A DNA stretch of 64,000 nt. Origin: Paenirhodobacter hankyongi (GTDB lineage: Bacteria > Pseudomonadota > Alphaproteobacteria > Rhodobacterales > Rhodobacteraceae). The position numbers and the translations under genes are program-made. The notes under the pieces were generated by a model. That model saw only the letters and a list, made by a program, of their open reading frames with translations, was not told where the DNA came from and did no database searches. Shown in pieces: positions 1-64,000 of the stretch. The stretch's first letter is position 1. Every line of letters starts with the position of its first letter. Location of the stretch: assembly GCF_003664585.1 (NCBI RefSeq), contig NZ_RCHI01000006.1:62001-126000 (forward strand), given 5' to 3'.

Positions 1-867
1 CTTGGCCTCAGCCTGATGAGCGCGAACAACTCGTCGCGGCAGGAGACCGCCTTCACCACCTCGATCGAGGCGCGCGAGGGCGTGACCACCGGGATCTCGG
101 CGCATGACCGCGCCCGCACCATTGCCGTCGCGATCGACGCCGGCAAGGGCGCGGCCGATATCGCCACGCCGGGCCACGTCTTCCCGCTGCGCGCCCGCGA
201 GGGCGGGGTGCTCGTCCGCGCCGGCCATACCGAGGCCGCGGTCGACATCGCGCGGCTTGCCGGGCTGAACCCCGCCGGCGTGATCTGCGAGATCATGAAC
301 GAGGATGGCACGATGGCGCGCCTTCCCGACCTCGTGGCCTTCGCGCAGCGTCAGGGGCTGAAGATCGGCACGATCTCCGATCTGATCGCCTACCGTCGCC
401 GCTATGACAACCTGGTGCGCGAGACAGCGCAGAAACCGGTGCGCTCGGCCTTCGGCGGCGACTGGTCGATGCGCGTCTTCAGTGACGAGACCGAGGGCGC
501 CGAGCACATCGTGCTGACCAAGGGTGACATCACCACGCCCGAGCCGGTTCTGGTGCGCATGCACGCGCTCGATCCGATGGCCGACGTGCTGGGGCTGAAC
601 CCGGCCAAGGCCGGCGAGATGGGGCGCGCGATGGAGGCGATCGCGGCCGAGGGGCGCGGCGTCGTCGTGCTGCTGCGCGAGACCTCGATGAAGATGGCCC
701 AGCCCGGCGAGACCTCGCCGCAGACGCTGCGCCAATACGGGCTCGGCGCGCAGATCCTGTCGGCGCTCGGCCTGTCGAAGCTGATCCTGCTGACCAATTC
801 GGGCCTGCCGAAGGTGGTGGGGCTGGACGGCTACGGGCTCGAAATCGACGGCACGCGGGGGTATTGA
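1..867 (+). CDS. ribB: 3,4-dihydroxy-2-butanone 4-phosphate synthase (RibB/RibBA-type), 5' end outside window
   Basis: This enzyme converts ribulose 5-phosphate to 3,4-dihydroxy-2-butanone 4-phosphate, the four-carbon donor for riboflavin. The reading frame is open from base 1 (LGLSLM...), so the first ATG at 16 is internal and the N-terminal third of the synthase domain lies outside the window. The visible part carries the synthase C-terminal half ([23 protein letters not shown], then [22 protein letters not shown]). A C-terminal domain follows with the fold of GTP cyclohydrolase II ([25 protein letters not shown]). The zinc-binding cysteines and the usual RQEGRGIGL block of an active cyclohydrolase II are absent, so the second domain is probably inactive. 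The gene ends one base before ribH, which supports a riboflavin operon. Confidence 0.9.
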
Positions 868-868
868 G

Positions 869-1420
869 ATGGCGGCGAACGAACAGCACTACACCCTGCC
901 GCTGCCGGTCTTCGACAAGCCGGTGCGCCTGCTCATCGTCGTGGCGCCCTATTACCGCGACATCGCCGACAACATGATCGCCGGCGCGAAGGCCACCGCG
1001 GCCGAGGCCGGCGCGAGTGTCGATGTGATCGAGGTGCCCGGCGCGCTCGAGATCCCGACGGCGATCGGCATGGCGGCGCGGATGGCCGATTACGACGGTT
1101 TCGTCGCGATCGGCTGTGTGATCCGCGGCGAGACCACGCATTACGAGACCGTGTGCAACGACAGCTCGCGCGGGCTGACGATGCTCGGCCTGCAGGGCGT
1201 GTGCATCGGCAACGGCATCCTGACCGTCGAGAACCGCCCCCAGGCCGAGGTCCGCGCCGACCCGGCCGATCAGAACAAGGGTGGCGGTGCTGCCGCTGCG
1301 GCCTTGCATCTTGTCGCGTTGTCGCGCAAATGGGCAGGCCGGACGCAGGGGATCGGCTTCCGCCCGCAGGGTGAGTCGTTCCGCCTGGCCGGCGAGACCG
1401 AAGGACCGAGCCAAGCATGA
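869..1420 (+). CDS. ribH: 6,7-dimethyl-8-ribityllumazine synthase
   Basis: RibH condenses the RibB product with the ribitylaminouracil intermediate to give lumazine, the penultimate step of riboflavin synthesis. At 183 aa it is near the usual family length, with a short C-terminal extension. Family segments visible are VPGALEIPTAIG, the GCVIRGETTHYETVCN block, and GNGILTVEN near residue 110. It starts one base after the ribB stop and its stop overlaps the nusB start (ATGA at 1417-1420), so ribB, ribH and nusB are probably translationally coupled. The ribB-ribH-nusB order is common in alphaproteobacteria. Confidence 0.95.
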   Translation: MAANEQHYTLPLPVFDKPVRLLIVVAPYYRDIADNMIAGAKATAAEAGASVDVIEVPGALEIPTAIGMAARMADYDGFVAIGCVIRGETTHYETVCNDSSRGLTMLGLQGVCIGNGILTVENRPQAEVRADPADQNKGGGAAAAALHLVALSRKWAGRTQGIGFRPQGESFRLAGETEGPSQA

Positions 1421-1917
1421 CCGACACCGCCCCCGAGACCCCGCAGAAGCTGACCCCCGAGGAGAAGCGCCGGATGAAATCCGCCGCGCGACTCTATGCG
1501 GTGCAGGCGCTGTTCCAGATGGAAGCCGCGGGGCAGGGGGTGGACCGCGTCGCGCTCGAGTTCGAGAACTATCGCTTCGGCCTTGCCCTCGAAGAGGGCG
1601 AGGAGGCGCTGGCGGAAGGCGACATGAACCTGTTCCGCCGGCTGCTTGACGATGCCGTCATGTGGCAGGCGAAGATCGACCAGGCGACCGACCGCGCGCT
1701 GGTGGCGAAATGGCCGATCGACCGCATCGACCCGGTGCTGCGCGCGCTGTTCCGTGCCGCCGGGGCGGAACTGGTGAACCCGGCGACCCCCGCCCGCGTG
1801 GTGATCAACGAATTCGTCGAGGTCGCCCGCGCCTTCTTCCCCGAAGGCAAGGAGCCGAAATTCGTCAACGCCGTGCTTGACCACATGGCGCGCGAGATCC
1901 GGCCCGAGGCGTTCTGA
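1417..1917 (+). CDS. nusB: Transcription antitermination factor NusB
   Basis: NusB binds BoxA RNA with S10 (NusE) and promotes antitermination of rRNA operons. The 166-aa protein begins with a charged linker and then shows the all-helical NusB core: SAARLYAVQALFQMEAAG near residues 20-40, and PIDRIDPVLRALFRAAGAEL followed by VVINEFVEVARAFF near residues 105-145. The end motif KFVNAVLDHMARE is typical. It overlaps ribH by 4 bp and is the third gene of the riboflavin operon. Confidence 0.95.
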   Translation: MTDTAPETPQKLTPEEKRRMKSAARLYAVQALFQMEAAGQGVDRVALEFENYRFGLALEEGEEALAEGDMNLFRRLLDDAVMWQAKIDQATDRALVAKWPIDRIDPVLRALFRAAGAELVNPATPARVVINEFVEVARAFFPEGKEPKFVNAVLDHMAREIRPEAF

Positions 1918-2005
1918 GCCAGCTGGCCCGCCCGACCGGCGGGCCTTCGCCGCTTCGGGAAAAGAATTTTCCCCTGCGGCATTCCGGACTGTTTGATTTT
2001 GTCAG

Positions 2006-2025
2006 ACATGCGTTACATTGCATGT
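2006..2025. promoter_or_regulatory. Inverted repeat upstream of the small membrane protein gene
   Basis: ACATGC and GCATGT form perfect 6-bp arms separated by 8 bp, 19 bp upstream of the ATG at 2044. This could be an operator for the downstream gene. No regulator can be named from the sequence. Confidence 0.25.
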
Positions 2026-2043
2026 AGCGAAAGGGGAATCGTC

Positions 2044-2394
2044 ATGCCCGAACTCGTCCGGCTCTATATCCGCAATGTCATCTTCGGCGCCGGCCTCTCG
2101 GCCGCCTTCGTCGGTCTGCTGCTTGGCTTCGACGTCGCGCATCTGCGCCATCTGATCCTGTCGTCGGATATCGGCTATATCGCGGTGGCCATCCTCTTCC
2201 TGGCGAACACGGTGGTCTTTGCCGGCGTGCAATTCGCGATCACCATCATGCGCATGGCCGAGGACGAGACGCCCCCGGGCGGCGGCAAGCGCGACGGCAT
2301 CCCGGCCGGGCTCGACACCGCGGTGCAGCTGGCGCCGATTCCGGTGCCGGTCGAGGCGAGGGCCAGCCGCAAGGTGCAGCGCCTGCCGCGCTGA
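2044..2394 (+). CDS. Small two-helix membrane protein, unknown function
   Basis: A 116-aa protein with two hydrophobic helices near residues 10-30 (VIFGAGLSAAFVGLLLGF) and 45-70 (IGYIAVAILFLANTVVFAGV). A polar Pro/Arg-rich tail follows and is probably cytoplasmic. I chose ATG 2044 because AAGGGG lies about 8 bases upstream; an upstream TTG at 1993 would add a poorly credible N-terminus. The gene is followed directly by a strong intrinsic terminator, so it looks monocistronic. I do not recognise a characterised family. Confidence 0.7.
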   Translation: MPELVRLYIRNVIFGAGLSAAFVGLLLGFDVAHLRHLILSSDIGYIAVAILFLANTVVFAGVQFAITIMRMAEDETPPGGGKRDGIPAGLDTAVQLAPIPVPVEARASRKVQRLPR

Positions 2395-2416
2395 TCCGCG
2401 CGCGCGTCCCGGAACG

Positions 2417-2449
2417 AAAAAAGCCCTCCGCGCTGCGGGGGGCTTTTTC
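2417..2449 (+). terminator. Intrinsic terminator after the small membrane protein gene
   Basis: AAAAAGCCC (2418-2426) pairs with GGGCTTTTT (2440-2448) around a GC-rich loop, giving a hairpin with a terminal T run. It lies 22 bases after the stop codon. Confidence 0.85.
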
Positions 2450-2489
2450 ATTGGGTGGCGGAAACCGCAGCAACCGTCGGGGCGTGAAT

Positions 2490-2675
2490 TTCCCGAGAGC
2501 CTGACAAGTCAGGTGGGGGCCAGGTAACGAGACCAGGATCTCGACAGAGCCAGCCCCCTCAGGAATGGTTATCGGCCACTGGAAAAGGGCCCCATTGACG
2601 CGAAGAGCAGTAACCGCCACGGCCAGAGATAGGCGTGTGACCGCGCTTCGGCAAGGGGGCAGGGGCTGGCTTTGC
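2490..2675. ncRNA. Candidate structured RNA in the intergenic region upstream of mmcB (unidentified)
   Basis: The gap between 2450 and 2714 has no convincing ORF but several perfect inverted repeats. CCTGAC/GTCAGG lies at 2500-2513. GCCAGCCCC (2549-2557) pairs with GGGGCTGGC (2662-2670). GGTTA (2567-2571) pairs with TAACC (2611-2615). Together these would fold into a long rod with a closing stem, in the size range of 6S RNA. I cannot match it to 6S, SRP, RNase P or tmRNA consensus blocks, and the transcribed strand is undetermined. Confidence 0.3.
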
Positions 2676-2688
2676 GGGCTGGACAAAT

Positions 2689-2703
2689 GTTTACGTTTCG
2701 TTC
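2689..2703 (+). promoter_or_regulatory. LexA-box-like site upstream of mmcB
   Basis: GTTT-N7-GTTC differs by one base from the alphaproteobacterial LexA consensus GTTC-N7-GTTC. It lies 11 bp before the mmcB start. mmcB is a known SOS gene in Caulobacter, which makes the site plausible. Confidence 0.5.
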
Positions 2704-2714
2704 ACATTCGCCCC

Positions 2715-3185
2715 ATGTCCCAGGATCTCACCCCCGGTCAGCTTCTCGCCTGCGGCGCCTGCCGCTGCCTTGTCGATCACGGCTTCGCCTGCGTGACCGA
2801 ACTGGTGCCGAAGCCGGGGCTTCGCGTCGACGTGATGGCGCTTGGCCGCAAGGGCGAGATCTGGGTGGTCGAATGCAAGTCGGGGCGGGCCGATTTCACC
2901 TCGGATCACAAATGGCACGGCTATCTCGACTATGCCGACCGCTTCTTCTGGGCGGTGGATGCCGATTTCCCGGCCGAGATCCTGCCCGCCGACACCGGGC
3001 TGATCCGCGCCGACCGCTTCGGCGGCGAGATCGCGCGCATGGCGCCCGAGGTGCGGCTGGCGCCGGCGCGGCGCAAGGCGGTGACGCAGGGCTTTGCCCG
3101 CACCGCGGCGCTGCGGCTGCAGGGCCGCACCGACCCCGGCCTGCCGCTGGCGCCGGGGCCGGCGGGGGTTACTTTTTACCCTTAG
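2715..3185 (+). CDS. mmcB: MmcB-family DNA repair protein
   Basis: A 156-aa protein of the MmcB family, which is needed for mitomycin C resistance and is SOS-regulated in Caulobacter. It has a restriction-endonuclease-like core: LRVDVMALG near residue 38 and WVVECKSGRADF near residues 50-61, the latter carrying the E-x-K metal-binding pattern. SDHKWHGYLDYADRFFWAVD follows. ATG 2715 gives the usual family length, although no good Shine-Dalgarno is seen. The 3' end overlaps the convergent gene at 3169 by 17 bp. Confidence 0.85.
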   Translation: MSQDLTPGQLLACGACRCLVDHGFACVTELVPKPGLRVDVMALGRKGEIWVVECKSGRADFTSDHKWHGYLDYADRFFWAVDADFPAEILPADTGLIRADRFGGEIARMAPEVRLAPARRKAVTQGFARTAALRLQGRTDPGLPLAPGPAGVTFYP

Positions 3186-3405
3186 GCTTCTGGCCCTTGC
3201 CGGACTTGCCGCTCTGGTCCTCGGCGATGGCGCGGGCCTGCTCGGCCGCAGCCATCAGTTCCTCGGCGATGTCTTCGGCCTCTTCGGGGTCGAAGTCGAA
3301 GGGGAACTCGAAATCCTCGCCGACGATGTAGATGCGCACCATGCCGTGATCGGTCGGCCCGATCTGCAGGTCACCGGCGATGTCGCTTTGCTTGTTGATG
3401 CTCAT
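3169..3405 (-). CDS. DUF6324-type small acidic protein
   Basis: A 78-aa protein with a beta-rich start (DLQIGPTDHGMVRIYIVGEDFEFPFDF), an acidic helix (PEEAEDIAEELMAAAEQA) and a Lys/Gly-rich tail. It resembles a short family conserved in Rhodobacterales whose function is not known. I chose the ATG at 3405 because GGAGG lies just upstream on this strand; a longer form starting at 3447 lacks such support. Confidence 0.7.
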   Translation of the reverse strand: MSINKQSDIAGDLQIGPTDHGMVRIYIVGEDFEFPFDFDPEEAEDIAEELMAAAEQARAIAEDQSGKSGKGQKPKGKK

Positions 3406-3533
3406 GGGGTGGCCTCCGCAACTGTCGAGCACGTTGGCTAACGCCAAGCCGGGCGCGAAGCAACGGAAAATGCCGAAAGGGGCGTTTCCGCCCCTTGCAA
3501 TCCCGCGCGTCTGCCGCTAAATCCCCGCGCAGT

Positions 3534-3610
3534 GCCGCCTTAGCTCAGTTGGTTAGAGCACCAGATTGTGGATCTGGGGGTCTCCCGTTCGAACCGGGAA
3601 GGCGGTACCA
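3534..3610 (+). tRNA. tRNA-His (anticodon GUG)
   Basis: A 77-nt cloverleaf. The acceptor GCCGCCT (3534-3540) pairs with AGGCGGT (3600-3606) with a G-U first pair. The D stem is GCTC...GAGC, the anticodon loop ATTGTGGAT gives GUG, the T arm is CCCGTTCGAACCGGG, then A73 and an encoded CCA. There is no G at -1 and the discriminator is A rather than C. That is the atypical form known from one alphaproteobacterial clade, whose HisRS has adapted to it. The 3' half is the attachment site of the element that follows. Confidence 0.95.
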
Positions 3611-3611
3611 T
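3566..3611 (+). repeat. attL: 46-bp direct repeat within the tRNA-His 3' half
   Basis: This stretch from the anticodon loop through CCA plus one base is repeated exactly at 14598-14643. The element therefore brought a copy of the tRNA 3' end that keeps the gene intact after integration. Confidence 0.92.
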
Positions 3612-3616
3612 TCATC

Positions 3617-4783
3617 TCACTGAACTCCTTTGGTTTTGCGGTCGGTGCCGGCGCTCGCTTGCGCATTGGTTTGCAGCCGGTTTGCAAAAGCTGTTTCCGG
3701 TGCGTTCTCGAAACGCAGAATCGCGGCCTTCGCGATCGCTTCCGTCGATGCCAGATAGTGCCGCAGGATGCGGTTCGCGCTTTCCAGCGTGTGCCCGGTG
3801 ATCGAGCACACTTGCGGGATTGTGCAGCCGGCCTCGGTCAACAGCGTCACGGCCGTTCCGCGCAGGTCGTTGAAGTGCAGGAACCCCTGCTTCTCTTCCT
3901 TGCTCAGGTCCTCGAAGGGCTTCGGATAGAAGCCCGCGGCCTGCATGTGCCGGCGCCAGGCCTTGCCAAGTTCCTTGTCGTTTCGCTCGGTGTGCCAGGG
4001 GCGGCCATCGGCTCGGGTGAGGATGAAGGGGCCCTGCTTGGGCATGGCGTCCAGCATCCGTTTCAGCGCGGCCGAGGCGGGGACGGGCACCTTGGCCTTC
4101 GTCTTCGACTGAACCAGGCGGATGACCTCACCGTCAAAGTCCGACCAGCGCAGGCGGATCAGGTCGCCATACCGCTGCCCGGTGTGGATCGCGAGGATAA
4201 GTGCCTGTTGCAGCGGTAGGGGAGCACCGGCCATGAACCGAGCAATGTCAGCCTCGGTCCAGATGATTTCGGAACGGTCGCCCGTATAGGCGCGCTCGAA
4301 GCCATCCAGAGGGTTGCGGGCAATCTGCCCGCGCCGCTTCGCCTCGTTGAACACCGCGCACAGGACCGTCATGCGGTTGTCGGCCTCCCGCGGGCGGTCG
4401 AAGGCGATCTCCTCGTGATAGTCGATGAAGACCGCATTCACCCTCGGGCTTTCGAGCGCCTTGATCGGCAAGGTGCCGAGGCGCGCCTCGATCGCCGTCA
4501 GCATCCGCAGATATTCCCGCTTGGTCGCTTCCGACTTCGGCTTGCCCTTCTTGGTGTGGGTGAACTTGCGCCCAGTCGTGTATTCCCGGATCAGCGCGGC
4601 AACGGTGCCGGTGTCTCGGGCCGGGGACTTTTCGGCTTCGAGATAGGCCGCCAGGAACTCGGGGCTGCCCTTCTCGCCGGGCAGGCGCGCGCCTGTGGCC
4701 CGGTGATACCAGTAGGTGCGCCGGCTGCCATCGGCCAAGGTCTTGTAGGTCGGGAACACGCCCTTGATCGTCACCTTAGCCAT
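3617..4783 (-). CDS. int: Tyrosine-family site-specific integrase
   Basis: Catalyses integration and excision at the tRNA-His att sites. The 388-aa protein has an N-terminal arm-type/SAM-like region (about residues 60-160, with an Arg/Lys-rich GRKFTHTKKGKPKSEATKRE stretch). The C-terminal catalytic domain shows R204 (HTGQRYGDL), R308 in FNDLRGT, H331 (ITGH) and the nucleophile Y343 (RHYLAS). The box II histidine position is Asn (NDLR instead of HDLR), a variant I believe occurs in related alphaproteobacterial integrases. It stops 6 bp from the tRNA end, the normal position for an integrase at attL, and its start overlaps the preceding small ORF by 8 bp. Confidence 0.93.
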   Translation of the reverse strand: MAKVTIKGVFPTYKTLADGSRRTYWYHRATGARLPGEKGSPEFLAAYLEAEKSPARDTGTVAALIREYTTGRKFTHTKKGKPKSEATKREYLRMLTAIEARLGTLPIKALESPRVNAVFIDYHEEIAFDRPREADNRMTVLCAVFNEAKRRGQIARNPLDGFERAYTGDRSEIIWTEADIARFMAGAPLPLQQALILAIHTGQRYGDLIRLRWSDFDGEVIRLVQSKTKAKVPVPASAALKRMLDAMPKQGPFILTRADGRPWHTERNDKELGKAWRRHMQAAGFYPKPFEDLSKEEKQGFLHFNDLRGTAVTLLTEAGCTIPQVCSITGHTLESANRILRHYLASTEAIAKAAILRFENAPETAFANRLQTNAQASAGTDRKTKGVQ

Positions 4784-4961
4784 TGTTCCTCATCCAGCGT
4801 TCAAGCGTGGCGTCAGCTTCGTTTTCCTTCGCATCCATCGTCTTGATGTGAATGCTGCCATCCGGCCCGACAACAATGCCGGTGACGGGCAAGCCCATGT
4901 CCTGGGCTGCCTTCACCAGCTTCTTGAGGTCGGGAACACGGAACGGCAGAGGCTCAGCCAC
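4776..4961 (-). CDS. Small hypothetical protein coupled to the integrase
   Basis: A 61-aa protein with a likely GTG start one base after the gpW-like gene stop; it overlaps the integrase start by 8 bp. Sequence features are a helix (VPDLKKLVKAAQDMG), a two-strand element (VTGIVVGPDGSIHIKT) and an acidic end ending in LERWMRNNG. Short proteins of this form often precede integrases in alphaproteobacterial elements. An excisionase-like role is possible but nothing in the sequence proves it. Confidence 0.6.
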   Translation of the reverse strand: MAEPLPFRVPDLKKLVKAAQDMGLPVTGIVVGPDGSIHIKTMDAKENEADATLERWMRNNG

Positions 4962-4962
4962 G

Positions 4963-5184
4963 TCACACCCCCTTTGAGCTCGAGAACCTGACCACGTTCG
5001 AGGTGAGCGAGGTGCCGGTGGCGCGACGAATGCGTACCTCCAGATCACCAAGGGCCGCAGCCATCTGCTCGTCACTTCTGAACTCGATGCGTTCCCGACC
5101 GCACTCGACCACCTTGACCCCCTTGCCGCGGGCAAGGATCAGCCTGTCACGCATGTCGATCAGTTCGGACAGATCAATGGCCAT
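4963..5184 (-). CDS. gpW-like phage head-tail joining protein
   Basis: A 73-aa protein like lambda gpW, which plugs the portal after DNA packaging and forms the surface to which a tail docks. It shows the gpW pattern: an N-terminal helix (LSELIDMRDRLILARGKG), a central beta hairpin (VKVVECGRERIEFRS) and a C-terminal helix (AAALGDLEVRIRRATG). The start ATG overlaps the capsid gene stop (TGATG at 5182-5186). It completes the head module without any tail gene following. Confidence 0.8.
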   Translation of the reverse strand: MAIDLSELIDMRDRLILARGKGVKVVECGRERIEFRSDEQMAAALGDLEVRIRRATGTSLTSNVVRFSSSKGV

Positions 5185-6935
5185 CACACACCCTCGTTCT
5201 TCTGCCAGCCGCGGAAGTCGAGCCAGCCGGCACCGAAGTCGAGGCGCACCTTGAACTGGACACCATCGACCTCGAAGCCGGTGCGCGTTTCGACCTGCGG
5301 GCCCGGCGCGCCTTCAAGGTAGGCATATTCAAGCCCATCGATCGTGGCGGGGTCGGCCGCCAGATACCATTCCGTGCCATTCAGACGCGGCTCGACGATC
5401 AGCGACAGGTTGCCGAAGGGGTTCACGTCCTCCGTCTTCGTCGCGTTGATCTGGGTCAGGATCTGCTCGGCGAGGGTCTCTAGCTCGGGGCCGACCAGCA
5501 GGAAGCGAGGCGTCGCGTTGATCAGGACGCCGAGCGGGGTGGTCTGCCGGCGCATCGCCAAGCGGCGAGCCGAAAGCGTGGTGAGGCTCGGCGCCGCGCC
5601 GGTCTCGGCGAGGTTGCCGCGGTCGGCGTGAAACACCGGCTTGCCGTCCGACATGGCCGGGTTCTTCGTCACCATGCCGACCAGAATGTCAGCCTGGAAA
5701 GCGCTGGCGGCAGTGCCGATCTTGTTCGGGATCGTGGTGAAGGCGCCGAGGTCATCGTTCACGATGGCCTGACGGGTAATCCCGAAGATCTTGCCGAAGG
5801 TCTCGATCTTGTAGCTCTCGGCGCTTTCGTCGATCGTGCTGCTCTTGAATTCGCCACCTTCCGGGACCTTTTCGAGCGTCGAGAACTCCCCCATGGCAAT
5901 CGAGCTCTTGGCGCGGAAGTCGCGGGCGGAGGACTGACGCGCGAGTTGGCGGATACCCGAGGGCGCCGCCTCATAGGCGCGGCGCAACTCGCGGCCGACG
6001 GCATCGCCCAGGATCAGCGGGAAGTCAGAGGTGCCGTGCAGCCCGGTCATGGCGCGGTTCAGGATCGCGTCTTGCGACAGGCCGGTGGTCGCCTGGCCGG
6101 AACGCTGCACCGATGCACGGGCGTGATCCATGATGCTCATATGCGCGAAATCCCGCGCGGCGCCGGAAAGATCGTGCTCGGGGTGAGACCGCGCAAACAG
6201 CGCCTCGCCGGCGCGGGCGGCGATCACGGCAGGGTCGGTGTTGTCGGTGCCGATCGTGGCGCGGGTGGTGCGCGTGGCCGAGGCGGCCGACCGGCGCTGC
6301 ATCTCATCGAGGGCGGCGGCGCGAACGTCATCGAGGCTCGCCTCGGCGTCGATCTGGGCATCCGCCCAGGAGCGCGTGAGGCCGGCGGTCTCGGCGATGG
6401 TGCGGATCGCGCCATTGATCTCGGCGCGGGTCTGCATGGTCTGTTCGAGGGTTTCGGGCATGGTGGTGTTCCCCTTGCGGAAATGGGCACCGGCATCGGC
6501 CGGCACCGGGACAACGGACACCTCGATCGGTGTCCAGCGGATTGCGGCGCGGATACGGTCGTTGCCGCGCCTCTCGTCTTTCCACTCGGCCACGCTGTAG
6601 CCGATGGACAGGCCGCGCAGGGTGCCGTCCGCAATATCGGTCAGCACCGCCTTGGCGGCATCGTTGCTGCGGAAGCGCATCCGCACCCACAGCCCTTCCG
6701 AGCGGATCTCGGCCGCCTCGACAACGCCGAGCTGGTCGCTGGTCGAGGCGGAGCGATGCGCATCGAGAACCGGGGCCCCGATCAGCCGCGACAGGTCGGC
6801 GCCGGCGAGGTCCAGCCGCTCGATGAAGCCCGGGCGGCGGACTTCGGCCCCGGTCGAAACGATCGCCTCGACGGTGCGGGCCTCGGTGTCGACGGTCGAG
6901 GCGGCGGGGGCGGCGGCGCGAAGGTGAAGCGTCAT
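5184..6935 (-). CDS. Prohead protease / major capsid protein fusion
   Basis: A 583-aa polyprotein with two phage head functions. Residues 1-150 are a HK97-type prohead serine protease: H60 in VLDAHR and the catalytic S110 in TLRGLSIGYSV. Residues about 155-270 are Gln/Glu/Arg-rich and helical, like a scaffolding segment. From about 290 to 583 it is a major capsid protein (AIVNDDLGAFTTIPNKIG, LVGPELETLAEQIL, WYLAADPATIDGLEYAYLEG). Self-cleavage during prohead maturation would be expected to release the capsid subunit. It overlaps the portal gene by 4 bp upstream and gpW downstream. Confidence 0.88.
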   Translation of the reverse strand: MTLHLRAAAPAASTVDTEARTVEAIVSTGAEVRRPGFIERLDLAGADLSRLIGAPVLDAHRSASTSDQLGVVEAAEIRSEGLWVRMRFRSNDAAKAVLTDIADGTLRGLSIGYSVAEWKDERRGNDRIRAAIRWTPIEVSVVPVPADAGAHFRKGNTTMPETLEQTMQTRAEINGAIRTIAETAGLTRSWADAQIDAEASLDDVRAAALDEMQRRSAASATRTTRATIGTDNTDPAVIAARAGEALFARSHPEHDLSGAARDFAHMSIMDHARASVQRSGQATTGLSQDAILNRAMTGLHGTSDFPLILGDAVGRELRRAYEAAPSGIRQLARQSSARDFRAKSSIAMGEFSTLEKVPEGGEFKSSTIDESAESYKIETFGKIFGITRQAIVNDDLGAFTTIPNKIGTAASAFQADILVGMVTKNPAMSDGKPVFHADRGNLAETGAAPSLTTLSARRLAMRRQTTPLGVLINATPRFLLVGPELETLAEQILTQINATKTEDVNPFGNLSLIVEPRLNGTEWYLAADPATIDGLEYAYLEGAPGPQVETRTGFEVDGVQFKVRLDFGAGWLDFRGWQKNEGV

Positions 6936-8248
6936 GCGGGCACCTCCGCGGCCTGCGGGCGCATCGTGTCGCGGGCGCGCTCCTCGTCCAGCTCGTCAAT
7001 GTCGCGGCCGCGGCCGGCCACGACCTCCTCGCGCGATTTCAGGCCGGCGGCGATTGCCGCCACATCGGCCGTCACCTCGTTCTGCGGATCGACCCAAGCC
7101 CAGCCCGGCGCCACGAAGCGCACGGCGTGGTAATCGGCGAGGTCCGTGGGGGTGACGGGAAGTTCCCCGGCAAGGGCGCGGACGTCGGTCCAGCGCTTCC
7201 ACAGCGGGCGGAGGAACTGCGCCTCGATCAGGTTTTGCTGCATCGCCTCGGCGCGGCGGCGGAACTCCAGCATCCCGACGCGGGCCGAGCTGTAGTTCGC
7301 TTCGCCCAGATCGCCGGTCAGCGCCTCGAAGGTCAGGCCGACGCCGGCCGCGATCTCGCGGTCCTGGGCGCGCAGGAACTCGATTGCCTGGGCGAGCCCC
7401 TGACCCGGCTGCGAGAAGGTCACGTCCGCGCCCGTCGGCAGGATACGCATCGCACCGGGTTCGAGGGCAACGTTCATCGTCCCGTCCTCGGCCGCGAAGC
7501 CGGCCGCGCTGCCGTCGGGGTCATGGATGAAGCCGGTGATCAGCGAGGCAACCTTGAGCTGCATCAGCATGGCGTCCGAGGCCTCGTCGCGGTCGCGCAG
7601 CTTGAGCAGCACCGGCGTGAGCCAGCTCAGGCCGCGCACCTGGCCGGGAAACAGCGTGTCGAAGATGTGCAGCATGTCCTGCGCCGGCACGCGGACCGCG
7701 GCGCTGTAGGTCGCGAACGGCGTTCCTGGGGCATCGCGCAGAACGTGATAGGCCACGACCTGATCGGCCGCATCGAACTCGATCCCGGCGACAATCCGCG
7801 CCCCGTTGCCGAGGTCGCGGGTCAGGGACGGGTCAATCTGGTCGGCGGCCAGCAGCTTCGGGCGGAACGTGCCGCCCTCGCCCACGACCAGCTGAACGAA
7901 GGCCTCGCCGTCGCGGACAACGCCGCGGGCAAGCGGCAGCATGATGGGGCGGGTCACCGCCTCGAAGGCTTCGGAGAGGGCGCGGCGCTCGGCCGGGTCG
8001 GGGTGCTGCGGGCGCGCCTGCCAGCCCTTGCCGACCAGCGCCGACGCCAGACACTCCACGATCCGGTTGCCAAGTGCGGTGTTGAGGTAAAGCGCCGCCG
8101 CCCGGGCCTTCGACGCCCCGCGGGCGGCAAGCGTCTGCTGCTGAGGGGCCGTCAGCACAGCAGCCCCCTTCCAGCGATCGCCGCCGCCCCCCGCCTCGAT
8201 CCCGGAGCGCTTGAACAGCCTCTCGATGATGTTGAAAAGGAAGGCCAT
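6932..8248 (-). CDS. Phage portal protein (lambda family)
   Basis: A 438-aa portal, the dodecameric ring through which DNA enters the head and to which head-tail joiners attach. Portal-family features include KARAAALYLNTALGNRIVECLAS near residue 50, ARGVVRDGEAFVQLV near residue 110, DMLHIFDTLFPGQVRGLSWL around residue 190 and FEALTGDLGEANYSSARVGMLEFRR around residue 310. The length is somewhat below lambda gpB. It lies 6 bp downstream of the 193-aa gene. Confidence 0.88.
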   Translation of the reverse strand: MAFLFNIIERLFKRSGIEAGGGGDRWKGAAVLTAPQQQTLAARGASKARAAALYLNTALGNRIVECLASALVGKGWQARPQHPDPAERRALSEAFEAVTRPIMLPLARGVVRDGEAFVQLVVGEGGTFRPKLLAADQIDPSLTRDLGNGARIVAGIEFDAADQVVAYHVLRDAPGTPFATYSAAVRVPAQDMLHIFDTLFPGQVRGLSWLTPVLLKLRDRDEASDAMLMQLKVASLITGFIHDPDGSAAGFAAEDGTMNVALEPGAMRILPTGADVTFSQPGQGLAQAIEFLRAQDREIAAGVGLTFEALTGDLGEANYSSARVGMLEFRRRAEAMQQNLIEAQFLRPLWKRWTDVRALAGELPVTPTDLADYHAVRFVAPGWAWVDPQNEVTADVAAIAAGLKSREEVVAGRGRDIDELDEERARDTMRPQAAEVPA

Positions 8249-8254
8249 TTGCCG

Positions 8255-8836
8255 TTACTCGTCCCGGTCCCAACCGTTGAGGAGCGCGCGACGCGCAGTT
8301 TCGGCTTTCTTGAACCACTCCGGATAGCCGGTCAGGTCTTCGGGCACCGAATGCACTTCGCCTTCCGGCAAGCCGAAGTCACGGGCTTCGCGCAGAACCT
8401 TGTGCGCGATCTTCGTGGCGGAAAGCGTCAGAACCGACCGCACGCGGATCGTGGGGTCGATCATCTCGGGCAGCTTCTCGAGCTGGTCCTTGATGTCCTG
8501 CCAGCGCCCGGCGAGCACGTAGGTGCAGGTCCAGTCCTCGGGCGCATCGTCCCAGTCATAGCGCACCAGAGCAATGAACAGCTCCTCGTCCCCGGTGTAG
8601 GCGAACGGGCTCAGCGGATAGAGCTTGTCGATGGCCTGTTTCGCAAGGGTGGAGGCGCCGGCGAGGTCGGTCCCGTCGGCGGCATCCAGAAGCGCCTGGA
8701 GCTGGAAGGCGTTGCCGATCGTGTAATCCGACCAGTTGCGCTCTTCGATGATGAACGGGAGGAAGCCGCGGGCGGAATACATCTCGAAGGCTTTCGGAGT
8801 GCAGCCGGTGACGGCCAGGAGTGCTTTGCGTTTCAT
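8255..8836 (-). CDS. Hypothetical protein with MerR-like N-terminal helix-turn-helix
   Basis: A 193-aa protein. The first 50 residues (LLAVTGCTPKAFEMYSARG, then a long helix around AFQLQALLDAA) look like a MerR/AlpA-type DNA-binding domain. The rest is rich in aromatic and acidic residues (FAYTGDEELFIALVRYDWDD) and has no recognised fold. It is in line with the portal and capsid genes. A regulator of head-gene transcription is possible. No homolog with known function comes to mind. Confidence 0.6.
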   Translation of the reverse strand: MKRKALLAVTGCTPKAFEMYSARGFLPFIIEERNWSDYTIGNAFQLQALLDAADGTDLAGASTLAKQAIDKLYPLSPFAYTGDEELFIALVRYDWDDAPEDWTCTYVLAGRWQDIKDQLEKLPEMIDPTIRVRSVLTLSATKIAHKVLREARDFGLPEGEVHSVPEDLTGYPEWFKKAETARRALLNGWDRDE

Positions 8837-8927
8837 GTTAAATCCCCTCTAGGTGTGTGGAGAATACAGGAATGCAGGTCACCACTCAAGACGTGTGCAC
8901 TCTTTTTGTGTGGATCTTTGGTCCCGC

Positions 8928-9206
8928 TCAGTGCCACCCGCCCCCGCCCGGAAACCAGTTCAGCGCCCCGGCGTAACCGATCATGCGGCAGTCGTTCGGG
9001 CCCATGGGGATGCCCGGGGCGTCCTGAATGGTGATGGCGTAGCGCTCGACCCCCTCGGGCAGGGTCGGGCGGAAGTGCTGACGCATCATCTCGGCGATTT
9101 CCTCGGCGCGCTCTTCGAAGCTTGGCGCGGGAAGGGCGAGCATGGGCGCGGGAAGGCCGATCAGGCCGAGGGCCGGGGCGGCGGCGAGGAAGCTGCGGCG
9201 TTTCAT
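8928..9206 (-). CDS. Small predicted exported protein (Tat-like signal)
   Basis: A 92-aa protein starting MKRRSFLAAAPALGLIG, a twin-arginine-like signal. A short acidic helical segment (FEERAEEIAEMMRQHF) and an end rich in Gly follow. Its start overlaps the stop of the 63-aa gene by 4 bp (9203-9206), so both are probably translated together from the leftward promoter of the Xre switch. The function is unknown. Confidence 0.55.
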   Translation of the reverse strand: MKRRSFLAAAPALGLIGLPAPMLALPAPSFEERAEEIAEMMRQHFRPTLPEGVERYAITIQDAPGIPMGPNDCRMIGYAGALNWFPGGGGWH

Positions 9207-9394
9207 GCCCGGGCCTCCATCAGCTTGCAGGTCTGGCGCAGGGCCGAGCGGATGTAGGCACGGGCCTCGCGTTCGGTCTGGCTGTAGCCGGCCGGGCGCT
9301 CGGTCGCGTCGAGCGCGAGCGCGAGGCAGTCGTGGATGACGTCAAGGCGGGCGGCAGGCAAGCCGGGGGCGGCTGCCGGAACATGGTTCGGCAT
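9203..9394 (-). CDS. Small hypothetical protein, first gene leftward of the switch
   Basis: A 63-aa mostly helical protein (ARLDVIHDCLALALDATE, SQTEREARAYIRSALRQTCKLMEA). It is the first gene of the leftward transcript facing xre. Similar short proteins occur in Rhodobacterales prophages. No function can be given. Confidence 0.5.
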   Translation of the reverse strand: MPNHVPAAAPGLPAARLDVIHDCLALALDATERPAGYSQTEREARAYIRSALRQTCKLMEARA

Positions 9395-9405
9395 TACGGG
9401 CTCCG

Positions 9406-9434
9406 TTGAGTGTTTTTCCTATTCTTGATATAAA
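9406..9434 (+). promoter_or_regulatory. Sigma70-type promoter for xre
   Basis: TTGAGT (9406-9411), a 17-bp spacer and TATAAA (9429-9434) form a near-consensus promoter pointing at the xre start at 9474. Confidence 0.6.
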
Positions 9435-9444
9435 TCGCTCAATC

Positions 9445-9457
9445 TGACTGAAAGTCA
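9445..9457. promoter_or_regulatory. Candidate repressor operator between the divergent promoters
   Basis: TGACT-GAA-AGTCA is a perfect inverted repeat just after the predicted xre transcription start. On the minus strand its TTGACT (9453-9458) could serve as the -35 of a leftward promoter, so one bound repressor could control both directions. TCAATC repeats at 9439 and 9465 flank it. Confidence 0.45.
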
Positions 9458-9473
9458 ATAGGTATCAATCAGA

Positions 9474-9725
9474 ATGAGCGAAAACACTCACCCAACGGGG
9501 CGCCAGATCGCAGCGGCACGCACTTTGCTCGGGATGCCCCAAGCAGAGCTCGCGGCTGCCGCGAAGGTGTCTGTGCCAACGCTGCGCAGGATGGAAGCCA
9601 GCGAAGGGCCTGCGTCAGGCATGGCGAACAATGTTGATGCCGTGTGCCGGGCCCTCGAAGCCGCCGGCGTCGAGTTCATCCCGGAGAACGGCGGTGGTGC
9701 TGGGGTGCGGTTGCGGAAAACGTGA
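9474..9725 (+). CDS. Xre-family helix-turn-helix repressor
   Basis: An 83-aa DNA-binding protein. The HTH is at residues 8-45 (GRQIAAARTLLGMPQAELAAAAKVSVPTLRRME), followed by a short dimerisation-type tail (ALEAAGVEFIPENGG). It faces away from the head genes and has its own promoter and a palindrome at its transcription start, the layout of an immunity repressor. ImmA/IrrE follows at 9878, and such peptidases commonly inactivate Xre repressors in integrative elements. Confidence 0.8.
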   Translation: MSENTHPTGRQIAAARTLLGMPQAELAAAAKVSVPTLRRMEASEGPASGMANNVDAVCRALEAAGVEFIPENGGGAGVRLRKT

Positions 9726-9796
9726 TCACATTTTGGTCAAAAGTGGGCGGAACTCTGCACCGATGGCTTGATGTTTCACGTATTTCTAACATTTCG

Positions 9797-9825
9797 TTGT
9801 CAAGATCAGTTAGCTTACGTAAATA
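9797..9825 (+). promoter_or_regulatory. Predicted promoter for the immA gene pair
   Basis: TTGTCA (9797-9802), a 17-bp spacer and TAAATA (9820-9825), upstream of immA. A small hairpin CCGCTC/GAGCGG (9827-9844) lies in the leader. Confidence 0.45.
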
Positions 9826-9877
9826 GCCGCTCACAAAAGAGCGGTTGATTCTTCACTGCTGTCGAGGAGGGGATGAC

Positions 9878-10381
9878 ATGCTTGACACCATTCCCGGGCG
9901 CGTTCGGTGGGACGTCGCGAAGGCGAAGGCCGATAGCCTTACCTGCAAGTTCGAGCGTCCACCTATTCCGGTTCGGGCTATCGCTGAAGGAACTGGCGTT
10001 GATGTTGTGTTTGCTGACTTTGGGAAGCATTCCAACTCAGTGGCGGGCTTCTGTGACTTCCGAGGGGAGCGTCTGTATGTGAACCGGGACGACAAGCCGG
10101 AACGCCAGACCTTCACCATCGCGCATGAACTCGGTCACTGGCTGTTGCATAAGGAGCTTTTTGAACGATCCCCAGATGCCTATGCGGTTCTGCCGCGGCA
10201 TGCTGTGGCGAATAATCGTTCTGTGCTAGAGAAGGAAGCAAACCACTTTGCTGCGCACTTGCTTGTGCCTAGCCGGTTGCTCCGCCCTGTCATGCGGGCG
10301 TCGACTGTTTCCTCTTTGGCCGAGGCCTTCGGGGTATCCTACACCATGATGAGCTTCCGCGTCGCGAATGAAGAACGATGA
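9878..10381 (+). CDS. ImmA/IrrE-family metallopeptidase
   Basis: A 167-aa zinc peptidase of the family that cleaves Xre-type repressors (ImmA of ICEBs1) or DdrO (IrrE). The motif HELGH at residues 83-87 carries the two zinc ligands and the catalytic Glu, and EKEANHFAAHLLVPSRLL near residue 125 supplies the third ligand. ATG 9878 was chosen for the strong GAGGAGGGG 6 bases upstream. It is less GC-rich than the neighbouring head genes. Likely partners are the Xre repressor upstream and the membrane protein whose start it overlaps by 14 bp. Confidence 0.88.
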   Translation: MLDTIPGRVRWDVAKAKADSLTCKFERPPIPVRAIAEGTGVDVVFADFGKHSNSVAGFCDFRGERLYVNRDDKPERQTFTIAHELGHWLLHKELFERSPDAYAVLPRHAVANNRSVLEKEANHFAAHLLVPSRLLRPVMRASTVSSLAEAFGVSYTMMSFRVANEER

Positions 10382-10796
10382 CGTGAGCGAGACAGAGACG
10401 GCAGCACCTAGTGGGCTGCCGTCCGTTGAGGATCTCCTCCAAGAGGCTGTAGCTAAAAATGATGTGGCTGCGGCTGCACAAAGGGATGCAGAAGACGACT
10501 ATGATGAGACGATCAAAGCACAGTCCATCAAGAATGAGACTGCTTATGCTCATCTAAAGGGCGTTCAAGACCACTATGCGAACAAGACCGAATGGTCAGG
10601 GTTTCTCAGGAACCTCCTGTGTGGGATGATCGCCTTTCAATGGCTTTTGCTAGCGCTCGTCGGCTTCGGCATCTGGGATTTCACGAAATATCAATGGCTT
10701 TTGCCGATCTTGCTTGTCCAGAACCTGGGGCAGATCATTGGGCTTGCCGTTATTGTTGTCCGCTCACTGTTCAAAGACATTGCGCCTAAGCAGTAA
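10368..10796 (+). CDS. Two-helix membrane protein paired with the ImmA peptidase
   Basis: A 142-aa protein. Residues 1-75 are charged and helical (EDLLQEAVAKNDVAAAAQRDAEDDYDET). Two membrane helices follow, near 82-104 (LLCGMIAFQWLLLALVGFGIW) and 110-133 (WLLPILLVQNLGQIIGLAVIVV), with a basic end. It overlaps immA by 14 bp and stops immediately against the convergent terminase gene. The base composition is more AT-rich than in the head genes. A role in superinfection exclusion or in sensing is conceivable; nothing in the sequence settles it. Confidence 0.65.
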   Translation: MKNDDVSETETAAPSGLPSVEDLLQEAVAKNDVAAAAQRDAEDDYDETIKAQSIKNETAYAHLKGVQDHYANKTEWSGFLRNLLCGMIAFQWLLLALVGFGIWDFTKYQWLLPILLVQNLGQIIGLAVIVVRSLFKDIAPKQ

Positions 10797-12581
10797 TCAC
10801 CGCCTTCGCATCCAGTCCGACTGCAGCACTGGCCCCTTACGCGTGGTCGGCGCCGCCTCGGCCCGGGCCAGTTCCTCGCGCCGCACCTCGGGGTTGATGT
10901 TCACCATCTGCCGCGCGGCGAAGGCGTAGACGGTGCAGTCCAGCGCCTCGGCCCGGCGCCCGGGGATGCGCTCGAAGTTGCGCAGCGGCTGGCCGCGGGA
11001 ATAGCGCACCACCGCCCGTTCCGAGGCCACCTGCTCATACCAGACCGCGGGCAGATCCTGCGAGAACCGGACCTGACCGGGGCGCGGCAGGCGGGCGAAG
11101 AGCTGCGTCTTGACCGTGTCCACGCCGACGATCCACAGCCGGGCGCCGGTCTTCGTCTTCGAGCCGGCCCGCTCGATCACCGGGCGGTTGCCCGACGCGC
11201 CCTTGATCGCGAAGACCTTGCGCGCGGTCCGGGGGCGGCAGAAGCCGGTGACCATGTTCATCGAGGTGCCGTCGCCCGCGTCGATCGCGGTGGCGTCGAT
11301 CGCCATCTTGCCGCCGAGCGCGTGCGGGAAACGCTCGCGCAAGAGGGCATCGAGTTCTGCCCAGGTCCCTTCCGCGTCGAACGGGCCCCAGATCACGCGA
11401 TGGCCGAGCACCAGCATGGCGCCGCTTTCGGTCCAGCCGACATAGGTCAGTTCCAGCCGGTCGTGCTGCACGTCGCAGCCCAGGGTGAGCACCAGCACCT
11501 CGGCCGGGATCTGTGCCAGGCCGAAGGGCTCGGCCCGCGCCGCCATGCTGTTCTCGTCGAGCTCGTCGCCCTCCGAGCGCCAGCCCTGGCCGAGGATCGT
11601 GTTCACGAAGGTCTGCAACAAGGTGGGATCGTCCTTCGAGGCGAGGAACTCGGTCGCCAGCTTGCCCCATGCCGCGTTCGCGTGAAGGCTGATCAGCGCA
11701 TTCATGCGAAAGCCCGCGTGGCCCTCGACCTCGGGGCGGGTGACGCGCCAGCGGCCGGCCTCGATCATCGCGGGCTTGTGGCGCTCGCTCACCTCGGCCG
11801 CGCAATGCGGGCAGCACCAGAAGGCCGCCTCGGGCCGCCCCTCGGGCCAGCTGATCTGCGCCCACTCGATTTCCGTGAAGGTGCCGCAGTGCGGGCACGG
11901 CACCTCGAAGACGCGCTGATCCGACTGGGCGTAGGCGCGCAGGACGTGGCTCGTTTCCTCATGCACGGGGGTGGAACCGAGGATGATCTTGCGATCGGGG
12001 AAGGACAGGGTGCGGCGTTCGGCCAGCAGCAGCGGCGAGCCTTCGGGCGTGGGGGCCATGCCGTCCACCTCGTCCATCAGCAGGAAGCGGACGTTGTGCC
12101 GGCGCAGGTTGCGCGGCGCCTTCGCGGCAACCACCTTGAGCGAGCCGCCCGGGAAGCGGCGCGACAGGAGGGTGTTGCGGCCGGCCTCGTCCTGCTCGGT
12201 CCCGAGGGCGCTCGCCACGGCCGGCGAGGCCGCGAAGATCGGCTCGATATCCGACACCACGTAGTCGCGGCAGTCGCTCTCGGCCGGAAGCAGGCAGAGG
12301 ATGGGCGCGGGGTCGTTCGCCACGAAGCTTGCCACGGCCGAGGACAGGAGCGTGGTGAAGCCGACGCGCACCGGCTTGACCAGGGTAACGCGCTCGATCA
12401 GCGGGTCACCGATCGCGTCGGCAATCTCGCGCTGGAAGGGCCAGAGGCGGACGGGGCCGGGCTGGCTTGAGACGCCCTCGGGCAAGCGAACCTCGCGCTC
12501 GATCCAGTCGGAGAGGCGCAGACGCGGCGGGGGCGTCAACGAGGCGAACGCGGCGGCGCAGAGCTCGTCAATCGTGGGCAT
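10797..12581 (-). CDS. Phage terminase large subunit (gpA-like)
   Basis: The 594-aa motor that packages and cuts DNA into proheads. The ATPase half has an atypical Walker A (LVKPVRVGFTTLLS, residues 68-80), as in gpA relatives, and Walker B LLMDEVD at 167-173. A zinc-finger-like pair CPHC/CPHCAAE follows near 250-280. The C-terminal nuclease region begins with LTLGCDVQHDRLELTYVGW. ATG 12581 overlaps the small subunit stop by 14 bp; the longer upstream reading frame is not credible. Confidence 0.92.
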   Translation of the reverse strand: MPTIDELCAAAFASLTPPPRLRLSDWIEREVRLPEGVSSQPGPVRLWPFQREIADAIGDPLIERVTLVKPVRVGFTTLLSSAVASFVANDPAPILCLLPAESDCRDYVVSDIEPIFAASPAVASALGTEQDEAGRNTLLSRRFPGGSLKVVAAKAPRNLRRHNVRFLLMDEVDGMAPTPEGSPLLLAERRTLSFPDRKIILGSTPVHEETSHVLRAYAQSDQRVFEVPCPHCGTFTEIEWAQISWPEGRPEAAFWCCPHCAAEVSERHKPAMIEAGRWRVTRPEVEGHAGFRMNALISLHANAAWGKLATEFLASKDDPTLLQTFVNTILGQGWRSEGDELDENSMAARAEPFGLAQIPAEVLVLTLGCDVQHDRLELTYVGWTESGAMLVLGHRVIWGPFDAEGTWAELDALLRERFPHALGGKMAIDATAIDAGDGTSMNMVTGFCRPRTARKVFAIKGASGNRPVIERAGSKTKTGARLWIVGVDTVKTQLFARLPRPGQVRFSQDLPAVWYEQVASERAVVRYSRGQPLRNFERIPGRRAEALDCTVYAFAARQMVNINPEVRREELARAEAAPTTRKGPVLQSDWMRRR

Positions 12582-13062
12582 GGGCAAGTTCCTCCAGGGC
12601 GGTGCGCAGTTCGCGGTCAATCGTCTCGACCTCGGCCGCGTCGAGGTGGGGCAGCGCCGAGCGGACGCGCGAGGGCACGGCGAGGATGCGCGATCGCACC
12701 TGGCGCAGGATCTCGGTCCAGCCGCGCAGCACCTCGGCGGCCTCGACCAGCTCGCCCCGGGCCACGGCGTTGCGGCGCGCGGCCTCGTCGGCCTTCTCGC
12801 GGGCAAGGCGGGCGCGGGCGGCAGTCAGGCTCTCGGCCTGTTCCTCATTGCCCCACCGCGCCGCCGTGCTGCGAAGATGCGCGGCATAGGCCCGGACCGT
12901 GGCGCGCAGGTCGTAGCTGTCGTGCGCGAGGTGAACCGCGATGCCGCGTTTCTTGAGGTCGGTCAGGGTGGCGGGCGAAATATCGAGAAGGTCGCACAGA
13001 TCGGCGCCGCCGATCCGCTGGACCGCGCGCCCGCCGAGCTCGAACTCGTCCAGGATCTTCAT
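12568..13062 (-). CDS. Phage terminase small subunit (Nu1-like)
   Basis: A 164-aa DNA-recognition subunit. The N-terminal region has the Nu1 winged-helix signature (GGADLCDLLDISPATLTDLKKRGI, residues 18-41). A long charged helix for oligomerisation and large-subunit contact follows (SLTAARARLAREKADEAARRNAVARGELV). It directly precedes and overlaps the large terminase. Its own pac/cos specificity would decide whether this element packages itself. Confidence 0.85.
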   Translation of the reverse strand: MKILDEFELGGRAVQRIGGADLCDLLDISPATLTDLKKRGIAVHLAHDSYDLRATVRAYAAHLRSTAARWGNEEQAESLTAARARLAREKADEAARRNAVARGELVEAAEVLRGWTEILRQVRSRILAVPSRVRSALPHLDAAEVETIDRELRTALEELAHAHD

Positions 13063-13080
13063 GAATTTAACCCTTTGATT

Positions 13081-13302
13081 TTATTGTGCATAGGCTGAAA
13101 CGTCGGGGTGCGAATTACCCGCGGCGTGAGGGTGTGGAAGGACCCGTGCGGGCTGTTGGGGCGGGAAGCCGCCTCGCTCGTGGCGGCGCAGGCGGTCGGC
13201 CAGCTGGCCGATGTGCTGCCATCCGTCATCGGGCGGGATCTGCGCAGAAGCCATCGCGGCTTCGTTGTCTCTGTTGTCGCTCATGTGTGTGCCGTCTCTC
13301 AT
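13081..13302 (-). CDS. Small hypothetical protein upstream of terminase
   Basis: A 73-aa basic, His/Pro-rich protein with DDGWQHIGQLADRLRRHERGGFPPQQPARVLP. I kept the ATG at 13302 because AGGAAAGG lies about 8 bases upstream; an internal ATG at 13284 is possible. It ends 18 bp before the small terminase gene. The function is unknown. Confidence 0.5.
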   Translation of the reverse strand: MRDGTHMSDNRDNEAAMASAQIPPDDGWQHIGQLADRLRRHERGGFPPQQPARVLPHPHAAGNSHPDVSAYAQ

Positions 13303-13568
13303 CTCTTAACCTTTCCTGTTCTGCTCGATGGTGAGGCCATTGTGACGGGCATAGGGCGACCAGCCCGAGGCATTGCCTCAGGTTGGTCCCTATCCCGCCG
13401 CGTGAAGTCCTGCTCGACGGAGCCGGCCACCGCTTAGGGCGCCCGAGGTCGTTTGACCCCGCCTCGGGCTTGCTCGCGACTTGAAGGCGCCGGGTCTGGC
13501 ACCTGATCCCCCGCTTCGAGCTTTCGGGCTGCGGTTGGCCTATGGGATCGCCCCGTGGCAGGCCTGTA

Positions 13569-13609
13569 ATGTGTCGAACGCCACCGTCTGAACCGTCCGA
13601 TCGACACAT
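13569..13609. repeat. 9-bp inverted repeat in the element's longest gene-free stretch
   Basis: ATGTGTCGA (13569-13577) and TCGACACAT (13601-13609) are perfect arms with a 23-bp spacer. They lie between the 90-aa gene (stop at 13618) and the 73-aa gene start at 13302. The surrounding 13303-13617 has no convincing ORF. The repeat could be a terminator, a regulator site or a cos/pac or replication signal. Confidence 0.35.
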
Positions 13610-13617
13610 GGTTTCGG

Positions 13618-13890
13618 TCAGGCGCCGGTGCCCTCCTCGTCCTCCTCGATCGGGTTCCAGTCGTCATCGTCTTCGGGGCGCTGCTCGCGGTAGAGGTCGG
13701 CAACCATGCGCTGCATGATGCCGAGCTGCTTGGCCGAGGGCGCCCAGTCCTTGCGCCGGGCTTGCCGGGCGATGCTGAGTGCGAAGTTCCGTGCCCACCC
13801 CTCGGGGGCGCTACGGATCACCGCCTTCCAGCTCCAGAGCAGTTCTTCGAGGCTCGGCGCATTCGCGGAAATCTGGCTGTGCATCGTCAT
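13618..13890 (-). CDS. Small hypothetical element protein with acidic tail
   Basis: A 90-aa protein with helical LEELLWSWKAVIRSAPEGWARNFALSIARQARR, then LGIMQRMVADLYREQR, and a strongly acidic end (PEDDDDWNPIEEDEEG). The Trp/Arg pattern and acidic tail suggest a nucleic-acid-related or mimic protein, but no family is recognised. It lies 2 bp downstream of the next small gene in the same direction. Confidence 0.5.
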   Translation of the reverse strand: MTMHSQISANAPSLEELLWSWKAVIRSAPEGWARNFALSIARQARRKDWAPSAKQLGIMQRMVADLYREQRPEDDDDWNPIEEDEEGTGA

Positions 13891-13892
13891 GG

Positions 13893-14063
13893 TCAGAACT
13901 CGACCTCGCTGATGTGAAACCAGAACTTCGCCTGATCCTGCGGGGTCATCGCCTCGAAGGCGGCGAGGGCGTAGGCCTTCAGCTCGTCAACGCTCGCGGC
14001 TTCGGCCCAGCTGCGGGCGGCGCGCATGGCGTCCTTGCCGTGGAGTTGCTGCCGATCGGTCAT
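13893..14063 (-). CDS. Small hypothetical element protein
   Basis: A 56-aa protein (ATG 14063) with SVDELKAYALAAFEAMTPQDQAKFWFHISEVEF. It resembles the end of the next protein upstream (VNELAAYVAAGLDRL, then RKRLFWAIWKSFGPEDRRAF), so the two may be diverged duplicates of one helical module. They overlap by 4 bp. The function is unknown. Confidence 0.5.
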   Translation of the reverse strand: MTDRQQLHGKDAMRAARSWAEAASVDELKAYALAAFEAMTPQDQAKFWFHISEVEF

Positions 14064-14476
14064 GCGCGGCCCCTCCCGTTCACCTGGGAGAGGAAGGCGC
14101 GGCGGTCCTCCGGGCCGAAGCTTTTCCAGATCGCCCAGAACAGGCGCTTGCGGGCGTTGCGGGCGAGCGCGAGCCCACGCAGCCGGTCGAGCCCCGCGGC
14201 AACATAGGCCGCGAGTTCGTTGACCGGGGCGCTTTCCGCCCAGATCATCGCTTCGCCGGCCGTGGTGCCGAAGGGGACGCCGAGCGCAGGCCCGCCCGTG
14301 CTCAGCGTGTCGAGGTATCCCGCGCAGACCTGAGCCGCGTCCTCGGGGTGGCAGTGGTCGAGCGCGAACCAGACGGCCCTTGCCCACTCGGCACGCAGCC
14401 GGTAGCCTTCCCCCTTGAAGCGAGCCGCTTCGAAGTCCGCCCCGGTCGCGCCCGCCAGCGCGCCGGGGTTTTTCAT
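14060..14476 (-). CDS. Hypothetical element protein next to attR
   Basis: A 138-aa helical protein (RLRAEWARAVWFALDHCHPEDAAQVCAGYL, then APVNELAAYVAAGLDRLRGLALARNARK). The frame stays open upstream into the att site, but ATG 14476 is the first credible start inside the element; no strong Shine-Dalgarno is visible there. It is the first gene of the right-end minus-strand group. It could be a replication or packaging helper; no homology was recognised. Confidence 0.5.
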   Translation of the reverse strand: MKNPGALAGATGADFEAARFKGEGYRLRAEWARAVWFALDHCHPEDAAQVCAGYLDTLSTGGPALGVPFGTTAGEAMIWAESAPVNELAAYVAAGLDRLRGLALARNARKRLFWAIWKSFGPEDRRAFLSQVNGRGRA

Positions 14477-14597
14477 TTTCAGCGGCTGCGGAGCCTGCGG
14501 GGTGGTTTGCGGGCCTTCGCTAACCGATTGATTTGAAAGGTTGTCGTTGAAGAGCGGTTTGCGAAATTCTCGTTGAAGATCAACGGGAGCGCAAAGC

Positions 14598-14643
14598 TTG
14601 TGGATCTGGGGGTCTCCCGTTCGAACCGGGAAGGCGGTACCAT
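14598..14643 (+). repeat. attR: second copy of the 46-bp tRNA-His repeat
   Basis: Identical to 3566-3611. It contains only the 3' half of the tRNA, so it is not a functional tRNA gene. It marks the right boundary of the element. Confidence 0.92.
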
Positions 14644-14758
14644 CTCCCCTCGCGCATTGTCCTGCCAGCTCCGGCGCTATTGCGCCGCTTTGGTGCAGGT
14701 TTCGGCACCGGTGACACTGCCGCCCGGCGCCTGCTCCGAACACGCTCGAGGGCGTGGC

Positions 14759-15691
14759 CTATCGGGCGCGCGGGCGGCGGCCGATCCGGCCGCTTGCCAG
14801 CAGCACGCCAAAGATCGCCACCGCGACGCCAATCACCTGCGTCAGATGCGGCATCCGGCCGAAGGCCGCGGCGATCAGCAGCGCCGAGACCGGCACCAGG
14901 TTGAACAGCACCGAGGTCGCCGCGGGGCCGCGCACTGAGATCCCGACCTGCCAGAACAGATAGGCCAGCACCGAGCCGATCAGCGCCATCCACAGGATCG
15001 CGCCCCAGGCGGTGGGCGAGGCTGCGGCGGCGATCGCGAGCGGGTCTTCGAGGGCGAAGGCGGTGATCAATAGCGTCACGGCCCCGGCAAGCATCGTCCA
15101 GGCCGAGGTCTCGAGCGGGCTGGCGTCCCGCACCCAGCGACGGCAGCCGATGGTGTAAAGCGCCCAGGCCAGGCTGCCCGCGAAGATCAGCAGATCGCCC
15201 GGGGCAAAGCGCGCGCCGGAAAAGGCGCCGACGGTCAGCGCCACGCCGATCAGGCTGATCGCCATGCCGAAAAGCGCCCGCCGGGCTGGCCAGCGTCCGC
15301 CGATCAGCGCCTCGAGCAGGTTCGTGGTGAGCGGGCTCGTCCCCATGATCAGCGCCGCGGTGACCGGGCTCGAGGTGCGCATGCCAAGGAAAAGTGCGGC
15401 GTTGAAGCCCGCGACCCCCACCACGCCCAGCACGAGGAAGGCCAGGGCATTGCGCCGCAACGCCCGCAGCCCCGGTCCCTCGGCCAGGCGCAGCCACAGC
15501 AGGATGCCGAGCGCGGCAAAGACGAAGCGCCCGGCGGCGGCGCTCCAGGGCGGCAGCTCCTGCAGAACGATCCGCGTCGCTTCGAAATTCGAGCCCCAGA
15601 ACACCGCGGCCAGCGCGCTCAGCACCAAGGCGGAGCCTTCGATGCGGCGGGTCTCGGCGTGGGGGTTTTCGGTCAGGTCGGTGAGGGACAT
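14759..15691 (-). CDS. EamA/DMT-family transporter
   Basis: A 310-aa inner-membrane exporter with about ten hydrophobic helices arranged as two EamA repeats. The first runs around residues 20-150 (ALAAVFWGSNFEATRIV, TSPLTTNLLEALIGG) and the second from about 165 (LLIFAGSLAWALYTIGCRRWV, WMALIGSVLAYLFWQVGI). The substrate is unknown; relatives export amino acids or metabolites. It is divergent from the LysR gene at 15791, which probably regulates it. Confidence 0.85.
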   Translation of the reverse strand: MSLTDLTENPHAETRRIEGSALVLSALAAVFWGSNFEATRIVLQELPPWSAAAGRFVFAALGILLWLRLAEGPGLRALRRNALAFLVLGVVGVAGFNAALFLGMRTSSPVTAALIMGTSPLTTNLLEALIGGRWPARRALFGMAISLIGVALTVGAFSGARFAPGDLLIFAGSLAWALYTIGCRRWVRDASPLETSAWTMLAGAVTLLITAFALEDPLAIAAAASPTAWGAILWMALIGSVLAYLFWQVGISVRGPAATSVLFNLVPVSALLIAAAFGRMPHLTQVIGVAVAIFGVLLASGRIGRRPRAR

Positions 15692-15790
15692 CTCGGGTCT
15701 CCATCAGGTGGGAATGCCCCTGTCTGCCATTCCGTTCATTCGCTGAATATGGCAGGCTTCTTTCACCTGTTTTCCGAAAACGGAAAGACC

Positions 15791-16657
15791 ATGGATCGGC
15801 GGAACTGGGACGACATCCGCATTTTCCTTGCGCTGGCGCGGGACGGCACGCTGTCGGGGGCGGCGCGACAGCTTGGCATCGGGGTTGCGACGATCTCGCG
15901 CCGGATCGAGCGGGTCGAGCAGGGCATGGGCCTGCCGCTGTTCCTGCGCCATCAGCAGGGCTATGACCTGACCGATCAGGGCGCGGCGCTGCTGCCGCGG
16001 GCCGAGGCGATGGAGCTTGCCGCCCAGCAGATGCGGCGCGAGGCCGAGGCGCAGGTCGAGATTCGCGGCCTTGTGCGGCTGGCCAGCATCGAGAGCCTGA
16101 TCTCGCCCTTCGTGGTGCCGGCGCTCGCCCCGCTTCTGGCCGCGAATCCGGGGCTCGATGTCGAGATCAGCTTTTCGCCGATGACGGTGAACCTGCACCG
16201 CCACGACGCCGACCTTGCCCTGCGCATGGTCGAGCCGGAAAGCGGCAATCTGACGGTGCGGCGGCTCGCGGTGATGGGCTTCGGGCTGTATGGTCCGGCG
16301 GACGGGGCGCGGCCCGTGCGGCAGGTCAGCTGGCCCGATCTTGCCAGTCTCGGCACGCCGCTCGCCTGGTCGCGCGCCTTCGGGGCGGGAGAGGGCGGCC
16401 GCTTCGCCGTCAACACGCTCGAGGCGCAGGTGACGGCGGTGGCGGCGGGGCTGGGGGTCGGCGTGCTGCCGCATTTCCTGGCCCGCCGCGCCGGGCTCAG
16501 GCTGCTTGCCGAGACCCTGCCGCAGGGCGGGCGGATGGCGCGGCCGGTGCTGCTGGCGATTCACGCCGATCTCGCCGCCTCGCGCCGGGTGCGGGCGGTG
16601 GCCGATGCGATCGCCTCGGCGATCACCGCGCAGCGCCGCGCGCTGGAAGAGCCCTGA
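15791..16657 (+). CDS. LysR-family transcriptional regulator
   Basis: A 288-aa regulator with the HTH at residues 6-65 (IRIFLALARDGTLSGAARQLGIGVATISRRIERVE). A periplasmic-binding-like effector domain follows from about residue 90. ATG 15791 (MDRRNWDDIRIF) was chosen over upstream starts because it gives the standard LysR N-terminus and has GGAAAG upstream. It is divergent from the EamA transporter, the usual arrangement for an autoregulated LysR controlling its neighbour. Confidence 0.88.
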   Translation: MDRRNWDDIRIFLALARDGTLSGAARQLGIGVATISRRIERVEQGMGLPLFLRHQQGYDLTDQGAALLPRAEAMELAAQQMRREAEAQVEIRGLVRLASIESLISPFVVPALAPLLAANPGLDVEISFSPMTVNLHRHDADLALRMVEPESGNLTVRRLAVMGFGLYGPADGARPVRQVSWPDLASLGTPLAWSRAFGAGEGGRFAVNTLEAQVTAVAAGLGVGVLPHFLARRAGLRLLAETLPQGGRMARPVLLAIHADLAASRRVRAVADAIASAITAQRRALEEP

Positions 16658-16697
16658 CGGGGGCGACAGGTCCGTAAGACTGTCCTGTGCTGGGCGG

Positions 16698-17328
16698 ATG
16701 TATGTTCCCCTGCAGTTTCAGGAACTTGACCTTGAGCACATCGCTGCGCTGATCGAGGTCGCGCCACTTGCCTGCATCGTGGCGCAGACGGAGGACGGAC
16801 TGATCGCGAACCACATCCCCGTGTTGAGGGCGCCTGACGGGGCGCTCATCGGTCATGTCGCGACGGCGAACCCGATGCACCGGCTGATCCCGGAGGGGGG
16901 GCGAGGTTCTGGCGATCTTTCGCGGCGAGGATGCCTATGTCTCGCCCGGCTTCTCCCCCTCGAAGCCCGGGCATCACCGGCATGTGCCGACCTGGAATTA
17001 TGAGGTGGTCCATGTCCATGGAACGATTACCTTCCAGCAAGACGAGCACGCCAGGCGCGCGACCGTCGGGCTGCTGACGCGCAGCCACGAGCGGCGCGTG
17101 AACGGCAAGGACGCCTGGCGGATGGCCGATGCGCCGGCCGATTACATGGCGCAGATGCTGGCAGGCGTCATTTCCTTCCGCATCGTGGTAACGCGGACCG
17201 TGGCGAAGGCGAAGCTGAGCCAGAACCGCGAGGCGCGCGATTACCTCGGCACCATCGAGGGCCTGCGGCGCACCGGCCACGCCGCGATGGCCGCCGACAT
17301 GGAGGCCCGCCTGCCCCGAAGCGAGTGA
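16698..17328 (+). pseudogene. PaiB-like FMN-binding negative transcriptional regulator, frameshifted
   Basis: The first frame begins MYVPLQFQELDLEHIAALI and reads ANHIPVLRAPDGALIGHVATANP, typical of the PaiB/FMN-binding family, until about 16895. The rest of the family (VLAIFRGEDAYVSPGF, PTWNYEVVHVHG, then HERRVNGKDAWRMADAPADYM) continues in the +1 frame to 17328. The break sits in a run of seven G (16895-16901); six would restore one frame of about 209 codons. It is a real lesion, phase variation or a sequencing error. Confidence 0.8.
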
Positions 17329-17472
17329 CCCGCCCGGATCTGGCGGTTTCGGGCCGTTGCCTTGCCGCTGACCCGGTCGGCCTGGTGCGGTTGCCTCGCC
17401 CGGCGACGCGACGCGCCGGCGGCGCACGATTTCGACTTGCCGATGCTGCGGCGTGTCGCTAAACGGGTCGGC

Positions 17473-17562
17473 GGAGACGTGGCCGAGTGGTCGAAGGCAC
17501 ACCCCTGCTAAGGGTGCAGGCCCGGAAGGGTCTCGAGGGTTCGAATCCCTTCGTCTCCGCCA
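17473..17562 (+). tRNA. tRNA-Ser (anticodon GCU)
   Basis: A 90-nt type II tRNA. The acceptor GGAGACG (17473-17479) pairs with CGTCTCC (17552-17558), followed by G73 and CCA. The anticodon loop reads CTGCTAA. The long variable arm (GGCCCGGAAGGGTCTC) is serine-specific, and the T loop is GGTTCGAATCC. Confidence 0.95.
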
Positions 17563-17689
17563 CCTATCATTGAAATCACTGACAGATGCGCGGCAGCGCC
17601 CCTTGACGCGCCAAGACACCTGCCAACCTATTTGCGCTTGGACGCGATTTGGTGCGGCAGTCAGGTGCACCACGGCCGGGCAAAGCGAC

Positions 17690-18014
17690 AAGCTGATGGC
17701 GGTGCGGGGCTCGCCGAAGCCCGGCGTCTCCTCGGGCGAGGCGCTGGCCGAGATGGAGCGTCTGGCCAGCCAGCTGCCGCCGGGCTTCTCGCTGCAGTGG
17801 TCGGGCCTGTCGCTCGAGAAAGGGAAGCCCGGCAACGGCGCGATGATGCTCTCTGCGCTGTCGCTTGCCGCGGTGTTCCTGTGCCTTGCCGCGCTTTACG
17901 AAAGCTGGGTGATCCCGATCGCGGTGATCCTGGCGATGCCGGTCGGCATCCTCGGCACGCTCACCGGGACGGCGCTGACCATCTTCTTCGTGCTGAGCAA
18001 CATGATCTTCGGAG
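17690..18014 (+). pseudogene. Fragment of an RND multidrug efflux permease (AcrB-like)
   Basis: The translation has an AcrB-type piece: PGVSSGEALAEMERLASQLPPGF, then the membrane segment LSLAAVFLCLAALYESWVIPIAVILAMPVGILG. Both sides are missing, so under 110 residues remain of a roughly 1000-aa protein. The piece lies 130 bp after tRNA-Ser, a frequent integration site. The rest of 17563-18253 shows no further gene. Confidence 0.75.
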
Positions 18015-18253
18015 GGCGCAAGAGAGCGGTCCGAGGGCAGGAAACGCGCTGCGCACGATCATGTCGGGCGGTCCTTTGGGGCGGCCCGGTGATCTGCGGC
18101 AGCCTTGCCGGGCACCGGTGTTTCGCTTGGGCCCGGGAAGGCTGGAAAGCTGCAGGAAGGCCGAGGCAGAGATCGGAGGAGGCACGGAAGCCCTCCCCGG
18201 ACTTGTCTTTGGGCAAACGCGGCGCGATCCGGCGGCGCCGGTGCAGGCCGACC

Positions 18254-18964
18254 TCAGGCTGCGTCGACGAAGGCCGCTTGCAGCCGTTCCGATTCCATCA
18301 GAACCGCTGCCGTCTTGCGCAGATGCGCCTCGATGAGGTCGCCGGCTGCGGTGACATCGCGATCGAGCGCGGCGCGCATCAGCGCGGCATGTTCCGCATT
18401 CAGATCGCGCCCGCCCACCGGGCTGCCGCCCTGGGTGAGACCGGAGAGCTGACGGTAGCGCTCGGACTGAATGAAGAGTTGCTGGCGGAACCGCAACCAC
18501 CAGCGATTGCCGCAGGCACTGGTCAGCGCGTCGTGAAAGGCCGTGTGCAGGGTCTGCCAGTGCAGGATGGCCTCGCGATCCGAGGTCGTGTCCAGGGCCC
18601 GGGTTGCTGCCGCGAGCCGGTGCTCCGCGGCGATCAGCTCGCTTTCCCAGTTCACGTCGCCGCGTGCGATCGAGGCGGTCAGACAGTGCCGCTCGACATC
18701 GACGCGGGCGTCGGTCAGCTCGGTCAGCTCGTCGCGCGAGATCGGCGAGACGATGAAACCACGCTGCGGCAGGGCGGTCACCAGCCCTTCGGCGCTCAGC
18801 CGCGCCAGAACCTCGCGGACGATGCCGGTCGAGGAGGAGAAGCGCAGCGCCAGATCGTCGATCTTGAGCTTGGTCCCGGGCAGGAAGTCGCCCAGCACGA
18901 TGCTGGTGCGGAGATCATCGGTGATTTGCGCCGTGAGGCTGGATTTGGGGCTCTTGTCTTGCAT
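18254..18964 (-). CDS. GntR-family regulator (FCD type)
   Basis: A 236-aa regulator with a winged-helix domain at residues 8-75 (LTAQITDDLRTSIVLGDFLPGTKLKIDDLALRF, then LARLSAEGLVTALPQRGF). The helical FCD effector domain occupies about 85-215, with metal-ligand-like HTAFHDALTSA and NAEHAALMRAAL. It is divergent from the FAH-family hydrolase gene. It probably controls the aromatic-catabolism genes in response to a pathway acid. Confidence 0.88.
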   Translation of the reverse strand: MQDKSPKSSLTAQITDDLRTSIVLGDFLPGTKLKIDDLALRFSSSTGIVREVLARLSAEGLVTALPQRGFIVSPISRDELTELTDARVDVERHCLTASIARGDVNWESELIAAEHRLAAATRALDTTSDREAILHWQTLHTAFHDALTSACGNRWWLRFRQQLFIQSERYRQLSGLTQGGSPVGGRDLNAEHAALMRAALDRDVTAAGDLIEAHLRKTAAVLMESERLQAAFVDAA

Positions 18965-18995
18965 GAAACATTCTTAGCATCATTCGGTAGCGAGT

Positions 18996-19025
18996 AAAAA
19001 ATTAATTTTATGTTGAAAAATTGAC
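18996..19025 (+). promoter_or_regulatory. AT-rich shared promoter element, copy 1
   Basis: The palindrome AAAATTAATTTT (18998-19009) is followed 11 bases later by TTGAC (19021-19025). It lies between the divergent GntR and FAH genes. The same composition and spacing recurs at 27985-28012, and a looser version at 25067-25098. Confidence 0.5.
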
Positions 19026-19069
19026 TGCGCGCCTCTAGACCTGAAAATGGTTCCAGCAGGAGGAAGATC

Positions 19070-19924
19070 ATGAGGTTTCTGGCATTCGAGGCGCAGGGCG
19101 CGAAAGGCCTCGCCGTTGCCGAGGGGGAGGGCACGTATCACGGCCTGACCGAAACGGATCCGGCCTTTCCGGGCGATCTCGAGGCGCTGATCCGGGCAGG
19201 GCTGCCGCCGGCGGCGATCGCGGCGCTGCAGGCCGGGCCGGAGATCGACCCGGCGGCGGTGCGTGTGGCGCTGCCGCTGCGCCGCCCGGGCAAGATCCTT
19301 TGCGTCGGTCTGAATTACGCGGCCCATGCGAAGGAATCGGGCCACGAGATCCCGAAGGTGCCCACCGTGTTCGGCCGCTTCGCGAGCGGGCTGATCGCCT
19401 CGGGCGAGGGGCTGGTGCGGCCGCGGGTGTCGGAGCTGTTCGATTACGAGGCGGAGCTTGCCGTGGTGATCGGCAAGGCGGGGCGCGACATTCCGAAAGA
19501 GCGCGCGCTCGAGCATGTCGCGGGCTACACGATCTTCAACGACGGCTCGGTGCGCGACTGGCAGCTGGCGACGCCGCAATGGACGGTGGGCAAGAATTTC
19601 GACGGCACCGGCGCGCTCGGCCCGGTGCTGGTGACGCCCGATGAGCTGCCGCCCGGCGCTTCGGGGCTGCATCTGCAGCTGCGGCTGAACGGGGAGGTTC
19701 TGCAGGACACGAAGACCGACGATCTGATCTTCGGCGTCGCCGATCTGATCGCCTTCCTGTCCACCGCGATGACGCTGGAACCCGGTGACATCATCGCCAC
19801 CGGCACGCCCTCGGGCGTCGGCGGCGCGCGCAAGCCGCAGGTCTGGCTGCAGCCGGGCGACATTTGCGAGGTCGAGATCGAGGGCATCGGCATTCTGTCG
19901 AACCCGGTCGTGCAACAGGAGTGA
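19070..19924 (+). CDS. Fumarylacetoacetate hydrolase family protein
   Basis: A 284-aa hydrolase/hydratase of the FAH superfamily, which acts on 2-oxo acids from ring-cleavage pathways with Mg2+. The core starts near residue 78 (GKILCVGLNYAAHAKESGH). Metal-binding acids sit in FDYEAELAVVIGKAGRDI and in the later GYTIFNDGSVRDWQ block. A substrate loop TPDELPP and GTPSGVGGARKPQVWLQPGD follow. ATG 19070 has AGGAGG upstream. It is followed by the dioxygenase gene, so the pair probably opens and hydrolyses a ring product. The precise substrate is unknown. Confidence 0.85.
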   Translation: MRFLAFEAQGAKGLAVAEGEGTYHGLTETDPAFPGDLEALIRAGLPPAAIAALQAGPEIDPAAVRVALPLRRPGKILCVGLNYAAHAKESGHEIPKVPTVFGRFASGLIASGEGLVRPRVSELFDYEAELAVVIGKAGRDIPKERALEHVAGYTIFNDGSVRDWQLATPQWTVGKNFDGTGALGPVLVTPDELPPGASGLHLQLRLNGEVLQDTKTDDLIFGVADLIAFLSTAMTLEPGDIIATGTPSGVGGARKPQVWLQPGDICEVEIEGIGILSNPVVQQE

Positions 19925-19958
19925 GGCCCGGAGGAGGGCCGAGACAAGGGAGAGAGAA

Positions 19959-20852
19959 ATGGCGGAATTCAATCCGAAGACGGTGGGGCTGGGCTATGTC
20001 GCGCTCGGCAGCACCGATCCGGCGCGGGCGGTGGCGCATTACCGCGACGTGCTCGGCCTGACTGAGACCGGCAGCGAGGGGGGCGCGACCTATCTGTCGC
20101 TGTGCGGCGCGCATCACGACATCGTGGTGACCAAGGCCAGCGAGAAGAGCTTTGTGCATCAGGGCTATCAGCTGCGCGAAGACATCGAGCTTGCGGGGTT
20201 CGCGCGGGAGCTGGAGGCGGCGGGCTTTGCCGCGCAGATCAAGTCCGACAGCCAGCCGGGCGTTGCGAAGCTCGTCGAGATGGTCGGACCGGGCGGCGTG
20301 ACCTTCCAGTTCTACAAGGAGATGGCGCGCACCGTTTCCCCGGCCACACCCGCGGGGATCGCGCCGCTGCGGCTGGGCCATATGGCGATCATCAGCCCGG
20401 AGGCGGCGAAGCTCTTCGCCTTCTACCGCGACGTGCTCGGCTTCCACTACACCGACGACATCGCCGGGCTCGCCTTCTTCCTGACCTGCAACCGCGACCA
20501 CCATGTGGTGAACCTCGTCGGCCTGCCCGACAGCCGGGTGCATCACATCGCCTTCGAGCTGCGCGACGGCGGCGATCAGGTGCGCGCCGCCGATATCCTG
20601 TCGCGGACCGGCAATCCGACGCTCTGGGGGCCGTCGCGGCATGGCGCGGGGCACAATCTGGCCGGCTATCACCACGACCCCGACAAGGTGATGATCGAGC
20701 TTTACACGCAGATGGACGTCTACCTTCCCGCGCTCGGCCAGCACGAGCCGCGGCCCTGGCATGGCGAATATCCGATGGTGCCGAAATCCTGGCCGATCGA
20801 GAAGATGTCGATCTGGGCCACCGCGTTCGATTTCAACATCGCGATGGGCTGA
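19959..20852 (+). CDS. Extradiol-type VOC-family dioxygenase
   Basis: A 297-aa two-module VOC protein like 2,3-dihydroxybiphenyl or catechol 2,3-dioxygenases, which use Fe(II) to cleave catechols in the meta position. The N module is residues 1-120 (LGYVALGSTDPARAVAHYRDVLGL). The catalytic C module has ligands in LGHMAIISPE (near residue 143), VHHIAFEL (near 195) and MIELYTQMD (near 250). An HNLAGYHHDPD segment near 230 may contribute to the active site. It lies 34 bp after the FAH gene in one operon, closed by a hairpin terminator. Confidence 0.85.
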   Translation: MAEFNPKTVGLGYVALGSTDPARAVAHYRDVLGLTETGSEGGATYLSLCGAHHDIVVTKASEKSFVHQGYQLREDIELAGFARELEAAGFAAQIKSDSQPGVAKLVEMVGPGGVTFQFYKEMARTVSPATPAGIAPLRLGHMAIISPEAAKLFAFYRDVLGFHYTDDIAGLAFFLTCNRDHHVVNLVGLPDSRVHHIAFELRDGGDQVRAADILSRTGNPTLWGPSRHGAGHNLAGYHHDPDKVMIELYTQMDVYLPALGQHEPRPWHGEYPMVPKSWPIEKMSIWATAFDFNIAMG

Positions 20853-20873
20853 GCGTCGCCCAACAGCAAAAGA

Positions 20874-20904
20874 AGAGAGCCGGGGAATTCCCGGCTCTCT
20901 TTCG
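20874..20904. terminator. Bidirectional intrinsic terminator
   Basis: An 11-bp perfect stem, AGAGAGCCGGG (20874-20884) with CCCGGCTCTCT (20890-20900), around GAATT, followed by TTCGTTTC. It is preceded by A-rich sequence, so it can serve both the dioxygenase gene and the convergent acyl-CoA synthetase gene. Confidence 0.85.
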
Positions 20905-20932
20905 TTTCGGGGGGGCGTGACTGCGGCAGGCC

Positions 20933-22813
20933 TCAGCCCGCCGCGATCTCGAGCTTGAAGGTGAAGGGCTGCAGCGCCTCGCGCAGCGCCGCCGCGTCGC
21001 CCTGCGCGAGGGTGACATGGGCGACCATGCCGCGCGCCGGATCCTGCTCGACGCGCACGGCGGCGAGCGGGATCGCCGCATCGGCCGCGGTGTCGCGCAG
21101 CACGCTCTCGATCTCGCGCATCACCAGCGCCGGCTTGAAGATCTTGCCGACCGCGGTCACCGGCATCGCCTCGATCACATGGATCGCCTTCGGCCGGGCG
21201 GCGCGTTCGCCGATCTCGGCCTCGGCCCAGGCGGCGATCTCGGCCACGCTGAGCGTGGCGCCGGGCCTGGGCTGGACATAGAGCACCGGCACCTCGCCGG
21301 CATGGGCGTCGGGGCGTCCGACCGCGGCGGCAAGGGCGACCTGCGGGTGGTGGTGGATCGGGTTCTCGATCGTCGCGGGGTCGATGTTGTGGCCGCCGCG
21401 GATGATGAGTTCCTTGCGCCGGCCGGTCAGCCAGAAGAAGCCGTCGCCATCCTCGCGCCCGAGATCGCCGGTGTTGAACCAGCGCCGGCCCTCGACCTCG
21501 ACCCAGGCCGCCGCGCTCTGGCCCGGATCGACATAGCCGGCAAAGACATTCGGCCCGTCGAGCAGCAGGCTGCCGGCCTCGTCGGTCGCGCACCAGCGCC
21601 GGAACCGCCCCTCGGCGTCGAGCTCGGCCGCGCGCATCCGCTGATAGGGCAGGCGCATCCCGATCGAGCCGATCCGCGGCGCGCCATTGGCCGGGTTCAG
21701 CGAGGAGACGCAGGCCCCCTCGGTCAGCCCGTAGCCCTCGAGGATGTTCAGCCCGGTCGCGGCCTCGAACGTGCCGAACAGCGCCGCCGGCATCGGCGCC
21801 GCGCCGCAGACGGCATATTCGAGCGAGGACAGGTCATGCCCCTCGACCGGCGTCGCCAGCAGCGCCGAGAGGATCGTCGGCACCGAGGAGAAGAGGGTGA
21901 CGCGGAATCGCTCCACCACCTCCCAGAACCGCGCGAGCAGGCCGGGCGTGCGGTAGCCTGCCGCGCCGCCAAGCACCACCGCGCCGCCCTGCATCCAGAC
22001 CGCGAGCCCGGTCACGAGCTGGGCGTTGACGTGGAACAGCGGCAGCCCGCAGAAGGCGACGGTGCCCGGGTGCAGCAGCCGCGGATGCGCCGCGGCGATC
22101 GCCCAGGCGTCGAAGATCTCCGAGCGCTGGCTGCGCCGGGCGATCTTCGGCAGGCCGGTGGTGCCGCCGGTGCAGAAATAGGAGGAGATGTCGTCGGGCC
22201 CGGGGGGCTCGAAGGTGAGCGCCTCGGCGGGATGGGCGGCGCGCAGGCGGTCGAAGTCGCGTACCGGGATCGCACCGACGGCCTCCGGCGCCGCTCCGGA
22301 GCCGACCACCAGCACCTGGCGCACGCAGCCGCTCGCGCCGGCCGCTCGGGTCGCCTTGTCCCAGATCTCCGGGTCGATCCCGGGCCCCGCGGCGACCAGC
22401 ATCTTCGCCCCCGCGGCGGCGAGCAGCGCGCCGAGTTCCTCCGCGCCGAGCGCGGGGTTGAGCGCCATCACGATCCCGGCGGTCTCGCCGCCCCAGATCG
22501 TCCAATGCGTCTGCGGCAGGTTCGGCAGCAGATAGGCGACCACGTCATCGCGCCCGATCCCCTCGGCGCGCAGCATGTTGGCGGTGCGGGTGATCTCGGC
22601 GAGGAGCGCGCCCCAGGACCAGGTCTCGGGACGGTCGAGCGCCGCCAGTACCGGAAAGAAGCTCAGCGCCGTCTGCCCGGGCCGGGCGGCCGCGACTTCG
22701 CGCAGCGCCGCATAGGTGCTCGCGGGCAGCGGGCGCTCCTCGAGCGGCGTCGCCTCGATCCGAAGGATGTCCGCAAGCTCCGAGATGCCCCGGGGCAGGT
22801 CTTTCATGGTCAT
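20933..22813 (-). CDS. Acyl-CoA synthetase (aromatic/feruloyl-type AMP-forming ligase)
   Basis: A 626-aa ANL-superfamily ligase that activates a carboxylic acid through an acyl-AMP to its CoA thioester. Motifs are the P-loop YFCTGGTTGLPKIA near residue 225, EGYGLTEGA around 350, NTGDLGREDGDGFFWLTGRRKELIIRGG around 465 and the catalytic Lys of TAVGKIFKP near 565. The N-terminus and length resemble enzymes annotated as feruloyl-CoA synthetase or general acyl-CoA synthetases. The substrate is inferred only from the neighbours. Its start overlaps the hydroxylase stop (22810-22813). Confidence 0.85.
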   Translation of the reverse strand: MTMKDLPRGISELADILRIEATPLEERPLPASTYAALREVAAARPGQTALSFFPVLAALDRPETWSWGALLAEITRTANMLRAEGIGRDDVVAYLLPNLPQTHWTIWGGETAGIVMALNPALGAEELGALLAAAGAKMLVAAGPGIDPEIWDKATRAAGASGCVRQVLVVGSGAAPEAVGAIPVRDFDRLRAAHPAEALTFEPPGPDDISSYFCTGGTTGLPKIARRSQRSEIFDAWAIAAAHPRLLHPGTVAFCGLPLFHVNAQLVTGLAVWMQGGAVVLGGAAGYRTPGLLARFWEVVERFRVTLFSSVPTILSALLATPVEGHDLSSLEYAVCGAAPMPAALFGTFEAATGLNILEGYGLTEGACVSSLNPANGAPRIGSIGMRLPYQRMRAAELDAEGRFRRWCATDEAGSLLLDGPNVFAGYVDPGQSAAAWVEVEGRRWFNTGDLGREDGDGFFWLTGRRKELIIRGGHNIDPATIENPIHHHPQVALAAAVGRPDAHAGEVPVLYVQPRPGATLSVAEIAAWAEAEIGERAARPKAIHVIEAMPVTAVGKIFKPALVMREIESVLRDTAADAAIPLAAVRVEQDPARGMVAHVTLAQGDAAALREALQPFTFKLEIAAG

Positions 22814-24378
22814 GCCGCGTTCTCCAATGTGAGGGGGGCTGCGGGGGTGATGCTGTAGGCCTCCGCAAGCCAGTCAAGCTGTCCGTCGCCGGCCCCGGGC
22901 AGAAGCTGGTCGGCGATGATCCGGTCCGGGCGCACGAGCAGCATCGCCGGCCCGGCGCCGAGCCAGCGTTCGAGCGCGCGGTCGGGGTCGCGCAGCGGCC
23001 CGCCGGCGTCGATCGCAACGATCCGCGCGTCCAGCCGGGCGAGCGTGGCGCGGTCCTTCGGGCCGAGCCGCGTCCCGGGATCGACGCCGAGGCCGACAAG
23101 GGCGAAACCGCGCCCCATCAGCGCGTCGAGCCGCACCGGCGCATCGCCGTCCGAAAGCTCGGGCGTCTCGATCAGCCGGCCGACCTTCCGGCCGGCCTGC
23201 CTTCGCACGAGGGGCGAGTGGCGCAGCACGTTGTGCGGCACGGGATCGTTGCAGTCGACATGGTTGCGCAGCGGCGGCAGGCTCCAGATCAGCCGCATGA
23301 TCCCGTCGCGCAGCCGCGCGCGGGCCGGCTGCGTCGTCATGATGAAGCCGCCGAGCCGCACCGCGAACCCCGTCGCCTTCTTCAGCTGCGGCAGGCGCTC
23401 GCTGTAGTAGCTGTCGAGGATCTCTTCTCCGAACCGGCCCTGCAGCACGCCGGCCAGTTTCCACGACAGGTTGCCCGCGTCGCGCACCCCGCCGACCAGC
23501 CCCTGCCCGGCGAAGGGCGGGGTCACATGCGCGGCGTCGCCGGCAAGGAACACCTGCCCGACCCGGAACTGCGAGGCATAGCGGGCGTGGAAGGTGTAGA
23601 TCACGCAGCGCTCGATGCCGAAGCCGGTGCCGCCGCGCCGCTCGGCGATCCGGGCGCGCACCCAGGCCTCGGAGGAGACCTCGGCCTCGTCGTCGCCCGG
23701 CATCACGAGGAATTCCCAGCGTCGCCGGCCGCCGGCATTGGGCAGGGTGAGCGCGGGCCGCGCCGGATCGCAGAAGAAGAAGATCCCGTCCTCGGGAAAG
23801 CGATCCTCGAGCGTGTCGACCACCACCCACTTCTCGGTGAAGGTTTCGCCCTCGAAGCGGAGCCCGAGTGCCGCGCGGATCTGGCTCGAGCCGCCGTCAC
23901 AGGCGACGGCATAGCGCGCCCTCAGCGTGCTGCCGCCAAGATCGAGCGTCACCCCCCCGGCATCCTGCGCGAGCGACCTCACTTCGGTGCCGCGCCGCAG
24001 GATGACATTGGGCAGCTCGGCGATGGCTTCGGTCAGGCCGCGTTCGAGATCGGGCTGGTAATAGGTTCCGCGCGAGGCAAAGCCGAAGGCCTGCGGGCAG
24101 CGGGTGAAGGCGCCCAGCACCTTGCCCTTCGCGTTCAGGTAGCGCACGCCGAGGTCGTGGACGAAGGAGGCCGCGATCCGGTCGAGTACCCCCACCGTCC
24201 GCAGGCTGCGCATCAGCTCGGCGTCATAGGCGATCGCGCGCGGCGTGGTGAACGGCTCCGCGCGCTTTTCGAGCAGGCAGACGCGCAGGCCCGCCTGTCC
24301 CAGTTGCAACGCCATCATCAGCCCGGTCGGGCCGGCGCCGACGATCGCGAGATCGCAATCGCATGTCCTGTCATCCAT
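22810..24378 (-). CDS. FAD-dependent aromatic monooxygenase (MhpA-like)
   Basis: A 522-aa flavin hydroxylase of the PHBH class, closest in pattern to 3-(3-hydroxyphenyl)propionate hydroxylase. It shows the FAD Rossmann motif DLAIVGAGPTGLMMALQLGQAGL (residues 9-31), an arm YAVACDGGSSQIR near 167 and the second FAD site VFLAGDAAHVTPPFAGQGL near 285. A C-terminal thioredoxin-like region follows. It lies 20 bp after the GST gene. NAD(P)H-dependent ring hydroxylation of a phenolic acid is likely. Confidence 0.85.
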   Translation of the reverse strand: MDDRTCDCDLAIVGAGPTGLMMALQLGQAGLRVCLLEKRAEPFTTPRAIAYDAELMRSLRTVGVLDRIAASFVHDLGVRYLNAKGKVLGAFTRCPQAFGFASRGTYYQPDLERGLTEAIAELPNVILRRGTEVRSLAQDAGGVTLDLGGSTLRARYAVACDGGSSQIRAALGLRFEGETFTEKWVVVDTLEDRFPEDGIFFFCDPARPALTLPNAGGRRRWEFLVMPGDDEAEVSSEAWVRARIAERRGGTGFGIERCVIYTFHARYASQFRVGQVFLAGDAAHVTPPFAGQGLVGGVRDAGNLSWKLAGVLQGRFGEEILDSYYSERLPQLKKATGFAVRLGGFIMTTQPARARLRDGIMRLIWSLPPLRNHVDCNDPVPHNVLRHSPLVRRQAGRKVGRLIETPELSDGDAPVRLDALMGRGFALVGLGVDPGTRLGPKDRATLARLDARIVAIDAGGPLRDPDRALERWLGAGPAMLLVRPDRIIADQLLPGAGDGQLDWLAEAYSITPAAPLTLENAA

Positions 24379-24398
24379 GGTCCTCTCCCTCCCTGCGT

Positions 24399-25016
24399 TC
24401 AGTGGTCGGCAAGCCCCTGCATCGCCACCCGCGCGGCGGGCCGCGCGAGCAGCGCGTCGGCATGGGCGGCAAGCGGGCCGGGCAGGGCGAGCCCCAGCGC
24501 CCGCGCCCAGACGAAGACGTAGAACAGCGCCGCGTCATCCGGGCCGATCCGGTCGGGGGTGCGCGGCACCGCCTCCCATTGCGCCGCGAGCGTCGCGAAG
24601 CCCGTCTCGATCTCGCGGCGTCCGAGCGCGCGCAACGCGTCCTGCGCGCCGGGATCGGCGGTGAATTTCTGCGGCATCGCAAGGAAGGTGAAGCCGCGCG
24701 CATGGATCGAGCCGACGATGAAATCGAGGCGTTCGAGCAGCCGCGCCTCGGCCATTGCGCTTTCGGGCCAGAGCCCGGGGGCGCCATGGCTGCGGCAGAG
24801 CCAGCAGGCGATGGCCTGGAATTCCGTCAGCACCGCGCCGTCGTCGAGGCGCAGCGCCGGAACCTTGCCCTTCGGGTTCGTCTGGCGGAACTCCGGGGCA
24901 TGCTGCGCGCCCGTGCGCAGGTCGACCGGCGCAAGCTGATAGTCGACGCCAAGCTCCTCAAGCAGAAATACGATTCCCATCGAGCAGGCGCCCGGGGCGT
25001 GAAACAGTGTAAGCAT
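24399..25016 (-). CDS. Beta-class-like glutathione S-transferase
   Basis: A 205-aa GST. The N-terminal thioredoxin-like domain includes HAPGACSMGIVFLLEEL (residues 6-22), carrying the Cys of bacterial beta-class GSTs, and NPKGKVPALRLDDGAVLTE (residues 47-65), the cis-Pro and glutathione contact. A helical C-domain follows. AGGAGG precedes ATG 25016. It heads the GST-hydroxylase-ligase operon, so it may isomerise a ring-cleavage product or detoxify intermediates. Confidence 0.85.
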   Translation of the reverse strand: MLTLFHAPGACSMGIVFLLEELGVDYQLAPVDLRTGAQHAPEFRQTNPKGKVPALRLDDGAVLTEFQAIACWLCRSHGAPGLWPESAMAEARLLERLDFIVGSIHARGFTFLAMPQKFTADPGAQDALRALGRREIETGFATLAAQWEAVPRTPDRIGPDDAALFYVFVWARALGLALPGPLAAHADALLARPAARVAMQGLADH

Positions 25017-25066
25017 GATCTCTCCTCCTGACTCCCTCCTACCCGAAAAAATCGGCAAAAAGAAGA

Positions 25067-25098
25067 AAAATTAATTTTTATTCGAATATTGAATTGAC
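25067..25098 (+). promoter_or_regulatory. AT-rich shared promoter element, copy 2
   Basis: AAAATTAATTTT (25067-25078) is followed 15 bases later by TTGAC (25094-25098), between the divergent GST and TfdB-like genes. A second TTGAC occurs at 25111. The region 25017-25284 has no other gene. Confidence 0.5.
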
Positions 25099-25284
25099 TT
25101 TGATTTCATATTGACCAAGTGTTCATTTCGAGATGTCGCGGCGACCGCCGGCGTCTCGTATCGCAGCGGATCCGCACGGCCCGGGCAGGGGAGGCCCAGG
25201 TTCCTCATCCGACCGGTTCGCCCGCAGCGGCGGGGCCGGCGGCGGGGCGTGCCGGGCTGCTTCACTCAGGGAGGAGAATTCGCA

Positions 25285-27090
25285 ATGCCCACGAAAGTTC
25301 AAACCGCAGCGCCCGATCTCGAGGTTCCGGTGCTCATCGTCGGCGGGGGCGGCGCGGGCCTGACCAGCTCGATGCTGCTCTCGGGCCTCGGCGTCGAGCA
25401 TCTGCTGGTCAGCGGGTTGCCGACCACCTCGATCCTGCCCAAGGCGCATGTGCTCAATCAGCGCACGATGGAAATCCTCGAGGATGCGGGCATTGCCGAG
25501 GCGATCTACGCCCGAAGCACCCCGGCGCAGAACATGCGGGCGATGGGCTGGTATGCCGGCCTCGCGGGCGACGACCCGGACATGGGGAAGACGATCGCCA
25601 GGATCGAATGCTGGGGCGATGCGCTCGACAACGTCAACTGGCAGCAGGCGAGCCCGCTGCGATCGGCCAACCTGCCGCAAATCCGGCTCGAGCCGATCAT
25701 GAAGGCGCGGGCCGAGGCGCTGAACCCCGGCCGGGTCCGGTTCCATCACGAGCTGACCGCGCTCGATCAGGACGCGGAGGGTGTCACCGCCCGGATCACC
25801 AATCACGACGACGGCTCGGACTACACCGTGCGGGCGCGCTATGTGCTTGGCTGCGACGGGGGGCGGACGATCCCGCGCCTTGTCGGCATCGCGCATCAGG
25901 GGCTGGGCGTGGTCGCGCAGATGGCGACGGCGCATGTCTCGGCCGATCTGTCGCAGCTCGCCCGCGATCCCGACGTGCTGATCCGCTGGATCTGGTGTCC
26001 GGCGATCGGCGAGATGGCGGTGCTGGTGCCGATGGGGCCCGACCACTGGGGGCCGGAGAGCGAGGAATGGGTGTTCCACATCACCTCTCACGGCGACCGG
26101 CCGAGCGATTTGAGCGACGTGCAGATCGTGGCCAACATGCGGCTCGCGCTCGGCATTCCGGATCTGCCGGTGACGGTGCACAAGACCACGCGCTGGGCGC
26201 TCGAGGGCATGCAGGCGGAGCGGTTCCGCGCCGGGCGGGTGTTCCTCGTCGGCGACGCGGCGCATCGCCATCCGCCGACCGGCGGGCTCGGGCTCACCAG
26301 CGGCATTCAGGACGCGCACAACCTGTGCTGGAAGATCGCCGCCGTGCTGAAGGGGGAGGCCGGCGCGGCGCTGCTCGACAGCTACGAGCCGGAGCGCGCC
26401 CCGGTCGACGGTCGCAACATCCAGCGGTCGATGGAGAATTCCGTCGCGCATATGGCGATCGGCCAGGCGATGGGGTTGTCGCCCACGGCAACGGCCGAGC
26501 AGAACTGGGCGCAGGTCAAGCGCGTCCTGAGCGACCGGCCCGAGGATGCCGCGCATCGCGCCACGGCGCTGCGCGCGATCCGGGCGCTCAGCATGGAGGC
26601 GAACGAGCTGAACATCGAATACGGCTATCGCTACGCCTCCGGCGCGATCGTCGGGGACGGCAGCGTGGCCCCGGCGAATGTCGACGAGATCCGGCTTTAC
26701 GAGCCGAGCACCTTCCCGGGCAGCCCGCTGCCGCATGCCTGGCTCGATGACGCGCAGGGGCGGCGCCTGCCGATCAAGGATCTGGTGCGCCCCGGTCGCT
26801 TCCTGCTGATCGCCGGCGAGAACGGCGCCGCGTGGTGCGCCGCCGCCGAGGCGCTTGCCGTCGCGAACGGCCTGCCGCTCGATGCGCTGAGGATCGGTCA
26901 TCTCGATGGCGACCTGTATGATCCGCGGCTGATGTGGGCGCGGGCGCGCGGTATCTCGGAAAGCGGTGCGGTGCTGGTGCGTCCCGACCGGGTGATCTGC
27001 TGGCGTCAGGCGGAAGCGGGGCAGGATCCCGCCGCTGCGCTGGCCGCGGCGCTCGGGCAGGTGCTGGGGCGCACGCTGGCCGCCGGTTGA
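25285..27090 (+). CDS. FAD-dependent phenol hydroxylase (TfdB-like)
   Basis: A 601-aa flavoprotein of the 2,4-dichlorophenol 6-monooxygenase class, which turns phenols into catechols. The FAD motif is VPVLIVGGGGAGLTSSMLLSGLG (residues 14-36), with SILPKAHVLNQRTMEILED around 55 and the cofactor site VFLVGDAAHRHPPTGGLGLTSGIQDAHNL around 330. It has the extended C-terminal thioredoxin-like region. AGGAGA lies 9 bp before ATG 25285. With the extradiol dioxygenase it would make a hydroxylation plus meta-cleavage route. Confidence 0.85.
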   Translation: MPTKVQTAAPDLEVPVLIVGGGGAGLTSSMLLSGLGVEHLLVSGLPTTSILPKAHVLNQRTMEILEDAGIAEAIYARSTPAQNMRAMGWYAGLAGDDPDMGKTIARIECWGDALDNVNWQQASPLRSANLPQIRLEPIMKARAEALNPGRVRFHHELTALDQDAEGVTARITNHDDGSDYTVRARYVLGCDGGRTIPRLVGIAHQGLGVVAQMATAHVSADLSQLARDPDVLIRWIWCPAIGEMAVLVPMGPDHWGPESEEWVFHITSHGDRPSDLSDVQIVANMRLALGIPDLPVTVHKTTRWALEGMQAERFRAGRVFLVGDAAHRHPPTGGLGLTSGIQDAHNLCWKIAAVLKGEAGAALLDSYEPERAPVDGRNIQRSMENSVAHMAIGQAMGLSPTATAEQNWAQVKRVLSDRPEDAAHRATALRAIRALSMEANELNIEYGYRYASGAIVGDGSVAPANVDEIRLYEPSTFPGSPLPHAWLDDAQGRRLPIKDLVRPGRFLLIAGENGAAWCAAAEALAVANGLPLDALRIGHLDGDLYDPRLMWARARGISESGAVLVRPDRVICWRQAEAGQDPAAALAAALGQVLGRTLAAG

Positions 27091-27212
27091 CGGCACGAGC
27101 ACCGACCCCCGCCCGGCTGCGACCGGGCGGGGGTGTCGTGCGGGGGGTTGACCCCGGGCGGATTCGAAGCGCAGCTCGGCAGGCGAAGCAAGGGCTGCGG
27201 AAAGGATCTGCG

Positions 27213-27872
27213 ATGGCGCGGGTGAACCTCGAACGACGGGCCGAGATCGGCCGGGAACGGCGGGCGCGCACGCGCGCGACGATCCTTGACGCCGCCCGCA
27301 GCTGCTATGCCCAGCCGGGCGTGCAGCCGGTCACCATCGAGATGCTGACCCAGGCCGCGGGGGTCGCGAAGGGCACCTTCTATGTCCATTTTCCCGATCT
27401 CGCGACGCTGGAGGCGGAGCTTGGCGACGAGATTCTCGGCGCGCTGGCCGAACGCCATCAGGCGGCGCTCGGGCTGGTGGCGGACCCGCTGACGCGGATC
27501 GCGACGGTGGTCACCATCCTGCTGCTTGACCTCGCGCAGCGGCCGGTGCAGGCGCGGCTCGTGGCGCGCGCCATCGCCGTCCTGCCGGATTTCGCACTGG
27601 CCGTTCAGGACCGGCTGCGCAACGACATCGTCCAGGTCCGGGATGCAGGGGTGCTGCAGATCGGATCGCCCTGCCTTGCCGCGCATGTCGTCGTGGCGAT
27701 CGTCGCGCAGGCGGCGCAGCTGATCGGCGCGGGCGAACTTGAGGCGACCGGCATCGGGGACCTGGTGCGTGCCATCCTCCGGTCGCTTGGCTGTGCGCCG
27801 CAGGACGCCGCGCGGCGCGCCGAGACGGCGCTTGGCCACGCCGAGGCGATCATCCGCACCAGGCTGGACTGA
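27213..27872 (+). CDS. TetR-family regulator
   Basis: A 219-aa regulator with the TetR HTH in residues 18-65 (TRATILDAARSCYAQPGVQPVTIEMLTQAAGVAKGTFYVHFPD). A helical ligand domain follows. It is transcribed with the hydroxylase (123 bp gap) and lies before the porin. It probably responds to an aromatic effector and controls the porin or the hydroxylase. Confidence 0.85.
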   Translation: MARVNLERRAEIGRERRARTRATILDAARSCYAQPGVQPVTIEMLTQAAGVAKGTFYVHFPDLATLEAELGDEILGALAERHQAALGLVADPLTRIATVVTILLLDLAQRPVQARLVARAIAVLPDFALAVQDRLRNDIVQVRDAGVLQIGSPCLAAHVVVAIVAQAAQLIGAGELEATGIGDLVRAILRSLGCAPQDAARRAETALGHAEAIIRTRLD

Positions 27873-27982
27873 GCCGGCGCCGTTCTGGGCCGGCTGTCGC
27901 CGATCGCGTGGTTGTCTCGCCAGATGTGTTCGTTCCCGCGCAGATGGACCGGTCTCCCACGGCTGAAAATTTTTAAAAATAT

Positions 27983-28012
27983 AAAAAATTAATTTTAATT
28001 GAGAAAATTGAC
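27983..28012 (+). promoter_or_regulatory. AT-rich shared promoter element, copy 3
   Basis: AAAATTAATTTT (27985-27996) is followed 11 bases later by TTGAC (28008-28012), the same spacing as copy 1. It lies 119 bp upstream of the porin gene. A TTTTTAAAAA-like stretch precedes it. Confidence 0.5.
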
Positions 28013-28130
28013 TTAACCTGTTACGCAGGGGAAGGCCGTGAGGGAGCGCGGCCGCCGGCCGCGGGCGCCGTGCGTCCTGAAAGGCCGGGCGAATGCAGGG
28101 AAGGTGCCGCGGGGCACCGGGGGAGAAAAC

Positions 28131-29234
28131 ATGAAGAAGATCACGATGACGGCGCTTGCCGTCGCGTTCAGCGCGGGTGCCGTTCACGCCGGGGGGGTGG
28201 AACGCGCCGATCCGTCAGTTGGGATTCTGTTCGAGCAGGGCCGCTACGTCGAATTCGGTTTCGGTGCGGCGCAGCCCAGGGTTTCGGGAACCGGGATCGA
28301 CGCGACGACGACGGGGGTTGCGGGCTCGGGCGATCTGGTGCCGGGCTTTGGAACCTATGGCTTCGCCTACAAGGAGCCACTGAACGAAAAGCTTGATCTG
28401 GCGATCATCGTGAACCAGCCAATCGGGGCGTCGTCGCATTATCCGGACGACAGCGATTTCCTGCTGCGCGGGGTCACCGGGCAGATCGAGTCCACGGCGC
28501 TCACTGCCCTGCTTCGCTACCGGATGCCGAACAACCTGTCGGTCTATGGCGGGCTGCGGATCGAGCAGACCTCGGGCAGCACGACGGCGCCGCTTGCGGC
28601 CTACCGGATGGCCACCTCGACCGAGACGGATCTTGGCTATCTCCTTGGCGTCGCCTGGGAAAAGCCAGAAATCGGGGCGCGGGTCGCGCTGACCTACACG
28701 TCGAAGATCACCCACGAGTTCCGGGCGACGGAGCAATTCGGGGCCACCACGATATCCGACCGGTTCTCGATGACGGTGCCGGAATCGGTCAACCTGGAAT
28801 TCCAGACCGGGCTGAACCCGAAGACGCTTCTGCTGGGGGCGTTGCGCTGGACGCACTGGACCCAGTTCGACATCACGCCCCCGGCCTACGCGGGGGCGAT
28901 CAACCCGCTGACCTCGCAGCCTTTCGGCTCGCTGGTCAGCTTTGGCTCGAACGTGACGACGCTGCAGCTCGGGCTCGGTCGCAAGTTCAACGAAAGCTGG
29001 TCGGGGGCGGTGATGCTGGGCTACGAAGCTGACAGTGGCGATATCATGTCCAATCTCGGTCCGACCGATGGCTACAGCTCGATCACGGTCGCGGCAAACT
29101 GGCAGGCAACGGACCGCATCAAGATCTCGGGCGGGGTGAGCTATTTCGACATCGGCGACGCGCGAACGGCGGTCGGCAGGTTCCGCGGCAACCATGCCTG
29201 GGGTGCGGGGCTGCGCATCGGCATGAATTTCTGA
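28131..29234 (+). CDS. FadL/TodX/OmpP1-type outer-membrane hydrocarbon porin
   Basis: A 367-aa protein with a Sec signal peptide (MKKITMTALAVAFSAGAVHAGG). Long alternating beta-strand sequence follows, ending in Phe (GAGLRIGMNF), as outer-membrane beta barrels do. The N-terminal HAGGVERADPSVGILFEQGRY matches the plug/N-terminus of FadL-type channels. These admit hydrophobic and aromatic substrates. Its place at the end of the aromatic genes makes substrate uptake its likely role. GGGAGAAAAC precedes the start. Confidence 0.8.
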   Translation: MKKITMTALAVAFSAGAVHAGGVERADPSVGILFEQGRYVEFGFGAAQPRVSGTGIDATTTGVAGSGDLVPGFGTYGFAYKEPLNEKLDLAIIVNQPIGASSHYPDDSDFLLRGVTGQIESTALTALLRYRMPNNLSVYGGLRIEQTSGSTTAPLAAYRMATSTETDLGYLLGVAWEKPEIGARVALTYTSKITHEFRATEQFGATTISDRFSMTVPESVNLEFQTGLNPKTLLLGALRWTHWTQFDITPPAYAGAINPLTSQPFGSLVSFGSNVTTLQLGLGRKFNESWSGAVMLGYEADSGDIMSNLGPTDGYSSITVAANWQATDRIKISGGVSYFDIGDARTAVGRFRGNHAWGAGLRIGMNF

Positions 29235-29398
29235 GCCGGTTGGTGCCGAGCCTGCAACGAGCTGCGGGCCCGGTTGCGCAAGTCCCCTGAAGGCCGAATG
29301 CCGCTTTCCCGATATGGACATATCCTGCGCATCCTGGGTTCGGGCCCATTGATTTCAGGCATCTTGCGTGATGCGGGTCCTGCAAGGAGATCTGCTCG

Positions 29399-29590
29399 AT
29401 GGGCAACCTTTACGGGCTGTCCGACGCCCGGATCGAGCGCCTCAGGCCTCTCTTTCCGAGAAGCCATGGCAAGCCGCGCGTCGGTGATCGGCGCGTCCCA
29501 GGCTGCATAGTCTTCATCAATCGCAAGGGCTTGTGGCGGTGCGACGCGCCGAGGGAATGCGCCCTGGCGAAGATCCTTTACAACCGCTGA
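29399..29590 (+). pseudogene. IS5-family transposase, N-terminal fragment
   Basis: The 63 codons read LSDARIERLRPLFPRSHGKPRVGDRRV and later CDAPRECALAKILYNR, the start of IS5-type transposases, and stop where the DDE domain should follow. No terminal inverted repeat pair was seen. The surrounding gap 29235-29732 holds only this remnant. Confidence 0.8.
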
Positions 29591-29732
29591 AAGCGCGGGA
29601 GCGACACCGGCGTCTTCGCTCGGATCATGGGGGGCCTCGCGGTCGAAAGTGTTGAGCACCAGATGGCCAGGATCGACGCGACCTCTCTCATGGCGCACCG
29701 CTCGGCGTCGAGACTGCGGGCAAAGGGGGCGC

Positions 29733-30710
29733 TCAGGCCGGCGCGGTCGAACCACGCACGATCAGCTCGCCCGCCAGCACCACCCGCCGCGGCCGCATCT
29801 TGGCCGAGCCGATCCGGGCGAGCAGCGCCTGCATCGCCTCGCGGCCGAAATCCTCGACCGGCTGGCGGATCACCGTGATGCCCGGATCGACGAGGTCGGT
29901 CCAGACCTCGTCGTCGAAGCCCGCGATCGCCAATTGGCCCGGGATCGCGATCCGGCGCTCGTGGCACAGCTTCAGTGCGGCGCGCACGAAGAGGCCGTTC
30001 GACAGGATCAGCGCATCGGGCATCTCGCGCTCGAGCAGTTCCGCAAGCGCCGCGTGTCCGGCATCGAAGCTCGGCAGCGAGAGCGCGCTGCGCACCGGCA
30101 GGCCGTGACGCTCGAGCGCCGCCTCGACCTCGGCGCGCCGCTCCATGCCGGTGGCGGAGGTCGAGCCGAACAGCCCGGCGATCCGTCGCCGGCCCGAGGC
30201 CACCAGATGATCGACCAGCTCGGCCGAGGCGCGGGCATTGTCGAGCACGACGCTGTCGAAATCGGTCTCGGGCATGGCGCGGTCGACCAGCACAACGGGC
30301 CTGTCCACGCGGGCCAGCGCGGCGGGCGAGAGATGGCGCGTCGGCGTCATGATCAGCCCGCTCACCCGTTCCTCGGCCATCAGCTCGAGATACATCGCCT
30401 CGCGCGCCGGGTCCTCGTCGGTGTTGCACAGCAGCACCCGCATGCCCGCGGCATAGGCGGCATCCTCGACCGCCCGGCTGAGCTGGGTGAAGAACGGGTT
30501 GCGGATGTCGGCGACGATCAGCCCGACCGCCATCGAGCGCTGCGAGCGCAGCTGTCGCGCGGCAAGGTTCGGTCGGTAGCCGGTGGCGGCAACGGCCGAT
30601 TCGACGCGGCGCAGCACCTCGGCGCTGACCGGCCCCTTGCCGAGCGCGCGAGAGACCGTCGAGGTCGAAACCCCCGCGGCCCGGGCGACATCCTTGATGC
30701 TGACGCTCAT
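29733..30710 (-). CDS. fruR: LacI-family regulator of the fructose operon (FruR-type)
   Basis: A 325-aa repressor. The LacI HTH and hinge helix are residues 3-55 (IKDVARAAGVSTSTVSRALGKGPVSAEVL, then YRPNLAARQLRSQ). A sugar-binding domain from about 62 to 320 follows (VGLIVADIRNPFFTQLSRAVEDAA). It is divergent from fruBKA, as in Pseudomonas. The intergenic region has two palindromes with AACGTT centres, so autoregulation and control of fruB by fructose 1-phosphate are likely. Confidence 0.88.
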   Translation of the reverse strand: MSVSIKDVARAAGVSTSTVSRALGKGPVSAEVLRRVESAVAATGYRPNLAARQLRSQRSMAVGLIVADIRNPFFTQLSRAVEDAAYAAGMRVLLCNTDEDPAREAMYLELMAEERVSGLIMTPTRHLSPAALARVDRPVVLVDRAMPETDFDSVVLDNARASAELVDHLVASGRRRIAGLFGSTSATGMERRAEVEAALERHGLPVRSALSLPSFDAGHAALAELLEREMPDALILSNGLFVRAALKLCHERRIAIPGQLAIAGFDDEVWTDLVDPGITVIRQPVEDFGREAMQALLARIGSAKMRPRRVVLAGELIVRGSTAPA

Positions 30711-30715
30711 GTCAC

Positions 30716-30729
30716 TGCAAACGTTTCCA
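30716..30729. promoter_or_regulatory. FruR operator candidate O1
   Basis: TGCAAACGTTTCCA is a near-palindrome with an AAACGTTT centre, 5 bp upstream of the fruR start codon, positioned for autorepression. Confidence 0.55.
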
Positions 30730-30824
30730 GTTTCTGGCTGCGCGGAACATGCCATGTTTTCAGTGATTTCGCAATGAAATAGCGCGGGTATGTGGAGGGC
30801 CTTCGCAGGTGCAGCGGAAAATAT

Positions 30825-30842
30825 TGTGGGAACGTTCCCACA
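30825..30842. promoter_or_regulatory. FruR operator candidate O2
   Basis: TGTGGGAACGTTCCCACA is a perfect 18-bp palindrome, 42 bp upstream of fruB ATG 30885. It shares the AACGTT centre with O1. Confidence 0.7.
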
Positions 30843-30884
30843 GGCGTGTTAATGTGCCCTCACACGGTGGCTGGAGGAGCGCCA

Positions 30885-33434
30885 ATGTCCCTTTCCCATG
30901 ATCCCGGGCTTTTGCCCCGCGAATTGATCCGTCTGGATGCGAAGGTTGTCGACAAGGCCGACGCGCTGCGACAGGCGGCGGCGCTTCTGGCGGCCGCGGG
31001 CTGCACCCGGCCGGGCTTCGAAGCCAGCATGGCCAAGCGCGAGGCGGCGGCGGACACCTTCCTTGGCCGCGGCATCGCGATCCCGCATGGCATGCTCGAC
31101 GAGCGCGATCTCATCCAGCGCGACGGCATCGCCGTGCTGCAGGTCCGCGACGGCGTGCGCTGGAACGAGGGGCAGACGGCGCAGCTGGTGGTGGCGATCG
31201 CGGCGCGCTCGGACGCACATATCGGCATCCTGCGCCGGCTGACCCGGCTGATGCAGGACGTGCCGCGGCTTGAACGCCTGTCCCGCACCGAGACTGCCGA
31301 CGAGATCATCGCGGCGCTCGCGGGCGACGAGGGCGCGGCGCCGGCCGCCGCCCCGGCGACCGACCTCGGGCAGAGCTTCGACTGGGTGCTCGATTATCCC
31401 TCGGGGCTGCATGCGCGCCCGGCGACCGAATGGGCCGAGACGGCGCGGCGCTTCTCCTCGCGCATCCGCGTGCGCCACGGGGCCGAGGCGGCGGACGCGC
31501 GCAACATGCTGTCGCTGCTGCAGCTCGGGCTGAAGGCGGGCGATGCGCTGACCTTCTCGGCCGAGGGGCCGGATGCGGCCGATGCGCTCTCGACCCTGCG
31601 CATCGTCGTCGCGGGCCTGTCGGCGCGCGAGAAGGCGCAGGCCGCACAGGCCGAGGCGAAGCGGGCCGCGGCGCAGGCGGCGGGTGGCTGGCAGCCGGTT
31701 CACGCCCCCGATGTCGACGATGCGCGAGTGATCGACGGGGTGTCGGCCGCGCCGGGGCTGGCGATCGGGCGGCTCCATCGGCTCGAGACCGGGCCGACCG
31801 AGATCCCCGATGCCGAGCCCGGCAAGCCCGAGGATCTGGCCCGCGCCGCCGACCGTTTGCACGCGGCGCTGGCCCGGGCCCGTGAACAGCTGCGCGCGCT
31901 CGCCGATGACACCGCCCGCCGTCTGGGCGAGGCCGACGCCGGCATCTTCCGCGCCCAGGCCGAGCTGCTCGGTGATCCGGCGCTGGTGATCCATGCTTCG
32001 CAATCCCTGGTCGACGGCCATGGCCTTGCCTGGTCGTGGAACCGCGCGATCGAGGAGGCGGCCGAGCCGATGCGCCGCTCGGGCAATGCGATCCTCGCCG
32101 GCCGCGCGGCCGATCTGCGCGACGTGGGGCAGCGGGTGCTTGCCCTGATCGATCCGGTGCTGGCGCGTCCGACCCCGGCCGAGCTGCCCGAAGGCACGAT
32201 CCTGATCGCCGACGACCTGACGCCCACCGACACCGCCGGGCTCGACCCCGCGCGGGTCCGTGGCCTGGTGACCGCGCAGGGCGGGCCGACCTCGCACAGC
32301 GCGATCCTTGCGCGCACGCTCGGCCTGCCGGCGGTGGTCGGCGCGGGCGCGGCGCTGTCGCGGCTGACCGATGGCGCCGAGGCGATCGTCGACGGCACCG
32401 GCGGGCGGCTCTATCTCGAGCCCTCCGAGGCGGATCTGGCTTCGGCCCGCGCCTGGATCGCGGCCGAGGAGGGGCGGCGCGAGCTGGATGCCGCCGCCCG
32501 CGCGCTGCCGGCGGCCACCACCGACGGTCACCGCATCGAGATCGGTGCGAACATCAACCTCGCCGAACAGGCGCCCTTCGCGCTTGCCCAAGGGGCCGAG
32601 GGCGTCGGGCTGATGCGCACCGAGTTCCTGTTCCTCGAACGCGCCGAAAGCCCGACCGAGGAAGACCAGTATCAGGCCTATCGCGCGATGGCCGAGGCGA
32701 TGGGGGACCGGCCGCTCGTCATCCGCGCGCTCGACATCGGCGGCGACAAGCAGGTCTCCTATCTGGACCTGCCGCGCGAGGAGAACCCCTTCCTTGGCGT
32801 GCGTGGCGCGCGGCTTCTGCTGCGCCGGCCGGAACTGCTGGTGCCGCAGCTGCGTGCGCTCTACCGCGCGGCGCGCGATGGCGCCCGGATCTCGGTGATG
32901 TTCCCGATGATCACCTCGGAACCCGAGCTGATCGCGCTGCGCGAGACGGCGGGGCGGATCCGCGCCGAGATGAAGGCGCCCGAGATCCCGCTCGGCATCA
33001 TGATCGAGGTGCCCTCGGCGGCGCTCCTGGCCGACCGGCTGGCGCGGCATGCCGATTTCTTCTCGATCGGCACCAATGACCTGACGCAATACACGCTGGC
33101 GATCGACCGGCAGAACCCGGTGCTGGCGCCCGAGGCGGACAGCCTGCACCCCGCGGTGCTGGCGCTGATCGCGGCGACGGTGAAGGGCGCGCATGCGCAT
33201 GGCCGCTGGGTCGGTGTCTGCGGCGGTATCGCGGGCGATCCCTTCGGGGCGGGGCTGCTGGCCGGCCTTGGCGTCGACGAGCTGTCGATGACGCCGCGCG
33301 ACATCCCGGCGGTGAAGGCGCGGCTGCGCGGTGCGGCGCTGCCCGCGCTGCAGGCGCTGGCCGAACGGGCGCTGGCGATGACCGACGCCGATCAGGTGCG
33401 CGCGCTCGCCCTTGATCCGCAGGTGGCGTCATGA
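30885..33434 (+). CDS. fruB: Fused fructose PTS protein EIIA-HPr-EI (phosphoenolpyruvate-protein phosphotransferase)
   Basis: An 849-aa cytoplasmic phosphotransfer chain. EIIA(Fru) is residues 1-145 with His68 in GIAIPHG. HPr is 165-250 with His176 in GLHARPA. EI is about 283-845 with His471 in GGPTSHSAILAR and the PEP-binding block MRTEFLFL and GTNDLTQYTLAIDRQNP. EI takes phosphate from PEP and passes it via HPr and EIIA to FruA. I chose ATG 30885 with GGAGGAG upstream. The stop overlaps the fruK start (ATGA). Confidence 0.95.
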   Translation: MSLSHDPGLLPRELIRLDAKVVDKADALRQAAALLAAAGCTRPGFEASMAKREAAADTFLGRGIAIPHGMLDERDLIQRDGIAVLQVRDGVRWNEGQTAQLVVAIAARSDAHIGILRRLTRLMQDVPRLERLSRTETADEIIAALAGDEGAAPAAAPATDLGQSFDWVLDYPSGLHARPATEWAETARRFSSRIRVRHGAEAADARNMLSLLQLGLKAGDALTFSAEGPDAADALSTLRIVVAGLSAREKAQAAQAEAKRAAAQAAGGWQPVHAPDVDDARVIDGVSAAPGLAIGRLHRLETGPTEIPDAEPGKPEDLARAADRLHAALARAREQLRALADDTARRLGEADAGIFRAQAELLGDPALVIHASQSLVDGHGLAWSWNRAIEEAAEPMRRSGNAILAGRAADLRDVGQRVLALIDPVLARPTPAELPEGTILIADDLTPTDTAGLDPARVRGLVTAQGGPTSHSAILARTLGLPAVVGAGAALSRLTDGAEAIVDGTGGRLYLEPSEADLASARAWIAAEEGRRELDAAARALPAATTDGHRIEIGANINLAEQAPFALAQGAEGVGLMRTEFLFLERAESPTEEDQYQAYRAMAEAMGDRPLVIRALDIGGDKQVSYLDLPREENPFLGVRGARLLLRRPELLVPQLRALYRAARDGARISVMFPMITSEPELIALRETAGRIRAEMKAPEIPLGIMIEVPSAALLADRLARHADFFSIGTNDLTQYTLAIDRQNPVLAPEADSLHPAVLALIAATVKGAHAHGRWVGVCGGIAGDPFGAGLLAGLGVDELSMTPRDIPAVKARLRGAALPALQALAERALAMTDADQVRALALDPQVAS

Positions 33435-34414
33435 GCGCCGCCGACCTTCACAGCGCCGACCTTCACACCGTCGCGCTGAACCCGGCCGTCGATCTGACCG
33501 TGGGGCTTTCGCAGCTGGTGCCGGGCGAGGTCGCCCGCGCCCGCTCGGCCCGCCACGACCCGGGCGGCAAGGGGGTGAACGTCGCCTCCTGCCTCGCGGA
33601 CTGGGGCGCGCGGGTCGCCATTCATGGCCTGCTTGGCGCCGAAAACGCCGCGCGCTTCGAGAAGCTTTTCGCCTCGAAGGGGATTGCCGACCGCATGGTG
33701 CGGCTCGCGGAACCCACGCGCACCAACATCAAGCTGCTGGAGGAGGGCGGGCGCACCACCGACGTCAACCTGCCGGGCTTTTCCGCCTCGGCGCGCGATC
33801 TGGCGGCGGTGGCCGACAGCCTTGCGGATGTGGGCGCGGGCGCGCTTGTCGCGATCTCGGGCAGCCAGCCGCCGGGGCTTGAGGACGACGCCTCGGCGCG
33901 GCTTGCGGGCGGGTTGGCCCGGCGCGGCGCGCGGGTGATGCTCGATGTCTCGGGCGCGCCGCTGCGCGCGGCGCTGGCGCTGCCCGCCGATGCCGCCCCC
34001 TTCGCGATCAAGCCGAACCGGCACGAACTCGAGGAGTGCCTTGGCCGGCCTCTGGCCGTGCGCGCCGATCTGGTTGCCGCGGCGCGGGGGCTGCTTGATC
34101 GCGGCATTGCGCTCGTCGTCGTGTCGCTGGGCACCGAGGGGGCGATCTTCGTCGGTCGTGACGCGGCCGTCCACGCGGCCCCGGTCGCGCTCTCGCACGG
34201 ATCGACCGTGGGGGCGGGCGACGCGATGGTGGCGGGGATCGTCTCGGCGCTGGCCGAGGGGTTGACGCTCGACCGGCTGGCACAGCGCGCCACCGCCTTT
34301 TCGGTGGGCAAGCTGCGCAACGCCGGCCCTCACCTGCCCGAAAGGACCGAGCTGCGCTCGCTTGCCAGCGCCGTGCCGGTGCGCCCGCTTTCGGCGTGGC
34401 TCGCCGAGGGCTGA
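33431..34414 (+). CDS. fruK: 1-phosphofructokinase
   Basis: A 327-aa PfkB-family kinase that phosphorylates fructose 1-phosphate to fructose 1,6-bisphosphate. The first PfkB signature is [19 protein letters not shown] near residue 38. The ATP/anion-hole motif [17 protein letters not shown] (near residue 257) carries the catalytic Asp. The start overlaps the fruB stop by 4 bp. Confidence 0.93.
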
Positions 34415-34545
34415 GCGGGATTGCGGCCGGGGAGGGAGACCCGGCCGGACGAAAAGGGCGCACCGCCCACGGGCGGTCGCCGATGCGGGAGGCCCGGGCC
34501 CGGATGGGGCCGGGCGGAGAAGACACTGGAGGACAGGAGGAAGAA

Positions 34546-36291
34546 ATGTCCGATATCGTGGCCGTGATCGGCGCCGAGACCCTGGCGACGCACGGGATGC
34601 TGGCGCGCGAAGCGCTGAAGAAGGCCGCGGCCGGGCTGGGCCGCGCGATCCGGATCGAGCTGCACATGCCCGAGGGCGTGAGCGACCCGCTCGACGCCGC
34701 GACGGTGGCGGGTGCGGCGAAGGTGCTGCTGGTGGGCGAGCTGCCGCCCGATCCGCGCTTCGAGGGCAAGCAGGTGCTGCGCGCGACGCTGCAGGAGGTG
34801 CTCGATGCGCCCGCCGCGGTGCTCGGCCGGCTCGAGGGCGCTGCATCGGCGCCGGGCATCGGCGCCGGGCTGAAGATCGTCGCGATCACCTCGTGCCCGA
34901 CCGGCATCGCGCATACCTTCATGGCGGCCGAGGGGCTGCAGCAGGGCGCGAAGGAAATCGGCGCCGAGATCCGGGTCGAGACCCAGGGCTCGGTCGGTTC
35001 GGAAGACGCGCTGACGGCGGCGGAGATTGCCGCGGCGGACCTCGTGGTGATCGCCGCCGACCGCCAGGTCGAGCTGAGCCGCTTTGCCGGCAAGAGGGTG
35101 TTCCAGTCGCAGACGAAACCCGCGATCAACGACGGCGCCGGGCTGATCCGCCGCGCCATCGCCGAGGCCGCGGTGCTGAGGGCCGGGCAGGACGAGGCCC
35201 CGGCAGAGGCGCAAAGCGGTGCCGCTTCGGCGAAGGCCGGTGGCGCGGCGGGTGTCTACAAGCACCTGATGACCGGCGTGTCCTTCATGCTGCCCTTCGT
35301 CGTGGCGGGCGGCATCCTGATCGCCATCGCCTTCGCGCTTGGCGGCATCTATGTCTATGACGACGCGCATCAGGGCACGCTTGGCTGGACGCTGTTCCAG
35401 ATCGGCGCGAAGGGGGCCTTCACGCTGATGGTGCCGGCGCTGGCTGGCTATATCGCCTTCTCGATCGCCGACCGGCCCGGCATCGCGCCCGGCATGACCG
35501 GCGGCGTGATCGCCGGCACGATCGGCGCGGGCTTCATCGGCGGCATCCTCGCGGGCTTCATCGCCGGCTATGCGGTGCTGTGGCTGAACCGCGCGATCAA
35601 GCTGCCGAAGACGCTGCAGGGGCTGAAACCCGTGCTGATCCTGCCGCTTCTGGGCGTCTCGATCACCGGGCTGCTGATGTTCTATGTGATCGGCAAGCCG
35701 ACGGCGGAACTCCTGGCCGCGCTCACCGCCTGGCTGCAGGGGATGCAGGGCGCGCAGGCGGCGGTTCTTGGCGCGCTGCTCGGTGGGATGATGGCGGTCG
35801 ACATGGGCGGGCCGATCAACAAGGCGGCCTACGCCTTCGGCACCACGCTGATCGCCGCGAACGTGACCGAGCCGATGGCCGCGGTGATGTGCGCCGGCAT
35901 GACGCCGCCGCTCGCGCTCTCGATCGCGACGAAGCTCTTTGCCAACCGCTTCACCCCCGAGGAACGCGAGGCGGGCAATGCGGCCTTCGTGCTGGGCCTG
36001 TCCTTCGTCACCGAAGGCGCGATCCCCTTCGCCGCGCGCGACCCGTTCCGGGTGATCCCGTCGCTGATCGCGGGCTCGGCGGTGGCCGGTGCGATCTGCA
36101 TGGCGATGGGGGTTCAGCTCAAGGTGCCCCATGGCGGCATCTTCGTGCTGCCGATCCCGAACGCGGTGGGCAACCTGCCGGGCTTCGTGATCGCGATGCT
36201 GGCGGGCACGGCGGTCTCGGTCATCGCGCTGCGGATCGTCAAGCCGCGGCTTGCGGCGGCGGCGACCTCCGCCCAGCTGAAGGCCGCCTGA
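34546..36291 (+). CDS. fruA: Fructose-specific PTS EIIBC component
   Basis: A 581-aa membrane transporter that imports fructose and phosphorylates it to fructose 1-phosphate. A degenerate EIIB' region spans residues 1-100. The active EIIB at about 107-200 has the phosphocysteine in [23 protein letters not shown] follows from about residue 240 with around nine membrane helices and [20 protein letters not shown] near 410. ATG 34546 has GGAGGAAGAA upstream. Last gene of fruBKA. Confidence 0.93.
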
Positions 36292-36403
36292 GCGCGGCCT
36301 TCGGACAGATCCTCCCCGGTCGCCCGGGCGTCTTGCGCGGATCGCGTGCAGGGCGTCCGGGCGGCGCCTTTGGCGCCCCCCGGGATGTCCGTCCCGGATG
36401 GGC

Positions 36404-37501
36404 TCAGGCGTTGAACAGGAAGTGCAGCACGTCGCCGTCCTGGACTTCGTAGGTCTTGCCCTCGACGCGGAACTTGCCCGCCTCCTTGGCGCCGGTCTCG
36501 CCCTTGTATTTCACGTAATCCTCATAGGCCACGGTCTCGGCGCGGATGAAGCCGCGCTCGAAATCGCCGTGGATGACGCCCGCCGCCTGCGGCGCAAGCG
36601 TGCCCTTGCGGATCGTCCAGGCGCGGGCCTCCTTCGGGCCGACGGTGAAATAGGTCTCGAGGCCCAGAAGCTGATAGCCCGCCCGGATCAGACGGTCGAG
36701 GCCGGCCTCGTGCAGGCCGAGCTCCTCGAGGAACATCTTCGCTTCCTCGTCGTCGAGCTGGCTGATCTCTTCCTCGATCTTGGCCGAGATCACCACCGAG
36801 GCGGCGCCCTGTTCCTGCGCCATCTGCGCCACCTTCTCGGACAGCGCGTTGCCGGTCGCTGCCTGCGCCTCCTCGACGTTGCAGACATAGAGCACCGGCT
36901 TCGCCGTCAGCAGCTGCAGCATGTTCCAGGCCTTGCGGTCGTCCTCGACGATCTTGACGGTGCGCGCGGGAAGGCCCTTTTCGAGGACCTCCTTCGCGGC
37001 CAGCATCAGGCGCGCGTCTTCCTTCGCCTGCTTGTCGCCGGCGTTGATCTTGCGCGAAAGGTTCGCCAGCCGCTTTTCCAGGCTCTCGAGGTCGGCGATC
37101 ATCAGCTCGGTCTCGATCGTCTCGGCATCGGCGATCGGGTCGACGCGGCCCTCGACATGGGTCACATCGCCATCCTCGAAGCAGCGCAGCACATGGGCGA
37201 TGGCATCGACCTCGCGGATGTTCGCGAGGAACTGGTTGCCAAGGCCCTCGCCCTTCGAGGCGCCCTTCACGAGGCCCGCGATGTCGACGAAGGTCATCCG
37301 GGTCGGAATGAGCTGCTTCGAGCCGGCGATCGCGGCCAGCGCCTCGAGCCGCGCGTCGGGCACCGCGACCTCGCCCACGTTCGGCTCGATCGTGCAGAAG
37401 GGGAAGTTCGCCGCCTGCGCCGCGGCGGTCTTGGTGAGCGCGTTGAACAGCGTCGACTTGCCCACGTTCGGGAGCCCGACGATCCCCATCTTGAAGCCCA
37501 T
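36404..37501 (-). CDS. ychF: Ribosome-binding ATPase YchF
   Basis: A 365-aa Obg-family P-loop protein that hydrolyses ATP rather than GTP and is associated with translation and oxidative stress. Walker A is GLPNVGKS (residues 9-16), and the nucleotide-specificity position is NVEE in YVCNVEEAQ instead of NKxD, the ATP form. A coiled-coil insert lies around 130-160 and a TGS-like C-terminal region ends in [12 protein letters not shown] 37501 was chosen; the longer frame upstream lacks support. Confidence 0.95.
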
Positions 37502-37637
37502 GATCTTGCCCTCTCGCTCATCCGCTGTTGCGGGCCTCTTACGCGGGCGCGCGTTGCATGGCAAGCCGCGCCCCTTTCGGCATTGATTTTCCCGCATCCA
37601 TGCCGCAAACCCGGGCGGACAGAGCAGGGGACCGCAC

Positions 37638-38429
37638 ATGACTCGCATCGATGCCAGATTTGCCGCGCTGAAGGCCGAGGGGAAGAAGGCCTTCGTCGCC
37701 TATATCATGGCGGGAGACCCGGATATCGAGACCTCGCTCGCGGTGATGAAGGGGATGCCCGCGGCGGGCGTCGACGTGATCGAGCTGGGCATGCCCTTCA
37801 CCGATCCGATGGCGGACGGTCCGACGATCCAGCTTGCCGGTCAGCGCGCGCTGGATGGCGGCCAGACCCTGCAGAAGACGCTCGACATGGTGGCCGAGTT
37901 CCGCAAGACCGACGACGTCACGCCGATCGTGATGATGGGCTATTACAACCCGATCTATAACCGCGGCAGCGAGAAGTTCGTGGCCGATGCGCTGAAGGCC
38001 GGTGTCGACGGGCTGATCGTCGTCGACCTGCCGCCCGAGGAGGATGCGGAGCTCTGCATCCCGGCGAAGAACGCGGGGCTGAATTTCATCCGTCTCGCGA
38101 CGCCGACGACCGATGACAAGCGCCTGCCGAAGGTGCTGCAGAACACCTCGGGCTTCGTCTATTACGTCTCGGTCACCGGCATCACCGGCAGCCAGGCGGC
38201 GCAGGCGGGCGATGTCGGCCCCGAGGTGGCGCGGATCAAGGCCTCGACCGATCTGCCGGTGGTGGTGGGCTTCGGCATCTCGACGCCCGAGGCCGCGCGC
38301 ACCATCGCGGGCGTCGCCGACGGCTGTGTCGTCGGCTCGGCGATCGTGAAGCTGGTGGGCGAGGGCAAGTCCCCGGCCGAGGTTCTGGCCCGCGTGGCCG
38401 AGCTTGCCGCGGGCGCGCATTCGGCCTGA
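37638..38429 (+). CDS. trpA: Tryptophan synthase alpha subunit
   Basis: A 263-aa TIM barrel that releases indole from indole-3-glycerol phosphate and passes it to TrpB. Catalytic acids sit in [19 protein letters not shown] (Glu near residue 49, Asp near 60). The phosphate-binding [13 protein letters not shown] and [10 protein letters not shown] blocks are present. The start ATG 37638 has AGCAGGGGACC upstream. trpB is not adjacent on the left. A GC-rich hairpin and dispersed repeat follow. Confidence 0.95.
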
Positions 38430-38484
38430 GGGCGTTCCGGGCCCTGCGCAGGGGGGCCGTCTGCCCCCCTCTGCCTTCGGCATT

Positions 38485-38522
38485 CACCCCCCGAAGGTAT
38501 TTTCGGCAAGGAGAAAGCCGGG
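38485..38522 (+). repeat. Dispersed intergenic repeat, copy downstream of trpA
   Basis: CACCCCCCGAAGGTATTTTCGGCAAGGAG, preceded by a GC hairpin (GGGGGGCC...TGCCCCCC). Related copies lie near 51407 and 56102, and inverted near 56176. Three of the four follow a stop codon. Confidence 0.6.
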
Positions 38523-38604
38523 CGGGAGAGTCGGGGCTTTCCGGCGGATTGATCTTTCCCGCTTGAATTGGTAAGGCGACATTACCAGAAGCGGAGGTTT
38601 TCCC

Positions 38605-39768
38605 ATGGCCGTCATCACCTGCATCGCCGATCTGAAGGAGCTGCACCGCAAGCGCACGCCGAAGATGTTCTTCGACTATTGCGAGAGCGGCTCCTACACC
38701 GAACAGACCTTCCGCGAGAATATCTCGGATTTCGCCCAGGTCCGGCTGCGGCAGAAGGTGGCCGTGGACATGTCGGGGCGCAGCACCGAAAGCGCGATGA
38801 TCGGCCAGAAGGTGGCGATGCCGGTGGCGCTGGCCCCGGTCGGGATGACCGGCATGCAGCGCGCCGACGGCGAGATCAAGGCGGCGCGGGCGGCGGCGAA
38901 ATTCGGTGTGCCCTTCACCCTCTCGACGATGTCGATCTGCTCGATCGAGGATGTGGCGGCGCAGTCGCCGGCGCCGTTCTGGTTCCAGCTTTACGTGATG
39001 CGCGACGAGGACTTCGTCGACGCGATCATCGAGCGGGCGAAGAAGGCGGGCTGTTCGGCGCTGGTGCTGACGCTCGATCTTCAGATCCTCGGGCAACGCC
39101 ACAAGGACCTGAAGAACGGCCTGTCGGCGCCGCCGAAGCTGACCCTGCCCAACATCGTCAACATGGCGACGAAGGTGCAGTGGGGGCTCGAGATGCTGGG
39201 CACGCCGCGGCGCTTCTTCGGCAATATCGTCGGCCATGCGAAGGGGGTGAACGACCCGTCCTCGCTGATGACCTGGACCGCCGAGCAGTTCGACCCCAAG
39301 CTCGACTGGTCGAAGATCGCGCGGATTCGGGACCAATGGGGCGGCAAGCTGATCCTGAAGGGGATCCTCGATGCCGAGGACGCGCGGATGGCGGCCGATT
39401 TCGGCGCCGATGCGATCGTGGTCTCGAACCACGGCGGCCGGCAGCTCGATGGCGCGCTGTCGACGATCCGCATGCTGCCCTCGATCCTCGCCGCGGTCGG
39501 CGACAGGACCGAGGTCTTCCTCGACAGCGGCATCCGCTCGGGGCAGGACGTGCTGAAGGCGCTGGCGCTTGGCGCGACCGGCACGATGATCGGCCGGGCC
39601 TTCATCTATGGTCTCGGCGCCATGGGCGAGGCGGGGGTGACCACGGCGCTCGAGATCATCCGCAAGGAGCTCGACACCTCGATGGCGCTGTGCGGGGAGC
39701 GCGACGTCAAGGCGCTGCGGCGCGAGAACCTGCTGGTGCCCGAGGGCTTCTTCGACAGCTACGCCTGA
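38605..39768 (+). CDS. lldD: FMN-dependent alpha-hydroxy-acid oxidase / L-lactate dehydrogenase (LldD-type)
   Basis: A 387-aa TIM-barrel flavoenzyme that oxidises L-lactate or a related 2-hydroxy acid. It shows PVALAPVGMTGMQ and PFTLSTMSICSIEDVA early, and the active-site His in VVSNHGGRQLDGA near residue 275. DSGIRSGQDVLKALALGA follows. The length equals E. coli LldD. Membrane association and the real substrate are not shown by the sequence. Its stop overlaps the convergent MarR-GNAT gene by 10 bp. Confidence 0.85.
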   Translation: MAVITCIADLKELHRKRTPKMFFDYCESGSYTEQTFRENISDFAQVRLRQKVAVDMSGRSTESAMIGQKVAMPVALAPVGMTGMQRADGEIKAARAAAKFGVPFTLSTMSICSIEDVAAQSPAPFWFQLYVMRDEDFVDAIIERAKKAGCSALVLTLDLQILGQRHKDLKNGLSAPPKLTLPNIVNMATKVQWGLEMLGTPRRFFGNIVGHAKGVNDPSSLMTWTAEQFDPKLDWSKIARIRDQWGGKLILKGILDAEDARMAADFGADAIVVSNHGGRQLDGALSTIRMLPSILAAVGDRTEVFLDSGIRSGQDVLKALALGATGTMIGRAFIYGLGAMGEAGVTTALEIIRKELDTSMALCGERDVKALRRENLLVPEGFFDSYA

Positions 39769-40658
39769 GCGAGGCGCTTCTCGAAGAAGACATCGGGGTA
39801 GGGATCGTCGTTGAAGCGCGCGATCTCGGTCCAGCCGGTGGCACGGTAGAGCGCGATGGCCTCGGGCAGGGCGCTGTTGGTGTCGAGCCGCAGCAGCGCG
39901 ATGCCGAGACCCTGCGCCGCCGCCTCGGCGCCGTCCATCAGCCGGCGGGCCAGGCCGAGCCCGCGTGCCGCCGGGGCCACCCAGAGCCGCTTGATCTCGG
40001 CATAGCCCGCATCGGTGCCCTTCAGCCCGACGCAGCCGAGCGGCAGCCCGTCCGACATCGCGACGAGGAAGGCGCCGCGGGGCGCCATCATCGCCTCGGC
40101 CTGCGGGTCGCAGGAGAGCGAGACGTCGAAGCTGTGCGGCAGGCGCGCGGCCAGCTCGGCGTAATAGGCCTGCAGGCAGCGGAGCGCCTCGGGGCTGCGC
40201 GGGTCGCAGACCTCGAGCGTGATCCGGTCGCGCCCGAGCGCCGAACCGATCAGGTCCATCGCGGCGAGCAGTGCCCCGGGATCGGGGTGAGTGGCAAGGA
40301 TGCCTGCGGCCTGGGCGTCCGACAGCCGCTCGTATTCGGCGAATTCCGCGGCGCCGGCCGGGGTCAGGTGCACCACCCGGCGGCGGCTGTCCTGCGCGTC
40401 GGCGGCGGTCGCGACCAGCCCCTCGGCCTCGAGCCCGCGCAGGAGCCGGCTCATCAGCCCCGAATCGAGGCCGAGATAGGCGCGGATCTCGCCCAGATCG
40501 CTGCGGCCCTGACCGATCGCGTTCAGCACCCGCGCCGCGCCAAGCGGCCGGCCACGGTCGAGGAACGAGGTGTTGAGCGCGCCGACGGCACGGGTGATGG
40601 CGCGGTTGAAGCGGCGCACGCGGGCGACGGCATCGGGTGGGGGCAGGTTTGCGGGCAT
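39759..40658 (-). CDS. MarR-type regulator fused to a GNAT acetyltransferase
   Basis: A 299-aa two-domain protein. Residues 1-140 form a MarR winged helix (LGEIRAYLGLDSGLMSRLLRGLEAEGL, then DAQDSRRRVVHLTPAG). Residues about 150-299 form a GNAT fold with a CoA loop LWVAPAARGLGLARRLM near 230. Such fusions are common in alphaproteobacteria. A small molecule may be both sensed and acetylated, but no substrate is evident. The start faces rplY. Confidence 0.88.
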   Translation of the reverse strand: MPANLPPPDAVARVRRFNRAITRAVGALNTSFLDRGRPLGAARVLNAIGQGRSDLGEIRAYLGLDSGLMSRLLRGLEAEGLVATAADAQDSRRRVVHLTPAGAAEFAEYERLSDAQAAGILATHPDPGALLAAMDLIGSALGRDRITLEVCDPRSPEALRCLQAYYAELAARLPHSFDVSLSCDPQAEAMMAPRGAFLVAMSDGLPLGCVGLKGTDAGYAEIKRLWVAPAARGLGLARRLMDGAEAAAQGLGIALLRLDTNSALPEAIALYRATGWTEIARFNDDPYPDVFFEKRLAQA

Positions 40659-40862
40659 GATGTCTGACCTTTGTCCGGTATTTTACCTGACTTATGTCAG
40701 ATGAACTCCGCATGCAATCCCCGCCCGTGCGGGGCCGGGGCGGGGCCGGCGTCGGCGGGCCACTTTTGCCTTGCCAAACTGGGCTTTTCGGCTTATCCGC
40801 ACCGCCTCATGGGCCGGCACCCTTGGAGGCGGCCCGAAACGCCAGATGTAAGGAATTCCCAA

Positions 40863-41474
40863 ATGGCTAAAGAGATCGAAACGATCGAAGCCGTCGTGCG
40901 CACGGGGACGGGCAAGGGGGCCGCTCGCGCTGCACGTCGTCAGGGCATGGTGCCCGGCATCGTCTACGGTGACGGCAAGGAGCCGGTCGCTCTGAACTTC
41001 GACTACAACAAGCTGCTGACCCGCCTGCGCAAGGGCCGCTTCATGTCGACCCTCTTCAACCTGAAGGTTGAAGGTCAGGAAGATGTGCGCGTGATCTGCC
41101 GCGGCGTGCAGAAGGATGTGGTCAAGGATCTGCCGACCCACATCGACTTCATGCGCACCCACCGTGCCTCGCGCATCAACCTGTTCATCCACGTGAACTT
41201 CGACAACGCCGAGGCCGCGCCGGGCCTGAAGCGTGGCGGCACCCTGACCGTCGTGCGTCCGGAAGTCGAACTCGAGGTGCTGGCCGGTGACATCCCGGAT
41301 CACATCACCGTCGACCTGACCGGCAAGCTGATCGGTGACGTCATCCACATCAATGACATCGCGCTGCCGGAAGGCTGCAAGCCGACCGTCGATCGCAACT
41401 TCGTCGTCGCCAACATCGCGGCGCCGTCGGGGCTGATCTCGGCCGAAGCCGCCGAAGGCGAAGCCGAAGCCTGA
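40863..41474 (+). CDS. rplY: 50S ribosomal protein L25/general stress protein Ctc
   Basis: A 203-aa protein that binds 5S rRNA. The L25 domain is at residues 1-95 ([25 protein letters not shown], with [14 protein letters not shown]). The C-terminal TL5/CTC beta domain is at about 100-200 ([30 protein letters not shown]). Its codon usage is more biased than in neighbours, as for a ribosomal gene. AAGGAATTCCCAA precedes ATG 40863 and a terminator follows at 41498. Confidence 0.95.
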
Positions 41475-41497
41475 TTTCGGCTCACATGCTTTGCACG

Positions 41498-41524
41498 AAC
41501 GCCGGGCCCTGTGCCCGGCGTTTC
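41498..41524 (+). terminator. Intrinsic terminator of rplY
   Basis: AACGCCGGGC (41498-41507) pairs with GCCCGGCGTT (41513-41522) around CCTGT; a short T run follows. Confidence 0.8.
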
Positions 41525-41724
41525 GCATTTCCGGGGGGCGGATCTCCAAATCCGACTGTTTTTCTTTCCCTGGAAACCCTGATGAAATCAGTCAACTAAT
41601 TGGAATCGTTGAATTTTTCTTGACGATGGCGAGTCGGGGGCGTAGTCTGCCTTCAGACAGCCAGCCAGCCTTGATGCCCGCCAGCCATCCGCGACCTGCA
41701 ATCCAGCAAGCCAAGGAGGCGATC

Positions 41725-41922
41725 ATGGCGCATCAATCCTGCAACGCCTGCGTGTTCTACGAAGACCACGTGGCAAACTCCCCCAGCCAGCTCGACGACG
41801 GCGGCCTGTGCCGCGCGAATCCGCCTGTCACCCAGAAGGATGACAGCAGCCGCGGCCTTTGGCCGGTGGTGAAGCCGAACGACTGGTGCGGCAAGTTCAC
41901 CAACCTCTTCGCCGCCGAGTGA
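41725..41922 (+). CDS. Small Cys-containing protein, unknown function
   Basis: A 65-aa protein with four cysteines (C6 and C9 in SCNACVFYE, one in GGLCRANPP, one in NDWCGKF). The spacing suggests a metal or Fe-S site. AAGGAGG lies 6 bp upstream of ATG 41725. It is flanked by the rplY terminator and a GC-rich hairpin at 41934-41953, so it is its own transcription unit. No characterised family is recognised. Confidence 0.6.
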
Positions 41923-41976
41923 CGGCAGCGCAGGCGGCCCCCTCGGGGGCCGCTTCGTGCCGTTTGGGCCAGAGGG

Positions 41977-42381
41977 TCAGGCGGCGGGGGCGGTGGCGAA
42001 GGCGAAGCCCTCGAACTCCCAGCCCAGGATCCCGCCCAGCATGATCTTCACTGGCCGGCCGAGCCGCGCCAGCGCCAGCGCCGCCTGTTCGGCCGCGTTG
42101 CAATGCGGGCCCGAGCAGTAGACGACGAAGAGCGTGTCCGCGGGCCAGCCCGCCAGCCGTTCGGCCGTCAGCTGCCGGTGCGGCAGGAAGATCGCGCCCG
42201 GCACATGGCGGCGGGCATAGGTCTCGGGCGTGCCCATCACATGCAGCAGCACGAACCCCGGATCGGGCAGGGCCATCGCGTCATGCACGTCGTGGCAATC
42301 GGTGTGCAGCGCGCATTGCAGCGCAAGCGGCGCGATCAGGCTTTCGGGCGCGGGGGCGGGGCGGGCAAGGACGGGGTTCAT
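41977..42381 (-). CDS. Rhodanese-domain protein
   Basis: A 134-aa single rhodanese domain. The active-site loop VVYCSGPHCNAAEQAAL contains the candidate catalytic Cys near residue 90, and HVPGAIFLPHRQL near residue 60 is the usual substrate-side motif. No transport signal is seen, so it is probably cytoplasmic. It faces the GlxA-type regulator across 64 bp, so common control is likely. The sulphur donor and acceptor are unknown. Confidence 0.8.
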   Translation of the reverse strand: MNPVLARPAPAPESLIAPLALQCALHTDCHDVHDAMALPDPGFVLLHVMGTPETYARRHVPGAIFLPHRQLTAERLAGWPADTLFVVYCSGPHCNAAEQAALALARLGRPVKIMLGGILGWEFEGFAFATAPAA

Positions 42382-42445
42382 CGGGCTCTCCTTCTCTCGA
42401 TGACCGGATCTTGGCAGCCGGCACCCGCGCGCGTAAGCTGGCAGC

Positions 42446-43453
42446 ATGACAACGATCGCGCAGATTCTGCCAAACCTTGCCTTGCCGCCGATCGGCAACC
42501 CGCGCGTCGCGGTGCTGGCCTATGACGGGCTGTGCACCTTCGAGTTCGGCATCGCGACCGAGATCTTCGGCCTTCCCCGCCCCGAGATGGGGCCGAACTG
42601 GTATCGCTGTGCGACCGCCGCGGCCGATCCCGGGCCGATGCGGGCCGAGGGTGGGCTGCGCATCGGCTGCGATGGCGGGCTGGAGCTTCTGGCGGAGGCC
42701 GGGCTGATCGTGGTGCCGGGCTGGCGCGGCCTTGACGCGCCGGTGCCCGAGGCGCTGATCGCGGCGTTGCGGGTGGCGCATGCGCGGGGGGCGCGGCTCG
42801 CCTCGATCTGCTCGGGCGCCTTCGTGCTGGCCGCCACGGGGCTGCTCGATGGCCGGCGGGCGGTGACGCACTGGCGCTATGCCGAGGCGCTGGCCGCGCG
42901 CTTTCCGGCGGTGCGGGTGGAGCCCGATGTTCTGTTCGTCGACGAGGGGCAGATCCTGACCTCGGCGGGCTCGGCCGCGGGGATGGACCTTGGCCTGCAT
43001 ATCGTGCGCCGCGACTTCGGGGCCGAGGCGGCGAACCTTGTGGCGCGGCGCCTGGTCATGCCCGCCTCGCGCGAGGGCGGGCAGGCGCAGTTCCTGTTGC
43101 GCCCGGTGCCGCGGGCGGGGGAGGGAGGGCGGCTTGCGCCGATCCTCGAGGCGCTGGCGCGGGATCTGGCCGAAACCCCGCCGGCGCGGGCGCTGGCGGC
43201 GCTGGCGGGGATGTCGGAGCGCACCTTCCTGCGCCGCTTTGCCGAGGCGACGGGCACCACCCCCGCGCGCTATCACGCGCAGGCGCGGCTGGCGCGGGCG
43301 GCTGAGCTGCTCGAGTCCTCGGAGGCGCCGCTCGAGGCGGTCGCGGAGGCAGCGGGCTTCGGCTCGGCCGCGGGGCTGCGCCGCGCCTTCCACGCCCGCT
43401 ATGGGCTCTCGCCCGGGGCGTGGCGGCGGCAGTTCGGCCGCGCTCTCAGGTGA
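42446..43453 (+). CDS. GlxA-type AraC-family transcriptional regulator
   Basis: A 335-aa regulator with an N-terminal DJ-1/PfpI-like amidase-type domain (VAVLAYDGLCTFEFGIATEIFGL near residue 15, LASICSGAFVLAATGLLDGRRAVTHW near 118) and a C-terminal AraC HTH pair (ALAGMSERTFLRRFAEATGTTP near 252, then LEAVAEAAGFGSAAGLRRAF). This class senses small nitrogenous compounds. It is divergent from the rhodanese gene and its end overlaps the convergent dctM gene by 8 bp. Confidence 0.88.
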   Translation: MTTIAQILPNLALPPIGNPRVAVLAYDGLCTFEFGIATEIFGLPRPEMGPNWYRCATAAADPGPMRAEGGLRIGCDGGLELLAEAGLIVVPGWRGLDAPVPEALIAALRVAHARGARLASICSGAFVLAATGLLDGRRAVTHWRYAEALAARFPAVRVEPDVLFVDEGQILTSAGSAAGMDLGLHIVRRDFGAEAANLVARRLVMPASREGGQAQFLLRPVPRAGEGGRLAPILEALARDLAETPPARALAALAGMSERTFLRRFAEATGTTPARYHAQARLARAAELLESSEAPLEAVAEAAGFGSAAGLRRAFHARYGLSPGAWRRQFGRALR

Positions 43454-44729
43454 GGAACAGCACCAGCCCCGGCACCAGCGTCAAGAGCGCGATGCGGATG
43501 ATGTCGGCGACGATGAAGGGGCCGAGGCCGCGGAAGATCGTGCCGAGCGCCACGTCCGGCACCACCGAGCGCAGAACGAAGGCATTCAGCCCGACCGGCG
43601 GGGTGATGTAGGAAATTTCCGTCACCACCACCACGAAGATGCCGAACCAGATCAGGTCGAACCCCTGTGCCGCGACGATCGGGTAAAACACCGGCACCGT
43701 CAGCATGATCATCGACAGGCTCTCGAACACGCAGCCGAGCACCAGATAGATCAGCAGGATCAGCACGATCACCCCCCAGCGGTTGCCGCCGAAGGCCTCG
43801 AGAAAGGCCTGGATGTCGCGGGTCATGCCGGAGAGGTTGACATAGTTCGAGAAGGTCAGCGCGCCAAACAGGATGAAGAACATCATCGCCGTCGTCTTCA
43901 TCGTGTCGTAGAGCACGTCGATCAGCGCGCCCCAGCTGAAGCGCCGCGACAGGATCGTCAGAAGCAGGGCCCCGCCCGCGCCCATGCCCGCGCTTTCGGT
44001 GGGGGTGAAGACGCCCAGATAGATCCCGCCCATCACATAGACGAAGAGCAGCAGCGCCCCCGCCGTGCCCTTCAGCGCCAGGATGCGGTCCCTGAGCGGC
44101 AGCTTCGGCTCGACCGGCAGATCGTCCTTGCCCGTGGCCACGGAAAAGCGCACCGCCATCGCATAGCCGAAGATGCCGAGGAGGCCGGGGATGATGCCCG
44201 CAAGGAACAGCTTGCCGATGTCCTGCTGTGTCATGATCCCGTAGAACACCAGGATCACCGAGGGCGGGATCAGGATGCCGAGCGTGCCGCCCGCCGCGAT
44301 CGAGGCGGTGGAGAGCCGGTCGGGATAGCCGAAGCGCCGCATCGAAGGGAGCGCGATGCGCGTCATCGTCGCCGCGGTCGCCATCGACGAGCCGCAGACC
44401 GAGCTGAAGGCGCCGCAGGCGATCACCGTCGCCGTCGCGAGCCCGCCCTTGCGGTGGCGCAGCCAGGCATAGGCGGCATTGTAGAGCTCGCTCGCGATGC
44501 CCGATTGCACCACGAAATTGCCCATCATCAGGAACAGCGGCAGCACCGACAGCGAATAGTCGCGGCCATTGTCGAAGAAGGTCGAGCCGAGCAGCGCCAT
44601 CGCCGGCGCCCAGCCGATGATCGAGATCGTGCCGACGAGCCCCACCGCGGTCAGCGCAAAGGCGATCGGCACGCCGCCCAGAAGCAGCACGAGAAGGATC
44701 GCGATGCCAAGCTGCCAATGTTCCATCAT
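43446..44729 (-). CDS. TRAP transporter large permease (DctM-like)
   Basis: A 427-aa permease with about 12 hydrophobic helices, catalysing Na+-linked uptake of the organic acid delivered by the binding protein. Family motifs include GGVPIAFALTAVGLVG, FSSVCGSSMATAATM around residue 105, TASIAAGGTLGILIPPSVILVFYG and TEISYITPPVGLNAFV near the end. It starts 8 bp after the small permease stop. Confidence 0.9.
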   Translation of the reverse strand: MMEHWQLGIAILLVLLLGGVPIAFALTAVGLVGTISIIGWAPAMALLGSTFFDNGRDYSLSVLPLFLMMGNFVVQSGIASELYNAAYAWLRHRKGGLATATVIACGAFSSVCGSSMATAATMTRIALPSMRRFGYPDRLSTASIAAGGTLGILIPPSVILVFYGIMTQQDIGKLFLAGIIPGLLGIFGYAMAVRFSVATGKDDLPVEPKLPLRDRILALKGTAGALLLFVYVMGGIYLGVFTPTESAGMGAGGALLLTILSRRFSWGALIDVLYDTMKTTAMMFFILFGALTFSNYVNLSGMTRDIQAFLEAFGGNRWGVIVLILLIYLVLGCVFESLSMIMLTVPVFYPIVAAQGFDLIWFGIFVVVVTEISYITPPVGLNAFVLRSVVPDVALGTIFRGLGPFIVADIIRIALLTLVPGLVLFLT

Positions 44730-44736
44730 GTCCCCG

Positions 44737-45282
44737 TCACTTGCGACGCAGGCCGCGCAGCGCGGCGTAAAGGGTGAAGGCCGCGCCGATGGCGCAGCAG
44801 GTCGCGGCCAGATAGCCGAGCGGCGCGATCGGCAGGCGCAGCGAGTTCGTCGCCCCGCCATAGCCCGCGATCTGCCCGGCATAGACCCAGATCCGCCAGC
44901 TGACGACAGACAGCATCGCCGCCGAGACCAGCGCCGCCAGCAGCTCGCGCCAGGGCTGCAGCCGGTCGGGCAGGTGCTCGGTCACGATGTCGACGGTGAC
45001 ATGGTCACGGTCGAGGCTGACCGCCGGCAGGCCGAGGAAGATCACCGCGGCCAGCATCATCTCGGTCAGCTCGGTCGCGCCGGTGATCGGCGCGCCGAGC
45101 AGATAGCGGCCAAGAACGTCGGCCACGGTCAGCCCCATCATCGCCAGCAGCATCGCGCCGCAGATCGCGGCCAGCACCAGCCGCGCGCGGGTGCGGCGCA
45201 CCGGCACGGGCTCGGGGTGGCGGCCCGAGGACGGGTCGGTCTCGGGGGTGCGGAGGAAGACCTCCGCAGCCTTGTCGTTCAC
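44737..45282 (-). CDS. TRAP transporter small permease (DctQ-like)
   Basis: A 181-aa membrane protein with four hydrophobic helices (AAICGAMLLAMMGLTVADVLGRY near residue 35, LTEMMLAAVIFLGLPAVSL near 72, then two more). The start is a GTG that overlaps the binding-protein stop (GTGA at 45279-45282); no ATG is available in the right place. It joins DctM to form the membrane complex. Confidence 0.88.
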   Translation of the reverse strand: MNDKAAEVFLRTPETDPSSGRHPEPVPVRRTRARLVLAAICGAMLLAMMGLTVADVLGRYLLGAPITGATELTEMMLAAVIFLGLPAVSLDRDHVTVDIVTEHLPDRLQPWRELLAALVSAAMLSVVSWRIWVYAGQIAGYGGATNSLRLPIAPLGYLAATCCAIGAAFTLYAALRGLRRK

Positions 45283-46298
45283 TTCGCGGCCTCTTCCTTG
45301 GCGATCTCGTCCTTCAGCATCGCCTCGGCGGCGTTCGCGTCGATCCCGGCCGAGGCGGCCTCGGCGAGCTTTGCGTCGACGAGCGGCTGCAGCGCGGTCT
45401 TCCAGGCGGCGATCTGCGCCTCGGTCGCGGGCTCGATCGCGATCTTGCCTGCCATCGCCTCGCGACCGATCGCATCCTGACGGTCCCACATCTGCCCGGC
45501 CATCCGGGCAAGCGCCTCGCCGGTGACGCTGTCGATCTGCGCCTGTTCCTCGGGCGTCAGGCTGTCCCATTTCGCCTTGTTCATCACGATGTAGAACGAG
45601 GTGTTGAACAGCCCGCCCGGCACCGCCACCGCCTTCTTCAGCTGCGGGATCAGCTTGAAGTAATTCACCGATTCATAGGGGAAGGTGATGCCGTCGGCGA
45701 CGCCCTGGCTGAGCAGCTCGTAGGCCTTCGACGACGGCCCCTCGACCGGCGCCGCGCCAAGCGCCGAGACGATCTCGTGCACGATGCCGCCGCCGACGCG
45801 GATCTTCTTGCCCTGCAGGAAGTCGGGCGAGGAGACGTCGCCGTCCTTCATGAAGATCTCGCCCGGGCCGTGGCTGAACACGGCGAGCACCTTGACCTGA
45901 TCGTATTCGCCGGCGGGCTTGAGGTATTTCTCCCACACCTTCCAATAGGCGACCGAGACGTCCTCGGCGCTTTCGCCAAGGAACGGCAGCTCGACCACGT
46001 TCGTGGTCTTGAACCGGCCGGGGTTGTAGCCCTGCACACCGAAGGTGATGTCGGCGACGCCGTTCACCGCAAAGTCGAAATGCGCGCCGGGCGGCCCGAG
46101 CGGGGCGGGCAGGATCGTCGCCTTCACCTCGCCATGCGTCGCCTCGGCGATCTTCTCGGTCATCGGCACGATCACCTCCGACACCAGCGGATGCGACGGC
46201 GGCAGCCAGTTCGCCACGGTCAGCGTGGTTTCGGCGCCGGCCGGCGCCGCCAGTGCCAGAAGGATCGCGGTGCCGGTGGTAAGAAGGTGTTTGCCCAT
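45279..46298 (-). CDS. TRAP transporter substrate-binding protein (DctP-like)
   Basis: A 339-aa periplasmic receptor with a signal peptide (LLTTGTAILLALAAPAGAETTL). The DctP fold follows, with HPLVSEVIVPMTEKIAEATHGEV near residue 40 and GGIVHEIVSALGAAPVEGPSSKAYELLSQG around 175-205. The ligand cannot be read from sequence; C4-dicarboxylates, oxo acids or similar acids are usual. First gene of the three-gene transporter operon. The 482-bp gap to the CoA-transferase genes (46299-46780) has no convincing gene. Confidence 0.9.
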   Translation of the reverse strand: MGKHLLTTGTAILLALAAPAGAETTLTVANWLPPSHPLVSEVIVPMTEKIAEATHGEVKATILPAPLGPPGAHFDFAVNGVADITFGVQGYNPGRFKTTNVVELPFLGESAEDVSVAYWKVWEKYLKPAGEYDQVKVLAVFSHGPGEIFMKDGDVSSPDFLQGKKIRVGGGIVHEIVSALGAAPVEGPSSKAYELLSQGVADGITFPYESVNYFKLIPQLKKAVAVPGGLFNTSFYIVMNKAKWDSLTPEEQAQIDSVTGEALARMAGQMWDRQDAIGREAMAGKIAIEPATEAQIAAWKTALQPLVDAKLAEAASAGIDANAAEAMLKDEIAKEEAAK

Positions 46299-46780
46299 GT
46301 GTCGGTTCCCTGCTGCATGTCGCCGGTACGTGGCGCGCGGGGGAGCCCCGGCGCGCGTCCGGCATGATCTTCACGACAAGTGTTAGAGCATGAATTCGCA
46401 AGGGTCCATGGCACGGATGCATCCGCAGCATCCCTGTGCCGTTTTGTGCGGCGCTGCACAGTCGGACGGCCGAACCCGCCCTTGCATCGGAGGATGAGAG
46501 GCTTCATGAAGGTGGCCGAGGCGCGGCCGGCAGCGGCGGCACTGGAGGAGAGCGAGGCGCAGCCCGCGGCCGAAATTCCGGCGGCCCGGGAAAGCGCATG
46601 GCGGCATCTTCGGCAGATGGCGGATCCGGTGCGGGTCCTGCGCCCGGCGACGGGCGTCGGCATTTTCGGCCGCGGCGCCCCCGTCGCGGCGAATGGGGAT
46701 GGTCTCCGGGGCGCGCGGGGCCGCACAGAGGGGCACGGCGGAACCGGCAGGGGCCGGGATCGCCGCGGAAAGGATTCTGG

Positions 46781-47431
46781 ATGAAGGGTGCGCTGAAACC
46801 GGAGGCCGCGGCAGAGCGGATTCCCGACGGCTCGAGCCTGCTGATCGGCGGGTTCATGGGGGTGGGCACGCCCGAGCGGATGATCGACGCGCTGGTGGCG
46901 CGGCAGGCCCGCGAGCTGACGGTGATCGCCAATGACACGGCGAATCCCGGGCGCGGGATCGGCAAGCTGATCACCGCGGGCGCGGTGCGCCGCGTCGTCA
47001 CCTCGCATATCGGGCTGAACCCCGAGACCCAGGCGAAGATGCTGGCGGGCGAGATCGCGGTCGAGCTGGTCCCGCAGGGCACGCTGATCGAGCGGATCCG
47101 CTCGGGGGGCGCGGGGCTCGGCGGGGTGCTGACGCCGACCGGGCTCGGCACCGAGGTCGAGGAGGGCAAGCGGGTGATCGAGGTCGAGGGCAAGCGCTTC
47201 CTGCTCGAGCTGCCGATCACCGCCGATTTCGCCCTGATCGGCGCGCATCAGGCCGATTACATCGGCAACCTGACCTATTCCCTGACCGCGCATAACTTCA
47301 ACCCGATCATCGCGCTTGCCGGTCGGGTGGTGATCGCCGAGGCGGAACATTACCTGCCGGTGGGTGCGATCCCCCCGGATGCCGTGAAGACGCCCGGCGT
47401 GCTGGTCGATCACCTGCTGATGCGCGGCTGA
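46781..47431 (+). CDS. 3-oxoacid CoA-transferase subunit A (AtoD/ScoA-type)
   Basis: A 216-aa alpha subunit. CoA-binding and fold motifs are GSSLLIGGFMGVGTPERMIDAL near residue 17, VVTSHIGLNPETQ near 73 and GAGLGGVLTPTGLGTEVEEGK around 105-125. It pairs with subunit B 12 bp downstream to move CoA between acids such as acetoacetate and acetyl-CoA or succinyl-CoA. The exact substrate pair is not determined by the sequence. Confidence 0.88.
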   Translation: MKGALKPEAAAERIPDGSSLLIGGFMGVGTPERMIDALVARQARELTVIANDTANPGRGIGKLITAGAVRRVVTSHIGLNPETQAKMLAGEIAVELVPQGTLIERIRSGGAGLGGVLTPTGLGTEVEEGKRVIEVEGKRFLLELPITADFALIGAHQADYIGNLTYSLTAHNFNPIIALAGRVVIAEAEHYLPVGAIPPDAVKTPGVLVDHLLMRG

Positions 47432-47443
47432 GGAGGAGCAGAG

Positions 47444-48097
47444 ATGAACGCGAAGGAACTGATCGCGCGGCGCATCGCGCGGGAAATCGCGCCCGGGGCG
47501 CTCGTCAACCTGGGCATCGGCCTGCCGAGCCTGGTGGCGCGCTATGTGCCAGCCGAACGGGGCGTGTTCTTCCAGGCGGAGAACGGGGTGATCGGGCTCG
47601 GTGGCCTGCCGCCCGAGGGGCTCGAGAACCCGAGCCTGACCGACGCCGGGGCGGGTTTCGTCGCGCTGGTGCCGGGGGCGGCCTCGATCGACAGCGCGAT
47701 GAGCTTTGCTCTGATCCGCGGCGGCCATGTCGATGCCACGGTGCTCGGCGGGCTGCAGGTCGACGAGGCGGGGCATCTGGCGAACTGGATGGTGCCGGGC
47801 AAGATGGTGCCGGGCATGGGCGGGGCGATGGACCTGGCCACCGGCGCCGCGCGGGTGATCGTCGGCATGCAGCATTCGGCCAAGGGCGAGTCGAAGATCG
47901 TGCGGCGCTGCACGCTGCCGCTGACCACGCTGCGCCGGGTCGATCTGGTGGTGACCGAGCTGGCGGTGATCGAACCGACCGACGCGGGGCTGGTTCTGCG
48001 CGAACGCGCGCCGGGCGTTTCGGTCGAGGCGGTGCTGGCCGAGACCGAGGCGGCGCTGGTCGTGCCGGACGAGGTGCCCGAGATGGTTCTCGCCTGA
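47444..48097 (+). CDS. 3-oxoacid CoA-transferase subunit B (AtoA/ScoB-type)
   Basis: A 217-aa beta subunit that carries the catalytic glutamate in FFQAENGVIGLGGLPPEG near residue 44. Further motifs are VNLGIGLPSLVARYVP near the start and GKMVPGMGGAMDLATGA near residue 125. It follows subunit A in the same operon and GGAGGAGCAGAG precedes ATG 47444. Confidence 0.9.
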   Translation: MNAKELIARRIAREIAPGALVNLGIGLPSLVARYVPAERGVFFQAENGVIGLGGLPPEGLENPSLTDAGAGFVALVPGAASIDSAMSFALIRGGHVDATVLGGLQVDEAGHLANWMVPGKMVPGMGGAMDLATGAARVIVGMQHSAKGESKIVRRCTLPLTTLRRVDLVVTELAVIEPTDAGLVLRERAPGVSVEAVLAETEAALVVPDEVPEMVLA

Positions 48098-48188
48098 GGC
48101 CTGCCCGGGGCCGGGGGCGCGGCGGGACGCCGGCTTGCCCCCGCCCGCCCGGCGTGCTTTGCTTGTGGCGAAACAGAGGAAGACCCCG

Positions 48189-48596
48189 ATGCGCGCCCTG
48201 ATGCTGATCGCCCCGCTCGCCCTTGCCGCCTGCCTGCCGCCTGCCGCCGAGCGCGTGCCGACGCCCGCCGAGGATTACGCGAGCTATTGCGCGGGCTGTC
48301 ACGGCAATGGCCGCGATCCGGGCCCGATCGCCCAGGAGCTGAAGCTGAACCCGACGCCGCTTGCCGATCTGACCACGCTGAACGAGGGCGTCTTCCCCGA
48401 GGCGCGGGTGATGTCGAAGATCGTCGGCTACAAGCAGCACGGCGAGATGGTCGGCGCGCAGGCGGGCGACATGCCCCCCTTCGAGGCGCTGACCGAGGGC
48501 CAGGTGGTGCTTTACGACAGCGGCGACGGCATCCCGACGCCCACGCCGCTGCGGCTGGTCAAGCTGATGGAATACATCAAGGCGATGGAGAAGTGA
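48189..48596 (+). CDS. Class I cytochrome c with lipoprotein-like signal
   Basis: A 135-aa protein. The signal MRALMLIAPLALAACLPP ends in a lipobox-like LAAC, so it is probably lipid-anchored. The heme site is CAGCH (about residues 36-40) and the axial Met is likely in GDMPPFEALT around residue 95. A short electron carrier in the periplasm is probable. The redox partner is not evident. Confidence 0.82.
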   Translation: MRALMLIAPLALAACLPPAAERVPTPAEDYASYCAGCHGNGRDPGPIAQELKLNPTPLADLTTLNEGVFPEARVMSKIVGYKQHGEMVGAQAGDMPPFEALTEGQVVLYDSGDGIPTPTPLRLVKLMEYIKAMEK

Positions 48597-48686
48597 GGCG
48601 GCGGAGCGTAGCTGCAAGGCAATACGCTTTTGCCTAAAGCTTCAAATCAACGATCTGCCGGTCTTGAGTTTGCAAAATGCTTTAAA

Positions 48687-49350
48687 CTAGAAAAACCAAT
48701 CACTTCTTTTTGTGGGAGGGTCTTCTAGGAGCGTGGAATTTCCCAGAGAGGGAATTTGCTTCCCCGGCCTTTTCCGGGCCCAAGTTATGAGTTTTTTAAC
48801 TGCGCAGTGATTTCTGCAAAATGTGTCGTAATCCAGCGCCATGTAGTTGATGTTCTTTTGTTCTGCGTAGTCCTGGTGGATGGCGGAGTCGCGTGGGTCT
48901 ATGACATCTGTATTTAACTTTATCAGAGCTTTTTTATTAGTGTATGATTCTTCGAATAATTCGCTGGATGCGATATTGCGCCAAGATCTTTCCGCGGAAT
49001 TTTGTTTTTTAAATTCCGCAGAAAAGACCCCTTCGTAAAGAGCGTAAGCGTCACATATGAAGGCGCGGATGAACCCTTTTTCTATGGAGGGACTAAGCGT
49101 TTTTGCGGCGTTTCCGCCAGCGTTTTCAGCTTCCGCATTTGCTATGATAAGCGCTGCGTAAACCTCTAGGGCCATACAATAGTGCTTTGCATTGTTCCTG
49201 ATGGCAGAAAAATCACTCCCTGGGAAAACGCCCTCCCAGAGTTCTTTCCAGTTCGTACTGTAGGAGACTGTATAGCTGTCCCCGGACGGGGCAGTTTTCC
49301 CTGAAGGCTCAAGGTAGAGCCTGCGCATTCCAGCTATTGAGCTCTTCCCC

Positions 49351-49358
<8 letters not shown>
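48687..49358 (-). CDS. Orphan AT-rich hypothetical protein
   Basis: A 223-aa protein with no family I recognise. The codon and base use is much more AT-rich than the rest of the window, indicating recent transfer. Helical segments such as YCMALEVYAALIIANAEAEN and KGFIRAFICDAYALYEGVF dominate, with Cys and His scattered in CRNHCAVKKLITWARKR. The start is either ATG 49358 (overlapping the parE stop by 8 bp) or 49328; I kept the longer one. Confidence 0.65.
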
Positions 49359-51309
<1,951 letters not shown>

Positions 51310-51406
51310 GCTGCTCGCTTTCCTTCTTGGGTATGGAGGTCAGGGATAGCGCAGCTTGGGGAGGGGGGGCAAGCAGGGGGGCGCTGCCCCCCGCGGCCGG
51401 TGGCGG

Positions 51407-51445
51407 CCCCCCCGGAGTGTTTCGGCCAAGAAAAAGGCAGCCGGG
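51407..51445 (+). repeat. Dispersed intergenic repeat, copy near parE/gst
   Basis: CCCCCCCGGAGTGTTTCGGCCAAGAAAAAGG follows a GC-rich hairpin region, like the copies at 38485 and 56102. Confidence 0.5.
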
Positions 51446-51486
51446 CCGTTCCGGCTGCCGATGCAGGCAGGGCGGGTATGCGTGGC

Positions 51487-52152
51487 TTACGCGGGCTCGG
51501 CCTCGCGCGTGCTCCACATCTTGCGGAAGGCGGGGCGGTCCTGGCAGAGCTTGAGCCAGCCCGCGACGCGCGGGAAGCGCGCCATCAGCGGCGCGTGGCC
51601 CTGGGCGTAGCGCAGGATTTCCGCCATGTTGATGTCGGCCACGGTGAAGCGGCCGCCGACCATGTGGCTGTGCGCGCCGAGATGGGTTTCGAGCACGGTG
51701 AGCGGCCGGTTCAGCCGGTCGACGGCGCCGGCGATCGCGCCCTCGGCGCCATCGGGCTTGCCGGCGGCAAGGGCGAACTGGATCGCGAGGGCGGGCTCCT
51801 CGATCGAGGTCGCGCCGTAAAGCGCCCATTGCATCATCAGCGCCTCCTCGCGGGCGTCGCGCGGGCTCAGCGGGCCGCCGGCCTTCTTCGCGAGGTAGAG
51901 GTTGATCGCGAGCGACTCGGTCAGCAGCAGGCCGGCGTCCTCCATCACCGGGATAGCGCCCGCGGGCGAAAGCCGCAGGAAATCGGGCGAGCGGGTGTTG
52001 AAGGGCGCGCCCGGGGATTTCGGGTCGATCCCCTTCGCCTCGAGCCGGTAGGCCTGGATGACCGTCTTCAGCTGCCAGGGCAGGCCGAGCTCCTCGAGCG
52101 CCCAGATGTTGCGCGACGCGCGCGAGCGATAGACGCCATAGAGCGTGATCAT
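51487..52152 (-). CDS. Glutathione S-transferase family protein
   Basis: A 221-aa GST. The N-terminal domain begins MITLYGVYRSRASRNIWALEE, with the conserved Ser-type active-site region, and shows LSPAGAIPVMEDAGLLLTESLAINLYLAKK around residues 60-95. A helical C-domain follows with VGGRFTVADINMAEILRYAQ near residue 165. It has no clear operon partner. The substrate is unknown. Confidence 0.88.
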   Translation of the reverse strand: MITLYGVYRSRASRNIWALEELGLPWQLKTVIQAYRLEAKGIDPKSPGAPFNTRSPDFLRLSPAGAIPVMEDAGLLLTESLAINLYLAKKAGGPLSPRDAREEALMMQWALYGATSIEEPALAIQFALAAGKPDGAEGAIAGAVDRLNRPLTVLETHLGAHSHMVGGRFTVADINMAEILRYAQGHAPLMARFPRVAGWLKLCQDRPAFRKMWSTREAEPA

Positions 52153-52319
52153 GGCGGTTCTCCCTGTCCCTGCCTGTTCCGGAGGGGCATCCTGCCCGAA
52201 GCGGACGGGGAACGGAAGGGGGCCCGTGCACGGCGGTTTCGTGACGGTTTCTTGACACGGGTCAAGGACAGTTTCGCTGCCTTGCGGCAAGATCACGCGG
52301 ATCAGACGGAGGGACGCGC

Positions 52320-53348
52320 ATGGAAGATCAGAGCATCGCAGACACGCTGGCGGGGGCAGAGCCGCAGCAGGAGCCCGCACCGGCGGCAGAGGTCGTGCCG
52401 GAGGTGGCGGAGCCGGTCGCGGCGCCCGTCGAGACCGAGCCGGGCGAGGATGCGCTGAAGGGGCCGCAGAGCTTTCCGAAGCTCGATCCGAACGCGATCC
52501 GGCTGGCTTTCGAGAGCGGGAAATACCCCTATCCGCACCGGATGGGCCGCCCCGCCTACGAGAAGGAGAAGGCGCTGTTGCAGGCCGAGCTGCTGAAGGT
52601 GCAGCTCTGGGCGCAGGAGACCGGGCAGAAATTCGTCATCCTCTTCGAGGGGCGCGACGCGGCCGGCAAGGGCGGCACGATCAAGCGCTTCAACGAGCAT
52701 CTCAATCCGCGGTTCGCGCGGGTCGTGGCGCTGAACAAGCCCTCGGACGAGGAGCGCGGGCAATGGTATTTCCAGCGCTATGTCAACTGGTTGCCGACCT
52801 CGGGCGAGATGGTCTTCTATGACCGCAGCTGGTACAACCGCGCGGGAGTCGAACGGGTCATGGGCTTTTGCTCGCCGACCGAATACCTCGAGTTCATGCG
52901 CCAGGCCCCGGAATTCGAGCGGATGCTCGTGCGCTCGGGGATCCGGCTTTACAAATACTGGTTCTCGGTCACCCGCGAGGAGCAGCGCCGCCGCTTCACC
53001 GAACGCGCGAGCGACCCGCTCAAGCGCTGGAAGCTGAGCCCGATCGACCTCGCCTCGCTCGACAAGTGGGACGATTATACCGAGGCGAAGGAGGCGATGT
53101 TCTTCTACACCGACACCGCCGACAGCCCCTGGGTGATCGTGAAGTCGAACGACAAGAAGCGGGCGCGGCTGAACTGCATGCGGCACTTCCTGTCGACGCT
53201 CGACTATCCCGACAAGGACCCGGCGATTGCCACGCCGCCCGACCCGCTGCTTGTGGGGCATGCGAGCCATGTGATCCATCAGGCCGACCATATCCTGGGG
53301 GCCGCGCTGCATCCGGCCACGCGGCGGGTGGTGCCGGCAAAGCCCTGA
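52320..53348 (+). CDS. ppk2: Polyphosphate kinase 2 (PPK2 family)
   Basis: A 342-aa kinase that uses polyphosphate to phosphorylate nucleoside di- or monophosphates. An acidic Ala/Glu-rich leader of about 60 residues precedes the core. Walker A is FEGRDAAGKGGTI near residue 112; the lid and Asp/Arg block is MVFYDRSWYNRAGVERVMGF near 165; and YKYWFSVTREEQRRRF lies around 215. Nucleotide preference cannot be read here. A strong GC hairpin lies just downstream (53360-53398). Confidence 0.9.
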   Translation: MEDQSIADTLAGAEPQQEPAPAAEVVPEVAEPVAAPVETEPGEDALKGPQSFPKLDPNAIRLAFESGKYPYPHRMGRPAYEKEKALLQAELLKVQLWAQETGQKFVILFEGRDAAGKGGTIKRFNEHLNPRFARVVALNKPSDEERGQWYFQRYVNWLPTSGEMVFYDRSWYNRAGVERVMGFCSPTEYLEFMRQAPEFERMLVRSGIRLYKYWFSVTREEQRRRFTERASDPLKRWKLSPIDLASLDKWDDYTEAKEAMFFYTDTADSPWVIVKSNDKKRARLNCMRHFLSTLDYPDKDPAIATPPDPLLVGHASHVIHQADHILGAALHPATRRVVPAKP

Positions 53349-53359
53349 CCGAGGGGGAG

Positions 53360-53398
53360 GGGGCGGGGGCGGCGGTTTCCTGCCGCCGCTCCCGCCCC
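53360..53398 (+). terminator. Terminator-like GC hairpin after ppk2
   Basis: GGGGCGGG-g-GCGGCGG pairs with CCGCCGC-t-CCCGCCCC around TTTCCTG. There is no U run, so termination may need Rho or the hairpin may protect the 3' end. Confidence 0.45.
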
Positions 53399-53543
53399 GG
53401 TTGAAAATCTCGTGAAATCCGTCTCCTGCGGGCTGGACCAGCCGCACGGCGGCATGGCACGTTCCGAAGATGCGATATGTCGCGTCGGAAATGGCGCGCA
53501 GATGCGTATGATCGGGTGCCAGCCCAACAACAGGAGTCGTTGA

Positions 53544-53999
53544 ATGCGCAAGCTCTTTACCGTGACCCTTCCTGCCGCCATGGTCCTTGGGGCCGTCACC
53601 CTCGCGGTGGCCAGCCCGATGGAGGCCGTCGGCGCGCGCCAGACCTATTTCAAGAAGCTCGGTTATGAGATGAAGAAGATGGGCGAACTCGCCAAGGCCT
53701 ATGACCCGGCCGCGGCGAAGACCGAGGCGGAGGCGCTTGCCCCGCTTCTGACGAGCGATTTCAAGGATTTCTTCCCCGAGGGCAGCTCGGCCGCCGAGAT
53801 CCCCGACGACAACCGCGCCAAGCCCGCGATCTGGTCGAATTTCGATGACTTCCTGGCCAAGGAAAAGGCCTTCAAGGACGCCGGAGCGGCACTGGTCGCG
53901 GCGGCCGGTGGCGAGGATGCGGGCGCCTTCGCCGCGGCCTTCGGCAAGTTCGGCGGCACCTGCAAGGCCTGCCACGACGAGTATCGCCTGCCGGAATGA
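53544..53999 (+). CDS. Cytochrome c' family protein
   Basis: A 151-aa periplasmic protein with a signal peptide (FTVTLPAAMVLGAVTLAVASP) and the heme motif CKACH near the C-terminus (about residues 141-145), the hallmark of the four-helix cytochrome c'/c-556 group. It precedes a cytochrome b561-type gene by 64 bp, a pairing common in proteobacteria and likely to be an electron-transfer unit. Confidence 0.85.
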   Translation: MRKLFTVTLPAAMVLGAVTLAVASPMEAVGARQTYFKKLGYEMKKMGELAKAYDPAAAKTEAEALAPLLTSDFKDFFPEGSSAAEIPDDNRAKPAIWSNFDDFLAKEKAFKDAGAALVAAAGGEDAGAFAAAFGKFGGTCKACHDEYRLPE

Positions 54000-54063
54000 C
54001 CGGAGTGCAGATCTGAAATCGGCCCGGGCGGCGGCGCCCGGGTCATCTTTTGCGACGGAGCGG

Positions 54064-54642
54064 ATGATGAGCGACACCCCCGAGACGAGCCGGCAGATCT
54101 GGGACCCGGCGCTGCGGCTGTTCCACTGGCTGCTGGCGGTCGCCGTGATCGGCGCCTGGCTGCTTGGCCATTTCGGGCCGCTGCAGATGACCTGGCATTT
54201 CTGGCTGGGCTACACGGTGATCGGGCTGCTGATCTTCCGCCTGATCTGGGGCCTCGTCGGGCCGCGCAATGCGCGCTTTGCCTCTTTCGTGAAAGGGCCG
54301 AGGGCGGTTCTCGCCTATGCCCGCACGCTGCCCGCGCGCCGCGCGGTGCAGGTGACCGGCCACAACCCGCTGGGTGGCTGGTCGGTGCTCGCGCTGCTTC
54401 TGGCGCTGAGCGCGCAGGTGCTGACCGGGCTGTTCCTCGACCCCGAGGACTACATCAACACCGGGCCGCTCGCGGGCTGGGTCTCGACCGACTGGAACCG
54501 CTTTGCGCTCTCCTGGCACCACCGTCTTGCCTGGCTGGTGGCGGCGCTCGTCGTGCTGCACATCGGCGCCATCGCCTTCTACCGGCTGTGGAAGCGCGAG
54601 GATCTGGTCACCCCGATGATCACCGGCCGGCGTCGCGACTGA
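54064..54642 (+). CDS. Cytochrome b561-type membrane protein
   Basis: A 192-aa diheme-type b cytochrome with four helices. Candidate heme ligands are the His of ALRLFHWLLAVAVIGAWLLGHF (residues 13-34), MTWHFWLGYTVIGL, LSWHHRLAWLVAALVVLHIGAIAFY near 155. It probably passes electrons between the quinone pool and the adjacent cytochrome c'. It starts with two in-frame ATGs; the first is used. Confidence 0.85.
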   Translation: MMSDTPETSRQIWDPALRLFHWLLAVAVIGAWLLGHFGPLQMTWHFWLGYTVIGLLIFRLIWGLVGPRNARFASFVKGPRAVLAYARTLPARRAVQVTGHNPLGGWSVLALLLALSAQVLTGLFLDPEDYINTGPLAGWVSTDWNRFALSWHHRLAWLVAALVVLHIGAIAFYRLWKREDLVTPMITGRRRD

Positions 54643-54686
54643 GCATCCGCCTTGCCGCGGCCGGCGGGCTCGGCTAGCGTCCGCCC

Positions 54687-56069
54687 ATGTCTTCACCGCA
54701 GGCCCAGATCCCCCCGGCGCGGCTTTCCGTCGTCGCCCATGTCCGTGCGCTTCTGGCGCTCGGGCTGCCGCTTGTCGGCTCGAATCTCGCGCAGATGGCG
54801 CTGCATGTCACCGACACGATGATGCTTGGCCGCTATGGTGTGGCCGAGCTGGCCGCGGCGGTGCTGGCCTCGGGGCTGTTCTTCATCCTCTTTCTTCTCG
54901 GCTCGGGGTTTTCCTATGCGGTGATGGGGCTGATCGCCGCGGCGCTTGGCGCCGGCGACGAGACCCAGGTGCGCCGCGACGCGCGCATGGCGCTGTGGCT
55001 GTCGATCCTGTTCGGGCTGGCGGTGATGCCGGTGCTGGCCTTCGCGGGGCCGCTGCTGCGGCTTCTGGGCCAGGCGCCCGGCACCGCGGCACTGGCGCAG
55101 GACTATCTGCGCGTCGCGATGTGGGGCATGGTGCCGGCGCTGATCATCGCGGTGCTGCGCGCCTATCTCAGCGCGCAGCTGCGCACGCAGATGGTGATGT
55201 GGGTGACCCTCGCCGGCGTCGGGCTGAACGCCGCGCTGAACTGGGCGCTGATCTTCGGCCATTGGGGCGCGCCCGAGATGGGGCTGCGCGGCGCGGCGCT
55301 GGCCTCGGTGGTGGTGCAGATCGTCACCGCGGTGCTGCTGATGATCTACGCCGCCTGGCTGCCCGAGCTGCGCCGCTTCCACCTGTTCCAGCGTTTCTGG
55401 CGACCCGATTGGGAGGCCTTCCGCGTCGTCTTCCGCGTCGGCATGCCGATCGGGCTCACCGCGCTCTTCGAGACCGGGATGTTCCAGGCCTCGGCGGTGA
55501 TGATGGGCTGGATCGGCACCGAGCAGCTCGCCGCGCATGGCATCGCGCTCGAGCTCGCCTCGATCGTCTTCATGGTGCACATGGGGCTGTCGAACGCGGC
55601 GACGGTGCAGGTGGGGCGGGCGAGAGGGGCACGCGATTTCGCCCGGCTGCGCGGGGGCGCGGCGGTGGCGCAGGCGCTGTCCTTCCTCTTCGCGTTGCTG
55701 TCGGTCGGCCTGTTCCTCGGCGTGCCGGAGCTGCTGATCGCCCCCTTCCTCGACACGGCGAAACCCGAGGCACAGGCGATTCTGGGCTTCGCCACCCGCC
55801 TGCTTGCGGTGGCGGCGCTGTTCCAGCTTTTCGATTCGACCCAGGTGATGGCGATGGGGCTGCTGCGCGGGGTGCAGGACACGCGTGTGCCGATGTGGGT
55901 GGCCGGCGCCTGCTACTGGCTGATCGGCATTCCGGCGGGCTATGTGCTGACCTTCCCGCTCGGGCTGGGGGGCGTGGGGCTCTGGCTCGGGCTGGCCTGC
56001 GGTCTGGTCTGCGCCGCGACGCTGCTCTCCTTGCGGTTCTGGCGCGGTCCCTGGCTGCATGCGGCGTGA
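54687..56069 (+). CDS. MATE-family multidrug exporter
   Basis: A 460-aa inner-membrane exporter with twelve hydrophobic helices in two homologous halves. The first half shows GLPLVGSNLAQMALHVTDTMMLGRYGVAELAAAVLA near residue 25; the second half starts around 250 (RVGMPIGLTALFETGMFQASAVMMGWIGTEQLAAHGI). Cation-coupled drug or metabolite export is expected, with substrate unknown. The MATE gene ends just before a hairpin and dispersed repeat. Confidence 0.92.
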   Translation: MSSPQAQIPPARLSVVAHVRALLALGLPLVGSNLAQMALHVTDTMMLGRYGVAELAAAVLASGLFFILFLLGSGFSYAVMGLIAAALGAGDETQVRRDARMALWLSILFGLAVMPVLAFAGPLLRLLGQAPGTAALAQDYLRVAMWGMVPALIIAVLRAYLSAQLRTQMVMWVTLAGVGLNAALNWALIFGHWGAPEMGLRGAALASVVVQIVTAVLLMIYAAWLPELRRFHLFQRFWRPDWEAFRVVFRVGMPIGLTALFETGMFQASAVMMGWIGTEQLAAHGIALELASIVFMVHMGLSNAATVQVGRARGARDFARLRGGAAVAQALSFLFALLSVGLFLGVPELLIAPFLDTAKPEAQAILGFATRLLAVAALFQLFDSTQVMAMGLLRGVQDTRVPMWVAGACYWLIGIPAGYVLTFPLGLGGVGLWLGLACGLVCAATLLSLRFWRGPWLHAA

Positions 56070-56101
56070 GGGGGCGCCGCCCCCTCGCGGCCTGCGCCGC
56101 T

Positions 56102-56195
56102 CACCCCCGAGGTATTTCGGGCAAGGCGAAAGCCCCGGGTCTTCGAGAAAACCGGCACCTTCCCGCTTCCAATTGCTGAAAATATCCCGGGGGTG
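56102..56195. repeat. Inverted pair of the dispersed intergenic repeat
   Basis: CACCCCCGAGGTATTTCGGGCAAGG (from 56102, plus sense) and CACCCCCGGGATATTTTCAGC (56176-56195, minus sense) face each other between convergent genes. Each is preceded by a GC-rich hairpin right after its gene stop. This looks like a double terminator. Confidence 0.6.
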
Positions 56196-56239
56196 AGCCG
56201 CGGTACGCGGTGAGGGGGCGGCGCCCCCTTGCGGCCGGT

Positions 56240-56668
56240 TCAGTCGGTGTTGCCCTCGGAGGGCATGCCCTTCATCAGCCGCTCGGCCTTCTTGCGCACC
56301 AGAACCGTGCGCAGGTCATGCATCGCCAGCAACAGGCTGTCGGTCACCTCGTCGAGCTGCGCCTCGCTCGCCTTGGTCTGCACCCAATGCGTGGTCAGGT
56401 TCAGATAGTCGACGGCGCGCAGGATGTCGTCGATGTCGCGCGCGGCCAGAAGGGCCACGCGCCTTGCCATCCAGGCCTCGATCTCGGCCAGGTCCTCGGG
56501 AGTAAGCCGCCGGTCGCCCTGCGGCTTGATCTCGCCGTTGCGGGTGTTGACGACGGCGATCTGGTCCATCTCGATCCGGCGCTGGCGGTTCTCGGTATCG
56601 ACCTTGAACACCGCCGCGCCGTTCTCGCGGATGCGGAAATAGTAGTCCGGCAGATCGCCCGCCATCAT
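56240..56668 (-). CDS. Conserved hypothetical protein
   Basis: A 142-aa protein. The first half is beta-rich (DYYFRIRENGAAVFKVDTENRQRRIEMDQIAVVNTRNGEIK) and the second half is helical (TPEDLAEIEAWMARRVALLAARDIDDILRAVDYLN). The latter resembles uncharacterised Rhodobacterales proteins. It starts 9 bp downstream of the aminotransferase start region's opposite side, i.e. directly past the aminotransferase 3' end, and is on the same strand, so they may be co-transcribed. No function known. Confidence 0.7.
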   Translation of the reverse strand: MMAGDLPDYYFRIRENGAAVFKVDTENRQRRIEMDQIAVVNTRNGEIKPQGDRRLTPEDLAEIEAWMARRVALLAARDIDDILRAVDYLNLTTHWVQTKASEAQLDEVTDSLLLAMHDLRTVLVRKKAERLMKGMPSEGNTD

Positions 56669-56676
56669 GCCCCCTG

Positions 56677-57915
<1,239 letters not shown>

Positions 57916-58022
57916 TTACGCCTGCCCCCGCATGCGATCAAGAGACGCAGGCAGGGCAGGGGTTGACGTGCGCCCCGCCGAGGTGGCACAGCCCGTGACG
58001 GGTTCATGACAGGGGGGCGGCT

Positions 58023-58304
58023 ATGATCGTCGAGACGAGCGAAGCGCGGCTGAAGCGGATGCGGATGCGCAGCTGGCGGCGCGGCACCAAGGAGATGGAC
58101 CTGATCCTCGGCCCCTGGGCGGACGAGAAGCTTGCCGTGCTCGACGAGGCGACGCTGACGCTTTATGACGCGCTGCTCGAGGAAAACGACCAGGACCTCT
58201 ATCTGTGGGTGTCGGGGGCGCTGCCCTGCCCGGAGGTCTATGCCGACCTTCTGGCGGTGATCGCCGATTTCGCGCGCTCGCGGCACCTGAACGTGCGCGC
58301 CTGA
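58023..58304 (+). CDS. sdhE: FAD assembly factor SdhE
   Basis: A 93-aa factor that promotes covalent flavinylation of succinate dehydrogenase. The RGxxE motif is in SWRRGTKEMDLILG (near residue 20), with the typical LYDALLEENDQDLYLWVSG block following. It is alone on this strand, not next to sdh genes. Confidence 0.88.
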   Translation: MIVETSEARLKRMRMRSWRRGTKEMDLILGPWADEKLAVLDEATLTLYDALLEENDQDLYLWVSGALPCPEVYADLLAVIADFARSRHLNVRA

Positions 58305-58385
58305 GCCGACGGACCGGGCCGGTTTAACGGAAATTTGTCTTTTCTTCGCGAGTCTCGATGCGGGAACGAGCGGCGGGAGAGACGG

Positions 58386-58904
58386 ATGACCTTTCAAACC
58401 CCCATGACGACGCTGCGCGACGAGGCGGAGCGGGATTGCCCGCCGGCGCTTCTGGCCGGCTATCTCGACAGCCTGTCGCTGCTCGAGCGGTTGCACCGGC
58501 TGCTGCTCGACGTGATCAAGGACGAGTTCGAGCGCACCGCTGTGCTCGACATCAACCCGGTGCAGGCCTTGCTGCTGTTCAACATCGGCGAGAACGAGGT
58601 GACGGCGGGCGAGCTGAAATCGCGCGGCTATTACCAGGGCTCGAACGTCAGCTACAACCTGAAGAAGCTGGTCGAAGCCGGCTACATGCACCATCAGCGC
58701 AGCGAGGTCGACCGGCGCTCGGTGCGGGTGCGGCTGACCTCGAAGGGGCGGCGGATGCGCGACGCGGTGGCCGAGATCTTTCGCCGTCAGGCGCGCGGCA
58801 TGGAGGCGCGCGGCACGCTCGACCTTGCCCGGATCGAGGAGATGAACCGCACCCTGCGCCGGATGGAGCGCTCGTGGAGCGAACAGATCCGCTACATCTA
58901 TTGA
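58386..58904 (+). CDS. MarR-family winged-helix regulator (LdtR-like)
   Basis: A 172-aa regulator. The HTH is in INPVQALLLFNIGENEVTAGELKSRGYYQGSNVSYNLKKL (around residues 57-97), with the wing at RSEVDRRSVRVRLTSKG. The pattern YYQGSNVSYNLKKLVEAGY matches LdtR-type regulators of Rhizobiales and Rhodobacterales, linked to cell-envelope or osmotic responses. Target genes are not evident; a serine hydrolase gene follows. Confidence 0.82.
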   Translation: MTFQTPMTTLRDEAERDCPPALLAGYLDSLSLLERLHRLLLDVIKDEFERTAVLDINPVQALLLFNIGENEVTAGELKSRGYYQGSNVSYNLKKLVEAGYMHHQRSEVDRRSVRVRLTSKGRRMRDAVAEIFRRQARGMEARGTLDLARIEEMNRTLRRMERSWSEQIRYIY

Positions 58905-59003
58905 CGCGCGACTGACGCCGGGGCGGGCTTGCCGGGCCCCGGCGCGCCGTGCTTCCCTGCATCCGGGCTGCGGGAGGGCGGCCGGCGCGGCAGGGAGGAA
59001 CGG

Positions 59004-60167
59004 ATGCGGCGGATGATGCGGATCGGGGCGCGGGTGCTGCTTGCGGTGGTGGTGATTGCCATCGCGGCGGGGATCTGGAAGCGCGAGGAAATCACCCGGC
59101 TGATTGCGGTGAACGGGCTGTTTTCGGAACAGCGGATCGTGCAGAACTTCTCGCACATGGATCGGCTGTTCCGCTCGCGCGTGCTCGATCGCGGCACCGG
59201 GCCGGTCTCGCCGCTGCCCGCGGGCGTGGCGGAACCGATCGGCCCGGTCGAGCGCGACTGGATCACCCGTCGCGCCGTCACCGCGGTCGTGATGCTGCGC
59301 GCGGGGCAGATCGTGCAGGAGGACTATTTCCTCGGCACCGGGGCGGACGATCTGCGGATCAGCTGGTCGATGGCGAAATCGGTGCTGTCGGCGCTCTTCG
59401 GCACGGTGGTGGCCGAGGGCAGGATTCCCGATCTCGATGCGCAGGTGACGCAATATGTGCCGGCCCTGAAGGGTTCGGCCTATGACGGCACGACGATCCG
59501 CGACGTGCTGACCATGTCCTCGGGCGTCGCCTTCAACGAGGACTACATGGACTTCGGTTCCGACATCAACCGCATGGGCCGGGTGCTGGCGCTTGGCGGC
59601 TCGATGGATGCCTTCGCGGCCTCGCTGAAGACGCGGGCGACGGCGCCCGGCAGCCACATGCACTATGTCTCGATCGACACGCATGTGCTGGGCATGGTGA
59701 TCCATGGTGCCACCGGGCGCGATCCGGTCGAACTGATGCAGGAGCGGATCATCGCGCCGATGGGGCTCGAGGCGAGCCCGGTGATGCTGACCGACGGCGA
59801 GGGCACGGGCTTCGTGCTGGGCGGGCTGAACCTGCGCACCCGCGATTATGCCCGGATCGGCCAGATGTTCCTGCAAAAGGGCTTCTGGAACGGCCGCCAG
59901 ATCGTGCCGGCCGATTGGGTCGCGGCCTCGACCGCGCATCAGGCGGTGGACGGGGCGGGCTATGGTTTCCAGTGGTGGGTGCCGGTCGACAATGCCGATC
60001 ACGGCGGCGACTACATGGCGCGCGGGATCTATGGCCAGTACATCTACGTGAACCCCGCGGCGGGCGTGGTGATCGCGGTGAACAGCGCCGATCGCGGCTT
60101 TGATGCCGAGGGCGTCAACGAGGAAAACCTTGCGATGTTCCGCGCCCTCGCGCAGGCTGCTCCCTGA
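59004..60167 (+). CDS. Membrane-anchored serine hydrolase (class C beta-lactamase fold)
   Basis: A 387-aa protein with an N-terminal hydrophobic anchor (GARVLLAVVVIAIAAGIW, residues 8-25). The penicillin-binding fold follows, with the active SMAK at residues 122-125, a second motif likely at HYVSIDTHVLG near 218, and a C-terminal YGFQWWVP and GIYGQYIYVNP region near 320-350. An esterase or peptidase role is possible; true beta-lactamase activity is not implied. It starts 99 bp after the LdtR-like gene. Confidence 0.82.
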   Translation: MRRMMRIGARVLLAVVVIAIAAGIWKREEITRLIAVNGLFSEQRIVQNFSHMDRLFRSRVLDRGTGPVSPLPAGVAEPIGPVERDWITRRAVTAVVMLRAGQIVQEDYFLGTGADDLRISWSMAKSVLSALFGTVVAEGRIPDLDAQVTQYVPALKGSAYDGTTIRDVLTMSSGVAFNEDYMDFGSDINRMGRVLALGGSMDAFAASLKTRATAPGSHMHYVSIDTHVLGMVIHGATGRDPVELMQERIIAPMGLEASPVMLTDGEGTGFVLGGLNLRTRDYARIGQMFLQKGFWNGRQIVPADWVAASTAHQAVDGAGYGFQWWVPVDNADHGGDYMARGIYGQYIYVNPAAGVVIAVNSADRGFDAEGVNEENLAMFRALAQAAP

Positions 60168-60180
60168 GGGGGAGCGCGCG

Positions 60181-60561
60181 ATGGAGATGGAGCCTTCGGT
60201 CAACGTGCTGGGCGGGCCGCTCGAGCTGTGCTCGGGGGCGCCGCGCACCGGCTTCTTCCGCGACGGGCATTGCAACACCTGCTGGGAGGATGCCGGGGCG
60301 CATACCGTCTGTGCGGTGATGACGGCCGAGTTCCTGGCCTGGTCGAGCTATGTCGGCAACGATCTCGTCTCGCCGCGGATCGAACTCGGGTTCACCGGGC
60401 TGAAACCCGGCGACCGCTGGTGCCTGTGCGCGGGGCGCTTCCTCGAGGCGCATGACGAGGGCTGCGCGCCGCCTGTCGTGCTCGAGGCGACGCATGCGCG
60501 CACGCTCGAGCTGGTGCCGCTCGAGGTGCTGCGGCTTTACCGGGTGCTGTCGCCGTTCTGA
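60181..60561 (+). CDS. DUF2237 family protein
   Basis: A 126-aa conserved protein of unknown role. The family block SVNVLGGPLELCSGAPRTGFFRDGHCNTCWEDAGAHTVCAVMT is intact, with four Cys. DRWCLCAGRFLEA and PPVVLEATHARTLELV follow. It lies 13 bp after the serine hydrolase. Its 3' end overlaps the convergent epmA by 25 bp. Confidence 0.85.
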   Translation: MEMEPSVNVLGGPLELCSGAPRTGFFRDGHCNTCWEDAGAHTVCAVMTAEFLAWSSYVGNDLVSPRIELGFTGLKPGDRWCLCAGRFLEAHDEGCAPPVVLEATHARTLELVPLEVLRLYRVLSPF

Positions 60562-61601
60562 GCCGGATCGGCGACCGGGGTCCAGAGCACGTCCTCGATC
60601 CGCGGCGCCGAGGTGGCGAGCATCACCAGCCGGTCGAAGCCGAGCGCGATGCCGCTGGCCGCGGGCATCTGGGCGAGGGCGGCGAGGAAATCCTCGTCGA
60701 TCGGGTAACGCTCGCCATAGATCCGGGCCTTCTCCTCCATCTCCAGCTCGAAGCGGTGGCGCTGTTCGGCGGCATCGGTCAGCTCGCCGAAGCCATTCGC
60801 CAGCTCGACCCCGCAGGCATAGAGCTCGAACCGCTCGGCGACGCGGTCGTCATCGGGGGCGGGGCGGGCGAGCGCCGCCTCGGCGGCCGGATAGCGGTCG
60901 AGGATCGTGGCGCGGCCATGGCCGAGATGCGGTTCGACCTTCTCGACCAGCACCTTCGACAGCATCAGTGACCAGGTGTCGTCGTCGCCGACCCCGATCC
61001 CCACGGCGCGGCACTGCGCGCGCAGGGCTTCGGCGTCGGTCTCGGCGCCGCGGCAGGTGGCCAGCAGGTCGATGCCGGCATGGCGGGCAAAGGCCTCGGC
61101 CACGCTCAGCCGCTCGGGCGCGGCGAAGGGATCGCAGTCGATGCCGCGATAGCGGAACACCCGCACCCCCGCCGCCTCGGCCGCCAGCCGCAGCATCGCC
61201 GCGCAATCGTCCATCAGCACGGTGTAATCCTCGCCCACCCGATACCATTCGAGCATGGTGAACTCGGGGCTGTGGCGGCTGCCGCGCTCGCGGTTGCGCC
61301 AGACATGGGCGAAGGCGAAGATCCGCCGCTCGCCCGCCGCGAGCAGCTTCTTCATCGCGAATTCGGGCGAGGTGTGCAGATACATCGGATGCGGCAGCCC
61401 GTCATTGCCGATCGCGGTGGTGGTGAAGGCGTGCAGATGCGCCTCGTTGCCGGGGCTGATCTGCAGGGCCGAGGGATCGACCTCGATGAAGTCGCGCGCC
61501 TCGAGCCAGTCCCCGATCGCGCGCCGGGTCCGGTTGCGCGCGAGCAGGATCGGGCGGCGGTCGGCATGCCGTTCGGCGTTCCACCACGGGGTCTCGGACA
61601 T
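60537..61601 (-). CDS. epmA: EF-P lysine aminoacylase EpmA (GenX/PoxA/YjeA)
   Basis: A 354-aa paralog of class II lysyl-tRNA synthetase lacking an anticodon domain. Class II motif 2 is AHVWRNRERGSRHSPEFTMLEWY near residue 97; motif 3 is ASGIALGFDRLVML near the end. EpmA ligates (R)-beta-lysine to EF-P. It is divergent from efp, 97 bp apart. The partner EpmB (lysine 2,3-aminomutase) is not in the window. Confidence 0.93.
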   Translation of the reverse strand: MSETPWWNAERHADRRPILLARNRTRRAIGDWLEARDFIEVDPSALQISPGNEAHLHAFTTTAIGNDGLPHPMYLHTSPEFAMKKLLAAGERRIFAFAHVWRNRERGSRHSPEFTMLEWYRVGEDYTVLMDDCAAMLRLAAEAAGVRVFRYRGIDCDPFAAPERLSVAEAFARHAGIDLLATCRGAETDAEALRAQCRAVGIGVGDDDTWSLMLSKVLVEKVEPHLGHGRATILDRYPAAEAALARPAPDDDRVAERFELYACGVELANGFGELTDAAEQRHRFELEMEEKARIYGERYPIDEDFLAALAQMPAASGIALGFDRLVMLATSAPRIEDVLWTPVADPAQNGDSTR

Positions 61602-61698
61602 GTTCTGTGGCTTTCGACTGGAAATTCCGTTGCGGATGGTTTAGGCGCTCAGCCATCCGGGCGCCAGAGCCTGCCTTCTACAACCAGGGACCGCAATC

Positions 61699-62268
61699 AT
61701 GGCCAAAGTCATCGCCTCCTCGATCCGCAAGGGCAACGTCCTCGATATGGACGGTGTTCTCTACATCGTGCTCACCGCCGAAAACGTTCACCCGGGCAAG
61801 GGCAACTCGGTGACCCAGGTCGAAATGCGCCGCATCTCGGACGGGGTGAAGGTGTCGGAGCGCTGGCGCACCGTGGACAGCGTCGAGAAGGCGCATGTCG
61901 ACGAGGCCGAGTATGACTTCCTCTACGAGGACGGCGAAGGCTATCACTTCATGAACCCCGAAACCTACGACCAGATCGCGGTGAGCGAGGATGTCGTGGG
62001 CGACGCCAAGGTCCACCTGCGCGACGGCATCCGGGTGTGGATGCTGACCCACGAGGGTGTGGCGCTGTCGATCGAGCTGCCGCAGAAGGTCACCGTCGAG
62101 GTCGAGGAGACCGAGCCGGTGGTCAAGGGCCAGACCGCCTCGTCCTCCTACAAGCCCGCGACCTGCACCGGCGGCATCCGCGTGATGGTGCCCCCGCATA
62201 TCGGCGTCGGCACCAAGATCATCATCAACACCACCGACAACTCCTACGTCGAGCGTGCGAAGGAGTGA
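61699..62268 (+). CDS. efp: Elongation factor P
   Basis: A 189-aa factor that relieves ribosomes stalled at polyproline. The N-terminal KOW-like domain carries the modified Lys34 in [10 protein letters not shown]; the OB domains follow ([33 protein letters not shown] at about 130-160). Lys34 is the residue EpmA would modify, and epmA is the divergent neighbour. A terminator lies 23 bp after the stop. Confidence 0.95.
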
Positions 62269-62290
62269 TCCTTCGCCCCGACCAGTTTCA

Positions 62291-62314
62291 AAGGCGCCCT
62301 TCGGGGCGCCTTTT
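62291..62314 (+). terminator. Intrinsic terminator of efp
   Basis: AAGGCGCCC (62291-62299) pairs with GGGCGCCTT (62304-62312) around TTCG, followed by TT. The stem is strong. Confidence 0.85.
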
Positions 62315-62333
62315 GCGTTTTCCGGAGGCTTCC

Positions 62334-62786
62334 ATGGAACAGATCCTTCTGCGCCCGGCCCGTCCGGCGGACGCGGACGCTATCGCCCAGATCTGGCACG
62401 CCAGCGCGGGCCACGGCGGGGCGCCGAACCTGCCCTCGCCCGCGTTTCTGCGCGAACGGGTCGGGGCGGCGCTCGGCACGCTCTGGCCCGAGGTGACGGT
62501 GGCCGAGGAGGCGGGCGAGATCGTCGCCTTCCTGGCGCTCGCCCCCGCGCGCGGCGTGCTCGAGGAGATCTTCGTGCGGCCGGACCGGATCGGGCGGGGG
62601 CTTGGCCGGCAGCTCCTCGATCTGGCAAAGCGGCGGATGCCCGGAGGGTTCACACTCTACACCTGGGCGCAGAATGACGCCGCGCGCGCGTTCTACGAGC
62701 GGGCCGGGCTGGTGCTGACGCAAGAAGGGCGGCATCCGGAGCGCGGCCATCCGGTCGTGCATTACGCCTGGATGCCGGCAGGGTGA
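62334..62786 (+). CDS. GNAT-family N-acetyltransferase
   Basis: A 150-aa single GNAT domain: LRPARPADADAIAQIW at the start, the CoA-binding FVRPDRIGRGLGRQLLDLAKRR (near residues 82-103), and YTWAQNDAARAFYERAGLV. CCGGAGGC lies upstream of ATG 62334. Substrate unknown; it sits alone between the efp terminator and irr. Confidence 0.85.
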   Translation: MEQILLRPARPADADAIAQIWHASAGHGGAPNLPSPAFLRERVGAALGTLWPEVTVAEEAGEIVAFLALAPARGVLEEIFVRPDRIGRGLGRQLLDLAKRRMPGGFTLYTWAQNDAARAFYERAGLVLTQEGRHPERGHPVVHYAWMPAG

Positions 62787-62792
62787 GCGGGC

Positions 62793-63221
62793 TCAGCCCT
62801 TGCGGCGCAGCCGGATCACCACATCGACGCGGCTGATCTCGGTGCCGGCGGGGGGCTCGGGCAGATGCGCGATTTCCAGCTCCTCGGGCGAGGCATCCGA
62901 CAGGCGGTTGTCATCTTCCCAGAAGAAATGCGGGTGATCGTCGATCCGGGTGTCGAAATAGCTGCGCGTGCCGTCGACGGTGATCTCGTGCATGATCCCG
63001 GCCTCGCAAAAGGCGCGCAGGGTGTTGTAGACGGTGGCGAGCGACACTTTCTCGCCCGCCTCGAGCGCCGCGGCATAGAGGCTCTCGGCGGTGACGTGGC
63101 GGTTCAGGCCGTCGCCCACCAGCAGCGACGCCAGCGAAAGCCGCTGCCGCGTCGGGCGCAGCCCGCCCTCGGTCAGCCAGCGCTGACCCCGCTCATGTGC
63201 AAGCATCGTTGTCACGGTCAT
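62793..63221 (-). CDS. irr: Fur-family iron response regulator Irr
   Basis: A 142-aa Fur-family protein of the Irr type, which senses iron through heme in alphaproteobacteria. The winged helix is GLRPTRQRLSLASLLVG to LATVYNTLRAFCEAGIMHEI (residues 20-75), and DDHPHFFWEDDNRLSDA near 95 is the Irr heme/metal region. ATG 63221 (MTVTTM) was chosen; an upstream ATG at 63236 is possible. It faces fabA. Confidence 0.85.
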   Translation of the reverse strand: MTVTTMLAHERGQRWLTEGGLRPTRQRLSLASLLVGDGLNRHVTAESLYAAALEAGEKVSLATVYNTLRAFCEAGIMHEITVDGTRSYFDTRIDDHPHFFWEDDNRLSDASPEELEIAHLPEPPAGTEISRVDVVIRLRRKG

Positions 63222-63393
63222 GTCTCCCAGCCCCATCTATATTTCATGAAAGCCGAGGCTTTCAATGGACAATCGCCCCGCGACAGGGCGCGCGGGGGCT
63301 GCAATGGCTGCGCCTGCGGCGGGGGCGGCCCTTGCACGTGCGCCTGCGCGGGTGATAGAGGGGAGGGGCAAACCACTGGGGGGATACGTGCCG

Positions 63394-63903
63394 ATGGCTG
63401 GCTTTCCGACAAGCTTCGGGAAAGAGGATCTGCTGAAATGCGCGCGCGGCGAACTGTTCGGGCCGGGCAATGCCCAACTGCCGGCGCCGCCGATGCTGAT
63501 GATGGACCGCATCACCGAGATCTCGGCCGATGGCGGGCTGCATGGCAAGGGCCATGTCGTCGCCGAATTCGACATCACCCCGGACCTGTGGTTCTTCGAC
63601 TGCCATTTCCCGGGCAACCCGATCATGCCCGGCTGCCTCGGCCTTGACGGGCTGTGGCAGCTGACCGGCTTCAACCTCGGCTGGCGTGGCTGGCAGGGGC
63701 GGGGCTATGCGCTCGGCGTCGGCGAGGTCAAGCTCACCGGCATGGTGCGCCCGGACCGCAAGATGCTGACCTACAAGGTCGATTTCACCAAGGCGCTGCT
63801 GACGCGCCGGCTGACCATGGGCGTCGCCGACGGGATCGTCGAGGCCGATGGCGAAGTGATCTACATCGTCAAGGACATGAAGGTCGCGCTCTCCGAGAGC
63901 TGA
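63394..63903 (+). CDS. fabA: 3-hydroxydecanoyl-ACP dehydratase/isomerase
   Basis: A 169-aa hot-dog enzyme that dehydrates 3-hydroxydecanoyl-ACP and isomerises it, starting unsaturated fatty acid synthesis. The active His71 is in [19 protein letters not shown] with Asp85. ATG 63394 gives the standard N-terminus [20 protein letters not shown]. The next gene is fabB, 24 bp after. Confidence 0.95.
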
Positions 63904-63927
63904 CCCCCGAACATTGAGGAGGCCACC

Positions 63928-64000
63928 ATGCGCCGCGTCGTCATCACCGGTCTGGGCATCGTCTCGCCGATCGGCAATTCCGCCGACGAAGTCACCGCCA
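63928..64000 (+). CDS. fabB: Beta-ketoacyl-ACP synthase I (FabB), start only
   Basis: Starts at ATG 63928 after GAGGAGGCCACC with MRRVVITGLGIVSPIGNSADEV, the KAS-family N-terminus. It runs past the right edge of the window. FabB elongates the unsaturated acyl chain made by FabA. Confidence 0.85.
   Translation, partial: MRRVVITGLGIVSPIGNSADEVTA

Follow-up and report, generated by a model that had tools for sequence, protein, structure and literature searches.

According to three reports, cf-PICIs are integrated islands with a mean length of ~14 kb; they encode terminases and a complete head set (capsid, protease, portal and connector) but no tail, and use the tails of a helper (PMC10690885, PMC10803314, PMC13230959). 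The cf-PICI packaging module contains an HNH endonuclease (PMC10690885), the cf-PICI capsid is PF05065 (PMC13230959), and Alphaproteobacteria are not among the main cf-PICI hosts in PMC10803314. The Streptomyces satellites MulchRoom and MiniFlayer encode their own terminases, portal, capsid and adaptor, and a replicase was not recognised in them; a lysogeny module is present in MulchRoom, whose virions carry a tail of helper length (PMC10690885).

We analyzed an 11.03-kb element of Paenirhodobacter hankyongi (GCF_003664585.1, NZ_RCHI01000006.1); all coordinates are those of the window, the whole 64,000-nt stretch that was analyzed (62,001-126,000, forward strand). Like the cf-PICIs, the element is integrated, with a tyrosine integrase and att repeats, encodes a capsid, maturation protease, portal, connector and both terminase subunits, and has no recognised tail genes. 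Unlike in the cf-PICIs, its head proteins are of lambda/Mu type (GpA terminase, PF05136 portal, S78-PF25209/gpT capsid fusion and gpW). A sequence profile of its capsid missed the capsid of the cf-PICI EcCI2 (PDB 9gyi), which was found by a fold search, reflecting the common HK97 fold. No HNH match was obtained in Pfam scans of the proteins of the element other than orf63, orf90, orf56 and orf61. The label 'cf-PICI-like' used in a preliminary description fits as a way of working but calls for care as membership, since the head families differ and HNH was not found.

Comparison with other systems also revealed partial likeness. MulchRoom and MiniFlayer, compared by description, differ in host phylum, virulent helpers and direct terminal repeats. 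The Vibrio cf-PISP TG54 is small, tail-less and capsid-forming like the element; however, it is episomal, with a PF05065 capsid nested in those of cf-PICIs, whereas the element is integrated and its head set is of other families (PMC13230959). RcMamaDuck-type Rhodobacter phages (OP009278) have homologous TerS, TerL, gpW, portal and protease-capsid fusion proteins (36% capsid identity), and their decoration protein also occurs in many satellites; in contrast to the element, they carry full tail and lysis modules, have gpW before the portal gene and have no slot between TerL and portal. P4-like satellites and SaPIs/PICIs have tRNA/att insertion, helper dependence and defence cargo in common with the satellite family proposed below. 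These satellites use, and remodel, the capsid of their helper. Such P4-like/PICI capsid hijackers are without a capsid of their own, whereas the element has its own capsid and portal. The element also differs from a gene transfer agent (GTA) in its absence of tail genes and its integrase and att repeats. No satellite of this kind in Alphaproteobacteria was found in the literature searched, which covered few subscription journals. Judged by its genes, the element apparently represents a separate, undescribed alphaproteobacterial family of capsid-forming satellites.

The element and its genes

The element is bounded by a direct repeat of 49 nt at 98%, with 46 bp identical (3566-3611 and 14598-14643) at a spacing of 11,032 bp. 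ARAGORN placed a tRNA-His (GTG) at 3534-3610 (+), the host gene serving as attachment site; the int-proximal att copy (direct repeat D1, 3566-3611) therefore corresponds to the 3' half of this tRNA plus one base, and the distal copy lies at 14598-14643. Repeat search and ARAGORN thus bore out the perfect 46-bp att repeats reported earlier at tRNA-His. A search of the genus for an unoccupied tRNA-His site was negative; three genomes (G046, G200 and G199) showed synteny with the right flank, never beside tRNA-His.

Between the repeats, Pfam and PHROGs searches identified each gene named in the preliminary description, namely integrase, lambda-type small and large terminase, portal, protease-capsid fusion and gpW-like joiner. 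The ORF list agreed with its account of intact, tightly overlapped genes, all of them open, and the reported absence of tail, lysis and replication genes held, with none recognised by Pfam or PHROGs. The tyrosine integrase (388 aa; 3617-4783, -; PF00589, 6e-10) is 82% identical to that of L084, which occupies tRNA-His in Sinirhodobacter populi and is likewise tail-less. Adjoining int is orf61 (GTG start; 4776-4961, -), which is 72% conserved along with int in L084 and is a probable excisionase/directionality factor. The gpW/Ad1 head-completion adaptor (73 aa; 4963-5184, -) matched phrog_2545 'head-tail adaptor Ad1' (6e-12) and, as a family profile, lambda gpW (PDB 1hyw, E=0.0023); its gene follows that of the capsid, which is not the arrangement of phages. 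The role of gpW is head completion for the joining of a tail. Next is a prohead protease (S78) fused to an HK97-fold major capsid protein (583 aa; 5184-6935, -), identified by Pfam, PHROGs and fold search (PF04586, 1.7e-8; PF25209, 4e-60; phrog_4523, 4e-187); the structure model of the capsid was moderate (pLDDT 71) and serves for fold alone. The lambda-family portal protein (438 aa; 6932-8248, -) matched PF05136 (1.5e-69). The large terminase is of lambda gpA type (594 aa; 10797-12581, -; PF05876 and PF20454, with GpA_ATPase at 3e-86 and GpA_nuclease at 4e-85), and the small terminase (164 aa; 12568-13062, -) matched phrog_57 (5e-27).

The element has a near-twin, L071, in which TerS, TerL, portal and capsid are 94-99% identical at the protein level, and the integrase and the slot/immunity region are different. 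Comparison of the two gave dN/dS values of 0.044 for TerS, 0.115 for TerL, 0.126 for capsid and 0.166 for portal; because these values lie at 0.04-0.17, the head genes are judged to be kept under purifying selection. The gpW adaptor is the head gene most diverged between the near-twins.

Several features were recognised beyond the earlier description: a conserved cos-like site, ORF193, a cassette on the opposite strand and three small ORFs at the left end (13618-14476). The candidate cos site, GGGTCCTTCC-N-CGGGTAATTCGCACCCCG (13102-13146, -), lies directly upstream of terS; a candidate site was present there in 39 of 102 satellites versus ~0.013 expected per locus. ORF193 (8255-8836, -), directly upstream of portal and conserved there in one subclade, may be regulator-like on the basis of a MerR-like N-terminal pattern; a fold search with ORF193 returned nothing significant, with CueR at E=0.44 only. 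Two conserved small proteins follow: orf92 (8928-9206, -), adjoining the regulatory region and 96% identical to its counterpart in L071 and 74% to that in L075, and orf63 (9203-9394, -), also found in L277 (66%, 5e-20), whose head cassette is unrelated. The opposite-strand cassette (9474-10796) sits between TerL and portal. Its first gene is a candidate Xre-type HTH repressor (9474-9725, +; PF01381, 5e-6), followed by an M78/ImmA-IrrE-type, CapP-like metallopeptidase (9845-10381, +; PF06114, 6e-22; PADLOC capP, 5e-26) and the slot cargo gene orf142 (10368-10796, +), which had no family match. By eye, orf142 has two probable membrane helices. At the left end, orf90 (13618-13890, -) is common to elements with differing heads, orf56 (13893-14063, -) is 70% identical to its counterpart in L277, an HK97-headed element, and orf138 (14060-14476, -) precedes, in some relatives, a helicase gene that is absent from this copy. 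Of the regulation and replication genes of PICIs (AlpA, pri-rep and an Stl-like repressor), Pfam and PHROGs recognised no AlpA or primase in the element, and an HTH protein was present. Many relatives have a replication gene, of AAA_25/Prim-Pol, VapE, PriCT or O-like type.

Tail-less relatives across Alphaproteobacteria

Across Alphaproteobacteria, the order TerS-TerL-slot-portal-capsid-gpW-int-tRNA, without tail genes, was found at 85 non-redundant genome loci. In 47 of these, int immediately follows the head genes on their 3' side, and in 38 a tRNA adjoins (Phe, Met, Glu, Arg, Cys, Ser, Tyr, Gln, His, Asn, Thr, Val or Leu). Att repeats of at least 15 bp were identified in at least 25 loci at about a dozen tRNA types, with spans of 9,725-12,509 bp; a longer form at tRNA-Met (18.1 kb, 47-bp att) is likewise tail-less. 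The check proposed earlier, a search of related genomes for the same gene order at other tRNA sites, was therefore positive. The preliminary description had placed the satellite in Rhodobacterales; the satellite reading stands, and the host range is far wider. Presence among family genomes is patchy (25/198), and some copies are on plasmids. Because the same design recurs at so many alphaproteobacterial tRNA genes, it most likely represents a family of virus parasites that would build heads themselves and take tails from complete viruses.

The observation named beforehand as counting against a satellite, a close relative that carries tail and lysis modules, was not made; every close relative is tail-less. 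The capsids of tail-bearing relatives were at most ~48% identical, mostly across part of the protein. In 166 loci without tail genes gpW lies after the capsid gene, whereas in tail-bearing loci it is before portal or undetected, with one clear exception; where gpW was located in tail-bearing relatives, it was before portal in all but one, a recombined remnant aside. The median gap between TerL and portal is 1.9 kb in satellites versus ~0.2 kb in tailed relatives, and the slot measures 1-3 kb. A portal tree separated 75 satellite rows from 22 phage or phage-like rows across a 100% branch, with L229 alone misplaced. L229, a phage that does bear a tail, shows the gene order of the satellites, has 37% capsid identity and lies at the base of the tRNA-Met group; given its existence, tail-lessness arose twice or was reversed once. 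By profile, none of the satellites had a homologue of the tail tube or of minT14, and a few had FII-type or minT13 homologues. The search for tails used the tail genes of three reference phages; the att-bounded size weighs more heavily, since copies of only 9.7-12.5 kb leave no room for a tail.

A probable tail-borrowing satellite and its alternatives

The element is very probably an intact integrated satellite that itself encodes the head, the packaging motor and the gpW adaptor, and for which a phage, either resident in the same cell or infecting it, would supply tails, lysis and probably replication. The recurring tail-less order, the att-bounded sizes and the selected head genes strongly support the earlier suggestion of a capsid-forming satellite. 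The alternative raised alongside it, a prophage whose tail module was deleted, is contradicted by the family data. Such a cryptic prophage, having lost its tail, lysis and replication modules in this strain, is very unlikely. The head genes clearly come from phages, homologous heads occur in tailed prophages of Rhodobacteraceae (L062-L067), and a recombined remnant beside tail fragments exists (L044), but the same tail-less state, gene order and size recur in dozens of insertions that arose independently and span several orders, the head genes are all open and under purifying selection, and in L071 the head stays while integrase and immunity are swapped.

Even less probable is a self-sufficient tail-less virus, transmitted as heads released by lysis and entering by an unknown route. 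The head and packaging set is complete, and a primase or helicase is encoded by some of the relatives; however, the gpW adaptor is retained, no lysis gene was recognised, and FII- or minT13-type head-tail genes occur in a few relatives. We assign the lowest probability to a domesticated host function, in which a head-only particle would be put to GTA-like or encapsulin-like use. Selection maintains the head genes, and the hosts include Rhodobacterales, an order known for GTAs. GTAs, however, encode tails and are inherited vertically, and the features of a mobile element speak against domestication, namely an integrase that is intact, a clean att, insertion at many sites, a patchy distribution, modular exchange and plasmid copies; stable syntenic presence in all clade members with integrase loss was not seen.

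As a tail-borrowing satellite, the element would be derepressed by a helper phage, or by DNA damage via the HTH/M78 pair, and excised by int and orf61, and its DNA would be replicated by helper or host. TerS/TerL would cut at the candidate cos site and fill small self-made heads; the short-form relatives are uniform in size (9.7-12.5 kb), which suggests that small capsids are what they are packaged in. The gpW adaptor would close the portal and offer a surface to which the gpFII-type head-closure protein and the tail of a siphophage would attach, and the resulting particles could inject the satellite into new cells.

With respect to helpers, the same genome contains two lambdoid prophage heads (on contigs C22 and C24), and an RcMamaDuck-type tail tube was not found in it. 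Satellites were weakly associated with Rc-type tailed prophages, which were present in 10/25 satellite genomes versus 37/173 others (P = 0.04; P = 0.21 without two doubtful cases). No terminal repeats marking circular packaged genomes were detected in IMG/VR contigs. L156 and L086 were both considered as excised circles because of their layout (int, tRNA fragment, left-end genes); L156 turned out to consist of two tandem satellites, and L086 was dropped as indistinguishable from a tandem; we therefore make no claim of excision. L211, considered as attP, is a complete tRNA-Ser.

Apparently exchangeable head cassettes

Other elements have left-end and regulatory genes in common with this element and an unrelated, HK97-type head (L277, L276, L273, L278, L279, L283 and the second element of L156); head cassettes consequently appear interchangeable. 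In L058, and possibly L269, the head is reduced to the capsid gene alone. We lean towards the view that the tail-borrowing satellites of Alphaproteobacteria form a large group, apparently not described before, which is built on a chassis with exchangeable integrase (site), left-end/replication module, opposite-strand immunity/defence slot and whole head cassette. If so, capsid-forming satellites arose more than once by cassette capture, head type would be exchangeable and not a family trait, and self-made heads with borrowed tails would have evolved again using a head set of other families. Many small 'incomplete prophages' of Rhodobacterales, Stappiaceae, Bradyrhizobium, Roseomonas, Sphingobium and others would then be functional parasites. 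The shared chassis with head-cassette exchange makes satellite origin directly testable, and the gpW adaptor offers a testable point for tail specificity. Anti-phage systems could be sought in the slot between TerL and portal, which is compact; in several relatives it holds defence genes, including a type IIG RM system, a C5-methylase with HNH and an Eco57I-type methylase, GmrSD and a PDC-M36A-like system.

The tRNA-His element and its tail-less relatives

The element in the window was bounded by two copies of a perfect 46-bp att repeat (3566-3611 and 14598-14643, spacing 11,032 bp), the first contained in tRNA-His, just as the preliminary description had placed them. From the distal end, the minus strand encoded the small left-end proteins orf138, orf56 and orf90, then TerS and TerL; a cassette on the opposite strand (HTH protein, M78 peptidase and orf142) followed TerL, and beyond it lay orf63, orf92, ORF193, portal, protease-capsid fusion, gpW, orf61 and integrase. 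Family matches assigned TerL to the GpA terminase family, the portal to the lambda portal family, the capsid to an S78+PF25209 fusion and the adaptor to gpW/Ad1, bearing out the reported content of integrase, terminases, portal, protease-capsid fusion and gpW joiner. The head and packaging genes were intact and under selection. No tail, lysis or replication protein was recognized in the window element, also as described.

The capsid was searched against 198 genomes of the same family (approximately 35 neighbourhoods retrieved) and, as an alignment, against 84,980 species, each represented by a single genome, plus IMG/VR; all counts are minimum values. Tailed close relatives, which would mark this copy as a deletion derivative, were not found; relatives at 37-76% capsid identity shared the tail-less design. 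The same gene order without a tail recurred at other tRNA sites, with at least 85 non-redundant genome loci identified, at least 38 adjoining a tRNA and at least 47 carrying the integrase immediately after the head genes. Att repeats of at least 15 bp delimited spans of 9,725-12,509 bp in at least 25 tail-less loci (expectation for a random 15-bp match between the tRNA region and ~7 kb, less than one in a thousand). A larger form at tRNA-Met made up a second size class; its 47-bp repeats enclosed 18.1 kb, likewise with no tail. Such elements were also carried by plasmids: the public annotation of Paracoccus sp. SMMA_5_TC pNSM5TCa lists toprim, a hypothetical gene in the TerS position, TerL, cytosine methyltransferase and HNH, followed by methyltransferase, portal, fusion capsid, a small gene and DUF2190, with no tail. 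The tail-less relatives, att-bounded spans, 18.1-kb form and plasmid copies argue that tail-lessness is the condition of the whole family and not a deletion in one copy.

Some loci had an unusual structure. In L044 (G101:C1, 8729-12688), a tRNA-Met-type satellite remnant was joined to phage tape-measure and tail-tube fragments. At tRNA-Cys, the 48-bp repeats of L272 (G051:C4, 1010-4150) enclosed just 3.1 kb, with a left-end gene, capsid remnant and integrase; this is probably a collapsed satellite. The satellite integrase of Salipiger aestuarii L130 was followed immediately (after 13300) by another Prim-Pol/helicase gene, the second at this locus, maybe marking a further tandem element.

Exchange of modules, probably including head cassettes

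Modular exchange was evident when the window element was compared with two relatives. L071, an IMG/VR contig from another genome, encoded TerS, TerL, portal and capsid proteins 94-99% identical to those of the window (dN/dS 0.044, 0.115, 0.166 and 0.126, respectively), together with a different integrase and different content in the slot between TerL and portal. The Sinirhodobacter populi element L084, also at tRNA-His (48-bp att), shared the integrase (82%) and orf61 (72%). These patterns show that head, integrase and immunity are modules swapped between elements, as in lambdoid phages and PICIs. gpW, which adjoins the integrase recombination border, was the most diverged of the five head genes compared between L071 and the window (70%); this is compatible with adaptation to different tails without proving it.

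Exchange also appeared to extend to the head cassette itself. At a tRNA-Met att, L156 (IMGVR_UViG_3300013136_000118, 826-12693) contained a satellite with a lambda-type head and, in tandem after 16 nt of the tRNA-Met 3' end, another whose head was HK97-type; the second encoded an orf138 relative, AAA_25 helicase, TerL PF03354, capsid PF05065 and portal PF04860. A family search with the L156 left-end gene and reading of the neighbourhoods identified the HK97-type set in L273, L276, L277, L278, L279 and L283 (Pfam families verified on L277 and L276). Situated at tRNA-Glu, where 19-bp repeats enclosed 9,971 bp, L277 shared orf56 (70%, 7e-15), orf90 (40%, 7e-8) and orf63 (66%, 5e-20) with the window, which points to a single chassis bearing two head cassettes from different families.

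Other loci carried reduced head sets. L058 (G073:C1; tRNA-Pro, 18-bp att, 9.7 kb) encoded integrase, an ORF193-like regulator, protease-capsid, helicase and GmrSD, with no recognized terminase or portal; L269 (G037:C159) encoded integrase, capsid and a TerS-like gene, with no TerL or portal match. Both may be capsid-only forms that borrow portal and motor too. L060, an element cut by the contig end, had integrase and protease-capsid without recognized TerL or portal and is a possible capsid-only satellite. A 6.7-kb tRNA-Met element (L270, G026:C11, 8071-14850) carried the same left-end genes and none of the known head genes.

Proposed life cycle, packaging site and helper

HTH/M78 pairs such as ImmR/ImmA and CapH/CapP are repressor switches sensitive to damage. 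The M78 peptidase in the window slot was nearest to CapP (5e-26), so by analogy the HTH/M78 pair may serve as the element's induction switch. In relatives, the slot gene was of the type IIG restriction-modification kind in L041 and encoded a PDC-M36A-like protein in L054; L040 had a cytosine methylase there, together with HNH and an Eco57I-type methylase, and L061 had GmrSD, which is also present in L058. Left-end replication types in relatives were AAA_25 helicase with or without Prim-Pol, VapE, PriCT primase and an O-like initiator; the window, L037 and L039 had small proteins only and probably rely on helper or host replication.

Upstream of terS, the stretch most widely shared by relatives was GGGTCCTTCC, 14-20 bases and then CGGG...CCCCG, with imperfect dyad symmetry (window 13102-13146). 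Of 102 satellites, 39 had GGGTCCTTC within their 500-bp terS region, although the plus strands of the loci, 1.7 Mb in all, contained no more than 44 copies; some tailed phages also carry it. By position, this bipartite motif fits a putative lambda-type cos site.

In the proposed cycle, a helper or damage would trigger derepression and the satellite would then excise. Its DNA would be replicated by helper or host and packaged from cos into small self-made heads, gpW would close the filled head, and a tail would be joined through the helper head-closure protein (gpFII) and helper tail. The lambda neck is gpW-gpFII-gpU (PMC4362835). Most satellites encoded gpW alone of the neck, a few had FII- or minT13-type proteins, and none encoded a tail tube or minT14; the predicted helper is thus a siphophage with a gpW-type neck. 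In the host genome, contigs C22 and C24 (L055 and L056) each held a lambdoid prophage head region with gpW before the portal; these two prophages are candidates only. The contig ends of C22 and C24 were near-identical, as if a shared region had collapsed in assembly, and C22 additionally encoded CI- and CII-like regulators.

Relation to known satellites and tailed phages

The preliminary description had called the element cf-PICI-like, which holds for its proposed way of life and not for its head proteins (capsid S78+PF25209 versus PF05065-type). For the cf-PICIs of Alqurainy et al. 2023, citing papers (PMC10803314, PMC10690885, PMC13230959) describe the same use of an own head and borrowed tail, an average size of 14 kb, HNH and PF05065-type capsids, and hosts that are mainly Enterobacteriaceae, Pasteurella, Morganellaceae and Firmicutes. 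Against PDB, the window capsid sequence profile matched Mu-gpT-type capsids and not the EcCI2 cf-PICI capsid, which a fold search recovered among many HK97 folds. The Streptomyces MulchRoom and MiniFlayer satellites are a further independent case of this way of life. No alphaproteobacterial capsid-forming satellite was found in the literature searched, largely that outside subscription journals. We rate the way of life as already known, and the head set of other families, the hosts and the evidence for exchangeable head cassettes as new.

Gene order separated satellites from tailed phages. gpW lay upstream of the portal, and TerL near the head genes, in the tailed Rhodobacter phage RcMamaDuck, Stenotrophomonas phage S1 and prophages L062-L066; in satellites, gpW followed the capsid in at least 166 tail-less loci and the slot was mostly 0.7-3.6 kb (median 1.9 kb among the matches listed). 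A branch with 100% SH-aLRT support split 75 satellite rows from 22 phage or phage-like rows in the portal tree, and the capsid and TerL trees broadly agreed (3 and 2 changes versus shuffled means of 17.7 and 16.4). The exception in the portal tree was L229 (IMGVR_UViG_2911330653_000002, 1671-19649), a phage that has a tail module yet is ordered like the satellites, with gpW behind the capsid; it occupied a basal position in the tRNA-Met group. L229 is a possible link between satellites and a phage ancestor; it may descend from the ancestral phage or be a satellite that regained a tail, and tail loss was therefore perhaps more than one event.
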